Assembly (NCBI RefSeq): GCF_030538755.1
Contig: NZ_JAUNTJ010000019.1
Span: forward strand, 1-64,000
DNA length: 64,000 nucleotides
Origin: Paracoccus sp. (in: a-proteobacteria)
Lineage (GTDB): Bacteria; Pseudomonadota; Alphaproteobacteria; Rhodobacterales; Rhodobacteraceae
Reading direction: 5' to 3'
The translations under genes and the position numbers were made by a program. The notes beneath the pieces were generated by a model. The model saw only the letters and a program-made list of their open reading frames with translations. It made no database searches and was not told where the DNA came from. This document shows positions 1 to 64,000 of this stretch, piece by piece. Each line of letters starts with the position of its first letter. The stretch's first letter is position 1.

Positions 1-110
1 TCATCGCCATCGCCGCAACCGTCATTCGTTTGCCGTGAACGTCAACAGGCGCTAGTCCTACGGCGCGAGCTTTGAGATACGCAACACGACCGGAAAGCTG
101 GAAGATATTT

Positions 111-284
111 GCCGGACCCTTGCCCCCCAAGCCGGTCTTCTCCGTTTTGCTGCAGCTGAAGGTCATCGACTTCTCTCTTTTGCGAGAGGTTGCGGCTTTT
201 TAGGATCTCGGGATCATGCCGGGGGCGGTGCTGCTGCTGACGATGGTTCCGCAGATCGTGACGGCAATTCCGAACCTGAAATAA
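111..284 (+). pseudogene. Possible worn C-terminal remnant of a TRAP-type large permease
   Basis: Read in one frame, this stretch gives a PP...LLREVAAF segment, an in-frame TAG at 201-203, then IMPGAVLLLTMVPQIVTA, IPNLK and a TAA at 282-284. Order and spacing resemble the end of DctM proteins, where a PP-G segment is followed by FRGVAPF, a last membrane helix and a WLPN-like end. The intact DctM at 7195-8502 shows that pattern. The in-frame stop and poor local identity suggest a decayed copy, but the match is short and could be chance. Bases 1-110 show nothing I recognise. Confidence 0.3.
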
Positions 285-288
285 GCCT

Positions 289-317
289 CCCTCCGGGCGC
301 GGATCGTGCCCGGAGGG
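289..317. terminator. Hairpin between convergent ends
   Basis: CCCTCCGGGC (289-298) pairs perfectly with GCCCGGAGGG (308-317) across a 9-nt loop. It lies just after the TAA at 284 and just before the stop of the leftward gene ending at 323, where a shared terminator is expected. There is no clear T-run on either strand. Confidence 0.5.
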
Positions 318-322
318 AAAGG

Positions 323-1219
323 TCAGCCCGCTTCCGGCTTGCCCATTCCACCGAAGGCTCCAAGAACCATATCGGCACGAGTGGCAAAGCTGTCTTCGCC
401 TGCGCTCATCTTCATATCGCCGATCCGTTGCTGCCAGTCCACCGTCGCCCGCGCCATCGCATCGGGCAGGCCCAGTTCAGTCAGCGTCGCCGCCACCTCG
501 CGCATCTCAGCCGCGCGGCGGCGACCGTGGACCATCATCCGCTCAAGATTATAGGCTGCCTGTCGGGGCCAGTCGATGTCGGGGTTCGAGGCTTGTAATG
601 AGGCCAGAACCGCCCCATCTACCCCCGCCCGCCGTGCCGCCAGCAGACATTCCGCGCTCAGCGCCTCCATCCCCTTTATCATCACCGAGCGGATCATCTT
701 GATCGACGAGGCATCCCCCACCTGCCCACCGGCAACCCCATAAGGCATATCGAGCGCGTCCAGCGCCGCCCCCGCCTGTGCGGTGTGAGGACCGGCGATC
801 AGCAGGGGCGTGCGGTGCAGTTTCGGATGCACTGGTGCCATGATCGCAAGATCGACATAGCGCCCGCCCGCACCCTCGATCACCGCCGCCGCGCGCCGCT
901 TGGCACCCGGCGAACAACTGTTGCCGTCAAACCAGAGCGCGCCAGGGGCAAGGTGCGGCGCTGCCTCGGTCGCGGCGCGTTCGGCGCAATCGGCAGTGAC
1001 GAGGCAGAACACCACCCCCGCGCCGCCAAGCGCGGCGGCCCGGTTATCGGCCAAGGCAACATCACAGCGCCCGGCCCGCATCCGAGGCAGCGCCACAGCC
1101 GCCGGATCGTCGCATTTCAGATCATAGGCCCGGACCTGACCTGCCGCTTGCCCCCAGCCGGTCGCAAAAGCCTCGGCCGCTTCGCCAAAGCCGATGAAGG
1201 CGATATCCGCTTGAGCCAT
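323..1219 (-). CDS. NAD(P)-dependent oxidoreductase, DUF1932 / 6PGDH-like
   Basis: A 298-residue protein opening with the nucleotide-binding signature IAFIGFGEAAEAFATG, a Rossmann GxGxxx motif typical of 6-phosphogluconate dehydrogenase and beta-hydroxyacid dehydrogenase relatives. The helical C-terminal half (from about residue 190, SSIKMIRSVMIKGMEAL) fits DUF1932. The start was placed at the ATG at 1217-1219 because a strong GGAGGAAT lies just upstream; an upstream extension in the same frame looks non-coding. It diverges from the FAD-linked oxidase at 1364 and shares a 144-bp promoter region with it. The substrate is unknown; an aromatic or lignin-type hydroxy acid is a guess from the neighbourhood. 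Confidence 0.8.
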   Translation of the reverse strand: MAQADIAFIGFGEAAEAFATGWGQAAGQVRAYDLKCDDPAAVALPRMRAGRCDVALADNRAAALGGAGVVFCLVTADCAERAATEAAPHLAPGALWFDGNSCSPGAKRRAAAVIEGAGGRYVDLAIMAPVHPKLHRTPLLIAGPHTAQAGAALDALDMPYGVAGGQVGDASSIKMIRSVMIKGMEALSAECLLAARRAGVDGAVLASLQASNPDIDWPRQAAYNLERMMVHGRRRAAEMREVAATLTELGLPDAMARATVDWQQRIGDMKMSAGEDSFATRADMVLGAFGGMGKPEAG

Positions 1220-1278
1220 GCCATTCCTCCTCCAGTTTCCGAAGGACTGACGGGCGGATGAATGAAAGACAACTGACA

Positions 1279-1295
1279 ATAGAACATTCTTATGC
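1279..1295 (+). promoter_or_regulatory. Putative LysR-type box 1 (ATAG-N7-TTATGC)
   Basis: ATAGAACATTCTTATGC. The symmetric ATA...TAT core is a T-N11-A motif, the usual signature of a LysR-family site. It starts 85 bp upstream of the ATG of the FAD-linked oxidase and is in the same orientation as that gene. The same ten fixed bases recur twice in the dctP-galB gap. Confidence 0.5.
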
Positions 1296-1363
1296 CCGCA
1301 CACATAGATCGAAATTGTGACCGCCGCCACTTTGGCCCAGCTATAGCGCAGCAGGAGGCACCA

Positions 1364-2752
1364 ATGACCGATCCTTTCATGGCATTGCTTGGCCCGTCAG
1401 GATGGCGCCCGGCAGGCTCGGACATGACGGGGTTCAGCCGCGACTGGCTGGACCGCTACGGCGACGCGCCCATAGGCATTGCCCTGCCCGCCTCGACCGC
1501 CGAGGTCGCGCAGGTGGTCGCGCTTTGCGCGGCGCAAAGGATCAGCGTCACGCCGCAGGGCGGCAATACCGGGCTGAACGGCGGCAGCGTCCTTTCACCC
1601 GGACAGCGTGGGATCATCCTGTCGCTGGCGCGCATGAACCGCGTCCATTCTATCGATCCGGTGGGCATGACCGTGACGGTCGATGCGGGCGTGGTTCTGC
1701 AAGCCCTGCATGACGCGGTTGCACCGCACGGGTTGATGTTTCCACTGCATCTCGGCTCGGAAGGCAGCGCACAGATCGGCGGGTTGATCGCGACCAACGC
1801 CGGAGGCAGCCTTGCGATGCGCTATGGCATGATGGACGCGCAGGTGTTGGGACTGGAGGCGGTTCTGCCCGATGGCCGGATCTGGGACGGGATGCGAGCG
1901 CTTATCAAGGACAATACCGGGCTGCAACTGCGCCGGCTGTTTTGCGGCGCAGAGGGCCGGCTGGGGGTCGTGACCCGCGCGATCCTGCGGCTGGAGCCTG
2001 CGCCCAAGGCTTTTGCGACCGCTCTGCTCGCGCTGTCTGATCTTGACGCCGCGCTGCATCTTGGTGCCCGCGCCCGCGCCGAGGCTGGCGACCGGCTGAT
2101 GGCGATGGAGTTTTTCAGCGAAACCGGTCTTGAGATGCTGCTTCATCATATGCCGCAGATGCTACGCCCGACAGAGGCGCACGGCCCGTTCTATGTGCTG
2201 CTCGAACTGGCCGCGCCGCGTGCTTCGGACAATCCCGGCGAGGTTCTGGAAGGGCTGCTCGAAACCGCGATCACGGCGGGCGAGGTGCTGGATGGCACCA
2301 TCGCCGCCTCTGGGGTGCAGCGCCGGGCCTTGTGGCAACTGCGCGAGGAAATCCCCGAAGGTCAGCGCCGCGAAGGCCCGCAGATCAAGCATGATGTTGC
2401 CGTGCCTGTAGCCAGCCTGACCAGCTTTATCGCCGCCGCACAGTCACGATTGGCGCGGATTCTGCCCGGAGTGCGGATCAATCCCTTTGGCCATCTGGGC
2501 GACGGCAACGTTCATCTGAACCTGTCGCCCCCCAAAGGGCGCGGCTTTGGCGGGACCGAGGCTGCGCTTTCTGCCGAGGTTTATGACCTTGCCACCGCGA
2601 TGGGCGGGACATTTTCGGCGGAACATGGCCTCGGGCAGACCAAGGTGGCGCTTGCCAACCGCCTGCGCAGCGAGACCGAGCGGCGACTGATGGCCGATCT
2701 GATCCATGCCGTCGATCCGGGCGGGGTGATGAATCCGGGCAAGCTGATCTAG
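1364..2752 (+). CDS. FAD-linked oxidase (GlcD / 2-hydroxyacid dehydrogenase type)
   Basis: A 462-residue flavoprotein of the FAD_binding_4 plus FAD-oxidase C-terminal family, the group that holds D-lactate, glycolate (GlcD) and D-2-hydroxyglutarate dehydrogenases. The FAD-binding loop PQGGNTGLNGGSV lies near residue 66. NPFGHLGDGNVHLNL near residue 370 and the terminal NPGKLI are hallmarks of the C-terminal domain. The ATG at 1364 follows GCAGGAGG. It likely oxidises a 2-hydroxyacid to a 2-oxoacid. It is first in a rightward series with the tctACB transporter, so it may act on the acid that transporter imports; the exact substrate cannot be read from the sequence. Confidence 0.85.
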   Translation: MTDPFMALLGPSGWRPAGSDMTGFSRDWLDRYGDAPIGIALPASTAEVAQVVALCAAQRISVTPQGGNTGLNGGSVLSPGQRGIILSLARMNRVHSIDPVGMTVTVDAGVVLQALHDAVAPHGLMFPLHLGSEGSAQIGGLIATNAGGSLAMRYGMMDAQVLGLEAVLPDGRIWDGMRALIKDNTGLQLRRLFCGAEGRLGVVTRAILRLEPAPKAFATALLALSDLDAALHLGARARAEAGDRLMAMEFFSETGLEMLLHHMPQMLRPTEAHGPFYVLLELAAPRASDNPGEVLEGLLETAITAGEVLDGTIAASGVQRRALWQLREEIPEGQRREGPQIKHDVAVPVASLTSFIAAAQSRLARILPGVRINPFGHLGDGNVHLNLSPPKGRGFGGTEAALSAEVYDLATAMGGTFSAEHGLGQTKVALANRLRSETERRLMADLIHAVDPGGVMNPGKLI

Positions 2753-2768
2753 TGCCCCACCCTTGCCA

Positions 2769-2783
2769 ATAGCACCAGCTTAT
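2769..2783 (+). promoter_or_regulatory. Putative LysR-type box 2 (ATAG-N7-TTAT)
   Basis: ATAGCACCAGCTTAT, 124 bp upstream of the tctA start and in the same orientation. It shares the eight core bases and spacing of the other three boxes but lacks the trailing GC. It lies in the 140-bp gap between the FAD oxidase and tctA, so tctA may have its own promoter. Confidence 0.4.
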
Positions 2784-2892
2784 CGGCGGCTGCATATTTC
2801 TGAATTGTCCGCGCAGGCCCCTGTATTCAACACTGGCACCGAGGAGGGCCGCTTGCGCGAAACATCGGCCGGAAGGGGATTGGGGGACAGGG

Positions 2893-4386
2893 ATGGACAG
2901 CATCTATCAATCGCTCGGAGTGATCTTCAGCCTGTCGGGCATTGCGATACTGCTGATCGGCGCACTATTGGGAATCATGGTCGGTGCGCTGCCGGGCCTT
3001 GGCCCCTCTATCGGGCTGAGCCTGCTTATCCCCTTCACCTATGGCATGTCTCCCGAACTTAGCATGCTACTGATGATTTCGCTTTATATCTCGGCAGAAT
3101 ATGGAGGGTCCATCAGCGCGATTCTGTTATCGACACCGGGCACGGCAGCGGCGGCGGCAACGGCCATCGACGGCTATGCGATGGCGCAAAAGGGGCGTGC
3201 AAATGAGGCGATTTCAATTTCATTGACGGCCTCGACCATCGGCGGGGTGCTGGGCGGGCTGGCCCTGCTGTTTCTTACCATGCCGCTGGCGAAACTTGCG
3301 CTGCAATTTGGCCCGGCCGGATATTTTGCCGTAGGACTGTTCGGGCTCAGCTCGGTCGCGGCATTATCGGGCGGATCGCTGGTCAAGGGCCTGTTGGGGG
3401 CAGCTTTGGGGTTGGCGCTGGCAACGGTGGGGATCGACCCGATCGCTGGCACGCCACGCTTTACCTTTGGCCATTTCGAACTCTATGAAGGGGTGCCCTT
3501 TCTCGCCGCGCTGATTGGCCTTTTCGCGGTATCCGAGGCGATTGCCCTTGCCGAAAAACATGCAGGTGCAGCCCCCGCGGTCAAGGCACGGGTTGGTCAC
3601 GTGTTCATGTCTCTGGCGCTGTGGCGGGAAACCTGGCGGGCGATGATCTCGGGTTCGGTGATCGGCACGATCCTGGGGATTCTGCCGGGTGTTGGCGGTA
3701 ATATCGCCTGCTGGGTTGCACGTGATTATGCCCGCAGCCGCGACCCCAAACCACAAGACTATGGCCACGGTGCGGCAAACGGCATCGCCGCACCCGAAGC
3801 TTCGAACAACGCCACGGTGGGCGGTGCCCTTGTGCCGATGCTTGCGCTTGGGGTGCCCGGATCACCCACCACGGCGATCATGATGGGCGCACTGATTATG
3901 CACGGCCTGCATCCGGGACCACAGCTTTTCACCGAAGCGCCCAGCCTCGTCTATGCAATCCTGTTTGGCGTCATTATCGCCTCTGTCGTGCAATATCTGG
4001 TCGGATCATTGTTTCTGCCGATATTGGCGCGCACGGTGCTGCTGCCCGATGGCGTCATCGCCGCCGGGATCATGGCCTTTGCCATGCTGGGCGCTTTCGC
4101 CATTCGCAACCTGATGTTCGACGTCTGGATAACGCTGGGCTTTGGAATTCTGGGTTACGCCATGAAAAAGCTGAATTTTCCGGTCGCACCGGTCATTTTG
4201 GCAATGGTCCTCGGGTATCTGATCGAATCGAATTATCGCACCGCACTGGTGTCATCACGGGGCGATTATGCGGTGTTTTTCACCGATCCGATCAGCCTGC
4301 TGTTTCTGACACTCAGCCTGATCAGCATCCTGATCCCGGTGTGGCGGGCGTGGCAAGGCCGCCGCGTCAAATCGCCAGCCGCGTAA
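2893..4386 (+). CDS. tctA: Tripartite tricarboxylate transporter, large membrane subunit TctA
   Basis: A 497-residue polytopic membrane protein with about twelve hydrophobic segments. The family signature near the N-terminus, GALPGLGPSIGLSLLIPF, and a second GILPGVGGNIACWVARDYA copy near residue 258 are typical of TctA (DUF112). It forms the channel of a TTT carrier that works with a periplasmic binding protein (TctC) and a small membrane subunit (TctB), driven by an ion gradient. Both partners follow at once. TTT systems move citrate-like di- and tricarboxylates and also aromatic acids such as terephthalate, so an aromatic or oxo-acid substrate fits the island. Order here is A-C-B. Confidence 0.93.
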   Translation: MDSIYQSLGVIFSLSGIAILLIGALLGIMVGALPGLGPSIGLSLLIPFTYGMSPELSMLLMISLYISAEYGGSISAILLSTPGTAAAAATAIDGYAMAQKGRANEAISISLTASTIGGVLGGLALLFLTMPLAKLALQFGPAGYFAVGLFGLSSVAALSGGSLVKGLLGAALGLALATVGIDPIAGTPRFTFGHFELYEGVPFLAALIGLFAVSEAIALAEKHAGAAPAVKARVGHVFMSLALWRETWRAMISGSVIGTILGILPGVGGNIACWVARDYARSRDPKPQDYGHGAANGIAAPEASNNATVGGALVPMLALGVPGSPTTAIMMGALIMHGLHPGPQLFTEAPSLVYAILFGVIIASVVQYLVGSLFLPILARTVLLPDGVIAAGIMAFAMLGAFAIRNLMFDVWITLGFGILGYAMKKLNFPVAPVILAMVLGYLIESNYRTALVSSRGDYAVFFTDPISLLFLTLSLISILIPVWRAWQGRRVKSPAA

Positions 4387-4411
4387 ACTTATCAAGGGAG
4401 GAAAAGCAAAG

Positions 4412-5419
4412 ATGAAAGCCACAAAAAAGGCAGCCCCGGCAATCCGTCGTCTGATCGCTCTGTTTCGGACGACTTTTGCGGCACTTGCCCTGTCGGCCTT
4501 GCCGATAGCCCAGCCGCAATCCGCAGCAGCCGACGACTTTCCCCAAAAGACGGTCACGCTGGTCGTCTGGTCGGGTGCCGGCGGGGCGCTTGACACCTAT
4601 GGTCGCAAACTGGCCGAACTGCTGGAGAAAGAGGCCGGCTGGACCGTCAAGGTCGATAACCGCTCGGGTGGCAGCGGCGCGGTCGGGCTGTCGCAGATTA
4701 TGACGCAGCCCGCCGATGGCCATAGCATTCTGGTGCTGACCGGCACATTGACCTTTGGCATCGCACAGGGGTTGATCCCCTTCCAGCTTGAGGATCTGCG
4801 CCTGCTGCGGGCGATGCAGTCCGAACCTTCATCTTTGGCGGTTCTGAAGGACAGCCCGTTTCAGAATGTGCAGCAACTCGTCGATCATATGAAGGCAAAT
4901 CCCAACGGGCTGAAAATCGGCGGCCATTCTTCGGGCGGGTTTCACCAATATATGCTTTATCAACTGATGAAGCAGACCGGCTTTGAAAGCGGCTGGATTC
5001 CGCATGATGCCTCGGGCAAGGTGACGCTGGCCCTGCTTGGCCACCATATCGACGCCGCAATGATGACGCCCTCGACCGGGTTGTCGCAGGTCAAAAACGG
5101 CGACATCCGCCTGCTGGGTATCACCACCGCTGAACGCTCGCCGTTTTTGCCCGAGGCTCCGACATTCGATGAACAGGGCCTGACCCTTGAAGGGGCGATC
5201 TGGCGCGGGGTCGCGGTCAAGGCCGGAACGCCTGATGATGTTGTGGCCACGATTCAGACTGCAATCGACAAGGTGACGGCCTCTGACGATTGGAAAGCCT
5301 TCCAGCAGGAACAGTTTCAGGACAGCCCAGACTGGAACGAGGCCGAATTCACCGAGCGCACACGTAAGGATCTGGAAGAACAGCGCGAATTTCTGGAAGC
5401 CACCGGGTTCATCAAATGA
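4412..5419 (+). CDS. tctC: TTT solute-binding protein TctC (Bug family)
   Basis: A 335-residue periplasmic binding protein with a long N-terminal signal (basic residues, then LFRTTFAALALSALPIAQ, cleavage likely near SAAA-DD). The mature part begins FPQKTVTLVVWSGAGGALDT, the usual start of Bug/TctC receptors that bind carboxylates. The ATG follows AGGGAGGAA. It lies 25 bp after tctA and overlaps tctB by 4 bp, so the three subunits are translated together. The family has many paralogues with different ligands; none can be assigned here. Confidence 0.9.
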   Translation: MKATKKAAPAIRRLIALFRTTFAALALSALPIAQPQSAAADDFPQKTVTLVVWSGAGGALDTYGRKLAELLEKEAGWTVKVDNRSGGSGAVGLSQIMTQPADGHSILVLTGTLTFGIAQGLIPFQLEDLRLLRAMQSEPSSLAVLKDSPFQNVQQLVDHMKANPNGLKIGGHSSGGFHQYMLYQLMKQTGFESGWIPHDASGKVTLALLGHHIDAAMMTPSTGLSQVKNGDIRLLGITTAERSPFLPEAPTFDEQGLTLEGAIWRGVAVKAGTPDDVVATIQTAIDKVTASDDWKAFQQEQFQDSPDWNEAEFTERTRKDLEEQREFLEATGFIK

Positions 5420-5886
5420 GCCAATATGACACGCCCCTGACTGGCCGACGCATCCCGGCCAGCGAGGTTATCGCTGCGCTGGCCTGTCTGGCGGCAAGCG
5501 CGGGGTTTCTGGTGCTGGCATCGAACCTGCCGGAAAGCGTGTCCACCGGCGATGTCGGGCCGGGAGCCTTGCCCAGACAGGTGGGGGTGTTCGGGCTGAT
5601 CTGTTCGCTGGCCTATCTGGTCATGACCCTGCGCAAAGCATTTCCGGCACAACCGAGCCGTTTTGCTGGGGTGTTATATGCCTTGGCCAGCTTCTTGATC
5701 GGCGTGGTGGCTGTCGTGGCCGTCCCATGGCTGTCACTTGCGGTATCGCTGGCGCTATGTTCCGGCATGCAGACTTTGCTGTTTCCGGGGCGGCACCGTT
5801 GGTTGCGGGCCGGGGCTACGGCGCTTGGCATGTGGCTGATCGCGACATTGCTGTTTCAGCGCCTGCTGGGACTTCCACTGCCCTAG
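5416..5886 (+). CDS. tctB: TTT small membrane subunit TctB
   Basis: A 156-residue protein with four predicted membrane segments, starting at the ATGA overlap with tctC. Size, topology and the phrase VSTGDVGPGALPRQVG after the first helix (the PR-like loop of TctB) match the small subunit of tripartite tricarboxylate transporters. Sequence conservation in this subunit is always low, so the call leans on topology and position. It completes the tctA-tctC-tctB carrier and is followed 111 bp later by the LysR regulator. Confidence 0.85.
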   Translation: MSQYDTPLTGRRIPASEVIAALACLAASAGFLVLASNLPESVSTGDVGPGALPRQVGVFGLICSLAYLVMTLRKAFPAQPSRFAGVLYALASFLIGVVAVVAVPWLSLAVSLALCSGMQTLLFPGRHRWLRAGATALGMWLIATLLFQRLLGLPLP

Positions 5887-5997
5887 CCGGTAAAGCAGTG
5901 GGGCGGCTTGCCAGGATGGTTTGACCCCACCCCTCGTTTCCCGCCATGCTGCGGGGCGACGATTGAGACGCCCCCCGCAAAAAGATTGGAGAGGGAC

Positions 5998-7170
5998 ATG
6001 CTGGCAAATCTGCGACATCTGCGTATGTTCAGGCAGGTGGCCGAGACAGGCTCGGTGACCGAGGCTGCCTTGGCCTGCCATGTCTCGCAGCCCGCCGTCA
6101 CGCAGGCCATGGGCAAGATCGAGGAAATTCTGGGCGCCGATCTGTTTCAGCGTCGCCCGCAGGGGCTGTTTCTGACCGATGCCGGACGGGTGCTGGCGCA
6201 TCGGGTCAGCCGGGCGTTTCTGCGGCTGGATGGCGCAATGGCCGATATGGCGCGCGAAATTCGGGTGCAGGCAAGCTGGTCGCAGCTTCGCGCCCTGATC
6301 GCGGTCACGGATATGGAGAATTTCACCCTTGCCGCGCGCAGGCTGGGTCTGGCGCAGCCGACCGTTCACCGGGCGATCACCGCGCTGGAGGCTGCCGCTG
6401 GCACCCGGTTTTTCCAGCGCACCGCCCATGGGCTGATCGCCACCCGTGCCGCGCGGGGGCTTGCGCAGGCGGCGCGGTTGGCGCTGGCGGAACTCGATCA
6501 GGCCCGCGCCGATCTGGCCGAACTCTCGGGGCGCGAGGTCGGGCGCATCGTCATCGGCAGCCTGCCGCTGTCCCGGTCAAACCTGTTGCCCGAAGCCCTG
6601 CTCGAATTTCGCAAACAGCGCCCCAGCCTGCCGGTCGAGGTGATCGACGGACGTTATGACGAAATGCTGACCGGCCTGCGCCGGGGCGATATCGACATGG
6701 TTCTGGGCGCACTACGCATGCCTGCACCGATTGACGATGTGGATCAGAAGATGCTTTTTCACGACAGCGTGGTGATCGTCGCGGGGGCCGGGCATCCGCT
6801 GGCCGGGCGGCGCGACCTGACCCGCACCGATCTGCTGGCCTATCCTTGGGTGATGGCCCGGCAGGGCACGCCAATCCGCGCACAGCTTGACGATTTTCTG
6901 GCGGGTGAAGCACCTGCAAGCGTGGTCGAGACCTCATCGGTGATCCTGATGCGCGAATTGCTGATCGGCAGCGATCATCTGGGCGCGCTGTCGCGGATGC
7001 AGGCGCAGACCACGGCCGAGGCACAGGCGCTGCGTATCCTGCCGGTTGCCCTGCCGGGGTCAGACCGACCGATTGGCCTTACCACCCGAACCGATTGGGA
7101 ACCGACCATCGCCCAGCGGGAGTTACGCGACATCCTGATCAGGTTGGGGGAAAGCCTGCGCCAAACCTGA
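5998..7170 (+). CDS. LysR-family regulator with two tandem HTH modules
   Basis: A 390-residue regulator, about 90 residues longer than a normal LysR protein. The first winged-helix module is at residues 3-64 (LRMFRQVAETGSVTEAA, VSQPAVTQAMGKIEE). A second lies at about 95-155 (LRALIAVTDMENFTLAARRL, AQPTVHRAITALEAA, with FFQRT). The effector domain begins near GREVGRIVIGSLPLSRSNLL (residue 178). The start at 5998 has GAGAGGG just upstream; the open frame before it is not protein-like. It sits between the TTT operon and the TRAP operon and is the only regulator in the island, so it is the likely reader of the ATAG-N7-TTAT boxes. The inducer is unknown. Confidence 0.9.
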   Translation: MLANLRHLRMFRQVAETGSVTEAALACHVSQPAVTQAMGKIEEILGADLFQRRPQGLFLTDAGRVLAHRVSRAFLRLDGAMADMAREIRVQASWSQLRALIAVTDMENFTLAARRLGLAQPTVHRAITALEAAAGTRFFQRTAHGLIATRAARGLAQAARLALAELDQARADLAELSGREVGRIVIGSLPLSRSNLLPEALLEFRKQRPSLPVEVIDGRYDEMLTGLRRGDIDMVLGALRMPAPIDDVDQKMLFHDSVVIVAGAGHPLAGRRDLTRTDLLAYPWVMARQGTPIRAQLDDFLAGEAPASVVETSSVILMRELLIGSDHLGALSRMQAQTTAEAQALRILPVALPGSDRPIGLTTRTDWEPTIAQRELRDILIRLGESLRQT

Positions 7171-7190
7171 CCAGCAGGACTGGCGCAGGC
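7154..7190. terminator. Hairpin at convergent LysR / dctM ends
   Basis: GCCTGCGCCA (7154-7163) and TGGCGCAGGC (7181-7190) form a perfect 10-bp stem around a 17-nt loop. It spans the LysR stop codon and ends 5 bp from the dctM stop, so it may serve both convergent units. No T-run follows. Confidence 0.45.
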
Positions 7191-7194
7191 GGCC

Positions 7195-8502
7195 TCAGCC
7201 GAACATCGAGTTCGGAATCCAGGTCGCGATGCCGGGGATCAGGATTATCAGCACCAACCCGACGATCATCGCGAACAGGAACGGTGCTACCCCCCGGAAC
7301 ACGGTCGTCAGCGGCACCTCGGCACCCGCAACCGAGCGCACGACAAAGACATTCAGCCCGACCGGCGGGGTAATCATCCCCATCTCGATCACGATCACCG
7401 CAACAACGCCGAACCAGATCGGATCGAAACCAAGCGCAGTGATGACCGGGAACACGATCGGAATCGACAGCACCAGCATCGACAGTCCATCCATGAACAT
7501 GCCCATCACCACATAGGCCAGAATGATGACGAACAGCGTTCCATAGGCCCCCAGCCCCAGCGATTGCAGCCCATCGCCCAGCATGGCGGGGATCTGCGTG
7601 ACCGCAAAGAACGGGTTCAGCACATGGGCACCGATCACGATCATATAAAGCATGGCCGAGGTTTTCAGCGTATCCTGCACCGCCTCGCGGAAGCTGACCC
7701 AGCTTAGCCGGCGGCCAAGGATGGCGAAAAGGATGACCAGCGCTGCGCCGATGCCCGAGGCCTCGACCGGGGTGAAGACGCCGATATAGATGCCGCCGAT
7801 GGTCAGCACCATCACCCCAAGCAGCGGCGCAGCATGGGCCAGCGCCACGAACCGTTCGCGCAGCGGCAGATCGGGACCCGCGGGGGCCTTGGACGGGTGG
7901 CGGGCCGCGACGATCCATACTGTTGCCACAAACAGCACCATCAACAGCAGCCCCGGCAGTATCCCTGCCATGAACAGTCGCCCGATGGATTGCTCGGTCA
8001 GGATCGCATACAGCACAAAGCCGGTCGAGGGCGGGATCAGAAAGCCAAGCGTGCCGCCTGCCGCGACCGAGCCGGTGGCCAGCCCGTCAGCATAGCCCTG
8101 ACGCTTCATCTCGGGCAGGGCGACCTTGCCGATGGTGACGGCGGTGGCGACCGATGACCCCGAGACTGCCGAAAACGCCGCGCAGCCCAGAACCGAGGCG
8201 CTGGCCAGCCCACCCCGGAAATGCCCGACCCATGCAAAGGCCGCGTCATACAGCCCGCGCGAAAATCCGGCGACCGAGGCTATATTGCCCAGCAAAACGA
8301 ACATCGGCACGACGATCAGTGTCTCTGACGCGACCGAGCCATAGCTTTCGGTCAGCAGCAGCGCACCTGCCGCGCGGAATCCTTCAAGCGCCCACATGCC
8401 GAAAAACCCCGCCAGCAGCATCGCAAAAGCGACCGGCGTGCGGAAAATCATCAGGAAGAACAGGCCGAAAATACCCAGAAGGCCGATGGTTGCGCTGCTC
8501 AT
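7195..8502 (-). CDS. dctM: TRAP transporter large permease DctM
   Basis: A 435-residue membrane protein with about twelve hydrophobic segments and the DctM layout. Signatures include FLMIFRTPVAFAMLLAGF near the N-terminus, GSSVATAVTIGKVALPEM near residue 115 and ITPPVGLNVFVVRSVAG near residue 380. It is the ion-coupled channel of a tripartite ATP-independent periplasmic transporter. It overlaps dctQ by 4 bp and closes a dctP-dctQ-dctM operon. The operon diverges from galB and shares regulatory sites with it, so import of the aromatic acid freed by the neighbouring tannase-like enzyme is a reasonable inference. Confidence 0.93.
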   Translation of the reverse strand: MSSATIGLLGIFGLFFLMIFRTPVAFAMLLAGFFGMWALEGFRAAGALLLTESYGSVASETLIVVPMFVLLGNIASVAGFSRGLYDAAFAWVGHFRGGLASASVLGCAAFSAVSGSSVATAVTIGKVALPEMKRQGYADGLATGSVAAGGTLGFLIPPSTGFVLYAILTEQSIGRLFMAGILPGLLLMVLFVATVWIVAARHPSKAPAGPDLPLRERFVALAHAAPLLGVMVLTIGGIYIGVFTPVEASGIGAALVILFAILGRRLSWVSFREAVQDTLKTSAMLYMIVIGAHVLNPFFAVTQIPAMLGDGLQSLGLGAYGTLFVIILAYVVMGMFMDGLSMLVLSIPIVFPVITALGFDPIWFGVVAVIVIEMGMITPPVGLNVFVVRSVAGAEVPLTTVFRGVAPFLFAMIVGLVLIILIPGIATWIPNSMFG

Positions 8503-9017
8503 TCCAGCCCCTCCGGGTAATGCTCATCATGCAGCAGTTCAAAGATCTGCACAGCAAAAATCACGACGCACAGCGCCATGCCAAGGGCCAGCACCGCATA
8601 GCCGGGCCACAGCGGCAGTGCCAGCATGTTGGTGGTATCGCCATATTCCCAGGCGTCCAGCGCCTTCAGCACCGCGCGCCAGACCAGCACCGCCAGCACG
8701 CCCCCGGACAGCAGCCGCGACAACAGATCGCCGGCCAGCCGCCCCCAAGGCCCGATGGCGTTGTCGAACACATCGACACCGACATGGCCGTTACGTTCGG
8801 TGCAATAGGGCAGCGCCGCCATGACCAGCGCAACGGCGGTCAACTGGTTGATTTCATTCAGCCCCAGAACCGGCGCCGAAAAGACATAGCGCAGGATTAC
8901 CCCCGCGCTGACGCTTAGCACCATGAACAGCAGCGCAGCGGCAGCCAGCACTGCCAGCCATGCCGTCGCCCGGTCAAGAAAACTCGACCGGGTCCAGGTT
9001 GCCAGATGGCGCATCAT
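8499..9017 (-). CDS. dctQ: TRAP transporter small permease DctQ
   Basis: A 172-residue protein with four membrane helices. The region FSAPVLGLNEINQLTAVALV and the following GHVGVDVF match the conserved core of DctQ (the E-x-x-Q patch and the H-V-x-V-D loop). It starts one base after the dctP stop and overlaps dctM by 4 bp, so all three TRAP subunits are translationally coupled. Its role is to bind the large permease and complete the membrane unit. Confidence 0.9.
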   Translation of the reverse strand: MMRHLATWTRSSFLDRATAWLAVLAAAALLFMVLSVSAGVILRYVFSAPVLGLNEINQLTAVALVMAALPYCTERNGHVGVDVFDNAIGPWGRLAGDLLSRLLSGGVLAVLVWRAVLKALDAWEYGDTTNMLALPLWPGYAVLALGMALCVVIFAVQIFELLHDEHYPEGLE

Positions 9018-9018
9018 C

Positions 9019-9990
9019 TCAGTCAGCCCTCAGCGCATCGGCCACCGCCTGCGCGCCGCGCGTTTCAGCAACGACCTTTTCCACCATGGTCAGAGCGGCG
9101 GCGTTAAAAGGCGCGGCCTCATCCTCGGTCAGGGTGATGACCTCTTTGCCCGCGGTTGCGCCGAAATCGGCCAGACCCTGTTCGGCAACACTGATCTGCA
9201 CCTTTTGCCCGTCAAGCGACAATTGCCGCCCCGCCGCGTCGATGGCGGCCTTTTCCGCGTCGCTCAGCCCGTTATAGGCATCACGATTCATCACCACGAA
9301 AAACGGCGAGTTGGTGGTGTCCATCCCGCGGGTGATGTAATTCGCAACCTCGCCCAGACGAAAGGCGTTGATGCCGGTGCCGTCGATCATTGCGGCGTCG
9401 ATCACCCCGGTTTGCATGGCATTGTAAATCTCGCTCACCGGCATCGAAACCGGTGTGGCGCCCCATGCCTCGACCAGCAGGCCGGTGTTGCGCGACGGCA
9501 CCCGCACCTTCAGTCCGCGAATGTCGTCAAGCGTGCGCACCGGCTTGTTGCGGGTGAACAGCAGGTTTTCTGCGCTCGACCACAGGCCGATCAGTTGCAC
9601 CCGGCGGTATTCCGGGGCCAGCACCTCGATATGCGACCAAAGTGTTTCGGTGCCGGTGGCTTCGTCCAGCATACCGGGCAGTTCCGCCGTCAGCGTCAGC
9701 GGGAATTGCGAGGCAGTATAGCCCGGCAGCGACACCGCCAGTTCCGCCACACCATCAACGACACGGCCGTATTGTTCGACCGGACCCGCACCCAATTCGC
9801 CGCCATGATAAATCCGGATGTTCAGCGCCCCGCCGGTGCTGTCCGCGACGGCTTGGGCGAACGGCTCGAATGCGCCGCTGGCATAGGGGTGGGTGGGGGC
9901 CATAAAGCTGGCGAATTTCAGATCCTTGGCCTCGGCGACCGAGGCCAGCAGAACCAGTGCAAGCGATGTGGCTTTCAGGGTGATGTTCAT
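9019..9990 (-). CDS. dctP: TRAP solute-binding protein DctP
   Basis: A 323-residue periplasmic receptor. The signal peptide ends near ALVLLASVAEA-KDLKF. The mature protein has the DctP fold markers: FASFMAPTHPYASGAFEPFA at the start, then GLKVRVPSRNTGLLVEAWGA with the conserved arginine that usually clamps a ligand carboxylate, and AMQTGVIDAAMIDG. It leads the leftward TRAP operon. Promoter sites lie in the 242-bp gap it shares with galB. The retained arginine fits a carboxylate ligand, and gallate is plausible from context but unproven. Confidence 0.9.
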   Translation of the reverse strand: MNITLKATSLALVLLASVAEAKDLKFASFMAPTHPYASGAFEPFAQAVADSTGGALNIRIYHGGELGAGPVEQYGRVVDGVAELAVSLPGYTASQFPLTLTAELPGMLDEATGTETLWSHIEVLAPEYRRVQLIGLWSSAENLLFTRNKPVRTLDDIRGLKVRVPSRNTGLLVEAWGATPVSMPVSEIYNAMQTGVIDAAMIDGTGINAFRLGEVANYITRGMDTTNSPFFVVMNRDAYNGLSDAEKAAIDAAGRQLSLDGQKVQISVAEQGLADFGATAGKEVITLTEDEAAPFNAAALTMVEKVVAETRGAQAVADALRAD

Positions 9991-10077
9991 ATGCTCCTCC
10001 TTTGACCGGCGGGACCGGCTCTTGCGTGAAGCTAACAGCAGGGGGTGCGGGCGATAAAATCAGAACCCGGCCACAAG

Positions 10078-10094
10078 GCATAAGTTTTCGCTAT
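10078..10094 (-). promoter_or_regulatory. Putative LysR-type box 3, facing dctP
   Basis: On the minus strand this reads ATAGCGAAAACTTATGC. It matches box 4 on the opposite strand at 15 of 17 positions, making a long inverted repeat with a 47-bp spacer. It begins 104 bp upstream of the dctP start, in the dctP orientation. Confidence 0.5.
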
Positions 10095-10124
10095 ACAGTC
10101 TTGGCCGGATTGGCGTGCGGTGTC

Positions 10125-10143
10125 ATGGCAAGAGAATTGCCAT
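10125..10143. promoter_or_regulatory. Perfect 7-5-7 palindrome in the dctP-galB gap
   Basis: ATGGCAA-gagaa-TTGCCAT is a perfect inverted repeat with a 5-bp spacer. It lies between boxes 3 and 4 and overlaps box 4 by two bases. Size and symmetry suit a dimeric regulator, but no second regulator gene is present in the island. It lies about 90 bp before galB. Confidence 0.45.
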
Positions 10144-10158
10144 AGCAAAAATTTATGC
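10142..10158 (+). promoter_or_regulatory. Putative LysR-type box 4, facing galB
   Basis: ATAGCAAAAATTTATGC, beginning 91 bp upstream of the galB start and in the galB orientation. It carries the full ATAG-N7-TTATGC pattern with a T-N11-A core. It mirrors box 3, so each divergent operon has its own copy in the same relative orientation. Confidence 0.55.
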
Positions 10159-10232
10159 AAAGCCACGTAGTTCCGATTTGTCGCCCCGCCGCCCCCGCGA
10201 CATCCTGTACGCAACAATTCCCGGAGGAACCC

Positions 10233-10964
10233 ATGTCGAAGAAATCCGCCCTCGTCATCTCTGCCCATGCCGCCGATTTCGTCTGGCGCTGTGGCGGGGC
10301 CATCGCGCTGCATGCCGAAAAAGGCTATGACGTCACCGTCGTTTGCCTGTCCTTCGGCGAACGCGGCGAAAGTGCGAAGCTGTGGAAAGATCCGGGCATG
10401 ACGCTGGAGCAGGTCAAATCCGCCCGTCGCGCCGAATCGGAAAAGGCGGCGGCGGCGCTTGGTGTGCATGATCTGATCGAATTCGACCTGGGCGACTATC
10501 CCCTGCACCTGACGCAGGACGACAAGTTCCGGCTGGTCGATGTGATCCGCAAGGTGCAGCCCGCCTTTATGTTAAGCCACAGCCAGTATGACCCCTATAA
10601 CACCGACCACATGTATGCGACGCAGATCGCACTGGAATGCCGGATGATTGCGCAGGCATGGGGCCATAATCCCGGTGAAAAAGTGCTGGGTGCGCCACAG
10701 CTTTACCTGTTCGAGCCGCATCAGACCGAGCAGATGGGGTGGAAACCGGATACCTTCCTCGACATCACCCCGGTCTGGGACAAGAAGCGTGCCGCGATCG
10801 AGTGCATGGCGGGGCAGGAACATCTGTGGGACTATTACACCCGCGTCGCCGAGAACCGCGCCAACCACTTCATGCGCAATTCGGGTGGCCAGTCGGGCGG
10901 GCGCAAGGCGCGTTATGCCGAGGGCTTCCAGTCGATTTTCCCCCGCACCGTGGATGAGCTGTGA
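10233..10964 (+). CDS. galB: 4-oxalomesaconate hydratase GalB (PIG-L fold)
   Basis: A 243-residue member of the PIG-L / LmbE fold. Deacetylases of this fold carry PHPDDE; here the motif is SAHAADFVWRCGGAIALHAE, keeping the metal-binding His and first Asp but not the second acidic pair. This is the form I know from the Pseudomonas putida gallate-pathway hydratase GalB, a zinc enzyme that adds water to 4-oxalomesaconate and gives 4-carboxy-4-hydroxy-2-oxoadipate. SHSQYDPYNTDHMYAT near residue 115 supplies further ligands. The ATG at 10233 follows CCGGAGGAA. galC and galD later in the same operon handle the adjoining steps, which makes the call firm for the family and strong for the reaction. 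Confidence 0.85.
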   Translation: MSKKSALVISAHAADFVWRCGGAIALHAEKGYDVTVVCLSFGERGESAKLWKDPGMTLEQVKSARRAESEKAAAALGVHDLIEFDLGDYPLHLTQDDKFRLVDVIRKVQPAFMLSHSQYDPYNTDHMYATQIALECRMIAQAWGHNPGEKVLGAPQLYLFEPHQTEQMGWKPDTFLDITPVWDKKRAAIECMAGQEHLWDYYTRVAENRANHFMRNSGGQSGGRKARYAEGFQSIFPRTVDEL

Positions 10965-11938
10965 TGACCAATCCTACCAACCCCGCAGGCGATCTTGCCC
11001 ATCTTGCCCATGTCGAGATGCTGACCGACAAGTTCGAGGAAAGCCTTGATTTCTTTACCCGCGTCTATGGGCTGAAACTGTCCGGGCTGGATGGCGACAG
11101 CGCATATCTGCGCGCATGGGACGATTACGAATATTGCTCGCTCAAGCTGACGCGGGCGGATCGGACCGGCGTCGGCCATATCGCCTATCGCGCCGCCTCG
11201 CCCGAGGCGCTGGAACGGCGCGTCAAGGTAATCGAGGCATCGGGCTATAAGGTCATCGGCTGGGTTGAGGGCGATCAAAGTCATGGCCGCGCCTTCCGCT
11301 TTGAAGACCCTTTCGGCCATGTCTTTGAGATCTATTACGACACCATCTGGTATGAACCGCAGGACAAGGCCGAACGCGCGGCGCTGAAAAACACCGCCAG
11401 CGCCTTTACCGGGGCGGCGCCGCGCCGGCTCGATCACCTGAACCTGCTGGCCTCGGATGTGACCGAGTTCCGCCGTTTCATGGAAACCTGTCTGGGCAGC
11501 CGGGTAACGGAATATATCCAGCTTGATAACGGTCGTCTGGGCGGCTGCTGGTTTACCGTCAATAACAAGACCTATGATCTTGCCTGCACCGAGGAACATG
11601 GCGGCGGCATGGGGCGGCTGCATCACGTCACCTATGCCACCGATCAGCGCGAGGACATTCTGCGCGCCGCCGACATCTTTTTGCAAAACGGCGTTCATAT
11701 CGAAACGGGGCCGCATAAGCACGCGATTCAGGGGACGTTTTTCCTCTATGTCTGGGAACCCGCCGGGAACCGGGTCGAGTTGGCCAATGCGGGCGCGCGG
11801 CTGATCCTCGCCCCCGACTGGAAGCCGGTGGAATGGACGCAGGCCGACCGGATGAAGGGGCAGGCATGGGGTCTGAAAACCATCGAATCCTTCCACACCC
11901 ACGGCACCCCGCCGGTGAAACCGGACGTCGCACACTGA
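10964..11938 (+). CDS. Type I (VOC) extradiol ring-cleavage dioxygenase
   Basis: A 324-residue protein of two vicinal-oxygen-chelate repeats, like catechol 2,3-dioxygenase. The iron-binding facial triad is visible as His158 (LDHLNLL), His221 (RLHHVTYA) and Glu272 (NRVELAN). Their spacing of 63 and 51 residues is close to that of XylE as I recall it (153, 214, 265). The ATG overlaps the galB stop by one base. It should open an aromatic diol with O2. Because the downstream products are handled by GalB, GalC and GalD, the natural guess is gallate, or a close relative, giving 4-oxalomesaconate. Known gallate dioxygenases are type II (LigB-like), so this would be an unusual solution. The family is sure; the substrate is inference. 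Confidence 0.8.
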   Translation: MTNPTNPAGDLAHLAHVEMLTDKFEESLDFFTRVYGLKLSGLDGDSAYLRAWDDYEYCSLKLTRADRTGVGHIAYRAASPEALERRVKVIEASGYKVIGWVEGDQSHGRAFRFEDPFGHVFEIYYDTIWYEPQDKAERAALKNTASAFTGAAPRRLDHLNLLASDVTEFRRFMETCLGSRVTEYIQLDNGRLGGCWFTVNNKTYDLACTEEHGGGMGRLHHVTYATDQREDILRAADIFLQNGVHIETGPHKHAIQGTFFLYVWEPAGNRVELANAGARLILAPDWKPVEWTQADRMKGQAWGLKTIESFHTHGTPPVKPDVAH

Positions 11939-11940
11939 GC

Positions 11941-11976
11941 ATGCGCGCCCGCCCGGAGGAGAGGGCGGGCGCGCAT
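11941..11976 (+). other. Strong intercistronic hairpin before the tannase gene
   Basis: ATGCGCGCCCGCCC (11941-11954) and GGGCGGGCGCGCAT (11963-11976) form a perfect 14-bp GC-rich stem with an 8-nt loop. It lies 2 bp after the dioxygenase stop and 61 bp before the esterase start. With no T-run it is more likely an RNA-stability or partial-termination element than a full terminator. Confidence 0.6.
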
Positions 11977-12037
11977 CATGATCGACATGATGATGTCGGA
12001 ACCCTGCCAGAACAGGCCATCCAATGAGGAGGAATTA

Positions 12038-13774
12038 ATGCTCACACGAACCAGAACCCGCACCCTTGCCGCGCTGCTGACATCTGCGTCGCTGACGCTG
12101 CTTGCCGGTATCGCCGCTGCGCAGGGTGTCTATGACGATGTGCTGCAATTCGACGGCGGAGCCTATACCACGCTGACCGTCAGCGTGGATGGCGTGGAAA
12201 CGGCCGTACGCCGTTATGAGGTGGTTTACACCGGCAACCCGGTCGAGGTGGATCAAACACAGCGTTTCGGCGGAGAACCGACACCGCTGGACGATCAGTT
12301 GGCCACGCAGAAGATGATTATCTATGTTCCCGAAACGGCTGTGGGCAACGACGATGCCGCCGTCATTATGCAGGTCAGTAATGGCGGCTGGTTCGTCAGC
12401 CCGGTGCAGGAACGGGTGACGGACGGGGCGTCCTATTCCAGCGCCAGCGACACCGATGCCATCGGCAAGGCCCTGTCCGAGGGCTATGTGATTGCTTCTG
12501 TGGGCACGCGCAGCCGCGGTGCGATTGCGTCCGATGGCAGCTATGTCGGCAAGGCACCCGCGCCTGTGGTCGATGCCAAGGCGGCGATCCGCTATCTGAA
12601 ACTGAACGATGCGGTTATTCCGGGGTCGGCCGACCGTATCGTCATCACTGGCACCTCGGGCGGGGGCGGCCTGTCGGCGGCGGTCGCGGCCAGCGGCAAC
12701 AGCGCGGAATTCAACGCTCTGCTGGCTGAAATCGGCGCAGCAGGCATTGATGCACAGGGCAATTCCACCCTGAGCGATGACGTTTTCGCTACCATCGCCT
12801 ATGTGCCGATCACCGATCTGGGCAATGCCGATCTGGTCTATGAATGGCAATACAACGGCGTGCGCACGGCGGATAACACGGCTGGAGGAGCTTATAGCGA
12901 CGCGGCGCAGGCAGTTTCGGCCGAACTGGCCTCGCGCTATCCGGCCTATCTGGAAAGTCTGGGGATCACCCTGCCTGACGGCACACCCCTGACAGCAGAA
13001 ACGATGGACGACGCCATCGTGACTGAAATCAAACGCGAAACCCGGAAATATATCGAAAATGGCGGCGCAATTCCGGCCTTGGGCGAAAGCTTTTCGCTGA
13101 CCATTCGCGGCAATCAGGTTGAGGTTCAGAACGACTGGCTGTCCGTCGAGAACGATGAAATCGCGGTCGATTACGACAAGTTTCTGAGCTTTGTCGCCGG
13201 GACCACTGCGCTGAAGGCGATCCCGGCTTTTGACGCCACGGCCACCACCGGCCGCACTGGCGTCAATGGTGAAAATACGTTGTTCGGAACTGCGGATCAG
13301 TTTTACGCCAATTTCACCGAGTACGGCTGGAACAATAACGAAGTTCTGGGCGATGGGACGGGGCTGGACGACACGGGCCTGATTTGGGCGGAATATATTG
13401 CCTTGGGCGGGTCCATCATCGGCGATCAGTTGCGGCTGATTGATCCATTCGTATTTATCGGCACCGATGCGGACACCGCCCCTTTTTGGTATGTCCGCCA
13501 CGGCATGATCGACCGCGACACGGCTTTTGCGGTCAATCTTTCACTCTATCACGCTTTGCTGAACGACGCGTCGGTTCAGGACGTCAATTTCGAACTTGCC
13601 TTGCTGACCGGCCATACGGGCAATTATGACGTGCAAGAGGCTTATAGCTGGCTGGCCAGCAGTCTGGCGTCGGTCGATATCGCGCCGGTTCCGGTTCCTG
13701 CGGGTCTGCCGCTGATGCTGGGCGGCTTGGGTATATTGGGCCTGCTGAAGCGGCGCAAACAACGCCGGATATAA
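12038..13774 (+). CDS. Secreted, surface-anchored tannase-like esterase
   Basis: A 578-residue alpha/beta hydrolase matching bacterial tannases of the Lactobacillus TanLp type. Its signal peptide is LLTSASLTLLAGIAAAQG. The nucleophile is Ser207 in VITGTSGGGGLSAAV. RHGMIDRDTAF (Asp492/Asp494) and LLTGHTGNYD (His526) match the conserved acid and histidine regions; the Asp494-His526 gap of 32 equals the TanLp gap as I recall it (419/451). The last 28 residues, VPVPAGLPLMLGGLGILGLL plus a basic tail, look like the VPLPA-CTERM sorting tag of Rhodobacterales. The start has a strong GAGGAGGAA. It would cleave galloyl esters outside the cell, feeding the gallate genes around it. Another ester substrate is possible. 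Confidence 0.72.
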   Translation: MLTRTRTRTLAALLTSASLTLLAGIAAAQGVYDDVLQFDGGAYTTLTVSVDGVETAVRRYEVVYTGNPVEVDQTQRFGGEPTPLDDQLATQKMIIYVPETAVGNDDAAVIMQVSNGGWFVSPVQERVTDGASYSSASDTDAIGKALSEGYVIASVGTRSRGAIASDGSYVGKAPAPVVDAKAAIRYLKLNDAVIPGSADRIVITGTSGGGGLSAAVAASGNSAEFNALLAEIGAAGIDAQGNSTLSDDVFATIAYVPITDLGNADLVYEWQYNGVRTADNTAGGAYSDAAQAVSAELASRYPAYLESLGITLPDGTPLTAETMDDAIVTEIKRETRKYIENGGAIPALGESFSLTIRGNQVEVQNDWLSVENDEIAVDYDKFLSFVAGTTALKAIPAFDATATTGRTGVNGENTLFGTADQFYANFTEYGWNNNEVLGDGTGLDDTGLIWAEYIALGGSIIGDQLRLIDPFVFIGTDADTAPFWYVRHGMIDRDTAFAVNLSLYHALLNDASVQDVNFELALLTGHTGNYDVQEAYSWLASSLASVDIAPVPVPAGLPLMLGGLGILGLLKRRKQRRI

Positions 13775-13796
13775 CGCCACAGCCCCACCCGGCGGC

Positions 13797-13814
13797 GTGT
13801 CCGGGCGGGGACAC
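13797..13814 (+). other. Small hairpin after the tannase gene
   Basis: GTGTCC-gggcgg-GGACAC lies 22 bp after the esterase stop and 26 bp before galC. With the 14-bp hairpin at 11941 it brackets the esterase cistron, a layout that could set its mRNA level apart from its neighbours. Confidence 0.35.
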
Positions 13815-13840
13815 CAACAAAGAGAAAGCGGATAGGAACC

Positions 13841-14512
13841 ATGACTAAAGTCGTTCAAAACATCCAGCGCGCCAGCACCGGGACGATCAACGCACTGGCC
13901 GAAGCCGGTGTCGCTACCGTGCATGAGGCCCAGGGCCGCATCGGCTGCCTGGCCAGTTACATGCGCCCGATCTGGCCCGGTGCCCGCATCGCCGGATCGG
14001 CCGTCACGATCAGTGCGGCGCCCGGTGATAACTGGATGGTTCATGTCGCCATCGAGCAGTTGCAGGCGGGCGACATTCTGGTCCTCGCCCCCACCAGCCC
14101 TTGCGACAATGGCTATTTCGGCGATCTGCTGGCGACCAGTGCCATGGCGCGCGGCTGCCGGGGGTTGGTCATCGACGCGGGTGTGCGCGACGTGCGCGAT
14201 CTGGCTGAGATGGGCTTTCCCGTCTGGTCCAAGGCGGTCAGCGCGCAGGGCACGGTCAAGGAAACGCTGGGATCGGTCAACGTGCCCATCGTCTGCGCCG
14301 GGCAGGCAATCAACGCGGGCGATGTGATTGTCGCCGATGACGATGGCGTCTGTGTGGTCCGGCGCGAGGATGCGGATACCGTCCTTGCCGCAGCCCAAAA
14401 GCGTCTGGCGGCCGAGGAAGCCAAGCGGCAGCGCCTCGCCTCGGGTGAGCTTGGCCTTGATATATACGACATGCGTCCACGGCTGGCGGCCAAGGGCCTG
14501 AAATATGTCTGA
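13841..14512 (+). CDS. galC: 4-carboxy-4-hydroxy-2-oxoadipate aldolase / oxaloacetate decarboxylase
   Basis: A 223-residue member of the RraA-like fold. The metal- and substrate-binding stretch [14 protein letters not shown] holds the Arg-Asp pair used by the class II pyruvate aldolases LigK, ProA and Gal[21 protein letters not shown] and the preceding lid are also typical. The enzyme splits 4-carboxy-4-hydroxy-2-oxoadipate into pyruvate and oxaloacetate and can decarboxylate oxaloacetate. It is 67 bp after the esterase gene and 22 bp before galD. RraA-fold proteins include RNase E regulators, but the setting between galB and galD makes the aldolase reading far more likely. Confidence 0.85.
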
Positions 14513-14533
14513 ACCGGCATTGCGGAGGAATAA

Positions 14534-15592
14534 ATGAACGGTATCAGGTGCTTATGGATGCGTGGCGGCACCTCGAAAGGGGTGTATCTGCTGGCCGGGG
14601 ATCTGCCCAAGGACGAGGCCGCACGCGACGCGCTGCTGCTGTCACTGATGGGCAGCCCTGATCCGCGCCAGATCGACGGCATCGGTGGGGGCGATCCGCT
14701 GACCTCGAAAGTCGCGATCCTGTCGCCGCCCTCGCGTCCTGATGCGGATGTAGATTACCTGTTCTTGCAAGTCTATGTCGATCAGGCGCTGGTGTCCGGT
14801 GCGCAGGGTTGCGGCAATATTCTGGCGGGCGTCGGCCCCGCCGCGATCGAGCGCGGTCTGGTCGCCACGCGAGACGGCGAAACCCCGGTCCGCATCCACA
14901 TGCTGAACACGGGTGAGATTGCGACCGCGGCGGTTCAGACCCCCGGCGGGCATGTCACCTATGCCGGCGAGGCCGCCATCGACGGTGTTCCCGGCACCGC
15001 CGCCCCCGTGCCGCTGATGTTCGAAAATATCGCAGGCTCGATGTGCGGGGCGCTGCTTCCCTCGGGTCAGGCGGTCGATGTGATCGACGGGGTGGACTGC
15101 ACGCTGATCGACAACGGGATGCCAATCGTGGTCATGCGCGCCAGCGATTTCGGCCTGAGCGGGCAGGAAAGCCGCGACGATCTGGATGCCGACACTGCCC
15201 TGAAAGCGCGGTTGGAGGCGATCCGTCTGCAAGCCGGACCGCTGATGAATCTGGGCGATGTAACCGAAAAATCGGTGCCGAAGATGACGCTGGTATCGGC
15301 GCCCTCGCCGGGCGGTACGATCAACACCCGCAGTTTCATCCCGCATCGTTGCCACGCCAGCATTGGCGTGTTCGCCGCCGTCAGCACCGCCACCGCCTGC
15401 ACCATGCCCGGCACCCCCGCCGCCGCTTTGGCCGAATTGCCCATCGACGGCCGGTTCCAGATCCAGCACCCCACCGGCAGCGCCGAGGTGCTGATCCGCA
15501 TGGATGACAGCGGCGCGGTTGTGGGTGCAGGCAGCCTGCGCACCGCGCGCAAGTTGATGGATGGGCTGGTTTTCCCGCGAACGGAGGGCTGA
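14534..15592 (+). CDS. galD: 4-oxalomesaconate tautomerase GalD (PrpF family)
   Basis: A 352-residue PrpF-family isomerase. The N-terminal CLWMRGGTSKGVYLL, the DGIGGGDPLTSKVAIL stretch and GAQGCGNILAGVGPAAIE (with the active-site Cys) are diagnostic of the fold. PrpF itself isomerises aconitates, but the GalD branch converts the keto form of 4-oxalomesaconate to the enol form that GalB accepts. Company with galB and galC selects that function. The ATG at 14534 is preceded by GCGGAGGAA. It is the last gene of the rightward gal operon and is followed by paired palindromes. Confidence 0.85.
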   Translation: MNGIRCLWMRGGTSKGVYLLAGDLPKDEAARDALLLSLMGSPDPRQIDGIGGGDPLTSKVAILSPPSRPDADVDYLFLQVYVDQALVSGAQGCGNILAGVGPAAIERGLVATRDGETPVRIHMLNTGEIATAAVQTPGGHVTYAGEAAIDGVPGTAAPVPLMFENIAGSMCGALLPSGQAVDVIDGVDCTLIDNGMPIVVMRASDFGLSGQESRDDLDADTALKARLEAIRLQAGPLMNLGDVTEKSVPKMTLVSAPSPGGTINTRSFIPHRCHASIGVFAAVSTATACTMPGTPAAALAELPIDGRFQIQHPTGSAEVLIRMDDSGAVVGAGSLRTARKLMDGLVFPRTEG

Positions 15593-15743
15593 CAACTGTC
15601 AGCGCAGACGACCTTGCCGCGAGACTTCCGGCTGGGGATATAGGGCTTTTCTCGCTTACGCTCATTTCACTTCGGGTTGGACTGAAAGAGATGACCGGAG
15701 TTCTGCCCTCACATGTCCCGGAAAGTAGCCTGAAGATTCAGGC
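15588..15743. terminator. Two 16-bp palindromes between the gal and sugar operons
   Basis: GCTGACA-AC-TGTCAGC (15588-15603) overlaps the galD stop codon. GCCTGAA-GA-TTCAGGC (15728-15743) lies 27 bp from the LacI gene stop. Both are perfect 7-2-7 inverted repeats and bracket a 124-bp spacer where two operons converge. They may be terminators for each direction; neither has a T-run. Nothing else was recognised in the spacer. Confidence 0.35.
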
Positions 15744-15769
15744 AGGATCGGTATAAGCTCCCCTGCGCC

Positions 15770-16840
15770 TTACGCTGAGGCGCGCAACATGATGCTTGCT
15801 TTCAGCAGCACTTCTTCCCCCGACGCCTCGGCCAGACTGGTTGGGGCCTTTTCATCCAGCATGACCAGCAAGCGATTGGTCGCCAACCGCGCAATCTCGG
15901 CATAGTCTTGGGCGACTGTCGTCAACGGCGGGCAGGCATAGCGCGCCAGCGGGTGATCGTCATGGCCGGCGATCCGCATTGCGCAATCGCGACCGTGGCC
16001 CACCCTGAGACCCGCCTCCCAAGCGGCCAGAAGCGCGCCGAAGGCAAGGCGGTCATTGGCGCAAAGCACGGTCGATGACGGCAGATCTGCCAGAAGGCCG
16101 GACATCTGTTGATGGGCGAATTTCTCGAAATCCCAATCCAGAGAGGACAAAATGGGCAAGACATGCGGCTTGTGCCCGGCCTTTGTCATCGCATCCTCAT
16201 AAGCCTGCCGCCGCAGCCGGGCATTCAGGTTAACTTCGGGCATTCCCAAAAAACAGGGCGGTTCGCCTGACCGGCACAGATAATCAACGATCAGACCGAT
16301 GCTCTGTCGGTTATCGGTTCCGATATAGGGGATACCCTCATGACCGGGGACATCGACATAGATCAGCGGCACACGGCTTGCCAGCAAATCCAGTTTCGTC
16401 TGCCCCCGTGCCTGCCCCAAAGGAGCAACAATGGCACCGGCAACATTCATCGACTCGAAACGCTCGATGGCCTCGGCTTCCAGATCGGGGTTGCCATTTG
16501 AACTGAGAACAATCGCGAAATACCCCGCCTCATTCGCTATTTCCTCAATCCTGCGTGTCAGTTCCATATAAAACGGGTCGATGGCGTTGGGGATGATTAC
16601 GCCAATGATCCGGGCCCGCTGTCGTTTCAGGTTGACCGCGAACAGATTGGGCCTGAACCCGGAATCCGTAACGGCCTGTTCGATCTTTCTACGGGTCTTT
16701 TCGCGGACAGAAGATGGGTTGTTGAAATATTTCGATACAGTTGGGCGCGACAGGCCGATATGGGCCGCGAAATCCTCCATTGTGCGGATACTGTCCATCT
16801 TTGTTTTGGGGCTGTTCGCGGCCAATATTCGTGTTCCCAT
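15770..16840 (-). CDS. LacI-family transcriptional regulator
   Basis: A 356-residue LacI/GalR regulator. The HTH is at about residues 19-40 (TMEDFAAHIGLSRPTVSKYF) with the hinge NNPSSVREKTRRKIEQA. The sugar-binding domain follows from ARIIGVIIPNAIDPFYMELT. The frame allows a start at 16840 or, 14 codons later, at 16798; neither has a clear ribosome site, and the longer form adds a short basic leader. It is the last gene of the leftward sugar operon, 18 bp after the GatZ-like gene, so the regulator is made with the genes it probably controls. A candidate operator lies upstream of the operon at 22633. Confidence 0.9.
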   Translation of the reverse strand: MGTRILAANSPKTKMDSIRTMEDFAAHIGLSRPTVSKYFNNPSSVREKTRRKIEQAVTDSGFRPNLFAVNLKRQRARIIGVIIPNAIDPFYMELTRRIEEIANEAGYFAIVLSSNGNPDLEAEAIERFESMNVAGAIVAPLGQARGQTKLDLLASRVPLIYVDVPGHEGIPYIGTDNRQSIGLIVDYLCRSGEPPCFLGMPEVNLNARLRRQAYEDAMTKAGHKPHVLPILSSLDWDFEKFAHQQMSGLLADLPSSTVLCANDRLAFGALLAAWEAGLRVGHGRDCAMRIAGHDDHPLARYACPPLTTVAQDYAEIARLATNRLLVMLDEKAPTSLAEASGEEVLLKASIMLRASA

Positions 16841-16858
16841 TTTCTATTTCACACGGAC

Positions 16859-18136
16859 TCAGCCGCTACATGCTGATACATAATCTTGCGTCAACCGCTC
16901 GACTGCGGCAAGTGACAGCTCCCTTGCACGCGGAGCAAGCCGGCCGGCCCGCACTTGGGGATAAAGTCCGCCCAGATATTGCGCAATCAGCGTTTCAGGC
17001 AGGTCGGCATCACCAAGCAGCGCAAAAAGTTCGGCGACAGCCTGATCCGCAACCGGGTTTGGCCAGTAATAGCGGATGCGGTCGCTATAGGAAAAATGCC
17101 GCTGAAGCGCACGCTCGGCATCGGATCCGTGGTAATAACGGTCCCAGTTCATGGGCGCGGCCATCATAACAGCCTCCATCACCGCACGCAGGGTTCGCCG
17201 ACGCTGACCGGGGAACAGCTCTTCCGCGATAGCATCCAGACCATACAGCGCCTCGCGCAGCGCAAAGGTTAGTCCGGGGCCAACCTTCAGAATGGCAAAG
17301 CCGTCATTGACAAGTGCAGTCAGCGCCTCGCGGGTCTGGTAATCGGTCGAATGCGCTTCAAAAACCAGACCCGGCATTTGGGCCAGTGTCGCGCTCAGTT
17401 CGGTCGCGGCCTTGGAATCGTAGCCAATGACATTGTGGTTGCCAAACTCGACGCCGGGCTGCACGACCAGCCCGATGACGCGGGTAAAGGCGTCAGACAG
17501 CCCCGCCTCTACAAAAGCATCCTTGTGAATGGCATAGGTCGTCAACGCGGCATCCGGGCTGGTCAGTTCCAGCCCTTCTATTTCCTCCATCGCGCCGCCG
17601 GGGATCGGAACCTCGGTGCCGATGATATAGACCGGCGCTATACCGTTCTTGGGCCGCGCCTCTTCGGCCGCCGCTGCCAGACGGGCGGCGCGCGAGGCGG
17701 TTTCGACATCATTCAGTGCAACCGGCTCGCCCGCGCAGCCCATCGAACAGTCCAGATGTAACTTGCTAAACCCGGCGGCGGCATAGGCCCGGATCATCTC
17801 CTCGGCCTTCGACATCGCCTGATCGGCTGGCATGTCTTTCCAGGGGTTCGGTCCCAGATGGTCGCCCCCCAGGATCAGCCGGTCTGCCGGAAATCGGACA
17901 CGTGCCGCGATCACATCGACAAAGCTGCGGAAATCAGACGGTGTCATGCCAGTATAACCGCCCTCTTGATTGACCTGATTGCAGGTCGCCTCGATCAGCA
18001 ATGGCAGATCGGTCGGCAGGATGCAGCGCATCGCAGCCTCAATCGCCAAGGGATGTGCGGTGCAGATCGACGGAATACCCGAGGGGCCGGGACGGTTACG
18101 CCATCGGGCAATGTCGTGCAGGGAATTGTCGGTCAT
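16859..18136 (-). CDS. GatZ/KbaZ-family protein (tagatose phosphate metabolism)
   Basis: A 425-residue protein of the GatZ/KbaZ family (COG4573), long named the non-catalytic subunit of D-tagatose-1,6-bisphosphate aldolase. Visible signatures are SICTAHPLAIEAAM, IEATCNQVNQEGGYTGMTP and LILGGDHLGPNPWKDMP near the N-terminus. It sits between a PfkB kinase and a LacI regulator with 3-bp and 18-bp gaps. No catalytic partner (GatY/KbaY) is encoded in the window. From memory, a member of this family in Agrobacterium was shown to be a D-tagatose-6-phosphate kinase in a galactitol/altritol pathway; that would explain its presence without GatY, but I cannot verify it here. Confidence 0.85.
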   Translation of the reverse strand: MTDNSLHDIARWRNRPGPSGIPSICTAHPLAIEAAMRCILPTDLPLLIEATCNQVNQEGGYTGMTPSDFRSFVDVIAARVRFPADRLILGGDHLGPNPWKDMPADQAMSKAEEMIRAYAAAGFSKLHLDCSMGCAGEPVALNDVETASRAARLAAAAEEARPKNGIAPVYIIGTEVPIPGGAMEEIEGLELTSPDAALTTYAIHKDAFVEAGLSDAFTRVIGLVVQPGVEFGNHNVIGYDSKAATELSATLAQMPGLVFEAHSTDYQTREALTALVNDGFAILKVGPGLTFALREALYGLDAIAEELFPGQRRRTLRAVMEAVMMAAPMNWDRYYHGSDAERALQRHFSYSDRIRYYWPNPVADQAVAELFALLGDADLPETLIAQYLGGLYPQVRAGRLAPRARELSLAAVERLTQDYVSACSG

Positions 18137-18139
18137 GAT

Positions 18140-19081
18140 CTAACCTTTCTGTTCGATCAGCAGCAGGTCCAGCTCGGCGCGGGTCGAGGTGCCCTCCATC
18201 GGGCCAATTCGTGTGACGGCACGCGCACCTGCCGCATTCGCATAGCGCAGCGCCAGTTCCGGCTCTGCTGCGGCCAGCCAGAAGCTGAGAAACGCGCCGC
18301 CAAAGCTGTCACCCGCGCCGGTCGGGTCCAGCTCCTCGACCGTCAAAGGCGCCGCGTCGATGCGGGAACCATTTTCGAACAGGCTGGCTCCATCGCTGCC
18401 GCGTTTAAGGACGATTGTACGAATGCCCCGATCCAGCAGCGCGCTGATCGCATCGGCTTCTTCGTGCGCCTGTTCAAACAGAAACAATTCACTGCCAGAA
18501 GGCATGAACAGGTCAGTCATGGTCAGCACGGTTTCCAATCTCTCGCGCAGACCCGGACTGTTCAGGATTTCCGGGCGCAGGTTCGGATCGAAAGAGATCG
18601 TGCCGCCACGCGCCTTGATACGATGGGCGGCATCCATCACCATTTCGCCCAGCCCTGGTGCTGACAGGGCAGTGCCCATGACATGCAGATGATCGCAACT
18701 GTCGATCAACGCTTCGGATGCTGGCGTCGGGCGCAGGTTGCCGCAGGCGCTGTGCCGGATATTATAGACAAAGGAACGGCTGCCATCCTCGCGATAGCGG
18801 ACAAAGGCGCTGCCCGTGCTTTCGCCCGGCGCAATATCGATCCCTGAAATATCGACACCATCGGCACGCAGGCGGTCGATATTCACCTGCCCGAAATCAT
18901 CATCCCCGACCCGCGAGACAATGGCGCAAGGCGTGCCCAGCTTGCCCAACTGGTCGATGAAAATCGCAGGAGCCCCCGAGGGGAACGGCCCGACCAAGGG
19001 CTGCACTTCCCGAAATCCGTTACCCTTGGTGGTCGCCACGATCTCGACCAGAACTTCGCCGATGGTCAGAACCTTGCGCAT
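18140..19081 (-). CDS. PfkB-family sugar kinase
   Basis: A 313-residue ribokinase-like kinase. It has the N-terminal LTIGEVLVEIVA and the C-terminal signature ELDPTGAGDSFGGAFLSFW, whose GAGD motif carries the catalytic Asp. ATP should phosphorylate a sugar or polyol-derived ketose brought in by the ABC transporter upstream. Gaps to rbsC-like and gatZ-like neighbours are 3 bp each, so all are co-transcribed. Substrate candidates include tagatose, fructose and 2-keto-3-deoxy-gluconate-like sugars; the GatZ partner favours a ketohexose. Confidence 0.88.
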   Translation of the reverse strand: MRKVLTIGEVLVEIVATTKGNGFREVQPLVGPFPSGAPAIFIDQLGKLGTPCAIVSRVGDDDFGQVNIDRLRADGVDISGIDIAPGESTGSAFVRYREDGSRSFVYNIRHSACGNLRPTPASEALIDSCDHLHVMGTALSAPGLGEMVMDAAHRIKARGGTISFDPNLRPEILNSPGLRERLETVLTMTDLFMPSGSELFLFEQAHEEADAISALLDRGIRTIVLKRGSDGASLFENGSRIDAAPLTVEELDPTGAGDSFGGAFLSFWLAAAEPELALRYANAAGARAVTRIGPMEGTSTRAELDLLLIEQKG

Positions 19082-19084
19082 GGA

Positions 19085-20058
19085 TCATGCTCTCCGTTTC
19101 TTGGCACGAACGTCCAGCCAGACGGCGATCAGGATAACCAGGCCTTTGACGATCAGTTGATAGAAATAAGGCACCGACAGCATGTTCATCCCGTTGTTCA
19201 TCACCCCGATAATCAGCGCACCGATCAGGGTGCCGACCATCGTTCCGACCCCGCCCGCCAGACTGGTGCCGCCGAGGACGGCGGCCGCAATAGCGTCGAG
19301 TTCATAGCTCATTCCCGCATTCGTCTGCGCCGAGTAAAGGCGCGAGGACAGCAGGATGCCCGCAATCGCCGCCATGACACCCGACAGCGTAAAGATCGCG
19401 ATTTTCAGCCGGTCAACCTTGATACCGGAATAAAGTGCTGCTTCGCGGTTTCCGCCAGTCAGATAGGTGCGCCTGCCGAATGTCGTGCGCGACAGCAGAA
19501 TATGGTTAAACAGGAACAGCACCAGCACGATCCAGATTATGATGGGCAGACCAAGAAACGAACCTGCCCCAATTGCGATCCAGGACGGATCCGAGACCAT
19601 CTCGGGTGCGCCATTCGTCGGCAGACTAACCAGACCCCGATAGATCCCCATGGTTGCGACCGTTACGATAAAGGATGGCAGCATCAGCTTTGCGGTCAGC
19701 ACTCCGTTTATCGCACCCATCGCAGCCCCTGCGGTCAGAGTGAACAGCAGGGCTGGCACAAATCCCATCCCCATAGCCAAAGCCTGCGCGCCAGCCATGC
19801 CCGCAACGGCAATCATCGAGCCGATGGACAGGTCAATTTCGCCCAGCAGGATCACCCATGTCATCCCGAAGGCGGCGATGGCGACAACAGCGACCTGCTG
19901 CAAAATATTCGTCAGATTGGCCACGGTCATGAAGCGAGCGTTCATGATCGAGAAGATGATGCATAGCAAAATCAGCGCCATCAGGATGCCGCCATACTGC
20001 AAAATCAGCGCACGAATCTGATGACCGCGCTGTGTAACAAGCGGATCGGTTGTATCAG

Positions 20059-20062
<4 letters not shown>
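19085..20062 (-). CDS. Sugar ABC transporter permease (RbsC type)
   Basis: A 325-residue membrane protein of the ribose/xylose/arabinose permease family with eight to ten hydrophobic segments. GEIDLSIGSMIAVAGMAGAQ near residue 75 and AAAVLGGTSLAGGVGTMVGTL near residue 260 are family signatures. It forms the channel with the ATPase encoded just upstream, with which it overlaps by 4 bp. A single permease gene implies a homodimer, as in RbsC. Confidence 0.92.
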
Positions 20063-21570
<1,508 letters not shown>

Positions 21571-21597
21571 GATCCGCGCACCCCTGATGTCCTCTTT

Positions 21598-21628
21598 GTC
21601 CCCGCCCGGCAGCGTGCCGGAAGGGGAC
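21598..21628 (-). other. Intercistronic hairpin after the sugar-binding protein gene
   Basis: GTCCCC (21598-21603) and GGGGAC (21623-21628) enclose CCGGCA-gcg-TGCCGG, giving a 12-bp stem with a small internal loop. It lies between the binding-protein stop (21654) and the ATPase start (21570). Such hairpins often protect the binding-protein mRNA and lower expression of the genes after it. Confidence 0.55.
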
Positions 21629-21653
21629 GTCGGTCGTCGGAATGAACCGGCGA

Positions 21654-22541
21654 TCAGTTCTTGGTATAGACGCCCGGAACGATGGGCTGTTCGGCGGGAA
21701 CCTCGTTCCCTGCAATGACCTCGACAGCCGTATCCACAGCCGCTTTGCCCATTGCGTCGGGAAACTGCTGGATCACGCCGACCATGACGGGATCGCTGTC
21801 AACTGCGTTGCGCGCTTCTTCCATGCCGTCAAAGCCGATGACCTTGACCTGATCCTGAAGGCCCGCTGATTTTACGGCAACTGCCGCCGCCAGTGCAGCA
21901 TCGTCACCAAATCCAAAGATTCCGGTAATATCGGGGTTGGCCTGAAGCATGTTCTGGGATGCAGCCAAGGCTTCGGCACGGGTGATGCCAGTCTGTTGCG
22001 CAACAATCTCGATATCCGGGAATGCCTCCAACCCCTTCTTGAAGCCATCGATCCGGGCGACAACCGATTGCACCGTCGGGTAGTCGATGATCGCAACCTT
22101 GCCAGTACCAGACAGCACTTCGCCCATCAGTTCCGCAGCCTTGACACCGCCGGCGTAGTTATCCGTGCCGATATGCGAGGTCACCTCGGCATTTGCGACA
22201 GGAATATCAACCGTGATGACCTTGATCCCCGCCGCTTCGGCCTTGGCAATGGCGGCAACCGCGCCCTGGCTGTCAACCGGAGAAATCACGATGACATCGA
22301 CGCCCTTGACGATGAAATCCTCGACATCTGCCAGCTGTTTGTTCAGATCCTGATTGGCAATGCTGACCTCCAGGGGGACATTCCTGGCCTCTGCCTCGGC
22401 CTTCATTGCATCAGCAAGTTCGATGTAAAAAGGGTGCTGTTGTGTCAGCAGGGACGCGCCAATCCCATCGGCAAACGCGGCTGGCCCGGCGCCAAGGGCA
22501 ACAGTGATCAGCAGCGCCGAAAGCGATTTATTCAGGGTCAT
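21654..22541 (-). CDS. Periplasmic sugar-binding protein (RbsB type)
   Basis: A 295-residue type I periplasmic binding protein. The signal peptide is LSALLITVALGAGPAAFA with cleavage before DGIG. The mature part reads ASLLTQQHPFYIELADAMK, then VDVIVISPVDSQGAVAAI, and NPDITGIFGFGDDAALAA with the usual ligand-contacting Asp. The start at 22541 is chosen for the GGGAGGATT just upstream. It is the first gene of the leftward sugar operon. Ligand specificity cannot be read; the GatZ and PfkB partners suggest a hexose, ketohexose or hexitol. Confidence 0.92.
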   Translation of the reverse strand: MTLNKSLSALLITVALGAGPAAFADGIGASLLTQQHPFYIELADAMKAEAEARNVPLEVSIANQDLNKQLADVEDFIVKGVDVIVISPVDSQGAVAAIAKAEAAGIKVITVDIPVANAEVTSHIGTDNYAGGVKAAELMGEVLSGTGKVAIIDYPTVQSVVARIDGFKKGLEAFPDIEIVAQQTGITRAEALAASQNMLQANPDITGIFGFGDDAALAAAVAVKSAGLQDQVKVIGFDGMEEARNAVDSDPVMVGVIQQFPDAMGKAAVDTAVEVIAGNEVPAEQPIVPGVYTKN

Positions 22542-22632
22542 GTCAATCCTCCCAGGATCTCGTTCACGAGGAGACCACAATTTTCGGCGCAGCCCGCCGA
22601 CCGCAACTCCCCCTTGCGGCTGACTGGAGGTT

Positions 22633-22647
22633 AGTTAATTTTTAACT
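22633..22647. promoter_or_regulatory. Candidate LacI-family operator upstream of the sugar operon
   Basis: AGTTAA-TTT-TTAACT is a perfect inverted repeat, AT-rich in a GC-rich setting, 92 bp upstream of the binding-protein ATG. The odd-length centre differs from the even CG-centred LacI consensus, so its link to the LacI-type regulator at 15770 is inference from position. Confidence 0.4.
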
Positions 22648-22648
22648 C

Positions 22649-22933
22649 GTGTCAAATTTAATTTTTCTTGATGAGCGCCGTTGGCTCGCAGCCGTAAATC
22701 GAGCAATTAACAGCGTCCAAGGCGTCATCGCTAACTGTTCTGGAAGGTTGCCCTACGACTTCCGCCTTGATACCGGTATGATTGTGATGCGTGACTTCCC
22801 ATGCGCACAAATTCAGGTAGTGCGGTTGCTTTCTACAGGTCTTGCCCTCGTTTCATCGGACACTCAGGCGGCTGCGGTTTTACTTGCAATGGACTCGCGT
22901 AAGGATTGTATTTTCAGCCCTGAGTGCAGATGA
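22649..22933 (+). other. Open stretch of 94 codons, coding status doubtful
   Basis: A rightward frame starts at 22649, beside the candidate operator, and has no ribosome-binding site I can see. Its product resembles no family I know and its composition (scattered Cys, many rare codons) differs from the genes around it. It lies in the decayed 22542-23624 interval, next to a transposase remnant. It may be a relic or not a gene at all. The interval otherwise shows only the IS3 fragments and one terminator. Confidence 0.2.
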
Positions 22934-22999
22934 TTTTAGTTGCAGTCCTCGATCCGGCCTCTGATCACCCTGAGAACGGTCTGTGCATCTGCCAGCAGC

Positions 23000-23400
23000 G
23001 TCACATGGACGTAGCCGCTTTACCAAGACTTCGGATTGCCGCTGCCCCGCAATTTCAGACCCAGTTGTCGAGCGAAGATTTGTGTATCCTGCGCGATGCA
23101 GGGCGATTCGCGCACCGGTCGGTCAGCATGGCGCAACCGACGACGCGGCGAGAAAAGAGGCCCAAGACAAACGCGAGGCAGAGCCAGCCTTTTGCCGTCC
23201 AGATGCAAGAGATGTCCGTGGCCCATTTTGGGTCAGGACCATTCGCCGTAAAGTCCTGCACCACCAGATTGGGTGGGACGGTCAGGCACGTTCGCTGTCA
23301 GTCGTGCGCGTGAGGCGCCGTTTCTGTCGCGCAACCAACTGGTTCTCGTGTGCGATGCCGTCCGTCTCATGGCCCTCATCGACGAGATCACGGTGCATGC
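23000..23400 (-). pseudogene. Decayed IS3-family transposase (OrfB) fragments
   Basis: Three minus-strand pieces in shifting frames line up with IS3-family OrfB. From about 23400 leftward one reads MHRDLVDEGHET, then LVARQKRRLTRTTDSERA and a stop. A second reads VVQDFTANGPDPKWATDISC, then IWTAKGWLCLAFVLGLFSRR, the integrase-core region with the first catalytic Asp. A third reads IAQDTQIFARQLGLK, the region after the second Asp (DNG), whose own motif is missing. Frame changes, an internal deletion and loss of both ends show an old inactive insertion. No terminal inverted repeats or target duplication were found. Confidence 0.7.
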
Positions 23401-23499
23401 GCGGACTAGCAGTCTATTCGAGCGCACGGGAATGGGGCTTCATCGACGATCCGAATCCGTAAAGCATATCTGGCACCATGCCGTTCGTCTGGCCGGGTC

Positions 23500-23528
23500 A
23501 GCGCGGCGCTTGGTGCCGCGCTCTTTTT
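23500..23528 (+). terminator. Orphan rho-independent terminator, plus strand
   Basis: AGCGCGGC (23500-23507) and GCCGCGCT (23515-23522) form a perfect 8-bp stem with a 7-nt loop, followed by C and five T (23524-23528). It points rightward, yet no intact rightward gene lies upstream. It may be the end of a lost gene or of a small RNA. Confidence 0.6.
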
Positions 23529-23624
23529 AGATCATGGAAGCAGGCAGGATCAGGTCAGCCACCTCGTCAGGAATATCGGCAAGCAGGACGTTTTGCGCGG
23601 CTGTGGGCAGCAGGGCTGGCTCAT

Positions 23625-24764
23625 TTACCTGATTTCCATGAACAGGGCCGCGGCAAGGCGCGCGCGCTCGGTCAGGCTGTTGGTGTGGATATGCTCATCA
23701 AGGGTGTGCAGCCCGGCGCCGCGCAGGCCGATAGAGTCCAGTGTCGGGATACCCATGGCGCCGGTGAAATTGCCGTCCGAGCCGCCGCCCGAGGATTCAT
23801 GCGTCAGCTCGAAGCCCAGCCGTTTGGCGATGCCGTGTGCCTGATTATAAAGGGCTGTCGTGCCGGGCAGGCCGGGCGGCCAGACCGGGCGGGTTACGCC
23901 GCGTGTGACCGTGAAAGACACACCGTTGCGGGTGTCCTGCAACGCCTCGATGGCGGCGATCCCCCGGACCAGGTCGTCCTGGGTCTTGGCCATGCTCAGC
24001 ACCTCGGCATGGCACGAGGACGAGACGCAGTTCACCCATTGCCCGGCCCGGATCACGCCCACTGAAAAGGTGCAGTCGGGCGTTGTCATCGCCTCGATCT
24101 CCAGCACGCGACGGGCCATTTCGGCAATGGCTGACCGGCCATCCTTCAGCGCCCAGCCAGCGTGCGAGGGCACGCCGCGCGTTTCCAGATTGAACCGCGC
24201 GATGGCATAGCGGCCCGTCACCGCTCCGCCATCGGGCAGCGCAGGTTCGGGCAGCAGCACGCAGGCGCTGCGGCGCGCCTCGTCCTCGATCAGGCTGCGG
24301 GTGGCGGGGGTGCCGACCTCTTCATCGGGGGTGAAAAGGAATGTTACCGGCAAGGGCGTCTGCCAGCCCGCCTGATGCAGCACCCGTGCGGCCTCGATCA
24401 TGGCGAAATTACCGCCCTTCATGTCCTGAATGCCCGGTCCCCATGCCTTGCCCGCCTCGACCCGCCACGGATTTTTTGCCAGCGTGCCGATGGGGTGGAC
24501 CGTATCCATATGGCCCGAGACCATGATTCCCGGCACCTGTCCGTGATCGGGATGCGGAAATCGCACACGCAACGAGGCACCATAACCGCCCCTGGGGGCG
24601 ATGTGATCGACGCTGGCCCCCATGGCGGCGCAGTCGCGGGCAGCCAGTGCCATCATCCGCGTCACGGCATCGGCGTCAAAGGTCGGGCTTTCGCATTCGA
24701 TCCACGGGCGCAGCCGCGCCAGCATGTCGCTTTCATCGAAAGGCAGGGTCAGTGCGTCCATCAT
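23625..24764 (-). CDS. M20-family metallopeptidase (carboxypeptidase G2-like)
   Basis: A 379-residue M20 zinc peptidase of the glutamate carboxypeptidase / ArgE group. Metal and catalytic sites are visible: MVSGHMDTVHP near residue 83 (His, Asp), KAWGPGIQDMKGGNFAMIEA near 110, TPDEEVGTPATRSL near 148 (the catalytic Glu pair) and ESSGGGSDGNFTGAMG near the C-terminus. It should hydrolyse a C-terminal residue or N-acyl amino acid in the cytoplasm. It overlaps the upstream amidohydrolase gene by 4 bp and is the last gene of the leftward peptide operon. The exact substrate is open. Confidence 0.9.
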   Translation of the reverse strand: MMDALTLPFDESDMLARLRPWIECESPTFDADAVTRMMALAARDCAAMGASVDHIAPRGGYGASLRVRFPHPDHGQVPGIMVSGHMDTVHPIGTLAKNPWRVEAGKAWGPGIQDMKGGNFAMIEAARVLHQAGWQTPLPVTFLFTPDEEVGTPATRSLIEDEARRSACVLLPEPALPDGGAVTGRYAIARFNLETRGVPSHAGWALKDGRSAIAEMARRVLEIEAMTTPDCTFSVGVIRAGQWVNCVSSSCHAEVLSMAKTQDDLVRGIAAIEALQDTRNGVSFTVTRGVTRPVWPPGLPGTTALYNQAHGIAKRLGFELTHESSGGGSDGNFTGAMGIPTLDSIGLRGAGLHTLDEHIHTNSLTERARLAAALFMEIR

Positions 24765-25939
24765 GCGGCATCCTGTTGCGGCAGGCGGGTTTCGATGATG
24801 CGGGCATAGATCGAGGCACCGACGGGCAGAATGTCCGGGTCCAGCACATAGGCCGGGTTGTGCAGCCCGATGGTGCCGGAATGACCAAGGCGCAGATAGG
24901 CGCCGGGCACCTTTTGCAGCATATCGGCAAAATCCTCGGACCCGGTGGCGGGTGGTTCGCCGTCGTGAATCATCTGATCGCCCACGATTTCGGCTGCGGC
25001 CGCCAGATAGGCGCTGCTGGCGTCGTCATCGTTCATCAGCACGTCAAAGACATTTCGCAGTTCCACGTCGATCTGCACGCCGAAGGCCGAGGCGAAACCG
25101 GCGCAGATTTCTTGCAGCCGCTTGCCCGCCAGTTCGGCCACCGACTGATCGAAATAGCGGATGGTGCCGGCCAGTGTCGCGGTTTCCGGCACCACATTAT
25201 AGGCGCTGCCGGCGTGGAGTTGTGTAACGGACAGAACGCAGGGATGCAGCGGCCCGATGTTGCGTGATACGATGGTCTGCAACTGCCCGACCAATGCCGC
25301 GCCGATCATCAGCGCATCGCGCGATTGCTGTGGCATGGCGGCGTGGCTGCCCTGACCGCGCACGGTGATGTCAAAGAACAGCGCCCCGGCCATTGCCGCC
25401 CCCCGGCACAGGCCGACATGGTTCGGCTTGCCGATGGGGGCGTTGTGCAGCCCGTAGATCTCATCGACGGGAAACCGCTCGAACAACCCTTCCGAGATCA
25501 TCCGGCGCGCGCCGCCCAGCCCCTCTTCGGCGGGCTGAAAGATGACGACGGCGGTGCCGTCGAAATTGCGCGTCGCGGCCAGATATTCGGCGGCCCCCAG
25601 CAGCATGGTGGTGTGCCCGTCATGGCCGCAGGCGTGCATCACGCCGGGATTGGTCGAGGCATAGGGCAGGCCCGATTCCTCGGTGATCGGCAGGGCGTCC
25701 ATATCGGCGCGCAGCCCGATGCGGCGGTTGCCCTGACCCTTCTTGCCACGGATGATGCCGACGACACCGGTGCCGCCGATACCTTCATGCACCTCATCGA
25801 CGCCGGCGGCGCGCAGGGCATCGGCGACGATCCCGGCCGTGCGGTGTTCCTGAAAGCCCAGTTCGGGATGGGCGTGCAGATCCTCGAATACGGTGCGCAG
25901 GCGGGGGGCGGCGGCATCAATGGCTGGCAGGGCGGGCAT
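24761..25939 (-). CDS. M20D amidohydrolase (hippurate / N-acyl amino acid hydrolase type)
   Basis: A 392-residue metal-dependent amidohydrolase. LRADMDALPITEESGLPYAS near residue 95, HACGHDGHTTMLLGAAEYL near 107 (Cys and His metal ligands), FQPAEEGLGGARRMISEGLF near 135 and TGSEDFADML near the C-terminus mark the M20D group, which holds hippurate hydrolase and IAA-amino acid hydrolases. It likely splits N-acyl amino acids into acid and amino acid. It starts 10 bp after the transporter ATPase stop and overlaps the next peptidase gene by 4 bp, tying hydrolysis to uptake. Confidence 0.9.
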   Translation of the reverse strand: MPALPAIDAAAPRLRTVFEDLHAHPELGFQEHRTAGIVADALRAAGVDEVHEGIGGTGVVGIIRGKKGQGNRRIGLRADMDALPITEESGLPYASTNPGVMHACGHDGHTTMLLGAAEYLAATRNFDGTAVVIFQPAEEGLGGARRMISEGLFERFPVDEIYGLHNAPIGKPNHVGLCRGAAMAGALFFDITVRGQGSHAAMPQQSRDALMIGAALVGQLQTIVSRNIGPLHPCVLSVTQLHAGSAYNVVPETATLAGTIRYFDQSVAELAGKRLQEICAGFASAFGVQIDVELRNVFDVLMNDDDASSAYLAAAAEIVGDQMIHDGEPPATGSEDFADMLQKVPGAYLRLGHSGTIGLHNPAYVLDPDILPVGASIYARIIETRLPQQDAA

Positions 25940-25949
25940 GGCGGTTCCT

Positions 25950-27599
25950 TCAGGCGGGGATCGTGGTGAAGTTCTGAAAATCCCAGCCGCGACCGGGCGC
26001 GGCCTCGATCAGGGTGCGGGTATATTCATGGCCAGGCGACGCAAGGACCGCGCCGGCGGGGCCGTATTCGACCACACGCCCGCGCTGCATCACCAGCACA
26101 TCATCGCAGATCTGCGCCGCGACGCGCAGATCATGGGTGATGAACAAAATGGCGATGCCGAATTCGCGTTGCAGATCGGCCAGCAGGTCCAGAACCTGCG
26201 CCTGAACCGATACGTCCAGCGCGCTGACGGCTTCGTCTGCGACCAGCACGTCGGGGCGCATGGCGACGGCGCGGGCGATGGCGATGCGCTGACGCTGGCC
26301 GCCGCTGAACTGGTGCGGATAGCGGGTCAGAGCATCTTCGGGCAGGCCGACGATCTTTAGCAGCCGTCGCGCCTCGGCCAATGCGTCCTTGCGTGGGGTG
26401 CCGTAATTCACCGGCCCCTCGATCAGGCTTTCGGCGATGGTCCAGCGCGGGTTCAGGCTGCGGTTGGGGTCCTGAAAGACGACCTGAATGTTGCGGCGGT
26501 GCGGGTGCATCTGCCGACGCGACAGATGGGCGATGTCGGTGCCGTCCAGCACGATCCGCCCGGCCGAGGGGTCGATCATCCGCATGACGCAGCGTGCGAC
26601 AGTCGATTTGCCCGACCCGCTTTCGCCGACGATGCCGACGGTGCGACCGGGGGCAAGCGTAAAGCTGATATTGCTGGCCGCGATAACGCCGGGCCGCGCC
26701 CGCAGCCAGCCGCTGTCGCCATAGGTCTTGTTCAGCGACTGCACGTCCAGCACGGGTGCCGCTGTTGTGCTGGCTTCGGGGCGCATGGCGCGGGGGGTCA
26801 GGCTGGGCACCGCCTGCAAAAGCTGACGCGTGTAATCCTTGGCCGGGGTTCGCAAAAGCTGGCCAATCGGCGCGGTTTCCACGATTTTTCCGTGACGCAT
26901 GACGGCGACGGTATCGGCGATTTCGGCCACCACGCCCATGTCATGGGTGATGAACAGAACCGCCGTGCCGTGGATTTCCTTCAGCTCGTCGATCAGCAGC
27001 AGGATCTGTTTCTGCGTGGTCACGTCCAGCGCCGTTGTCGGTTCGTCCGCGATCAGCAGCGCGGGTTCCAGAATCAGCGCCATCGCGATCATGATCCGCT
27101 GACGCTGGCCGCCGGAAAGCTGATGTGGATAGGCGCGCATCACCCGGTCCACATCGGGCAGATGCACCTGTTCCAGAATGGCGCGCACCCTGTCCTTGGC
27201 ACCGCGACCGGCGCGGTCGTGCAGTTCCAGCACCTCCATGATCTGATCGCCGATGCGCAGCACCGGGTTCAGCGCCGTCATCGGTTCCTGAAAGATCATT
27301 GCGATGCGAGCGGCGCGCAAGGCGCGCATCTGCGCCGGTGTTTTGGTCAGCAGTTCATCGCCGTCAAGCTGGACCGAGCCACCCTGAACCGCCAGCGTAT
27401 CAGGCAAAAGCCCCATCGCCGTCAGTGAAGTCACGGACTTGCCCGAACCGGATTCGCCCACCAGACACAGCGTTTCGCCCCGCCGGATGGTCAGGTCGAT
27501 GCCGTCAAGGATCGGTGTCTCTATACCGTCCGCGCGCACGGTCAGGTTGCGGATGTTCAGCACCTCGGGCTGGTTTGAAAAATCGGTTTCGCGATGCAT
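25950..27599 (-). CDS. Fused dipeptide/oligopeptide ABC ATPase (DppD-DppF type)
   Basis: A 549-residue protein with two full ABC ATPase domains. Walker A motifs GESGSGKSVTSL (near residue 45) and GESGSGKSTVAR (near 330) each have LSGGQRQRI- or FSGGQRQRI-type signatures and LLIADEPTTALDV / VLVADEAVSALDV Walker B. Each ends in an oligopeptide-type HDMGVVAEI / HDLRVAAQI segment. Peptide importers usually use two separate ATPases; here they are one chain. The start at 27599 overlaps the permease stop (ATGA). It energises the DppB/DppC-type pair upstream. Confidence 0.93.
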   Translation of the reverse strand: MHRETDFSNQPEVLNIRNLTVRADGIETPILDGIDLTIRRGETLCLVGESGSGKSVTSLTAMGLLPDTLAVQGGSVQLDGDELLTKTPAQMRALRAARIAMIFQEPMTALNPVLRIGDQIMEVLELHDRAGRGAKDRVRAILEQVHLPDVDRVMRAYPHQLSGGQRQRIMIAMALILEPALLIADEPTTALDVTTQKQILLLIDELKEIHGTAVLFITHDMGVVAEIADTVAVMRHGKIVETAPIGQLLRTPAKDYTRQLLQAVPSLTPRAMRPEASTTAAPVLDVQSLNKTYGDSGWLRARPGVIAASNISFTLAPGRTVGIVGESGSGKSTVARCVMRMIDPSAGRIVLDGTDIAHLSRRQMHPHRRNIQVVFQDPNRSLNPRWTIAESLIEGPVNYGTPRKDALAEARRLLKIVGLPEDALTRYPHQFSGGQRQRIAIARAVAMRPDVLVADEAVSALDVSVQAQVLDLLADLQREFGIAILFITHDLRVAAQICDDVLVMQRGRVVEYGPAGAVLASPGHEYTRTLIEAAPGRGWDFQNFTTIPA

Positions 27600-28468
27600 C
27601 AGCCGGTCCTTTTCTTCATCCGCGGGTCCAGCATGTCGCGGGCGGCATCGCCCAGCAGGTTCACCGACAAGATGCACAGCGACAAGACCAGCCCCGGCCA
27701 CAGGATCAGTTCAGGTTTCAGCCGAAAGAACATCCGCCCCTCGGCCATGATATTGCCCCATGTCGGTGTTTCCGTGCTGACCCCGGCACCAAGGAAAGAC
27801 AGGATTGCTTCGGTCAGGATGGCCGAGGCAAGGATATAGGTGCCCTGCACGATCAGCGGGGCCAGCGTGTTCGGCAGCAGATGCCGCATCAGAATTTTCG
27901 GCATGGATGACCCAAGGGCGATTGCCGCCTCGACATAGGGTTCTTCGCGCGCTGACAGAACGATGGCGCGCACCAGCCGCACGACGCGCGGTATCTCGGG
28001 GATGGTGATGGCGATGATGACCGAGCCGATGGACGGTCCGCTGAGTGCGACCAGCGCAATCGCCAGAAGGATCGCGGGAATGGCCATCAGCGCATCCATG
28101 ACCCGCATGATGATGCCGTCCAGGCTGCGGAAAAATCCGGCAATCATGCCGATGACCATGCCGATCAGCACGCTGACCACCGCCGCCCCGATCCCGATCA
28201 GCAGTGAGATGCGCCCGCCGATCATGACCCGCGACATCAGATCGCGCCCGAAATTATCGGTCCCCAGCCAATGATCCGAGGATGACCCCTGCATCCGGCT
28301 GGCGGGGTTCATCGCCTGCGGATCATAGGGCGCAAGCCACGGCGATAACAGCGTCATGATGACGATCACAGCCAGGATCAGCGCAGCGATACGGGGTGCC
28401 CAGCCCAGCCGGGACAGCAGGCCAGATCCGATCATCCGCGCGCGGGGGACAGGGGCAGCATCACTCAA
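27599..28468 (-). CDS. Peptide ABC transporter permease (DppC type)
   Basis: A 289-residue permease with an N-terminal helix, then the marker LGTDNFGRDLMSRVMIGGRI and the EAA-loop region VEAAIALGSSMPKILMRHLL. Both are standard for DppC/OppC. It overlaps the DppB-type gene by 4 bp and the ATPase gene by 1 bp. It pairs with DppB to form the membrane channel. Confidence 0.92.
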   Translation of the reverse strand: MSDAAPVPRARMIGSGLLSRLGWAPRIAALILAVIVIMTLLSPWLAPYDPQAMNPASRMQGSSSDHWLGTDNFGRDLMSRVMIGGRISLLIGIGAAVVSVLIGMVIGMIAGFFRSLDGIIMRVMDALMAIPAILLAIALVALSGPSIGSVIIAITIPEIPRVVRLVRAIVLSAREEPYVEAAIALGSSMPKILMRHLLPNTLAPLIVQGTYILASAILTEAILSFLGAGVSTETPTWGNIMAEGRMFFRLKPELILWPGLVLSLCILSVNLLGDAARDMLDPRMKKRTG

Positions 28469-29403
28469 TAGCGGATCCTCGGGTCGAACAGCGTGTAAGA
28501 TATGTCGATAATCAGGTTCACCAGCACATAAAGGGCGCTGGTCAGCAGGATCATCGCCTGAATGACGGGGTAATCGCGGGCCAGCACCGCATCGACGGTC
28601 AGCCGCCCGATGCCGGGAATGTTGAACACGGTCTCGGTGACAACGACGCCTGAAATCAGCATGGCAAACCCGGTGCCGATCACGGTCAGGATCGGCACAG
28701 CCGCATTGCGCAGCGCGTGGCGGAACAGCACCCGACGTTCAGGCGCGCCCTTGGCGCGGGCGGTGCGGATGTAATCTTCGCCCAGAACCTCCAGCATATT
28801 GGCGCGGGTCATCCGGGCGATCAGCGCGACATAGATCGTGGTCAGCGTCAGCGCCGGCAAAAAAGCCGTGTGCAGAAACGGCCCGATCCCGGCACTGATC
28901 GGGCGATAGCCCTGCACCGGGAACCAGCCGAGATTGATCGAGAACAGCAAGATCAGCAGATAGCCGATAACAAAGACGGGCACTGAAAAGCCCAGAACCG
29001 AAAAGGTCATGACGACGTAATCGGCGGTCCTGCCGTGGCGCCATGCGGCGGTCACGCCCATCGGCACGGCAATGGCGACCGACATCAGGATCGTCAGCAG
29101 GGCGATCGAGATGGTCGGCCCGATCCGGCTGGCGATCATCCCCGAGACCGGCGTGTTCGAGATCAGCGAGGTGCCCAGATCGCCGCGCATCAGCTCGCCC
29201 ATCCAGCGCACGAACTGCATCGGGATGGGATCGTTCAGCCCCATCGTTTCGCGGATCCGTTCGATCTGGGCAGGGGTGGCATTGTCACCGGCGATGATCG
29301 CGGCCGGATCGCCCGACAGGCGCAGCAGCAGAAAGACAAAGACCGCCACGATCAGCAGCACCGGGATCACGGCCAGGATGCGGCGCAGAATATAGATGTG
29401 CAT
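28465..29403 (-). CDS. Peptide ABC transporter permease (DppB type)
   Basis: A 312-residue permease starting IYILRRILAVIPVLLIVAVF, with LSGDPAAIIAGDNATPAQIE in the periplasmic loop and EDYIRTARAKGAPERRVLFR, the EAA loop that contacts the ATPase. The ATG at 29403 has AGGAGG at the right distance; a GTG six bases earlier would abut that site. It follows the binding-protein gene after a 54-bp gap with a perfect hairpin. Confidence 0.92.
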   Translation of the reverse strand: MHIYILRRILAVIPVLLIVAVFVFLLLRLSGDPAAIIAGDNATPAQIERIRETMGLNDPIPMQFVRWMGELMRGDLGTSLISNTPVSGMIASRIGPTISIALLTILMSVAIAVPMGVTAAWRHGRTADYVVMTFSVLGFSVPVFVIGYLLILLFSINLGWFPVQGYRPISAGIGPFLHTAFLPALTLTTIYVALIARMTRANMLEVLGEDYIRTARAKGAPERRVLFRHALRNAAVPILTVIGTGFAMLISGVVVTETVFNIPGIGRLTVDAVLARDYPVIQAMILLTSALYVLVNLIIDISYTLFDPRIRY

Positions 29404-29421
29404 CGACACCTCCTGGTGAAA

Positions 29422-29449
29422 GGGCCGGTGCAGGCTGATGCACCGGCCC
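29422..29449 (-). other. Intercistronic hairpin after the peptide-binding protein gene
   Basis: GGGCCGGTGCA (29422-29432) and TGCACCGGCCC (29439-29449) form a perfect 11-bp stem with a 6-nt loop, between the binding-protein stop and the dppB-type start. There is no T-run. The place in the operon is the same as that of the hairpin at 21598 in the sugar operon. Confidence 0.6.
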
Positions 29450-29457
29450 GGTGGCGG

Positions 29458-31029
29458 TCATTGGGATTTCTGGATGTTCCAGAACACCGGCACGGGCGTT
29501 GGCAGCATGTCGGTGATGGTGTCGCGGCGCGCTTGGGGCAGGGTGTATTGGCCAAGCGGGATCAGCAGAACATTGTCCAGCACATGCGACTGGATGCGCC
29601 CGGCGACCTCGCGGCGGCCTTGCTCATCGGTCTGTTCGATGAATGCGGCCTTCAGTGCCTCGATTTCCGCATCATCTGGCCAGCCGAACCAGCCGTCATC
29701 GCCGCGCCCGTTCAGCATCACATTGCCAATGGGCGAGTTGATCTCGGGCACCATCCAGTTGGTGATGAACATATTCCAGCCGCCATTGGCGGGTGCGTTC
29801 TGGCTGGCACGGCGCGTGACCAGCGTCTGCCAGTCCATCGGTTGCAGATCGACGGTAAAGCCCGCATCGCGCAACTGTTGTGCCACAACCACCGGCTGCG
29901 TATTCAGTGAAACGACATCGGTGGGGTGCATCAGCACGATGGGCGTGCCGTCGTAACCGGCCTCTTGCAGCAGCGCGCGCGCCTCGTCTTGCCCGGTGCC
30001 TGCCGTCAGGCTTTCCGATCCGGTCTCGTCGCCCAGCGGTGTGCCGCAGCCCAGCACCGCGCCGCAGACCTCGAAATATTCGGGATTGCCGATCATCGCG
30101 GTCAGAACGGGTTCCTCGCTGATCGCCTTCAGCGCGGCCTGCCGGATCTGTTGATTATCGAAGGGAGGATGCAGGAAATTGGGGCGCGCCATGGTCTGCA
30201 TCCCCAGCGGCTCGCGGGTTTCAACCGTCACGCCATCGGTTTCCAGAATCGGCAAAAGGTCGATCTGCACCTGTTCGATATAGTCGATCTCGCCGCCGGC
30301 CAGCGCGTTCACGGCGGTCATCACATCGGGCATCGTGACCCATGTCACCCGATCCAGATGCACGACCTTGCCGCCCGCCATGCCGTCAGCGGGTTCATCG
30401 CGCGGGACGTAATCGGCGAATTTCTCATAGGTGACGGAAACGCCGGGGTTGAACTCTGATTCGACGAAACGGAAGGGGCCAGAGCCGATATAGTCTGTCA
30501 GCGCCGTATCGGATGATCCTTCGGCGACACGCGCCGGCATGATAAAGGGCGGCAGCGCCGATTGCTTGGACAGCGTGTCCAGCATCGGGGCAAAGGGTTC
30601 GGTCAGGGTCCAGGTGATGGTGCGGTCATCCGTGGCCTCAAGACTGGCCGTGCGCTCCATGATGATCTGGCCACCGGAATCCTTTGTCGCCCAGCGGTTC
30701 AGCGAGGCCACGGCATCGGCAGCCGTGACCGCCGCGCCGTCGTGGAACAGCAGCCCGTCGCGCAGGGTAAAGGTATAGGTCAGCCCGTCATCCGATATGG
30801 CCCAGTCGGCCATCTGCGGCTGCGGCTGGAAATCGGAATCCTGCGCGATCAGCACGTCATAGATCATATAGGCGTGGTTGCGGGTGATATGCGCGGTGGT
30901 CATCACCGGGTCCAGCACGCGCAGGCTGGAATGCATCACGGCGGTCAGTTCTGTCTCGGCCCATGCCGCACCGGAAAGCGCGGTCGTGGCCGCAAGGGCG
31001 GCGATCAATCGGCGTGTATATGTGGTCAT
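29458..31029 (-). CDS. Peptide-binding periplasmic protein (DppA/SBP family 5)
   Basis: A 523-residue extracytoplasmic binding protein. The signal peptide LIAALAATTALSGAAWA is followed by ETELTAVMHSSLRVLDPVMT. YTFTLRDGLLFHDGAAVTAA near residue 95 is the SBP family 5 signature. The start at 31029 follows AGAGGAGCC and overlaps the M81 gene stop by 4 bp. It captures the peptide or amide for the Dpp-type importer encoded downstream. Ligand identity is not visible. Confidence 0.9.
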   Translation of the reverse strand: MTTYTRRLIAALAATTALSGAAWAETELTAVMHSSLRVLDPVMTTAHITRNHAYMIYDVLIAQDSDFQPQPQMADWAISDDGLTYTFTLRDGLLFHDGAAVTAADAVASLNRWATKDSGGQIIMERTASLEATDDRTITWTLTEPFAPMLDTLSKQSALPPFIMPARVAEGSSDTALTDYIGSGPFRFVESEFNPGVSVTYEKFADYVPRDEPADGMAGGKVVHLDRVTWVTMPDVMTAVNALAGGEIDYIEQVQIDLLPILETDGVTVETREPLGMQTMARPNFLHPPFDNQQIRQAALKAISEEPVLTAMIGNPEYFEVCGAVLGCGTPLGDETGSESLTAGTGQDEARALLQEAGYDGTPIVLMHPTDVVSLNTQPVVVAQQLRDAGFTVDLQPMDWQTLVTRRASQNAPANGGWNMFITNWMVPEINSPIGNVMLNGRGDDGWFGWPDDAEIEALKAAFIEQTDEQGRREVAGRIQSHVLDNVLLIPLGQYTLPQARRDTITDMLPTPVPVFWNIQKSQ

Positions 31030-32588
31030 GCAAGGCTCCTCTGCTTGCTGGAGGCGGTCTTGGTGCCGTTTCCAGGTGTAAAAGGGATGCCCATCGGTTC
31101 CAGACGGATGCCGGGACGCAGGGCGGTAAAGGGCAGGTCTGCGGGGCTGACCGGCATCGGGCCGGGCGCGGCGGCAGTCAGGATTTCGGCAGCGATGGGC
31201 TGGAAATCGGCACGGAAATGGACCGAGGATTTGACGACGAGGATGGCGCAATCTTCGGGGTTGATATGGACAAAGCGGAACATTTCGCGGTCAGCCATCT
31301 GCGTTTTGCGGCTGGCCAGAACGATGCGCACCCCGCCTTTGCGCAGACAGGCCGAGGGGCCAAGCTCCATCATGGTGCCGCCGTAAAAGGGGCCGGTCGC
31401 GGTCAGGCGGCCATCGGAAAGTGCCTCGATTTCGAACTGATCCGTCAGCGGGCTGTCGCCGCTGATGCCCGAACGCCCGCCCAGAGCCAGCCGGATCGAG
31501 GCACCGGCACCGGCCTGATGGCACATCGCGGCGGCGGGCGGATCGACGATCAGGCCGATGGCGGCGTTCTGTGCGTCAAGGGCAATCAGCGCGCGCAGCA
31601 TCCCTGTGGTGTCGCTGTCACCGCCCGCGCCAGGGTTGTCCTGGCTGTCGGCGATGATGATCGGGCGGTCTGCATCCCTGGCCATTGCCTGTGCGCGGCG
31701 CACGGCATCTGCGGGGGACAGCGCCTCGCCCCGAAATTCGGGTTCTGCCTTGCTGACGGCATCGGCCACGCGATCACAGGCGGCGTGGGCCGCATCGGCG
31801 GTTTCAGCATAGGCGATGACCGAGGGGCCGCAATCGGCGAAATCGGCGGCAGGAAAGCCCATGAACAATTCGGCCCCAACCTGTTCGGCCAGTGCATACA
31901 GCCGCTGTCCGGGCTGCATCAGCGTCGATTGCCAGGCGATCGGGATCAGAAAATCAAGCTGACGAAAGGCCTTGTGCAGTCGTTCGCCCTGCATCAGCCG
32001 GCCCAGCCCCGCTGCGCAGCGCCGACCCGTTTCGGCCATGTCCACATGGGGATAGGTGCGAAACCCGACCAGCAGATCGGCGTTTTCCACCATCATCGGG
32101 GTGATGTTGCCATGCAGGTCCAGCGCCGCGGCAATCGGCACATTCGGGCCAAGAAGGGCACGCAGCCGCGCAATCAGCGCGCCTTCGCCATCGTTTTCTC
32201 CTTCGGCCAGCATGGCGCCGTGCAGGTCCAGAAACACCCCGTCCAATGGGCGCTGATCGTGGGCGCGGGCGACGCTTGCGATGATTTCCTCGGCAAACAG
32301 GTGATAGGCTTGGGCCGTCACCGGGGCCGATGGCGAGGCCGCCGCATAAACCAGCGGCACCATGTCCCAGCCCTGCGCCAGCCCGTATTCGACGCCGCCC
32401 GAAATCTGCCAGTTCAGCCCCGGCGCGCGTTCTAGAATTTGTGCCCCGCGCGAAACCGGCAGATAGCCCCCGCCATGCTCAAACGCGGCAACATCGGCCG
32501 GTGTCGGGGCAAAGCTGTTGCTTTCGTGGACAAACCCGGCCAGCGCGACACGGGGTGATCGAGGGGGGTGGGTCACGGCGATGTCCAT
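31026..32588 (-). CDS. M81-family peptidase (MlrC-like)
   Basis: A 520-residue protein of the M81 family (DUF1485), whose named member MlrC opens the linear form of microcystin. The N-terminal RVALAGFVHESNSFAPTPAD with conserved His-Glu, then GVFLDLHGAMLAEGENDGEG with Asp and His, and ADSQDNPGAGGDSDTTGML near residue 320 are the family's metal-site motifs. It leads the leftward operon and overlaps the binding-protein gene. M81 proteins are often found with peptide ABC importers in alphaproteobacteria; most have no known substrate, so the microcystin link is only a family name. Confidence 0.88.
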   Translation of the reverse strand: MDIAVTHPPRSPRVALAGFVHESNSFAPTPADVAAFEHGGGYLPVSRGAQILERAPGLNWQISGGVEYGLAQGWDMVPLVYAAASPSAPVTAQAYHLFAEEIIASVARAHDQRPLDGVFLDLHGAMLAEGENDGEGALIARLRALLGPNVPIAAALDLHGNITPMMVENADLLVGFRTYPHVDMAETGRRCAAGLGRLMQGERLHKAFRQLDFLIPIAWQSTLMQPGQRLYALAEQVGAELFMGFPAADFADCGPSVIAYAETADAAHAACDRVADAVSKAEPEFRGEALSPADAVRRAQAMARDADRPIIIADSQDNPGAGGDSDTTGMLRALIALDAQNAAIGLIVDPPAAAMCHQAGAGASIRLALGGRSGISGDSPLTDQFEIEALSDGRLTATGPFYGGTMMELGPSACLRKGGVRIVLASRKTQMADREMFRFVHINPEDCAILVVKSSVHFRADFQPIAAEILTAAAPGPMPVSPADLPFTALRPGIRLEPMGIPFTPGNGTKTASSKQRSLA

Positions 32589-32593
32589 AGAGG

Positions 32594-32634
32594 ATACAAA
32601 ATATATGTATTGTCTAGCGATACGACCTTATCGC
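32594..32634. promoter_or_regulatory. Two inverted repeats in the M81 / IclR divergent promoter gap
   Basis: ATACA-N7-TGTAT (32594-32610) and GCGATA-CGACCT-TATCGC (32617-32634) are both perfect inverted repeats, packed into the 62-bp gap between the two divergent genes. They are natural candidates for binding by the IclR regulator encoded next to them, which would control both directions. Confidence 0.5.
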
Positions 32635-32650
32635 AATATCAGCCTAGGAG

Positions 32651-33490
32651 ATGCCCATTTCGCGAGTCAACCCTATGAGTCAGGCGCAGGTGCCAATTTC
32701 CCGAACTGCCGATGTGGCGGGCAGTCACGACCGATTGATGGTGCAGGCGCTGGCGCGGGGGCTGCGTGTGATGCAGGCGTTCGATGGTGCCGCCGGCCCC
32801 TTGTCGCTGGGTGAAATCGCGGCGCGGGCAGGGATGGACCGCAGTGCGGCGCAGCGGCTGTGCCATACGCTGCGCGCGGCAGGCTGGCTGGTGCCGGGCG
32901 AGGGCGGGCAGGGCCTGCGCCCCGGCAGGGCGGTTTTGACCGCAACCTATGATGCGCTGCGGCTGGACCCGGTGCTGCAACGCGCCAGCCCGATCCTTCT
33001 GACTCTGCGCCGGGAATTGCGCGAACGGGTGGACCTGTCCCTGATGGATGGGCAGCGCCTGATTTATGCGATGCGGATGCAATCCAAGCGCGAGAACTTT
33101 TTTGCCACACTGGTCGGTCATACCGTGCCGCTGGCGCAGACCTCGGGCGGGTGGGCCTGCCTTGCCGTTCTGCCTGAACCCGAGGCCGAGGCGCTGATTG
33201 CTGCCGCGCCATTGACGCAGATCACCCCGCGAACCCTGACCGACCCGGCGGCAATCCGGGCCGAGGTGGCCGCAGCGCGGACGCAGGGCCATGCGGTGGC
33301 GCTGGAACAGATCCAGATGGGCGAGATCGCGCTGGGCGTGGCCATTCGTGATGCCAGCGGCCGGCCAATCGGCGCCATCCATGTCGCCGGTTCTCTAAGC
33401 GAATGGCGGCCCGACGATTTTCGCAGCCGCGTTGCCCCTCTGGCGGCCGAAGCGGCGATGCTGATCGAAAAAGGAGGTGGCGCAGCATGA
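32651..33490 (+). CDS. IclR-family transcriptional regulator
   Basis: A regulator of up to 279 residues. The winged helix lies near residues 35-90 (LARGLRVMQAFDGAAGPLSL, then EIAARAGMDRSAAQRLCHTL). The effector domain follows, ending GAIHVAGSLSEWRPDDF. The first ATG (32651) directly abuts a GGAG, which is too close for a normal ribosome site, and an ATG at 32675 has none, so the start is uncertain. It diverges from the M81-led operon, overlaps the acylase gene by 4 bp, and probably regulates both. Confidence 0.9.
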   Translation: MPISRVNPMSQAQVPISRTADVAGSHDRLMVQALARGLRVMQAFDGAAGPLSLGEIAARAGMDRSAAQRLCHTLRAAGWLVPGEGGQGLRPGRAVLTATYDALRLDPVLQRASPILLTLRRELRERVDLSLMDGQRLIYAMRMQSKRENFFATLVGHTVPLAQTSGGWACLAVLPEPEAEALIAAAPLTQITPRTLTDPAAIRAEVAAARTQGHAVALEQIQMGEIALGVAIRDASGRPIGAIHVAGSLSEWRPDDFRSRVAPLAAEAAMLIEKGGGAA

Positions 33491-35772
33491 CCCATCTGAT
33501 GCTGCCCGGACTTGAAGCGCCGGGCGAAATTCGCGTCGATCGCTGGGGTGTGCCGCATATCCGTGCCGCCAGCCTGCACGATGCGTTCTTTCTGCAAGGG
33601 TTCAACGCCGGGCGTGACCGGCTGTGGCAGGTCGATCTGTGGCGCAAGCGCGGGCTTGGGCTTTTGGCGGGCGATTTCGGCCCCGGTTATCTGGCACAGG
33701 ATCGGGCCGCGCGCCTGTTTCTTTACCGTGGTGATATGGACGAGGAATGGCGTCATTACGGCCCGGACGCCAAAGAAATCTGCACCGCTTTTGCCGCTGG
33801 TCTCAACGCCGCTGTCGATGCGGTGCTGGCGGGCGATCTGCCGCTGCCGCCCGAGTTTGCGCGCTTTGGCACCCGGCCCGCGCATTGGCAGCCCCAGGAT
33901 GTCGTGCGCATCCGCATTCACGCCCTGTCGCGCAATGCCTTGTCCGAATGGGCGCGGTGGCAGATGGTTCGGGCGATGGGGCCAGAGGACGGCGCCGCCG
34001 CCGATCAGTTGCGCACCCCGCTGGACCCGCCGCTTGCGCCTGCGGACTGGGGGCCGATGGCTGATGCCGATCTGCCCGATGCGGCGATGGATGTGTATCG
34101 CCTTGCCATGGCTCCGGTCAGTTTTGCGCGTGAACGGCTGGCTGCAACGCTGGATCAGGCCGAAGAATGGGCGCGCACCGAACAAGGCCGGGTTGTCCGC
34201 ACATCGCCGGTCGAGGGCTCGAACAACTGGGCCGTCGCAGCCACGCATACGGCGACGGGCCGACCGCTGATGGCCTCGGACCCGCATCGGGCGCTGTCCA
34301 CGCCCTCGCTGCGCTATCTTGTGCATCTCGAGGCACCGGGCCTGTCACTGATTGGCGCGGGCGAGCCTTCCTCGCCCGGTATCATGGCCGGGCATAACGG
34401 ACATGCCGCGTTTTCGCTGACGATCTTTCCTGCCGATCAAGAGGATCTGCTGGTGCTGAACCTCGATGGCGATGGCTGGTGCCATGATGGCGGCACCCAG
34501 GCCTTTCGCCATATTGATGAAACGATCCCCGTGCGCGGCTATGCCGATCAGCCGGTCCGCCTGCGTTTCGCGGGCAAAGCGCCGGTGCTGTGGGTCGATG
34601 ACCGCCATGCGCTGGCGATCCGCACGGTGGCGACCGATGCCGGAACCGCGCCCTATATGGCCTGCCTTGCGGCGATGCGCGCGCGGACGCCCGATGCCTT
34701 TCGTGATGCGCTGCGTGGCTGGGGCAGCCCGACGGTGAACCAGATCTATACCGATGTGAATGGCGCGCTGCTGTGGCAGGCAGCGGGCTTTGTGCCGCAA
34801 AGGCGGGCTGGGTGTGGCGTGGTGCCGGCACCGGGCGATGGGTCTTGCGACTGGACCGGCTTCATGACGGCGGCCGATCTGCCGGGACATGACGACCCGG
34901 CCTGTGGTTTCGTGCTGTCCGCGAATGAGATGAACGTGCCGCATGGGTGGGACCACGCCATCCGCCCGATCAGCCATGAATGGCACCATGGCACGCGGGC
35001 GGCGCGTATCGCGCAGGTGCTGGCTGACGCACCGACCGATGTTGCCGGGTCTGTCGCGCTTCAGGCGGATGTGTTCAGCGATCTGGCGCTGCGGCTTTGC
35101 GCCTGCCTGCCCGATGAAGGCGGGGCGGCACGCCTTTTGCGCAACTGGGACGGGCGGCAAACGGCTGATAGTGGCGCGGCGCTGCTGTATGGGATCTGGA
35201 CGGCGCAGCATCTGGACCCGTCGCTGATCGCGCGGCTGCCCATGGCCGCGCAGAACGTGATCGAGCGGCCCGATGTTGGCGTCCTCGTCGAACTGTTCGA
35301 GGGGAGCCGCCCCGATCTGGCCCGTGTGCTGGGTCTGGACCGTGCGGCGCGGGCGGCGCTGTTGTCGGAAACGCTGCTGGCTGCCTGGGACCAGTGCCGG
35401 CGCGATCATGGCGATGACCCGGATCGCTGGAACTGGGGCGATCTGCATGCCGCGCTGTTCCGCGCGGCCTCTGGCGATCAGGCGGCAGGGCCTTTGCCGG
35501 TCGGCGGGGGGCGGGCGACCGTGATGCTGTCTTCATATGAGGCGGGCGGGTTTCAGCCCGCAAACGGTGCCTCGGTGCGGATGGTGGTGGATGTGGGGGG
35601 CTGGGACAACAGCCGCTGGATCAATGCGCCCGGCCAGTCAGGCGATCTGGCCGGGCCACATGGCGGCGATCTGGCCCCGATCTGGGCGGCAGGGGGCACG
35701 GTGCCGATGTTGTTTTCGGCCGGTGCGGTGGATATGGCGACCGAGGCGCTGTGGCACCTTACCCCTCGGTGA
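33487..35772 (+). CDS. Penicillin acylase family amidohydrolase (Ntn hydrolase)
   Basis: A 761-residue member of the penicillin amidase S45 family. After APGEIRVDRWGVPHIRAASL and GFNAGRDRLWQVDLWRKRGL, the chain is expected to self-cleave at EG-SNNWAV, exposing Ser245 as the N-terminal nucleophile. DPHRALSTPSLRYLVHL and HNGHAAFSLTIF follow as usual. No clear signal peptide is present, unlike periplasmic acylases, so the enzyme may be cytoplasmic. ATGA overlap with the IclR gene shows co-expression. It should hydrolyse an N-acyl amide; acyl-homoserine lactones, beta-lactam side chains and N-acyl peptides are all family substrates. The peptide importer and M20 enzymes opposite favour N-acylated peptides or amino acids. 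Confidence 0.88.
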   Translation: MTHLMLPGLEAPGEIRVDRWGVPHIRAASLHDAFFLQGFNAGRDRLWQVDLWRKRGLGLLAGDFGPGYLAQDRAARLFLYRGDMDEEWRHYGPDAKEICTAFAAGLNAAVDAVLAGDLPLPPEFARFGTRPAHWQPQDVVRIRIHALSRNALSEWARWQMVRAMGPEDGAAADQLRTPLDPPLAPADWGPMADADLPDAAMDVYRLAMAPVSFARERLAATLDQAEEWARTEQGRVVRTSPVEGSNNWAVAATHTATGRPLMASDPHRALSTPSLRYLVHLEAPGLSLIGAGEPSSPGIMAGHNGHAAFSLTIFPADQEDLLVLNLDGDGWCHDGGTQAFRHIDETIPVRGYADQPVRLRFAGKAPVLWVDDRHALAIRTVATDAGTAPYMACLAAMRARTPDAFRDALRGWGSPTVNQIYTDVNGALLWQAAGFVPQRRAGCGVVPAPGDGSCDWTGFMTAADLPGHDDPACGFVLSANEMNVPHGWDHAIRPISHEWHHGTRAARIAQVLADAPTDVAGSVALQADVFSDLALRLCACLPDEGGAARLLRNWDGRQTADSGAALLYGIWTAQHLDPSLIARLPMAAQNVIERPDVGVLVELFEGSRPDLARVLGLDRAARAALLSETLLAAWDQCRRDHGDDPDRWNWGDLHAALFRAASGDQAAGPLPVGGGRATVMLSSYEAGGFQPANGASVRMVVDVGGWDNSRWINAPGQSGDLAGPHGGDLAPIWAAGGTVPMLFSAGAVDMATEALWHLTPR

Positions 35773-35930
35773 TGCCCGCATCCAAAGGCGGCAGCCCTTG
35801 TCTGGTCTGGCCGGGGTGCCCGGCAGGCACTGTATCGGCGATGGTCGGTGAAGCGAGGGCCATATCGGCGGGTTCGGTGATCGGGCGTGCGGCCTTTGGT
35901 GCCGGCCGTGGCCGCCGCCGGAAAAGCAAG

Positions 35931-35960
35931 GAACCGCCGTCATCAGCGGCGGTTCTTTTT
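35931..35960 (+). terminator. Rho-independent terminator after the acylase gene
   Basis: GAACCGCCG (35931-35939) pairs with CGGCGGTTC (35947-35955) across a 7-nt loop and is followed by TTTTT. It ends the rightward IclR-acylase unit 159 bp after the stop and lies 24 bp from the convergent scoB stop. Confidence 0.85.
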
Positions 35961-35983
35961 GTTCGGTCAGCCTTATGGGGCCG

Positions 35984-36610
35984 TCAGACGATGGTCGCCT
36001 CGGTCGAGGCGCGGATGTCTTGTTCGGTGACGCCATCGGCAAGTTCGACGATGCGCAGGCCGCCTTCGACGACATCCAGCACACCAAGGTTGGTGATGAT
36101 GCGGTCCACCACGGCCTTGCCGGTCAGCGGCAGGGTGCATTCCTTCAGCACCTTGGATTCGCCGGCCTTGTTGGTGTGGTCCATCACCACCACCACGCGC
36201 TTGACGCCGGCGACCAGATCCATGGCGCCGCCCATGCCCTTGACCAGCTTGCCGGGGATCATCCAGTTCGCCAGATCGCCGTTTTCGCTGACCTCCATCG
36301 CGCCCAGGATGGCCATGGCGATCTTGCCGCCGCGGATCATCGCAAAGGACTGCGCGCTGTCGAAATAGGCCGAATGCGGCAGTTCGGTGATGGTCTGCTT
36401 GCCCGCGTTAATCAGGTCGGGGTCCACCTTGTCTTCGGTCGGGAAGGGGCCGATGCCCAGCATCCCGTTTTCTGATTGCAGCGTGACATGCACGCCCTCG
36501 GGGATGAAGTTGGCGACCAGCGTCGGAATCCCGATGCCAAGGTTCACATACATCCCGTCTTGCAGTTCCTGCGCCGCCCGCGCGGCCATCTGGTCACGAT
36601 CCCAAGCCAT
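35984..36610 (-). CDS. scoB: 3-oxoacid CoA-transferase subunit B
   Basis: A 208-residue beta subunit of a two-part CoA-transferase. [19 protein letters not shown] near residue 20 and [13 protein letters not shown] near residue 45, with the catalytic Glu in SENG, are diagnostic. The ATG at 36610 lies 4 bp after the scoA stop. The length fits succinyl-CoA:acetoacetate transferase (ScoB/AtoA). It would activate acetoacetate for use of ketone bodies or polyhydroxybutyrate; a beta-ketoadipate role (PcaJ) is a less likely alternative. Confidence 0.9.
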
Positions 36611-36614
36611 TCGC

Positions 36615-37310
36615 TTATCCCTTCCGAACGGTGCGCTGTTCGATGCGCTTTTCATGCTCGCCTTGAATCAGGCGGTGGACATAGATGCCGGGCAGGTGAA
36701 TGTGATCGGGGTCCAGACTGCCGGTCGGGACGATTTCCTCGACCTCGGCCACGCAGATGCGACCACAGGTGGCGGCGGGCACGTTAAAGTTGCGCGCCGT
36801 CTTGCGGAAGATCAGGTTGCCGGTTTCATCGGCCTTCCACGCCTTGACGATGGCCAGGTCGGTGACGATGCCGCGTTCAAGGATATAGGTTTCGCCGTCG
36901 AAATCCTTGTGATCCTTGCCCTCGGCGATGACGGTGCCGACGCCGGTTTTCGTATAGAAACCGGGGATGCCCGCCCCGCCCGCGCGCATCCGTTCGGCCA
37001 GAGTGCCCTGCGGGTTGAATTCCAGCTCCAGTTCGCCGGACAGATACTGGCGCATGAATTCCGCGTTTTCGCCGACATAGGACGACTGCATCTTGCTGAT
37101 CTGCTTGCTGTCCAGCAGGATGCCAAGGCCGAACCCGTCCACGCCGCAGTTGTTGCTGGCGATGGTCAGGTTTTTCGTGCCCGCCTTGTGAATGGCCGCG
37201 ATCAGCAGTTCGGGGATGCCGCACAGGCCAAACCCCCCCGCCGCGATCGTCATCCCGTCTTGCAGGATACCGGCCAATGCCTCATCGGCATTCGCATAAA
37301 CCTTTTTCAT
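36615..37310 (-). CDS. scoA: 3-oxoacid CoA-transferase subunit A
   Basis: A 231-residue alpha subunit. It starts [19 protein letters not shown] with the CoA-binding [16 protein letters not shown] near residue 25 and [15 protein letters not shown] near residue 55. The ATG at 37310 was chosen on family length; the longer open frame upstream is not protein-like. With scoB it forms the alpha2-beta2 enzyme that moves CoA from succinyl-CoA to acetoacetate. The gene pair stands alone between the acylase and ggt transcription units. Confidence 0.9.
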
Positions 37311-37366
37311 CTGGCTCCCCTTATTCCCTTTGGCGACTGTTTTGGCGCGGGCAGGGGGCCAAGTCA

Positions 37367-37392
37367 ATCGGCCGGGCAGGTGTCCGGCCGAT
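37367..37392 (-). terminator. Hairpin after ggt
   Basis: ATCGGCCGG (37367-37375) and CCGGCCGAT (37384-37392) form a perfect 9-bp stem with an 8-nt loop, 8 bp past the ggt stop and before scoA. No T-run follows, so it may only attenuate read-through into scoAB. Confidence 0.5.
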
Positions 37393-37400
37393 CCGGGGCC

Positions 37401-39140
37401 TTAATAACCGACCGTGGCAGCCCCCGCCCGGCGCGGATCGGATGCGCCCAGCAGATAGCCGCTTGCGGGGTCGCGCATCACCGACTGGGTGGAACCCATG
37501 ACCTCTTGCAGGGATACGTTATGGCCTTTGCCTTGCAGCAGGCGGATGGTGTCGATGCCGATGCCTTCTTCGATGCGCAGTTCGTCGGGCAGCCATTGGT
37601 GATGGATGCGCGGGGCGGCGCTGGCCTCGGCCACGTTCATATCGTGGTCGATCATGTTCATCAGCACCTGCAAGACCGTGGTGATGATCCGCGCCCCGCC
37701 GGGCGAGCCGGTCGCCAGCCAGATCTCACCATCCTTTTTGACCAGAGTCGGTGTCATCGAGGACAGCGGCCGCTTGCCCGGTTCGACCGCATTGGCATCG
37801 CCGCCGATCAGACCATAGGCATTCGGCACCCCCGGCTTGGCCGAGAAATCGTCCATTTCGTTGTTCATCAGAATGCCGGTGCCATCCGCCACCAGACCCG
37901 AGCCATAGGAAAAGTTGATCGTATAGGTGTTAGAGACCGCATTCCCATGCCGGTCGATGATCGAATAATGCGTGGTCTGATCCGATTCATACGGGGCCAG
38001 GTCCGCCGGTGCGATCTGTTCGGATGGCGTGGCGAATGCCTGCCGGATCTTGCTGCGCATATCGGCGGCATAATCCTTGGAGATCAGCTCGGCCACCGGC
38101 ACATCGACGAAATCGGGATCGCCCAGATATTCCGAGCGGTCGGCATAGGCCAGCTTCATCGCCTCGGCCATCAGGTGAAGCGTTTCGGCTGAACCCGCGC
38201 CCAATGCGCCGATGGGATAGCCCTCAAGCGCATTCAGGATCTGGATCAGATGCACCCCGCCCGATGAGGGCGGCGGCATCGAGACGATCTCGTAGCCGCG
38301 ATATTCGCCCGTCACCGGCTCGCGCTTGATGGCGCGGTAATTCGCCATGTCATCGGCGGTGATCTGCCCGCCCGCGGCCTGCACCGCATCCGCGATGCGC
38401 TGCGCGACCTCGCCGCGATAGAAACCGTCGGGGCCTTCATCGGCGATGGTTTGCAGCGTGCGCGCCAGATCGGCCTGCACCAGAGTATCGCCGGGGCGGT
38501 AAAAGCTGCCGTCCTCCTTATAGAAAATCGCCGCCGCCGACGGGTATCGGGTCAGCCGTTCGTGCATCGCCTCAAGGCTGTCGGCAAGGTCGGGGGTGAC
38601 GGTGATCCCGTCTTCGGCCAGTCGGATCGCGGGGGCGATCACCTCGGCCCAGGGCATGGTGCCGAATTCGTCCAGCACCATCTTCATCCCCGCGACCGTG
38701 CCCGGCACGCCAGCGGCTGCGCCGGTATAGCGCGACAGATCCGCATCGGCATTGCCCCCGGCATCCAGAAACATATCGCGCGTCGCCCCGGCAGGTGCCA
38801 TTTCGCGATAGTCGATGGCATGGGTCTGACCGCTTTCGGCGTCATGAAACAGCATGAAGCCGCCGCCGCCGATATTGCCTGCGCGCGGCAGAGTCACGGC
38901 CAGCGCAAAGGCAACCGCTACGCCCGCATCCGCTGCATTACCGCCTTTGGCCAGAATCTCGCGCCCGATTTCGGCCGCGACCCGTTCCTGCGCCGAAACC
39001 ATGCCGTTTTCCGCCCAGACCGGATGAATCCGGTCCATGCCGGAATAGATCGCCGCCTCTTGCGCGAAAGCCGCTGTGCCAGCCAGTGCCGCCGCCAGAC
39101 CCCAGGCGCCAAGCCGCGCGGCCAAATGTTTGCCTGCCAT
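37401..39140 (-). CDS. ggt: Gamma-glutamyltransferase (glutathione hydrolase)
   Basis: A 579-residue periplasmic Ntn hydrolase. The signal peptide is LGAWGLAAALAGTAAFAQ. The precursor should self-cleave before Thr390 in QTTHYSIIDRHGNAVSN, close to Thr391 of the E. coli enzyme as I recall it, giving large and small subunits. GGGFMLFHDAESG, YREMAPAGATRDMF and PPPSSGGVHLIQILNALEG are further conserved parts. It splits glutathione and gamma-glutamyl amides. It is a single-gene unit between the peroxidase gene and scoAB. Confidence 0.93.
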   Translation of the reverse strand: MAGKHLAARLGAWGLAAALAGTAAFAQEAAIYSGMDRIHPVWAENGMVSAQERVAAEIGREILAKGGNAADAGVAVAFALAVTLPRAGNIGGGGFMLFHDAESGQTHAIDYREMAPAGATRDMFLDAGGNADADLSRYTGAAAGVPGTVAGMKMVLDEFGTMPWAEVIAPAIRLAEDGITVTPDLADSLEAMHERLTRYPSAAAIFYKEDGSFYRPGDTLVQADLARTLQTIADEGPDGFYRGEVAQRIADAVQAAGGQITADDMANYRAIKREPVTGEYRGYEIVSMPPPSSGGVHLIQILNALEGYPIGALGAGSAETLHLMAEAMKLAYADRSEYLGDPDFVDVPVAELISKDYAADMRSKIRQAFATPSEQIAPADLAPYESDQTTHYSIIDRHGNAVSNTYTINFSYGSGLVADGTGILMNNEMDDFSAKPGVPNAYGLIGGDANAVEPGKRPLSSMTPTLVKKDGEIWLATGSPGGARIITTVLQVLMNMIDHDMNVAEASAAPRIHHQWLPDELRIEEGIGIDTIRLLQGKGHNVSLQEVMGSTQSVMRDPASGYLLGASDPRRAGAATVGY

Positions 39141-39255
39141 CCCTTATCCCTCCGTTGTTATCAACCAAGGGTAGCACAGGGGGCGCCGGATTGGGAACCA
39201 CGCCGGATCATGTGAACAAAGGCGCGAGCTGCCCCGCGCCCTGTTCATCCCCGGC

Positions 39256-40350
39256 TTATTGCTGCGGCAGCATCGGTTCGGGGTTGGGCGTGTCGGCGGT
39301 CCGTTCCGGCAGGATCGGCAGCGTCACCTCGGGCCGTTCGCCGGTCAGCGTGTGCAGGAAGGCCACGATGTCATCCGCCTGTTCCGGCGTCATTTCCGTG
39401 CCAAGCTGCGAGGTGGACATGATCTTGACCGCCTGTTGCAGATCCCAGACCTTGCCCGAATGGAAATAGGGCGCGGTCAGCGCGATGTTGCGCAAGGGTG
39501 CGGCGCGGAACACATATTCGTCGCTGGCGGTGTTGGTCACGTTAAAGCGGCCCGGATCGTTTTCGGGCAGAATCTCGGCCCCCGGATTTTCCAGCACGCC
39601 AAACGGGAAATAATCCTGCCCGCCCACGTTGATGCCGCTGTGGCAGGTGACGCAGCCGGTTTCGACAAAGGCTTGCAGCCCGCGTTTCTGCTGTTCGTCC
39701 ATGGCGCTGTCGTCGCCGGCCATGAAACGGTCCAGCGCCGAATTGGGCGTAATCATCGTCGCTTCGAACTGCTCGATCGCATGGGCGAAGTTGTCAAAGT
39801 TGATCGGGTCGTCCTGATCGGGAAAGGCGGTGGCGAAGGCCTCGACATAGCCCGGCATGGATTTCAGCGTGGCAACGACGACATCCGGGGTGTTGTGCAT
39901 TTCCACGCTGGCCTGAACCGGACCTTTGGCCTGTTCGGCCAGATCGGGGGCGCGACCATCCCAGAACTGCGCGATGTTGAACACGGCGTTGAACACGGTC
40001 GGCGCATTGCGCGGGCCTTTCTGCCAGCCGTGACCGATGGACACCTCCTGGTCGTCGGTGCCGCCCAGACCCAGCTGGTGGCAGGTCTGGCAGGAAATCA
40101 ACTGCGAAGACGACATGCGCGGATCGAAATACAGCATCTTGCCCAACTGGATTTTTTCCTCGACCAGCGGGTGGCCTTGGGGCGCCTCATCCGAGATGCG
40201 CAGCGGCTGCGGTTCCTGCGGGATGGGGTCGAAATTGGCGATGGCCAGATCGCGCAGCGCGGCGTCATCCATCGCCGCCTCTTGCGCAAAGGCAGGCATG
40301 GCCAGTGCGATTACGGTGCCGGTCAGCAGCATGGCTCTGAGGTTTGTCAT
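39256..40350 (-). CDS. Di-heme cytochrome c peroxidase
   Basis: A 364-residue periplasmic protein with signal peptide LLTGTVIALAMPAFAQ and two c-type heme sites, CQTCH at residues 87-91 and CVTCH at 233-237. The surrounding RNAPTVFNAVFNIAQFWDGR and PLRNIALTAPYFHSGKVWDL are typical of bacterial cytochrome c peroxidases and the MauG superfamily. It reduces hydrogen peroxide with electrons from cytochrome c. It diverges from the agmatinase gene; an Fnr-like site lies in the shared gap. Length and motifs favour the peroxidase over a MauG-type cofactor enzyme. Confidence 0.88.
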   Translation of the reverse strand: MTNLRAMLLTGTVIALAMPAFAQEAAMDDAALRDLAIANFDPIPQEPQPLRISDEAPQGHPLVEEKIQLGKMLYFDPRMSSSQLISCQTCHQLGLGGTDDQEVSIGHGWQKGPRNAPTVFNAVFNIAQFWDGRAPDLAEQAKGPVQASVEMHNTPDVVVATLKSMPGYVEAFATAFPDQDDPINFDNFAHAIEQFEATMITPNSALDRFMAGDDSAMDEQQKRGLQAFVETGCVTCHSGINVGGQDYFPFGVLENPGAEILPENDPGRFNVTNTASDEYVFRAAPLRNIALTAPYFHSGKVWDLQQAVKIMSTSQLGTEMTPEQADDIVAFLHTLTGERPEVTLPILPERTADTPNPEPMLPQQ

Positions 40351-40455
40351 GGCTGTCTCCTGTCAGACTGGGGTATGCCCGGTTATCGCTGCGGTTCGCA
40401 TGATGACCGGACGGCTCATACCGACCATGATAAAAGGCGATTCTGACACACACCT

Positions 40456-40469
40456 TAAGCTGGATCAAA
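40456..40469. promoter_or_regulatory. Possible Fnr/Crp-type site
   Basis: TTAAG-CTGG-ATCAA matches the Fnr consensus TTGAT-N4-ATCAA at 8 of 10 fixed bases, with one perfect half. It lies about 110 bp upstream of the cytochrome c peroxidase start and almost abuts the agmatinase ATG. Fnr control of such peroxidases is known in Paracoccus; the site itself is only a candidate. Confidence 0.3.
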
Positions 40470-40470
40470 A

Positions 40471-41430
40471 ATGGCCCTGGAAGACGCGAAAAATCAGACC
40501 GACCACGCCTTTACCCGGCAAAACCTGCGTGGCCTCAGCTTCGAGAACGCTTTCGCCGGGGCCACCAGCTTTTTGCGCAGGCGTTACAGCAAGGATCTGA
40601 ACGGGGTTGATGTCGCCGTGACCGGCATTCCCTTCGATCAGGCGGTCACGCACCGGCCCGGCACCCGCTTTGGCCCCCGCGCCATCCGCGAGGCATCGAC
40701 GCTGCAACCCTATGACCCGCCCTACGGCTGGGGCTTCGATCCGCTGTCGGTGCAGACGGTGGTGGATTACGGCGACATGGCCTTTGACTATGCCGATACG
40801 CGCGGCGTGCCGGGGCGGATCACCGATCATATCGCCGGCATTCTGGCGGCGGGCGCGGTGCCGGTTACGCTGGGGGGCGATCACTCGATCACGCTGCCGG
40901 TCCTGCGCGCGGTGGCGGCCAGCCACGGCCCGGTGGCGCTGATCCAGTTCGACGCCCATTCCGATTCGTGGCCCGACGACGACCCCGACCGCATCGACCA
41001 CGGCACATTCCTGTATAAAGCGATCCGCCAGGGCATCGTGGACCCGGCGGCATCGGTCAGCATCGGCATCCGCACCGACAACCCCGACACGATGGGGGTA
41101 ACGATTCTCGATGCCCCCTTCGTCCATACGCAGGGCGTGCCCGCCACGCTGGACGCCATCCGCAAGATCATCGGCACCCGCCCGGCCTATATCACCTTCG
41201 ACATCGACGCGCTGGACCCGGCCTTTGCCCCCGGCACCGGAACCCCGGTCTGGGGCGGGCTGGCCTCGTGGCAGGCAGCGGCGATCCTGCGCGGACTGGC
41301 GGGCATCACCCTGCTGGGCGGCGATGTGGTCGAGGTCTCGCCCCCCTATGACACCACCGGCGCAACCGCGATTGCAGGCGCGCATGTGGCGATGGAACTG
41401 ATCGCGCTGGCAGGCTGGCACAAACGCTAA
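40471..41430 (+). CDS. speB: Agmatinase / ureohydrolase
   Basis: A 319-residue arginase-fold enzyme. The two-manganese site is visible in VTLGGDHSITLP, LIQFDAHSDSWPDDD and TFDIDALDPAFAPGTGTPVW, the last being the agmatinase family signature. It converts agmatine to putrescine and urea; guanidinobutyrase or guanidinopropionase activity is the usual alternative for this subfamily. GTRFGPRAIREAS near residue 65 is also conserved. The gene stands alone, divergent from the peroxidase and convergent with the small ABM gene. Confidence 0.88.
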   Translation: MALEDAKNQTDHAFTRQNLRGLSFENAFAGATSFLRRRYSKDLNGVDVAVTGIPFDQAVTHRPGTRFGPRAIREASTLQPYDPPYGWGFDPLSVQTVVDYGDMAFDYADTRGVPGRITDHIAGILAAGAVPVTLGGDHSITLPVLRAVAASHGPVALIQFDAHSDSWPDDDPDRIDHGTFLYKAIRQGIVDPAASVSIGIRTDNPDTMGVTILDAPFVHTQGVPATLDAIRKIIGTRPAYITFDIDALDPAFAPGTGTPVWGGLASWQAAAILRGLAGITLLGGDVVEVSPPYDTTGATAIAGAHVAMELIALAGWHKR

Positions 41431-41439
41431 AGCCGCCGC

Positions 41440-41787
41440 TCAACCCGCGTGACAGCCGCGGCTGTCGCAAGGCGCCCCGGCCCGTTCGGTCATGCCGTAA
41501 TCCCGCAGCACCCCGGCCACCCGCAGGCGATAGCCGGCGAAAACATGGCTGCGCCCGGCGGCCTGAACCTTGCGATGCCGGGGCAGGTTGCGCCACGCGG
41601 CCACGGCACCCTCATCGCGCCAGAATGACAGCGACAGGATCTTGCCGGGGTTGCTCAGGCTCTGGAACCGCTCGATCGAGATAAACCCCTCGATCCCGTC
41701 CAGCAAAGGGCGCAGCCGGGCCGCATGATCCAGATATTCATCCTGCGCCCCCTCTGCCGCCTCGACCTCGAAAATAACCGCAATCAT
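41440..41787 (-). CDS. ABM-domain protein (monooxygenase-like fold)
   Basis: A 115-residue protein starting IAVIFEVEAAEGAQDEYLDH, with ALSFWRDEGAVAAWRN-like middle (LSFWRDEGAVAAWRNLPRH), the pattern of small antibiotic-biosynthesis-monooxygenase dimers. Many such proteins are stress or heme-related and are not linked to antibiotics. An odd C-terminal extension ends CDSRGCHAG. It lies between agmatinase and gdhA, with one copy of a dispersed repeat 16 bp upstream of its start. Function unknown. Confidence 0.75.
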   Translation of the reverse strand: MIAVIFEVEAAEGAQDEYLDHAARLRPLLDGIEGFISIERFQSLSNPGKILSLSFWRDEGAVAAWRNLPRHRKVQAAGRSHVFAGYRLRVAGVLRDYGMTERAGAPCDSRGCHAG

Positions 41788-41802
41788 CGGCGCAACGCCC
41801 CC

Positions 41803-41835
41803 GCTTCCTGTTTGCCCAAATACGCATCTTGGGGC
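41803..41835 (+). repeat. Dispersed intergenic repeat, copy A
   Basis: The 33-bp element begins GCTTCCTGTTTGCCCAAATA and ends CGCATCTTGGGGC. Near-identical copies lie at 47303-47337 (minus strand) and 60036-60068, with a weaker one at 60821-60845. CCCAA and TTGGG within it can pair over a 9-nt loop. This copy sits 16 bp upstream of the ABM gene start. Confidence 0.8.
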
Positions 41836-41887
41836 ACCCCGGCCGCCCCCCTGACAACCGCCGAACCCGAACGACCATCCCTATAAC

Positions 41888-41912
41888 AAAAAACCCGGCA
41901 AATGCCGGGTTT
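41888..41912 (-). terminator. Terminator after gdhA
   Basis: AAACCCGGC (41891-41899) and GCCGGGTTT (41904-41912) form a 9-bp stem with a 4-nt loop. On the minus strand the stem runs into six T, 27 bp after the gdhA stop. This is a strong intrinsic terminator for gdhA. Confidence 0.85.
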
Positions 41913-41938
41913 TCCGTTCGCCATGGCCGGGGCAGGCG

Positions 41939-43312
<1,374 letters not shown>

Positions 43313-43417
43313 TCAGCATTTCTTAAGACGATTGTGCGCGGATGTATAGCAGGCGGCGAATGCTGCCGGGCCTGCGCGCCTATTGACCGCCCGCGCCGGG
43401 CGGGGCAAACCCGCGTC

Positions 43418-44476
43418 ATGCTGCCGCAGGACCGCCTTGACCAGATCGCCGCCCGTTTCGAATATCTCGAAGCGCGGCTGAACGATGGCCCACCGCCCGA
43501 TCAGATCGCCGCGATCAGCCGCGAATATGCGGAACTGAAACCCGTGGTCACACAGATCGCCGCCTTTCGCGCCGCGCAGGACGATTTGACGCAGGCACAG
43601 CAGATGCTGGCCGACCCGGAAATGCGCGAACTGGCGCAGGATGAACTGGCGCGGCTGCATGTCGAACTGCCCGCGCTGGAACAGGCGCTGCGAATCGCGC
43701 TTTTGCCGCGCGATGCCGCCGACGCGCGCCCGGCCATTCTGGAAATCCGCCCCGGCACCGGCGGCGAAGAGGCGGCGCTGTTCGCGGGCGATCTGCTGGC
43801 CATGTATCGCCGCCACGCGGAATCGCAGGGCTGGACGTTTCAGATGCTCGACCTGACCCAGACCGAACTGGGCGGCGTGCGCGAGGCCGTGGCCCGGATC
43901 GAGGGCGAGGGCGTCTTTGCCCGGCTGAAATACGAATCGGGCGTGCATCGGGTGCAGCGCGTGCCCGAAACCGAATCGGGCGGGCGCATCCACACCAGTG
44001 CCGCCACCGTGGCCGTCCTGCCCGAGGCGGCGGATGTGGACATCGACATCCCCGCCAGCGACATCCGCATCGACACCATGCGGGCCTCGGGCGCGGGCGG
44101 GCAGCATGTGAACACCACCGATTCGGCGGTGCGGATCACGCACCTGCCCACCGGCATCATCGTCACCAGCAGCGAGAAATCGCAGCATCAGAACCGCGCC
44201 AACGCCATGGCGGTGCTGCGCGCGCGGCTGTATGACGCCGAACGCCAGCGCGCCGATGCCGCCCGCGCCGCCGACCGCAAATCGCAGGTCGGCAGCGGTG
44301 ATCGCAGCGAACGCATCCGCACCTATAACTTTCCGCAAGGCAGGATGACCGATCACCGCATCAACCTGACGCTTTATGCGCTGGACCGGATCATCGCCGG
44401 CGACCTGACCGAGATCATCGACGCCCTGACCGCCCACGATCAGGCCGCCCGTCTGGCCGAGGCCGACGGCGCATGA
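43418..44476 (+). CDS. prfA: Peptide chain release factor 1
   Basis: A 352-residue class I release factor that reads UAA and UAG. GGQ lies at residues 227-229 in [20 protein letters not shown]. The codon-recognition loop and the flanking [20 protein letters not shown] are standard. The ATG at 43418 was chosen because the open frame continues far upstream antisense to gdhA; the true N-terminus is [20 protein letters not shown]. It overlaps prmC by 4 bp, the usual pair in which PrmC methylates the GGQ glutamine. Confidence 0.95.
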
Positions 44477-45303
44477 CCCTCACCATCCGCGCCGCGCTCG
44501 AGGGGGCGGCCCGCGATCTGCGGGCGGCGGGCGTGGCCGATCCGATGGGCGACGCCCGGCGGCTGATGGCGGCGGCGCTTGGGGTCGATCCGGGGCGGGT
44601 GCTGCTGATGGCGGGCGACACCCTGACGCCCGATCAGCAGGCCCGGTTCGACGGTTTCGCGGCGCAGCGCGCCGGGCGACAGCCGGTGGCGCAGATCACC
44701 GGCACCCGCGCCTTTTGGAAGCATGATTTCCACGTCACCCCCGACACGCTGGACCCGCGCCCCGAAACCGAAACGCTGGTGGCGGCGGCGCTGGACCGGC
44801 CATGGCGCAGCGTGCTGGACCTTGGCACCGGCACCGGCGCGATCCTGATTTCGCTGCTGGCGGAACGGCGCGGGGCGCACGGGCTGGGGGTCGATCTGTC
44901 GCCCGCCGCCTTGCAGGTCGCGCAGGGCAACGCCGCCCGCATCGGGGTGAGGGCGGATTTCGCGCCATCCGACTGGTTTTCCGCCGTCAGCGGGCGCTTT
45001 GACCTGATCGTGTCGAACCCGCCTTATATCGCCGCATCCGAGATGCCCGGTCTGTCGCCCGAGGTGCGCGACTGGGAACCGCATCTGGCGCTGACCGACG
45101 GGGCCGACGGGCTGGGTGCCTATCGCGCCATTGCGGCGGGGGCGGCGGCGCATCTGACGCCCGGCGGCGCGGTGCTGGTGGAAATCGGTCCCACGCAGGC
45201 GGCGGCGGTGTCGGCGCTGTTTGCCGCAGCCGGGGCCAAGGCGCGCGTGCTGGCCGATCTGGACGGGCGCGACCGTGTTATTTTGGCCGAGTTCCCGGCG
45301 TGA
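44473..45303 (+). CDS. prmC: Release factor glutamine methyltransferase
   Basis: A 276-residue SAM-dependent methyltransferase that modifies the GGQ glutamine of release factors. [20 protein letters not shown] is the SAM-binding motif and NPPY (residues 182-185, in [12 protein letters not shown]) is the substrate-binding signature. The N-terminal helical domain precedes residue 75. ATGA overlap with prfA couples the enzyme to one of its substrates. Confidence 0.94.
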
Positions 45304-45542
45304 TTGCGGCAAAATCGCGTCATTTGGCGGCTTTTTGTCACTTTTGCGCTTGTCAGGGGCGTGGATGCGTGATTATTCGCCCTTGTGACGGGGGCCGCAG
45401 GGTGCCCGCACGGGTCAGCCGCACAAGCCGCAGATCAGCCGGGGGTTTACGCCCCGCCCGAGGGTTAAGGCAGGCTGCAATTCACTTGGCGCGATGATCC
45501 CCACCATCCAGCCATGATCTGGAACCATCGACAGACAGACTG

Positions 45543-46232
45543 ATGAGATCATCGAAATCCCGTTCGCGTAACAAGTCGAACCGTCAGCGTTCACTGGGCA
45601 ATATCGTCAACCGTGTGTTCGATTCGTCCGGCCCCGAAGGCAAGGTTCGCGGCACTCCGCAGCAGATAATCGACAAATACCTGGCCCTGGCCCGTGACGC
45701 GCAACTGTCCAACGACCGCGTGGCCGAGCAGAGCTTTCTTCAGCATGCCGAGCATTACACCCGGATGCTGGGCGAGGCGCAGCGCGAAATGGCCGAGCGT
45801 CAGCAGCATAATCAGCCGCAGGGGCGCGAGGACGACCGCGAAGGTGCCAGCAATGGCAACGGCCAGCAGCAGGGCCATCAGGGTCAGCAGCAGGGCCGCG
45901 ATCAGCGCGACGATCGCCGTGATGACAGGCGCGACGATCAGGCCGAAGCGCAGCCCGCGCCGCAACAGCCCGCGCCGCAACAGCAGCCCCGGTCGCAGAC
46001 GGCGGGTCTGCCCGATGCCGTCGATGCGGGCGAGGTCAGCGAGGCCGGCCCCGTCGCCACGCCCGAAACCACCCCGGACCCCGTGGCCGAGGCGCCTGTC
46101 CAGCAGGAACGCCCCCGCCGCCCGCGCGCCCCGCGCAGCGCCACGCCGCGCCCCCGGCGCCGCCGCGATGATGCGGGCGAAGGCACCGCAGACAACAACC
46201 CCACCCCGGCAGAGGGCGGCGAACCCGCCTGA
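45543..46232 (+). CDS. DUF4167-domain protein with a disordered tail
   Basis: A 229-residue protein. The first 90 residues form the DUF4167 domain, typical of alphaproteobacteria, with a basic start (SSKSRSRNKSNRQRSLGNIV) and GTPQQIIDKYLALARDAQLS. The rest is low complexity: Gln-rich, then alternating Asp/Arg, Pro/Gln and Pro/Arg runs, including a tandem QPAPQ repeat. The basic head and long disordered tail suggest nucleic-acid or ribonucleoprotein contact, but no function is known to me. The 239 bp before it hold no recognisable gene. Confidence 0.85.
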   Translation: MRSSKSRSRNKSNRQRSLGNIVNRVFDSSGPEGKVRGTPQQIIDKYLALARDAQLSNDRVAEQSFLQHAEHYTRMLGEAQREMAERQQHNQPQGREDDREGASNGNGQQQGHQGQQQGRDQRDDRRDDRRDDQAEAQPAPQQPAPQQQPRSQTAGLPDAVDAGEVSEAGPVATPETTPDPVAEAPVQQERPRRPRAPRSATPRPRRRRDDAGEGTADNNPTPAEGGEPA

Positions 46233-46254
46233 GACCCGTCCGATCCGACAATCA

Positions 46255-46280
46255 GGGCCGCCCGCCGGGGCGGCCCTTTT
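46255..46280 (+). terminator. Terminator after the DUF4167 gene
   Basis: GGGCCGCC (46255-46262) and GGCGGCCC (46269-46276) form an 8-bp stem with a 6-nt loop followed by TTTT, 22 bp after the stop codon. Confidence 0.85.
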
Positions 46281-46428
46281 GTTATGCGGTGTGGTTTACA
46301 TTCCCCATCGTGGCGCTGTGCCGCAGGCAGATCACCTACGCGACCGGGGGCGGCTGAATCGCCTGATGGATGCGCGCGGGCGGGGCCACCGCGCCTGCGC
46401 CGCGTCCCGCACCGGCCCATCTCCCCCC

Positions 46429-47298
46429 TCAGCCGCCCTTAACCGGGCAATCCTGACCCGCCGGTTTCAGCAGCCGGGCCAGAGTGCAAAAGGCTTCCAG
46501 TCCGATTTCCTCGGCCCGTGCGGTGGGTGGGATACCGGCCTGTTCCAGCAGCGATTCGATGTCGGGGTGCAGCCCGCGCAGGCTGGCGCGCAGCATCTTG
46601 CGCCGCTGGCCAAAGGCGGCGGCGGTGATCCGCGACAGGGTGGCCGCATCGGCGGGATAGCGCGGCGCGGGCAGGGCGGTCAGGTGGACGACCGCCGAAT
46701 GCACCTTGGGCGCGGGGGTGAACGCTTCGGGCGGCAGGGTCATGGCGATGCGCGCATCCGCCCGCCACTGCGCCAGCAGCGCAAGGCGGCCATAGGCTTT
46801 GCTGCCCGGCGTGGCAACGATGCGTTCGGCGACCTCTTTCTGGAACATCAGCGTCAGCGATTCCCAGAACGGCGGCCAGTCGCGCGGGGTCAGCCAGCGG
46901 ATCAGCAATTCGGTGCCGACATTATAGGGCAGGTTGGCGGCAATGCGGATCGGCGGGGTCAGATGCGCCAGCGGGTCGATCTCCAGCGCATCGCCATTGA
47001 TGACCGTCAGCCGCCCCGGATAGGCCGCCGCGATTTCCGCCAGGGCTGGCAGGGCGCGGGCGTCTTTTTCGATGGCCAGCACATGCCGCGCCCCCTGCAT
47101 CAGCAGCCCGCGCGTCAGCCCGCCCGGACCGGGGCCGATTTCCAGCACGTCGCAGCCGCCAAGCTCGCCTGCCTGCCGCGCGATCTTGGCCGTCAGGTTC
47201 AGGTCCAGCAGGAAGTTCTGGCCCAGCTGCTTTTTGGCGCGCAGGTCGTGGCGGGCGATCACCTCGCGCAGGGGGGGGAGGTTGTCGAGGGTGGTCAT
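46429..47298 (-). CDS. rsmA: 16S rRNA dimethyladenosine transferase (KsgA/RsmA)
   Basis: A 289-residue methyltransferase that dimethylates two adjacent adenines near the 3' end of 16S r[42 protein letters not shown] and [18 protein letters not shown] (with the NLPY catalytic motif) are diagnostic. The ATG at 47298 lies right after a copy of the dispersed repeat, which occupies nearly all the gap from pdxA. Last gene of the lptF-lptG-lptD-surA-pdxA-rsmA run. Confidence 0.95.
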
Positions 47299-47302
47299 CC
47301 TT

Positions 47303-47337
47303 GCCCCCCAAGGTGCGTATTTGGGCAAACAGGAAGC
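47303..47337 (-). repeat. Dispersed intergenic repeat, copy B
   Basis: On the minus strand it begins GCTTCCTGTTTGCCCAAATA and differs from copy A by one substitution and extra Gs near its end (CGCACCTTGGGGGGC). It fills the gap between the pdxA stop and the rsmA start, so it lies in the rsmA leader where the ribosome site should be. Confidence 0.8.
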
Positions 47338-47338
47338 A

Positions 47339-48304
47339 TCACGCGCGGTTCCGGGCCATATCCGCCGCCATTTTCAGCGCCGCGATGGCCGAGGCGGTAT
47401 CGGCGCCGCCTGTGCCCGCGATGTCGAAGGCGGTGCCGTGATCGGGCGAGGTGCGGATGAACGGCAGCCCCAGCGTGACATTGACGCCGCCCGCGAAATC
47501 CAGCGTCTTGATCGGGATCAGCGCCTGATCGTGATAGGCGCAGATCGCCGCGTCATAGCGGGCGCGGGCCGGGGCGTGGAACATGGTATCGGCGGGCAGC
47601 GGCCCGGCGAGGTTCAGCCCTTCGGCTTGCAGGCGGGCGATCAGCGGGGCGATCATATTCTGTTCCTGACGGCCCATCGTGCCGCCTTCGCCCGCGTGCG
47701 GGTTCAGCCCGGCGATGGCGATGCGCGGGTTCGGGATGCCGAAATCGCGGATCATCGCGGCATGGGTGATGCGGATGCTGCGTTCCAGCAGGTCAGGAGT
47801 CAGCGCGGCGGGGACATCTTGCAGCGGGATGTGGATCGTTGCCGGAACCACGCGGCAGGGCGGGCTGACGGTGGTCGAGGCCAGCATCATCGCCACATCC
47901 ACTCCGCCCGCCAGATAGGCGAGGTATTCGGTATGCCCCGGAAAGGCAAAGCCCGCGCCCTGTTTCAGCGCCTGTTTGTTGATCGGCAGCGTGGTGATGG
48001 CGGCGGCTTGCCCGGTCATCACCAGATCCACGGCGCGGGCGATCACGTCGATCACGCCTTGTGCATTGGCCGGGTCGGGTTGGCCCGGCGTGGCGGGGGC
48101 GGCGAAATCGTGGCGCAGCACCGGCAGGTGGCCTGCGGGCACCGGGTCGCCGGGGGCGGCGATTTCGTGGGCAGGCGTGCCCGGCGGCAGGTGGCGCGGG
48201 TCGCCCATCCAGACGAAATCCACCCCGCAGCCCAGGGCGCGGGCGGCGATTTCCGGCCCGATGCCTGCTGGTTCGCCGCAGGTCAGGATGATGCGGCCGG
48301 CCAC
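47339..48304 (-). CDS. pdxA: 4-hydroxythreonine-4-phosphate dehydrogenase
   Basis: A 321-residue enzyme of pyridoxal phosphate synthesis. [18 protein letters not shown] opens the protein; [36 protein letters not shown] and [17 protein letters not shown] hold the zinc-binding His and Asp residues. A GTG start at 48304 is preferred: it comes one base after the surA stop, and the frame upstream is antisense-like and lies within surA. The surA-pdxA-rsmA order matches E. coli. Confidence 0.93.
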
Positions 48305-48305
48305 C

Positions 48306-49568
48306 TTACGGGCGCCGGATGACGGCATCGGCGCGCAGTTCGGCCAGATAGGCGTCGGCCATGATGTTGATCTTTTGATTGAACAACTGGTCGCGCACCG
48401 CCGCGCGATCGGGCAGCGCGGTCGGGTTGGCCCCGGCCACGCCCGCCTCGACCCCGTCGGGGGGCAGGGCGGTGGTGGCGACCTGATCCTGCGCCAGCAG
48501 CGCGGGCTGGCGCGAACACAGCATGATGATGTCAACGCCCACGCCGGTGTTCACCGTCGCCGTTTCGTTCGCGTCCAGCGCCGCCAGCTGCGCCGCGACC
48601 AAGCCCGGAATCGCCCCTTGCGAGGCGGTCTGTCGCTGGGTTGCCCCGGCCCCGCGCGCCTGAAGATCGTTGCAGGTATCGACGCGCGCGGCGATCTGGG
48701 CGGCATCGGCTGCATCGGCCACGCGCAGAACCGCGTAATCCAGCACCTGTTCGCGCGCGCCGGGTCGCAACTGCCCCTGCGTGTCGCGCAGCATCAGCAG
48801 CACCACCGCGCCGGGCACGTTCAGCGGCTGCGTCATCTGGCCGGGCCGCAGCGAGGTCACGATCTGGCGCAGCGCCGGGGGCAGATTGTCCAGCACCACC
48901 CATTCCAGCCGCCCGCCCCGGCTGGCGGTGCCGGAGGCGGAATAGCGGCGGGCGGCGGCGGCAAAGCCCGCCTCGTCCGAGGACGACGCCAGAATCTGCT
49001 GCGCCCGCGCCTGCGCCGCGCCTTCCTGCCCCTCGGGGGCGGGGATGACGATTTCCGACAACAGCACCCGGCTGATGATCGGGGTCTCGATTTCCCGCGT
49101 CAGCGCGCGGTCAACCTCGGCGTCCGAGATGCTGACGCCCGGCACGATGCGGCGGCGGATCACCTCGCGCCAGACGACGCCGGCGGTGACGAAATCGCGG
49201 TAAGCCTGCCGTTCCACCCCGGCGCGGCCAAGGGCGGCGGTGAATTCGGCGCTGCTCATATTGGCGCGGCCGGCGAATTCATCCAGCCCGGCCTGAATAT
49301 CTTCGTCCGAGGGGGTGATGCCCATCTGCCGCGCGGCGGACATCTTCAGCCGGTCGTTGACCAGTTCCGTTTCGGCCCCCGCCGGGGTGGCATCGGGCGC
49401 CTGAAGCAGCTGCATAAAGCGCAGGCGCTGATCCAGCTCGTATCGGGTGACGGCCTGATCGTTGATGTAAACCAGCGGCGAAAAGGCGTTCTGCGCCGAA
49501 ACCGGCAGGGCCAGCGGCCCAAGGCCAAGGGCCGCAGCAAGCGCGATGCCGGAAAGAAACTGCCGCAT
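48306..49568 (-). CDS. surA: Periplasmic chaperone / peptidyl-prolyl isomerase SurA
   Basis: A 420-residue protein with signal peptide LSGIALAAALGLGPLALPVSA. The SurA N-terminal domain follows (FSPLVYINDQAVTRYELDQR), and a parvulin-type segment from about residue 165 (ISRVLLSEIVIPAPEGQEG through SASGTASRGGRLEWVVLDNL). It helps outer-membrane proteins fold, LptD included, whose gene lies directly upstream. The match to E. coli SurA is limited outside these domains, as usual in alphaproteobacteria. Confidence 0.88.
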   Translation of the reverse strand: MRQFLSGIALAAALGLGPLALPVSAQNAFSPLVYINDQAVTRYELDQRLRFMQLLQAPDATPAGAETELVNDRLKMSAARQMGITPSDEDIQAGLDEFAGRANMSSAEFTAALGRAGVERQAYRDFVTAGVVWREVIRRRIVPGVSISDAEVDRALTREIETPIISRVLLSEIVIPAPEGQEGAAQARAQQILASSSDEAGFAAAARRYSASGTASRGGRLEWVVLDNLPPALRQIVTSLRPGQMTQPLNVPGAVVLLMLRDTQGQLRPGAREQVLDYAVLRVADAADAAQIAARVDTCNDLQARGAGATQRQTASQGAIPGLVAAQLAALDANETATVNTGVGVDIIMLCSRQPALLAQDQVATTALPPDGVEAGVAGANPTALPDRAAVRDQLFNQKINIMADAYLAELRADAVIRRP

Positions 49569-49602
49569 GATCTGGTCTCCGAAAGTGTTGTCTGCCGCGA
49601 CC

Positions 49603-52026
49603 CTAGCGCATACAGGAACGCCGCGCCACCGTGCCCGGCGTGGCGGTCTGCTGCCCGAACCCGCCCAGACGGACGGACAGGTCGAAATCCGTTTCCGCCC
49701 GCACCGAATCGGACGAGGTAAAGCGCCGCCCGATGCCCATGTCCAGCGTGATACATTCGTTGCGATACTGCATCCCCAGCGAGGCCTTTTGCATCCGGTC
49801 CTCGGTGAAGTCATAGCGCGCCTCGGCGCTGCCCCACCAGCCGGGGGCGACCTGCCAGCCGGTGTTCAGCACCGCCTCTCGCGTGTCGGTCAGGCGGCTT
49901 TCGCCCCGGTCGCGGTTGATCCACAGATAACCGGCGCTCAGCTGCATGTCGGGGCGCAGCACGCCCATGCGCACTTCGCTGCGCGAGAAACGGCCCTTGT
50001 CGTCGAACAGGCTGCGCGCCGATGCGGCGATGCCGGTGCCGCTGTCGTAATGCGCCGCCAGCAGCCAGTCGGACCGCCGCCCCGACAAGGGCGAATCCGG
50101 GCCGAAATTGTCGTCGCGCCGGTCGCGCAGCACCCGCCCCGCCGTCAGCCCCAGCGACCAGCCATCGGGGGCGATCCGGGTCCAGGTCACGCCCAGATTG
50201 GCGCGCAGCCCCTGTTCGCGCGCGTCCCAGCCGGGAAAGCGGTTCATCGAGAACAGGTTGCCTTCGTCGAACTCGATCAGGTGGCTGTCTTCGTTGGGGA
50301 TGTCGTCGCTGCCGTCATTGCGCGGCGACCACAGCAGTTGCACCACCGGTTCCACCATATGGGTGACGCCCGCGCCGCTGCCGACCAGCGGCCAGCGCAG
50401 TTCCACCCCGGCGGTCGGGGTCAGCCGCGCCTGCACCTTGTCATAGTTGCTGTCCTGCGCGATCCGGTAAATATCGGCATCCACCGCGCCCAGTGCCGCC
50501 AGCACCACGCCGTTGCCCACGATCTGGCTGCGCCGCCAGTCGGCCGACAGCGAGCCGCGCGCCATGTCGCGCCCCAGCACATCATCGGCCGAGGGGCGGC
50601 GATGCGCATGGGCCGACCATTCCAGCAGGGCCTCGCCGCCCAGCCAGCGGGGCTGGATACGGCGCTGCCAGATCACATCGGCGACCTGCGCGGGGGAATA
50701 GGCGCCTTCTTCGTCGTCGCGCAGCGAATCATAGGTGCCCAGCCGGGCCACGAACAGCTTGTCGCGGCGCACCCTGTCCAGCGTGACGCCCGACCACAGC
50801 CGGTCGGCATCGGTGACGTCGTAATCCAGCAGATAGGCGCGGTCGGATGCGTGCTGCAACTGCATCCCCAGCCGATAGCCGCGCGGCAGATCGAACTCGG
50901 CCACGCCGAACAGATAGCCGCGCGTGGTGCCCGGTTCCAGATCGTCGCGGCTGATCGCGCCGTCCAGTTGCAGCGCGCCATTGCTGAACGCCTGCCGGTA
51001 TCGCATTTCCAGCGTCCGCGTGCGCGAGGCCGACAGATAGGGCGTCAGCGTCACATCGGCGCTGCGGCCAAGGGTGATGAAATAGGGGATCTTGACCCCG
51101 AACCCCAGCCCCGATGTCGTGCGCACGCTGGGGCGCAGCAGGCCGGTCTTGCGCTCGACCGTCGGATCGGGGGCGGAAATGGTAAAGGGCACCCCGGCCA
51201 CCGGCACGCCAAAGGCGCGCAGTTGCGGGCGCTCCAGAATCAGTTCGCGCCGCTCGGCGTCATGGGTGATGCTGCGGGCGCGGATTTCCCACAGCGGCGT
51301 CGGATCGCTGGCGCAGACCTGACAGGACGAGGTGACGACATTCGTCATCGTGGTATAGCGCCCGCCGTCGCTGCGCCGCACCTCGGTCGCGGCCAGTTGC
51401 AATTCGCGCGCGATCACCAGCCGCGCGCCGCGCAGGATGCCGTCCTGCAAGCGGCGGTCCAGTTGCGCGGCATCGGCGATCAGCACCATGTCATCGGCGC
51501 TGCCCTGCTGGCCGGGGCGCGACAGGTGGATCGGCCCCTCGATCGTCAGCGCGCCCGACCCCCCGTCCACCCGCAAACGCGAGGCGACCAGCCGGTTGCC
51601 CTGATACCAGATCACCACCCCGCCCGAGGCGGTCAGCGTGCGGTCGCCGGTCAGCGTGATGTTGTCGGCCAGCACGGTGGCGGCATCATCGCCCGCCTGA
51701 TCGGGCACCGCGCGGGGCAGAGTCACCCCGCCCCGCCCGCTGGCGGTGGTGGTGGCGGTGGTCAGCCGTTCCGGCGTGGGGGTGCCGTCGGCAATGGTGC
51801 CAAAGCCCAGCAGGGGCGCGGTCGGGGCCAGCGCCGGGCCGCCGCTGCTGTTTTCGGTCACGCCGATGACGGTCGGCACCTGCACCACCTGCGGCTGCTC
51901 CTGTTCCTGTCCCTGCGCCCGCGCGGTCAGCGGGGCCGTGGCGGCGGCGGTTGCGGCGATCAGGGCGGTGGCGGCAGCCATGGCCGCGGCGCGTCTGTTG
52001 CGGGGTTTGCGTGGGCGCGTTGCCAT
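49603..52026 (-). CDS. lptD: LPS-assembly outer-membrane protein LptD
   Basis: An 807-residue precursor with an N-terminal export signal (AAAMAAATALIAATAAATAP) and a Gln/Glu patch. The OstA-like periplasmic domain comes near residues 140-230 (LLADNITLTGDRTLTASGGV-like, with GDRTLTASGGVVIWYQGNRL). The long beta-barrel domain runs to the C-terminal Arg. LptD with LptE inserts LPS in the outer leaflet. The start at 52026 overlaps lptG by one base. Cysteines near SSCQVCASDPTPLW and the last few residues (RRSCMR) could form the disulphides the protein needs. Confidence 0.92.
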   Translation of the reverse strand: MATRPRKPRNRRAAAMAAATALIAATAAATAPLTARAQGQEQEQPQVVQVPTVIGVTENSSGGPALAPTAPLLGFGTIADGTPTPERLTTATTTASGRGGVTLPRAVPDQAGDDAATVLADNITLTGDRTLTASGGVVIWYQGNRLVASRLRVDGGSGALTIEGPIHLSRPGQQGSADDMVLIADAAQLDRRLQDGILRGARLVIARELQLAATEVRRSDGGRYTTMTNVVTSSCQVCASDPTPLWEIRARSITHDAERRELILERPQLRAFGVPVAGVPFTISAPDPTVERKTGLLRPSVRTTSGLGFGVKIPYFITLGRSADVTLTPYLSASRTRTLEMRYRQAFSNGALQLDGAISRDDLEPGTTRGYLFGVAEFDLPRGYRLGMQLQHASDRAYLLDYDVTDADRLWSGVTLDRVRRDKLFVARLGTYDSLRDDEEGAYSPAQVADVIWQRRIQPRWLGGEALLEWSAHAHRRPSADDVLGRDMARGSLSADWRRSQIVGNGVVLAALGAVDADIYRIAQDSNYDKVQARLTPTAGVELRWPLVGSGAGVTHMVEPVVQLLWSPRNDGSDDIPNEDSHLIEFDEGNLFSMNRFPGWDAREQGLRANLGVTWTRIAPDGWSLGLTAGRVLRDRRDDNFGPDSPLSGRRSDWLLAAHYDSGTGIAASARSLFDDKGRFSRSEVRMGVLRPDMQLSAGYLWINRDRGESRLTDTREAVLNTGWQVAPGWWGSAEARYDFTEDRMQKASLGMQYRNECITLDMGIGRRFTSSDSVRAETDFDLSVRLGGFGQQTATPGTVARRSCMR

Positions 52027-53135
52027 CAGCCATCCTCTTTTTGCAGGATCACGGCCAAGGCCAGCGCGGCACCGACGGCGGGCGGAGCCCAACCGGCGAT
52101 CCACGGCGCAACCTGCCCGGAATCGCCCAGAACCTGCGCCAGATTGCGCAGAAAGAACAAGCCGATCCCCGCCTCGAAGGCCAGCAGAACCGCGATGCCG
52201 GAATTGCGCCCGCGCACATGCTGCATGGTAAAGGCGGCGGCGATGGCGACCATGGCGGCCATCAGAAACGGGCGTGCCAGCTCCATCTGCAACCAGACGC
52301 GGTGGCGCGCGGCGGAAAAGCCCGCGCGTTCCAGCCCGGCGATGAAATCGGGCAGTTGCCAGATGCCCACCGCATCGGGCCGGCCAAAGCCGTCGCGGAT
52401 GCGCTGCGCCGTCAGGTCAGAGGGCAGCGACAGCGTTTCCTGCGCCTGCACATCGGCCTGCGGGTTCTGGCTGTCCAGCCGATAGTCGCGCACGCCGCTT
52501 AGATGCCAGGCGCCGGGGGCCAGAACCGCGCTTTGCGCCTCGATCCGGCGGGTGAGGCCGGAACCGGATTCGTAGATCAGAAAGGTCGCGTCATACAGCG
52601 TCGTCGCATCCGGGCTGGCGCGGCCGGCGCGGATCACGATCTGGCCGCTGTCCTGCCCGTTATCGCTCAGCCCCTGCCGCAGCCAGACGGCGCTATCGCC
52701 CACGGAAACCGTCTGCTGGCCGCCGCGCTCGATCCGGGCGGCGGTGTCGTCATACAGGCGGCTGGTGGCGGCGACAAAGGGGTTCAGCACCGCCACCGCC
52801 ACCGCGCCCACGATGATCGCCGTCGCCAGCGGCGCGCGCAGCAGCCGCAGCGCCGATTGCCCGGCGGCGCGGATCGCCACCAGTTCGGATGTGCGCGCCA
52901 GCCCCAGAAACAGCGCAATCCCCGCCAGCACCGTCACCAGCGGCAGGATCTGGTAAAACGCCCCGGCAATCGACAGCAGCGACAGCTGCGCCGCCCCGCC
53001 CAGCCCCAGCCCCGAGCCGGAAAAGCGGCGGATCGTCTCGATCATCTCGATCAGGAACAGGATCAGCCCGAACACCCCCGCGATCAGCAGCAGACTGCGC
53101 AGGAAGCGGCGGGCGATGTAGAACGGCAGGATCAT
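52026..53135 (-). CDS. lptG: LPS export ABC permease LptG
   Basis: A 369-residue YjgP/YjgQ-family permease. It begins LPFYIARRFLRSLLLIAGVF, has LGLARTSELVAIRAAGQSAL near residue 95 (the coupling helix region) and a periplasmic beta-jellyroll domain before the final three helices. With LptF and LptB2 it extracts LPS from the inner membrane. Overlaps of 4 bp with lptF and 1 bp with lptD show tight coupling. Confidence 0.93.
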   Translation of the reverse strand: MILPFYIARRFLRSLLLIAGVFGLILFLIEMIETIRRFSGSGLGLGGAAQLSLLSIAGAFYQILPLVTVLAGIALFLGLARTSELVAIRAAGQSALRLLRAPLATAIIVGAVAVAVLNPFVAATSRLYDDTAARIERGGQQTVSVGDSAVWLRQGLSDNGQDSGQIVIRAGRASPDATTLYDATFLIYESGSGLTRRIEAQSAVLAPGAWHLSGVRDYRLDSQNPQADVQAQETLSLPSDLTAQRIRDGFGRPDAVGIWQLPDFIAGLERAGFSAARHRVWLQMELARPFLMAAMVAIAAAFTMQHVRGRNSGIAVLLAFEAGIGLFFLRNLAQVLGDSGQVAPWIAGWAPPAVGAALALAVILQKEDG

Positions 53136-54274
53136 GTCGCCCCTCCGACCCGCGCAGTTGCAGGCGCAGGAAAGGGCCGCGCCGCCAGCCACAGCAGGGC
53201 CAGACAGATCAGGCCGCCGATCAGCACCGGCACATAGGGCAGCCACCACTGCGCCGGATCGCGCCCGGCGGCATTGGCGGCGGCATTGACCATGAACTGC
53301 ACCGCGATCAGCCCGATGATCGCCCAGAACACCTGCCGCCACACGCCAAAGCGCGAATAGCCGCCGATCAGCAGCGTGGCAAAGCCGATCATCACCGCAA
53401 TCGGGGCCTGAAACGGCTGGCTGATCCGCTCATGCGCCTCTAGCCGGGCCTCAGCGGCGGATTTGCCGGTGCTTTCCAGAACCTGCGCATCGGCGCGCAA
53501 CAGCGGCAGCGTGCCGAAATCGCGCAAATCACGCCCCCGCGCCGCGCGCACCCCGATCAGCGCCCCCAGATCATAGCTCAGTTCCTCGAACCGGGTGATC
53601 GACAGCAGCCCGTCGGGGCTGTCCTGCGTGACCCGCATGTTCTGCACCATCCCGTTCAGCATCACCAGCACCGGCCCGTGATCGCCGCGCACCACCAGCG
53701 CCTCTTGCGCGGTATAGGCGGACTGATCGGCAGGGTTGCGCGCATCTTCCAGAAACAGATCCAGCAACCGCCCGTCATTGGCAATATCGCGGATGAACAG
53801 CGTCAGCCCGGTCGCCGGATGCTGAAAATCGCCCGCGCGCAGAAACTGCCCGACGACGTTTTCGGCCAGCTCGCTCTGCCGGTCGGCCAGCCGTTCGCGC
53901 GCCATCGGCACCAGCACATGCGCCAGAACCGCCACGATCAGCCCCACGACCAGCCCAAAGACCAGCACCGGCCGCGCCATCCGCCAGGGCGACAGCCCGG
54001 CGGCGCGCATGGCGACCAGCTCTGATTCTCCGGCCAGACGGTTGGTGCCATAGGCGGTGGCGGCAAAGGCCGCGACCGGCAGCACGGTGGCAATCACGGT
54101 GGGCAGGGTCAGCGCGGTGAACTCCAACACCACCAGCGCGGTCTGGCCATCGCTTAACAATTGCTCGAACAGACGCACGGCACGGTTGATCCAATACACC
54201 GCGACCAGCACCAGCGCAAAAAAGCCGAACAGGCCTAGAAATTGGGTCAGCAGGTAACGGTCGATGCGTGGCAT
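53132..54274 (-). CDS. lptF: LPS export ABC permease LptF
   Basis: A 380-residue YjgP/YjgQ-family permease starting RIDRYLLTQFLGLFGFFALV, with NRLAGESELVAMRAAGLSPW as coupling region and a periplasmic domain from residue 140 to 260. First gene of the leftward Lpt operon; the ATG at 54274 fits family length, and the frame before it overlaps the intergenic region. It diverges from pepA over 109 bp, as in E. coli. Confidence 0.93.
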   Translation of the reverse strand: MPRIDRYLLTQFLGLFGFFALVLVAVYWINRAVRLFEQLLSDGQTALVVLEFTALTLPTVIATVLPVAAFAATAYGTNRLAGESELVAMRAAGLSPWRMARPVLVFGLVVGLIVAVLAHVLVPMARERLADRQSELAENVVGQFLRAGDFQHPATGLTLFIRDIANDGRLLDLFLEDARNPADQSAYTAQEALVVRGDHGPVLVMLNGMVQNMRVTQDSPDGLLSITRFEELSYDLGALIGVRAARGRDLRDFGTLPLLRADAQVLESTGKSAAEARLEAHERISQPFQAPIAVMIGFATLLIGGYSRFGVWRQVFWAIIGLIAVQFMVNAAANAAGRDPAQWWLPYVPVLIGGLICLALLWLAARPFPAPATARVGGAT

Positions 54275-54383
54275 GGGGTCCGGGTCGGTTGGCTTGCCCC
54301 CTGATAACCCGTGCGGCGGCTCTGGCAAAGGGGCCGCATGGCGTCTAGGCTGTCGGCGGCGAACAAACTGAAAGGCCCGATCC

Positions 54384-55979
54384 ATGACCCACCCCGTCGA
54401 AATCAGCTTTGTCGAAACCGCTGCCGCCGATCCGGCCGCGCATCAGGGGCGGGTGGCGCTGATCGTGACACCGGGGGCCAGACTGCCCCCCGGCCTGCCG
54501 CGCGCCGCGCGCGATGCGGCGATGCGGGCGCTTGAGTCCAAGGCGGGCCGGGCGCTGAAACCCGGCGGGTCGCTGGAACTGGCCTTCCCCGCCGGCATGG
54601 CCGCCGAGGCGCTGCAACTGGTCGCGCTGCCGCCCAAATCCTCTGCGACCGAGGCGCGCAAGGCCGGTGCCGCCATCGGCGCCAAACTGGGCCGCGCCCA
54701 TACGCTGGTGCTGGCGGGCAATCATGCGCAGGGGGCCGACATCGCCCTTGGCCTCGCTCTGCGCGGCTATGATTTTTCCGTGTATCAGACGCAAAAGGAT
54801 GGCGACGACGCCGCCCCCGGCGATGTGAACCCGGCGCAACTGGTCACAACACCCGCTGCGGGCGAAAACGCCCGTCTGGCCGAGGGCGGCGATACGCCCG
54901 CCAGCGCCGATGCCGCCGATGCCAACCCGCCTGCGCCGGAAAAGGCCCGCGTCACCTTCGCCGCCAAAGACCCTGAATCGCTGGCCCGCGCCGCCACTGA
55001 CGGGGCCGCGCTGGCCGAAGGCGTGTTCTTCACCCGCGATCTGGTCAATGAACCGGCCAATGTGCTGACCACCACCGACTTTGCCGACCGCCTGCTGGCG
55101 ATGCAGGAAATCGGCCTCACGGTCGAGGTGCTGGACGAAGACGAACTGGCGAAACTGGGTATGCGCGCGCTGCTGGCCGTGGGGCAGGGGTCGGAAAGCC
55201 CGTCCAGGGTCGTGGTGATGCGCTGGAACGGCGGCGGGGACCAGGCGCCGCTGGCTCTGGTCGGCAAGGGCGTGGTGTTCGACACCGGCGGCATTTCCAT
55301 CAAACCGGCCGCAGGGATGGAGGAAATGACCATGGACATGGGCGGCGCGGGCGTCGTCGCCGGGGTCATGCGCACGCTGGCCCTGCGCCGGGCGCGGGCC
55401 AATGTCGTCGGTCTGGTCGGTCTGGTCGAAAACATGCCCGATGGCCGCGCCCAACGCCCCGGCGACATCGTGCGCAGCATGAAGGGCGACACGATCGAGG
55501 TCATCAACACCGATGCCGAGGGGCGTTTGGTGCTGGCCGATGTGCTGTGGTATGCGCAGGATCGCTTTAATCCGGCGGCGGTGATCGACCTCGCCACGCT
55601 GACCGGCGCCGTCATCATCGCGCTGGGCCATGAAAATGCAGGGGTATTTGCCAATGACGACGCATTGGCCGATCAGATCCTGACCGCCGCGCGGGCCGAG
55701 GGCGAAGGTGCGTGGCGTCTGCCTCTGGGCAAGGCCTATGACGACCAGATCAAATCGCGGCTGGCCGACATCAAGAACACCGGCGGCCGCGCGGCAGGCT
55801 CGATCACGGCGGCGCAATTCCTGCAACGCTTCATCCGCAAGGGCCAACCCTGGGCGCATATCGACATCGCCGGAGTGGCCCTGCCGCCCGTCGCCACCGA
55901 CCTCGCCCCCAAGGGCGCGACCGGCTGGGGGGTGATGACGCTGGATCGCCTGATCCGCACCCATTACGAGGGCAAATGA
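54384..55979 (+). CDS. pepA: Leucyl aminopeptidase (M17)
   Basis: A 531-residue M17 zinc/manganese aminopeptidase. LVGKGVVFDTGGISIKPAAG and the signature NTDAEGRLVLADVLWYAQ hold the metal ligands and catalytic Arg. The N-terminal regulatory domain spans about residues 1-135. An Ala/Asp/Pro-rich stretch at about 138-192 lengthens the linker to the catalytic domain beyond usual M17 proteins of about 480-500 residues. E. coli PepA is also a DNA-binding protein in Xer recombination and carAB control; nothing here shows that role. Confidence 0.93.
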   Translation: MTHPVEISFVETAAADPAAHQGRVALIVTPGARLPPGLPRAARDAAMRALESKAGRALKPGGSLELAFPAGMAAEALQLVALPPKSSATEARKAGAAIGAKLGRAHTLVLAGNHAQGADIALGLALRGYDFSVYQTQKDGDDAAPGDVNPAQLVTTPAAGENARLAEGGDTPASADAADANPPAPEKARVTFAAKDPESLARAATDGAALAEGVFFTRDLVNEPANVLTTTDFADRLLAMQEIGLTVEVLDEDELAKLGMRALLAVGQGSESPSRVVVMRWNGGGDQAPLALVGKGVVFDTGGISIKPAAGMEEMTMDMGGAGVVAGVMRTLALRRARANVVGLVGLVENMPDGRAQRPGDIVRSMKGDTIEVINTDAEGRLVLADVLWYAQDRFNPAAVIDLATLTGAVIIALGHENAGVFANDDALADQILTAARAEGEGAWRLPLGKAYDDQIKSRLADIKNTGGRAAGSITAAQFLQRFIRKGQPWAHIDIAGVALPPVATDLAPKGATGWGVMTLDRLIRTHYEGK

Positions 55980-56001
55980 CAGCGCGCGTTGCACCGTCCG
56001 G

Positions 56002-56056
56002 CTGTGCACAGGTTGTGTACGCCCTGTGCACAGGTTGTGCACAGGCTGTGCAGCCG
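56002..56056. repeat. Five tandem 11-bp repeats of CTGTGCACAGG
   Basis: Units start at 56002, 56013, 56024, 56035 and 56046: CTGTGCACAGG, TTGTGTACGCC, CTGTGCACAGG, TTGTGCACAGG, CTGTGCAGCCG. The core CTGTGCACAG is itself a perfect palindrome. An 11-bp period puts each unit on nearly the same helix face. The array lies 22 bp after pepA and 91 bp before holC. Confidence 0.85.
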
Positions 56057-56146
56057 AAATCCCGGCATTTGCCGGGGTTTCGCGCCGCCCCGGCACAGGC
56101 GTTGCGCCACGCAACGCCCGCCGCCGTTGCGCGCTAGGCCGGCCCC

Positions 56147-56596
56147 ATGGGCAACGCGATGTTCTATCACCTGACCCGCACCCCCGCCGATGCGCTGGTG
56201 CCCATGCTGATCGGCAAGGCCCGCGCCGCTGGCTGGCGCGTGGAACTGCGCGGCACAGATGCCGAAACCCTTGAACGGCTGGATAAAAAACTGTGGGAAG
56301 CCGAAGCTTTCCTGCCCCACGGCCAACAGGGCGGCCCCCATGACGCCCGCCAGCCGGTGCTGCTGACCCTCGCCGGCCAACCCGCCGCCAACAATCCCGC
56401 CTGCCTGCTGACCCTGAACGGAGCCGAAGTAAATCCGCAGGAATGTCAAAGCCTTGAGCGAACCTGCATCATCTTCGACGGCGCCAGCCCCCCCGCCACC
56501 GACCGCGCCCGCGACCAATGGCGCAGCCTGACCGCCGCCGGAATCACCGCAGAATACTGGTCCGAAGAATCCGGCCGCTGGACCCGCAAACGCTGA
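56147..56596 (+). CDS. holC: DNA polymerase III chi subunit
   Basis: A 149-residue chi-family protein. FYHLTRTPADALVPMLIGKA at the start, RVELRGTDAETLERLDKKLW (the W-containing binding region) and FLPHGQQGGPHDARQPVLLT in the middle are the standard sequence. Chi joins the clamp loader to single-strand binding protein. It follows pepA as in E. coli, after a 167-bp gap that holds the tandem repeat array. Confidence 0.92.
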   Translation: MGNAMFYHLTRTPADALVPMLIGKARAAGWRVELRGTDAETLERLDKKLWEAEAFLPHGQQGGPHDARQPVLLTLAGQPAANNPACLLTLNGAEVNPQECQSLERTCIIFDGASPPATDRARDQWRSLTAAGITAEYWSEESGRWTRKR

Positions 56597-56644
56597 CACC
56601 CCAGCTGCCTGAAAACCCAACAAAATCAGGCATCTTTGGTCCGA

Positions 56645-56690
56645 AAAATATCCCACGGGGGTCCGGGGGTGTGAAACCCCCGGCCTTCGG
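56645..56690. repeat. AAATATCCC...GGGGG repeat with hairpin between convergent genes
   Basis: AAATATCCCACGGGGGT leads into CCGGGGGT (56663-56670) and ACCCCCGG (56676-56683), a perfect 8-bp stem with a 5-nt loop, then CCTTCGGG. It lies between the convergent holC and glycosyltransferase ends and probably acts as a shared terminator. The pattern resembles an intergenic element I remember from other Rhodobacteraceae. Confidence 0.55.
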
Positions 56691-56693
56691 GCG

Positions 56694-57658
56694 CTACCCC
56701 GCCAGCCGAACCACCTTGTCATGCGACCGATCCAGCCGCCCCGCCAGCCCGTCACGGATCGCCACCCGCAGGATTCGCCGGTAAAGTCCGGCCTGATCGC
56801 CGTATCGCCCCGCCTGCCGCCGCCATTTCAGCACCAGCACCGGCAACAGCGGCCAGAACCAGGGCCCCGCCGCCACCCGATAGGCCAGCAGCGCGTTGCG
56901 ATACATGTAATACACCTTCCAGATCGGCTTCAAAATCAGGGCGTTACCCTCAATCGAGGCCGTGTCGTGTTCAAACCGCACCGCAGGCTCAAACCCCAGC
57001 CGCAAGCCCCTGCGCCGCATCGTCAGCGTATAAAGCTGATCGTCGCCATAGATGAACAACCCGGCATGAGGAAACCCCGCCCGCCGGATCGCATCCCGCG
57101 ACAGAAACAGCCCCACAAAAGAAGCCATATCCACCGCCACCGGCCCCGCATCCGGCGCATAGGCGGTGTCCGGCAGATGAAACCCCCGCCGCCCGGCACG
57201 CAGCGTGCGCAGAAATTCCGGCATATGCCAGAAGGGGTTACGGTAGGGGCGGTTCATCTCGCAGACCGTGCCGCCCGGCGTGATGACCGCCGCCCCAACC
57301 GCATCCCACCGCCCCGGCGGCAGGTCACGAAAGGCGGCGATGGCACCGGCGCAGGGCCGCCCGTCATCGTCCATCACCACCACCCAGTCGGGGTCGAACC
57401 GCTGCATCACATGCCGCAGCCCCAGCGAAAACCCCCCCGCCCCGCCGCTGTTTTCGGCGTGAAATACAACGCTCAGTCTCGGGTCGTCCAGATCGCGCAG
57501 CCAGTCGCCGGTGCCATCATCGGATGCGTTGTCAAACACCACGACATGATCCAGCGGCTCGGCCAGCAGGCGGCGAACGGTTTCTTGCAGCTTTTCCAGC
57601 CGGTTATAGGTAACGACCAAAGCCGCGATCACGGCATTGGCCTTGTCTGCCTGCCCCA

Positions 57659-57659
<1 letters not shown>
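56694..57659 (-). CDS. Family 2 glycosyltransferase
   Basis: A 321-residue GT-A fold transferase. VIAALVVTYNRLEKLQETVR starts the nucleotide-sugar domain; VVFDNASDDGTGDWLRDL, HAENSGGAGGFSLGLRHVM and VVVMDDDGRPCAGA (the DxD-like metal site) follow. The NSGGAGGF pattern is typical of the rhamnosyl/galactofuranosyl branch. The C-terminus has aromatic, basic helices that could rest on the membrane. The start overlaps the maeB stop (ATGA). Acceptor and donor sugars are unknown. Confidence 0.88.
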
Positions 57660-59938
<2,279 letters not shown>

Positions 59939-60035
59939 ATGCGTGTCCCCCTGTTGGCCCCGTGTTAGCGCGCGGCAGCGGCATCCTCAACGGGCAAGCA
60001 TCACGGGCGCAGGGGTTTTCAGCCAGCCACAAGCC

Positions 60036-60068
60036 GCTTCCTGTTTGTCCAAATACGCATCTTGGGGC
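60036..60068 (+). repeat. Dispersed intergenic repeat, copy C
   Basis: It begins GCTTCCTGTTTGTCCAAATA and ends CGCATCTTGGGGC, one substitution from copy A. It lies in the 140-bp gap between the Anbu gene stop and the maeB start. The remainder of that gap shows no clear signal. Confidence 0.8.
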
Positions 60069-60078
60069 GCGACGCGCC

Positions 60079-60807
60079 TTACAGAGAGATCCGCACAAAA
60101 CTGTCGCGCAGCGCGTGCGACCATGCCTGACTGATGCGCGCGAAATCGGGATCGTCCTTCAGGATGCGGCGGTGGAGGCCGACGGCGCAGCGGTCCTTTT
60201 CGATCACCGCCAGATCCAGCGGCATCCCCACCGACAGGTTCGATCGCAGGGTCGAATCCATCGACAGCAGCACGGCCTTTTGCGCATCGTCCAGATTGGT
60301 CGCGGGGGTAATCACACGATCCAGCAGCGGCTTGCCGTATTTATGCTCGCCGATTTGCAGAAAGGGCGTGTCCTCAGTCGCTTCGATAAAGTTGCCCTCG
60401 GGATAGATCAGGAACAGCCGCATGTCGCCGCCCGCCCGCTGCCCGGCCACGATCAGGCTGGCACTGGCCTGCATCTGGCGAAAGTCGCGCAACTGTTCGG
60501 TAATCTCGCGCCGGGTCCGCGACAGGCAATCCCCGATGATCGAGGCAACCTGCAACATCGTCGGGGCCAGCATGATCGAGGTGGTCTCGTCGGCCATATC
60601 GTCCTCGACCGCCTCTTGCAGACGGCCAAGGGTGGTCTGCGTCACCGACAGCGACCCGGCCGTCATGACGGCGATCACCCGCTCGCCGGGGTTTTCAAAG
60701 AAGAACATCTTGCGATAGGTGGCAATATTGTCCAGCCCGGCATTGGTGCGCGTGTCCGACAGCAGCACCAGCCCTTCGTTCAGTTTCAGCCCGACGCAAT
60801 AGGTCAT
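60079..60807 (-). CDS. Anbu-type proteasome-like peptidase
   Basis: A 242-residue proteasome-fold protein beginning TYCVGLKLNEGLVLLSDTRT, which fits Anbu (ancestral beta subunit). The Thr directly after Met1 is the expected nucleophile. FLIYPEGNFIEATEDTPFLQ and LDDAQKAVLLSMDSTLRSNL are also family-like. The start at 60807 puts the Thr at position 2. It is the last gene of a leftward run with a transglutaminase-like protein, an alpha-E protein and an ATP-grasp protein, the known Anbu neighbourhood. The biological substrate is not known. Confidence 0.9.
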   Translation of the reverse strand: MTYCVGLKLNEGLVLLSDTRTNAGLDNIATYRKMFFFENPGERVIAVMTAGSLSVTQTTLGRLQEAVEDDMADETTSIMLAPTMLQVASIIGDCLSRTRREITEQLRDFRQMQASASLIVAGQRAGGDMRLFLIYPEGNFIEATEDTPFLQIGEHKYGKPLLDRVITPATNLDDAQKAVLLSMDSTLRSNLSVGMPLDLAVIEKDRCAVGLHRRILKDDPDFARISQAWSHALRDSFVRISL

Positions 60808-60820
60808 GATCCGGTCCGCA

Positions 60821-60845
60821 TTCCCTGTTTGCCGGGCAAGATACG
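60821..60845 (+). repeat. Weak copy of the dispersed intergenic repeat
   Basis: TTCCCTGTTTGCCGGGCAAG-ATACG keeps the CCTGTTTGCC and ATACG parts of copies A-C with a changed middle. It lies 13 bp upstream of the Anbu start, much as copy A lies 16 bp upstream of the ABM gene. Confidence 0.4.
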
Positions 60846-60897
60846 GTGGCTGCAACCTGCCCGCAACCGCCGGGCCGTAATCAGGCCCGGCTGCGGG

Positions 60898-61698
60898 TTA
60901 CAGTTCTTCCACCTTGACCGTGACGGCCAGCATTTCCGCCCCCGGCCCGGCGCGCATCCCGCGAATGGGCGCCGCGTCCGAGGAATCCAGCCCCGACCCC
61001 AGCCGGACATAGCGATCATCCGGGCAGCAGCGATTGGCCGCGTCAAAGCCGACCCAGCCCAGGCCCTGAATGTGAATCTCGGCCCAGGCGTGGGCGGCAT
61101 CATGGGGCGTGCCGTCGATGGTCGAATGCAGATAGCCCGACACATAGCGCGCCGGCAGATCGTGCAGCCGCGCCACGGCGATCAGCGCATGGGCGTGATC
61201 CTGACACACCCCTTCACCCAGGGCGAGCGCCTCGGCGGCGGTGGTGCGGGCATCGGTCACGCCGGGGCGATAGGCGATGGCATCCGCCACTACGCCCGAC
61301 AGCCGGTGCGCCAGATCCAGCGCCGCATCACCGCTGGCCGATGCCGCCAGATCACGCAGCGCCTGATCGGTGGCGGTGGCGGCGGTGCTGCGCAGATAGG
61401 CCAACGGGTGAATGATTTCGCGGTGGCCCCGCAGAACGCCAGCCAGATCGGTGGTTTCCACCACACCCCAGCAGCGCACGGCGATTTCCTCCAGCGGGCC
61501 GCGCACCGTCCAGCCCTCGATCCAGTCGCCCGCACCGTCGCGGAACGCGGGGCCGCGCTGCCCGCCGGTCACGTCGATCTGCCAGTTTTCCGTTTTCTGC
61601 CCCTCGCAGGCCGAAGGCGTCAGGCGCAGGCTCTGGATCAGGTTCCTGACCGGCATGTCGTAATGATACAGCGTCTCATGCAGGATTTTCAGCTTCAT
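60898..61698 (-). CDS. Transglutaminase-like cysteine peptidase family protein
   Basis: A 266-residue protein starting KLKILHETLYHYDMPVRNLI, the bacterial transglutaminase-like N-terminal beta domain. The catalytic triad region is EGVCQDHAHALIAVARLHDL (Cys), HDAAHAWAEIHIQGLGWVGF (His) and DAANRCCPDD (Asp). The ATG at 61698 overlaps the alpha-E gene by 4 bp. It probably makes or breaks amide bonds in concert with the ATP-grasp enzyme encoded upstream. Confidence 0.9.
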   Translation of the reverse strand: MKLKILHETLYHYDMPVRNLIQSLRLTPSACEGQKTENWQIDVTGGQRGPAFRDGAGDWIEGWTVRGPLEEIAVRCWGVVETTDLAGVLRGHREIIHPLAYLRSTAATATDQALRDLAASASGDAALDLAHRLSGVVADAIAYRPGVTDARTTAAEALALGEGVCQDHAHALIAVARLHDLPARYVSGYLHSTIDGTPHDAAHAWAEIHIQGLGWVGFDAANRCCPDDRYVRLGSGLDSSDAAPIRGMRAGPGAEMLAVTVKVEEL

Positions 61699-62657
61699 GC
61701 CTGCATCCCCCCGGCCAGATAATCCTGATGCACCAGCACCGATATGGCGGCGATTTCCTCGATGAACCATGTCAGGAATTCGTGCAGACCTTCGTCAAAG
61801 ATCATCTCGATGTCGTGGTTTTGCAGACGGCTCAGCACCTCGCGCGCCTTGTCGCGGGCGGTGTGGGGCACGCCCTCGCCATAGCGGCGGGCCAGCCCCT
61901 CAAGGTTCCAGACCGTTTCATAAAGCGAGGTAATCAGCGACCGCGGGCTTTCGCCGTTCAGGATCATGAAATCGGCCACCCGCCCGGCGGTCACATCGCC
62001 GCCATAGGCCCAGTGGAACGCCCGATGCGCCGACAATGCACGCAGGATCACCTGCCACTGATAGCTGTCCAGTTCCGAGCCGACAAATTCGACACGCGGC
62101 AGCAGGACGAAATATTTCACATCCAGAATCCGCGCCGTCGCATCGGCCCGTTCCAGCCCATAGCCAAGATTGATGAAATGCCAGCCGTCATTGCGCAATT
62201 GCGTGGCATTGATTGCCCCCCGCACGGTCGAGGCGCTTCGGGTGACGAAATCGGTCAGGTCCGCGCCCTCTAACTGGCCGCGCGGCATCCGTTCGATGCG
62301 GCGCAGTTCCTGATATGCGCTGTTCAGCGCGTCCCAGACTTGCCCGGTCAGCGCGGTGCGGACAATGCGCCCGCCTTCGCGCGCTTTTTCGAAACAGGAC
62401 ACCACGGATGAAGGGTTGCCGCGGTCGAAATACATGAATTCTTCGATGTTTTCCTGCGAGAGATGATCGTATTTATCAGAAAACAACTCTGCCGTGCCCG
62501 AAGCGCGCAGCAGCGAGTTCCTTTCGTTTTCATATCCCTCGCCACTGTTCGGCATCAGCGTGATGCGCTGGCCCACATGCAGCAGGCGGGCGGCGGTTTC
62601 GGCGCGCTCCAGATGGCGGCCCATCCAGAACAGGTTGGCGGCGGTGCGGCTGAGCAT
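61695..62657 (-). CDS. Alpha-E domain protein (DUF403)
   Basis: A 320-residue, mainly helical protein beginning LSRTAANLFWMGRHLERAET, with FINLGYGLERADATARILDV near residue 165; both repeats carry the R-x-x-E-R-A-E/D pattern of the alpha-E family. It lies between the ATP-grasp gene (12-bp gap) and the transglutaminase gene (4-bp overlap). Its biochemical role is unknown; it is nearly always found with these partners. Confidence 0.9.
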   Translation of the reverse strand: MLSRTAANLFWMGRHLERAETAARLLHVGQRITLMPNSGEGYENERNSLLRASGTAELFSDKYDHLSQENIEEFMYFDRGNPSSVVSCFEKAREGGRIVRTALTGQVWDALNSAYQELRRIERMPRGQLEGADLTDFVTRSASTVRGAINATQLRNDGWHFINLGYGLERADATARILDVKYFVLLPRVEFVGSELDSYQWQVILRALSAHRAFHWAYGGDVTAGRVADFMILNGESPRSLITSLYETVWNLEGLARRYGEGVPHTARDKAREVLSRLQNHDIEMIFDEGLHEFLTWFIEEIAAISVLVHQDYLAGGMQA

Positions 62658-62669
62658 ATCCGTTTCCCC

Positions 62670-64000
62670 TTATTCCGACAGAACCCAGGTGTCCTTGACC
62701 CCGCCGCCCTGCGACGAGTTCACCACCAGCGAGCCTTCGCGAAGCGCCACCCGCGTCAGCCCGCCCGGCACCAGCTCGATCCGGTCGCCGCACAGGCAAT
62801 AGGGGCGCAGGTCCACATGGCGCGGAGCGATGCCCTGTTCGACAAAGGTCGGCACGGTGGACAGTGACAGCGTGGGCTGGGCGATGTAATTATGCGGGGC
62901 GGCCTGAATGCGGGCGCGGAAATCCTCGATCTCGGCCTTGGTCGCCTTTGGGCCGACCAGCATCCCGTAACCGCCCGATCCGTGAACCTCTTTCACGACA
63001 AGATCGGGCAGGTTCTCCATCACATGTTTATAGTCGTCGTCATCCCACAGCGTCCATGTCTGGACGTTGTTCAGGATCGGCGTTTCCCCCAGATAAAAGC
63101 GGATCATATCGGGCACATAGGTATAGATGGCCTTGTCATCGGCCACGCCCGCGCCGGGGGCCGAACAGATGCTGACCCCGCCAGAACGATACACATCCAT
63201 CAGCCCCGGAATGCCCAGCATGGAATCGCGGCGGAAACACAAGGGGTCGATGAACGGGTCATCCACGCGGCGATAGATCACATCGACGCGCTGCGGCCCC
63301 TGCGTCGTGCGCATATAGACAAATTCGCCGTCCACGAACAGATCCTGCCCCTCGACCAGTTCCAGCCCCATCAGATTGGCCAGAAAGCTGTGTTCGTAAT
63401 AGGCGCTGTTGAAATGGCCCGGCGTCAGGATCACGCAGGTGGGCCGGTCGCTGCATTTGGCCGGGGCCACCGATTCCAGCGTGCGGCGCAGCAGTTCGGG
63501 GTATTGGTCCACGGGTTCGATGCGGTTGCCGCGAAACAGTTGCGGGAACATGCGCATCATGATTTCGCGGTTTTCCAGCATATAGCTGACGCCTGAAGGG
63601 GTGCGGCAGTTATCCTCCAGCACAAAGAACTCGTCCTTGCCGGTGCGCACAAGGTCGATGCCGATGATATGGCTGTAGACCCCGCGCGGCGGGACAAAGC
63701 CGACAGCCGCCTTTTCAAAAGCCTCGTTCTGATAGACCAGCCGCGCCGGAATGCGGCCCGCGCGCACGATTTCGGCCCGGCCATAGACATCGCGCAAAAA
63801 GGCGTTCAGGGCGCGGGCGCGCTGTTTGATGCCGCGTTCCAGCCTGCGCCATTCGGTTTGTTCAAAGACGCGCGGCATCATGTCAAAGGGGATCAGCCGG
63901 TCCGGGTCGCCGCCCTCGCCATAGACGGCAAAGGTGATGCCGATGCGGCGGAACAGAGCCTCGGCCTCGGCCTGTTTCATCTGCCGCAGATCGGCGGGCA
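62670..64000 (-). CDS. Circularly permuted ATP-grasp type 2 protein, N-terminus outside the window
   Basis: At least 443 residues, with the frame still open at the right edge. An internal Met at 63980 begins QAEAEALFRRIGITFAVYGE, but family members normally have some 30-40 residues before this, so the true start lies beyond 64000. LIPFDMMPRVFEQTEWRRLE, VLEDNCRTPSGVSYMLENRE, DLVVKEVHGSGGYGMLVGPK and RHVDLRPYCLCGDRIELVPG are standard parts of the DUF407 ATP-grasp, predicted to form amide bonds using ATP. It leads the alpha-E, transglutaminase and Anbu genes. Confidence 0.92.
   Translation of the reverse strand, partial: PADLRQMKQAEAEALFRRIGITFAVYGEGGDPDRLIPFDMMPRVFEQTEWRRLERGIKQRARALNAFLRDVYGRAEIVRAGRIPARLVYQNEAFEKAAVGFVPPRGVYSHIIGIDLVRTGKDEFFVLEDNCRTPSGVSYMLENREIMMRMFPQLFRGNRIEPVDQYPELLRRTLESVAPAKCSDRPTCVILTPGHFNSAYYEHSFLANLMGLELVEGQDLFVDGEFVYMRTTQGPQRVDVIYRRVDDPFIDPLCFRRDSMLGIPGLMDVYRSGGVSICSAPGAGVADDKAIYTYVPDMIRFYLGETPILNNVQTWTLWDDDDYKHVMENLPDLVVKEVHGSGGYGMLVGPKATKAEIEDFRARIQAAPHNYIAQPTLSLSTVPTFVEQGIAPRHVDLRPYCLCGDRIELVPGGLTRVALREGSLVVNSSQGGGVKDTWVLSE

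Follow-up and report, generated by a model that had tools for sequence, protein, structure and literature searches.

Gallate ring cleavage gives 4-oxalomesaconate (OMA) directly, and the described gallate dioxygenases, GalA and DesB, are type II (LigB) enzymes. A catalytic histidine is thought to be essential in both type I and type II extradiol dioxygenases. In Pseudomonas putida KT2440, the pathway is encoded by galTAP and galBCD together with the regulator GalR, a LysR gene that adjoins galB (available portions of PMC9942251 and PMC12314914), and a Pseudomonas oryzihabitans plasmid carries a KT2440-like gal set with a tandem-HTH LysR gene. Gallate clusters have already been described in two alphaproteobacteria, SYK-6 and N. 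aromaticivorans (PMC9942251, in its available portion), and the accessible text of PMC3962378 places SYK-6 DesB in type II.

The window analyzed here, a stretch of 64,000 nucleotides from a Paracoccus sp. contig (NZ_JAUNTJ010000019.1), contains a locus that shares the GalB, GalC, and GalD steps with KT2440, but departs from it in employing a type I VOC enzyme rather than a type II LigB GalA, TRAP and Tct transporters rather than MFS GalT and the porin GalP, and a tannase gene within the operon, where the accessible text on KT2440 mentions none with the gal genes. We consider it likely that the locus is a tannin-to-TCA-cycle island in which a type I VOC gallate dioxygenase replaces GalA/DesB, to which it is unrelated. 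The original prediction had named five same-direction genes at 10233–15592 (galB, VOC dioxygenase, tannase, galC, and galD); all five are confirmed as open reading frames on one strand, but the cluster is larger, reaching upstream to about 323 and adding a tandem-HTH LysR regulator, TRAP and Tct transporters, a DUF1932 dehydrogenase, and a conserved operator. Its features are as follows:

323–1330, minus strand: DUF1932/6PGDH-like NAD-binding dehydrogenase (PF09130, 73.6 bits; PF03446)
1292–2752, plus strand: GlcD-like FAD-linked oxidase (PF01565, PF02913; under the glcD cut-off)
2769–2783, plus strand: predicted operator ATAGC-N6-TTAT, 110 bases before tctA
2893–4386, plus strand: TctA, tripartite tricarboxylate transporter (PF01970, 480 bits)
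4412–5419, plus strand: TctC, binding protein (PF03401)
5416–5886, plus strand: TctB, small transporter subunit (PF07331, 52.7 bits)
5908–7170, plus strand, putative TTG start: LysR-type regulator, GalR-like, with two HTH domains (PF00126 in two stretches, PF03466)
7195–8502, minus strand: DctM, TRAP large permease (PF06808; TIGR00786 above cut-off)
8499–9017, minus strand: DctQ, TRAP small permease (PF04290)
9019–9990, minus strand: DctP, TRAP binding protein (PF03480; NF037995 above cut-off)
10080–10094, minus strand: predicted operator, TRAP-facing copy
10142–10156, plus strand: predicted operator, galB-facing copy, 91 bases before the galB ATG
10233–10964, plus strand: galB, 4-oxalomesaconate hydratase, PIG-L fold
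10964–11938, plus strand: VOC dioxygenase, type I extradiol, proposed gallate dioxygenase
12038–13774, plus strand: tannase, subtype B, predicted to be secreted and surface-anchored
13688–13759, plus strand: VPLPA-CTERM sorting tail of the tannase (TIGR03370)
13841–14512, plus strand: galC, 4-carboxy-4-hydroxy-2-oxoadipate (CHA) aldolase, RraA fold (TIGR02798)
14534–15592, plus strand: galD, OMA tautomerase, PrpF fold (NF033377)

The dioxygenase ATG overlaps the galB stop codon, with an in-frame GTG at 10961 as an alternative start; the tannase has a further in-frame ATG upstream at 11978, and an AGGAGG sits before 12038. Membership of the GlcD-like oxidase in the pathway is uncertain. An Rfam scan of 1–24000 returned zero matches, and sigma-70 promoter and terminator scans yielded no more than shuffled sequence.

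Gene families, motifs, synteny, and operator conservation are read directly from the DNA. From them we infer the substrate, residue roles, anchoring, transport, and regulation, which together would compose the following route. A secreted tannase would cut galloyl esters outside the cell; the freed gallate would be imported by TRAP, and perhaps by Tct too; the type I VOC enzyme, with Tyr205 standing where the catalytic histidine usually is, would cleave the ring straight to OMA; and GalD, GalB, and GalC would convert OMA to pyruvate and oxaloacetate. A GalR-like tandem-HTH LysR protein would control galB, the TRAP operon, and tctA via one operator.

Each of the three lower-pathway steps is covered by one gene in the cluster. 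GalB belongs to the PIG-L family and has the solved GalB 5cgz as its top PDB match (E 1.3e-96), on which its identity rests, the model set used having no curated GalB model. GalC scores 374.9 bits against the 304.5 cut-off of TIGR02798 (top PDB match 3noj), and GalD 514.3 bits against the 440 cut-off of NF033377 (top PDB match 6p3j). A second GalD-like gene in the genome (C29) sits in a tricarballylate TcuA/TcuB cluster, which indicates that NF033377 is too inclusive. The link between GalD and VOC genes across genomes (36/38 vs. 60/161, Fisher p 3e-11, from a hand-made table) is for that reason only a rough guide. Among 114 over-cut-off galD rows, tabulated with VOC rows (38 of 40, after removal of two 40% paralogues), 25 had only a VOC gene within 12 kb, 13 only LigB, one both, and 75 neither, the LigB side being a lower bound since just 26 LigB rows were included.

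The ring-cleaving enzyme sets the locus apart. Domain, model, and PDB matches assign it to the two-domain glyoxalase/extradiol (VOC, type I) family. Its nearest model is catechol 2,3-dioxygenase (TIGR03211), though at 293.7 bits it falls under the cut-off of 320.2, and it scores 194.9 bits against the 321.4 cut-off of homoprotocatechuate 2,3-dioxygenase HpaD (TIGR02295). With residues counted from GTG 10961, the 2-His-1-Glu metal ligands H159, H222, and E273 are kept in 81/81 sequences, and the catalytic-histidine position (H200 in HPCD, H194 in BphC) is occupied by Tyr205 in 81/81 sequences and in all 111 relatives described below. Where HPCD has the catalytic His200, Arg243, and Arg293, this enzyme has Tyr205, Thr249, and Gly300. 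Lys203 and Arg297, new relative to catechol 2,3-dioxygenase, homoprotocatechuate 2,3-dioxygenase, and AphC/3lm4, complete a Lys203/Tyr205/Arg297 (K-Y-R) signature and may hold the carboxylate. The closest solved sequence, PDB 9wgj (354.5 bits; deposited as a catechol 1,2-dioxygenase), has the same Lys, Tyr, and Arg on reading of the alignment, and differs with Leu at position 249. The structure model is modest, with a mean pLDDT of 67.7 and weak confidence around the active site. The LigB domain PF02900 has no match in the organism's own genome (86.8% complete).

The neighborhoods of related enzymes speak to the substrate. Among the best 80 of 589 dioxygenase relatives (the named loci), galB, galC, and galD lie on the same strand within 4 kb in 68 and not in 12, a gene order far beyond chance. 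The signature was examined in 117 relatives. The 111 with at least 52% identity, a selected set in which one or more entries are duplicates (L168 = L034), all carry K-Y-R; at least two of galB, galC, and galD occur within 8 kb in 92 of them, and LigC is near none. The six below 52% identity have neither the signature nor gal genes. As the VOC operons are without LigC, OMA should form directly, and the signature, the gal-gene neighborhood, and the lack of a nearby LigC together make gallate the likeliest substrate, a reading drawn from context. Gallate operons are not the sole setting of the signature: in Roseomonas (L120) the neighbors of a K-Y-R enzyme are LigAB and LigI-type genes and galBCD is missing, four K-Y-R relatives have a LigI-type gene together with gal genes (L157, L158, L159, and L165), five are flanked on either side by about 9 kb devoid of gal genes (L160–L164), and LigAB and a VOC gene share one locus in L153.

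A protocatechuate substrate is the alternative that survives best, although we regard it as unlikely. The VOC enzyme would be a type I protocatechuate 4,5-dioxygenase whose semialdehyde product is oxidized, perhaps by the DUF1932 protein, before entering GalD–GalB–GalC, with gallate incidental. Such a role is suggested by Thermus oshimai (L151), where the K-Y-R enzyme (61% identity) has PobA, aldehyde dehydrogenase, galB, and galC genes as neighbors. It is also favored by DUF1932 homologues, which in 40 of the best 80 of 589 loci occur no further than 4 kb from the dioxygenase. Yet a LigC homologue is found in none of those 80 loci nor in the window, and the operon contains a predicted gallate-releasing tannase. 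Alphaproteobacterial protocatechuate 4,5-cleavage clusters provide the comparison: L114, L115, and L148 encode GalB, GalC, and GalD at 61–78% identity, and L115 also has DUF1932 and LysR genes as the window does, but LigA/LigB and LigC- and LigI-type genes are present in these clusters, and the window has no homologue of any of the four. LigC- and LigI-type genes, which a protocatechuate route requires, also accompany the LigAB-linked galBCD cluster L150. In L115, DUF1932 stands beside a LigC-type gene, so it is not a simple LigC substitute. The names of the LigC and LigI queries rest on family (GFO/IDH and amidohydrolase) and context, as the queries pass no equivalog cut-off. A LigAB–LigC–LigI route in the window was rejected, its genes being missing there and LigB and LigI also not found genome-wide, the LigI search being weak for want of a positive control. 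One of the 80 loci (L006) has a LigB-like gene, at 29–33% identity.

Still less probable is that the VOC enzyme acts mainly on 3-O-methylgallate or syringate-derived rings, with PDC or a methyl ester reaching OMA. P. putida GalA also takes 3-O-methylgallate (PMC12481942, in its available portion), a Pantoea cluster holds a methionine-synthase-like gene, and a LigI-type gene lies within 8 kb of 9/111 relatives (one a mere 26% identical); in the 80-locus set, LigI homologues exceed 60% identity in three loci (L002, L047, and L048) and reach 26% in L063. Against this substrate, the search just described found no LigI homologue in the genome or window, and no O-demethylase was recognized among the genes scanned at 323–22580.

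Gallate as the preferred substrate accords with the tannase. An esterase clustering away from tannases would have counted against the original prediction; it groups with them, scoring 371.1 bits against the 300 cut-off of the subtype B model NF041556, with tannases or a tannase-like hydrolase as its six top PDB sequence matches. TanLp of Lactobacillus plantarum uses the triad Ser163-Asp419-His451 and galloyl contacts Lys343, Glu357, and Asp421 (PMC4233993, in its available portion). All six residues, mapped via the 4j0g alignment and numbered in the 12035 frame, are kept, as S208, D493, and H527 (triad) and K394, E413, and D495 (galloyl), which supports a predicted subtype B tannase acting on galloyl esters. 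A general feruloyl/aryl esterase located here incidentally is very improbable: the alpha/beta-hydrolase fold is common to feruloyl esterases (BD-FAE) and the PF07519 family of relatives spans both activities, but the subtype B score and the three galloyl-contact residues argue against it. All five originally assigned enzyme families hold, the GalB, tannase, GalC, and GalD assignments being backed by curated models or closely related solved structures.

Two features distinguish this tannase from TanLp: its gene is part of a gallate-degradation operon, and the protein finishes with a VPLPA-CTERM tail (TIGR03370, 27.3 bits, near the cut-off of 25.35; residues 552–575 of 579). The cognate exosortase, XrtD, is encoded elsewhere in the genome (L081; TIGR04152, 660.1 bits, cut-off 400), and XrtD-dependent sorting probably retains the predicted tannase on the outside of the cell. 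By eye, no such tail is present in seven other tannase ends (L013, L083, L084, L085, L086, L109, and L110), and no exosortase-anchored tannase was found in the literature searched.

Linkage between tannase and gal operon is not general, and the anchored tannase is rare. Most VOC–gal operons are without a tannase; the tannases that have joined one come from two unrelated families, subtype B (L013 and L109, with L006 nearby and bearing an in-frame stop) and PF07519 (L001, L003, L009, L015, L067, and the walnut Agrobacterium plasmid L124). Tannase B occurs above cut-off in 3/199 genomes of the family, at E up to 1e-20 in 2/125 of the genus, and at E up to 1e-30 in 1/385 of the class, the organism's own copy; in G021 and G296 it lies away from the gal operon. 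Tannase plasmids of Shinella, Agrobacterium MWF001, Acidovorax, and Streptomyces have no gal gene within 8 kb.

The TRAP operon (DctP, DctQ, and DctM) diverges from galB across 9991–10232 and separates the LysR gene from galB. That these two operons have a control region in common, as first proposed, is backed by the conserved operator. The pattern was derived from two of the window sites and shortened once relatives had been viewed, the third window site playing no part in its construction. It occurs three times in the window against 0.06 expected; its exact core lies upstream of galB in 60/70 loci, whereas the rest of those loci would be expected to give about 0.009 occurrences per 350 bases. 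No copy was seen in the galR–galB interval of P. oryzihabitans, whose tandem-HTH LysR, divergent from galB, is 35% identical to the regulator here with its two HTH_1 stretches. In 60 of the best 80 of 589 loci, the dioxygenase has a LysR homologue no more than 4 kb away.

The galB–VOC–galC–galD operon recurs widely, including in alphaproteobacteria, and with the two described gallate clusters this qualifies the earlier remark that no described alphaproteobacterial operon of this make-up was known. The main novelty is accordingly the use of such an enzyme in place of GalA/DesB, less the operon itself. The literature searched yielded no type I gallate dioxygenase, the Rhodococcus opacus gallate-pathway study (Cai 2021) lying outside its reach; a gal cluster on an R. 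opacus plasmid has no such VOC homologue in the surrounding 7 kb. Whether gallate in many alphaproteobacteria, and in some further bacteria, is cleaved mainly by a widespread K-Y-R type I clade that arose independently of GalA/DesB, uses Tyr (perhaps helped by the third gallate hydroxyl) for the catalytic His, and is here coupled to the first exosortase-anchored tannase, we hold to be evenly balanced. If true, many genomes in which the gene next to galBCD is annotated "VOC family protein" or "catechol 2,3-dioxygenase" would be hidden gallate degraders, and surveys limited to GalA/DesB would undercount gallate and tannin turnover. The natural Tyr-for-His replacement would offer a direct test of extradiol cleavage of a three-hydroxyl ring, and hydrolysable tannins would be attacked at the cell surface by the sorted tannase.

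The operon consists of five adjacent forward-strand genes, set among the following features.

Features of the operon and its surroundings
323-1330, reverse strand: DUF1932/6PGDH-like dehydrogenase
5908-7170: LysR-type regulator carrying a tandem pair of HTH domains
10233-15592, forward strand: adjacent genes galB, VOC dioxygenase, subtype B tannase, galC, galD
15770-22580, reverse strand: LacI-regulated sugar locus adjoining the operon (tagatose kinase over its cut-off, GatZ/KbaZ-type subunit, ribose-type ABC transporter)

Profile comparison places GalC, GalD and the tannase above the cut-offs of curated models, and the identity of GalB is based on a solved 4-oxalomesaconate hydratase (5cgz, E 1.3e-96). 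The VOC dioxygenase, a type I extradiol enzyme proposed to cleave gallate, falls under every equivalog cut-off, the nearest being that of catechol 2,3-dioxygenase (293.7 vs. a cut-off of 320.2). Public annotation names such genes VOC family protein, catechol 2,3-dioxygenase or bphC. A search of the window's genome, which is 86.8% complete, returned no dioxygenase of the LigB type, the type II family of GalA and DesB. The dioxygenase and tannase genes are separated by a perfect inverted repeat (11941-11976) whose 14-bp arms flank an 8-base loop, possibly a junction mark, mRNA stabiliser or attenuator.

The association of this dioxygenase with gal genes is widespread. Among the best 80 of 589 relatives' loci, 68 have same-strand galB, galC and galD genes no more than 4 kb from the VOC gene; 12 lack the full set within that distance, and at 7 all three are missing from it. 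The gene occurs in 38 of 199 genomes of the family, 18 of 125 of the genus (two of the 18 weak or partial) and 21 of 348 in a phylum sample. The 80 loci were combined with plasmid and other genome loci into a chosen set of 117 relatives, one or more of them duplicates (L168 = L034). Pantoea, Thermus oshimai and Nonomuraea are represented in it, and the clade therefore extends beyond the alphaproteobacteria. All 111 members with at least 52% identity retain Lys203, Tyr205 and Arg297 (K-Y-R), and 92 of them have at least two of galB, galC and galD within 8 kb; the six members below 52% have His at position 205 and no gal genes. At four loci (L111, L113, L121, L124) gene order differs while the VOC-gal association is kept.

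Is the substrate gallate? K-Y-R enzymes of 60-62% identity occur without gal genes at five loci (L160-L164), with LigI-type genes at four (L157, L158, L159, L165), and next to LigAB in Roseomonas and at L153. On a Thermus oshimai plasmid (L151), a K-Y-R dioxygenase in the same identity range accompanies an aldehyde dehydrogenase, PobA, galB, galC and DUF1932, a gene set that could represent a type I protocatechuate 4,5-pathway. Given these neighbors, the clade may include protocatechuate or 3-O-methylgallate enzymes. In favor of gallate, the LigAB-linked galBCD clusters examined (L114, L115, L148, L150) also carry LigC- and LigI-type genes, as expected where protocatechuate is converted to 4-oxalomesaconate through PDC; LigC was found near the VOC operons in none of the best 80 of 589 relatives' loci and none of the 111 relatives with at least 52% identity. 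The ring acid for which 4-oxalomesaconate formation by a single cleavage is known is gallate (PMC12314914), and a predicted gallate-releasing tannase is encoded within the window's operon. Elsewhere in the genome (contig C29, 4470-5570), a second protein exceeds the 4-oxalomesaconate tautomerase cut-off inside a tricarballylate TcuA/TcuB cluster; the NCBI model probably over-calls.

Alignment mapping shows that the operon tannase conserves the triad (Ser163, Asp419, His451) and galloyl contacts (Lys343, Glu357, Asp421) described for the Lactobacillus enzyme (PMC4233993). Its N-terminus has a signal-like stretch by eye and its C-terminus matches the VPLPA-CTERM model; XrtD, the exosortase named for this tail, is encoded in the genome (660.1 bits, cut-off 400). 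By eye, no such tail was seen at the ends of seven other subtype B tannases. Matches to the subtype B model are rare (3/199 family, 2/125 genus and 1/385 class-sample genomes). As a further pointer to gallate, tannases lie in relatives' gal loci: a predicted gallate-releasing tannase gene between galB and the VOC gene (L013, L109), and PF07519 tannases between galC and galD (L009, L015), after galD (L001, L003, Agrobacterium L124) or after galC (L067). On an Acidovorax plasmid, a TRAP operon and a porin gene accompany a related tannase. Two Agrobacterium conjugative plasmids carry the same operon, followed in L124 (walnut) by the PF07519 tannase and in L152 (grapevine) by a carboxylesterase and several alpha/beta hydrolases.

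The 64-kb window holds three copies of a predicted operator, ATAGC-N6-TTAT, vs. 0.06 expected. Two of them, facing outward, lie in the stretch that separates galB from the TRAP operon; the third lies 110 bases before tctA. Its exact core is found within 350 bases upstream of galB at 60 of 70 loci, vs. 33 occurrences elsewhere in the same loci (1.32 Mb), and a longer form with up to three mismatches at 51 of 70 vs. 0.2 in shuffles. The tandem-HTH LysR protein, whose architecture recurs in relatives from Rhizobium SL42 and P. oryzihabitans, is the likely reader. In P. oryzihabitans this regulator type also adjoins galB, but an operator of the window's kind was not seen there. For P. putida GalR, PMC9942251 gives 4-oxalomesaconate as effector. 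The functional unit thus probably spans about 323 to 15592. The dehydrogenase at its left edge, also present in L087, L115, L119, L121, L124 and L151, accompanies galB, galC and galD in VOC clusters, in one LigAB cluster and in other phyla.

Neither a type I gallate dioxygenase nor an anchored tannase was found in the literature searched. We regard the operon as a new variation on a known pathway, in which the chemistry would stay the same, a non-homologous enzyme would open the ring and the tannase would be sorted to the surface.
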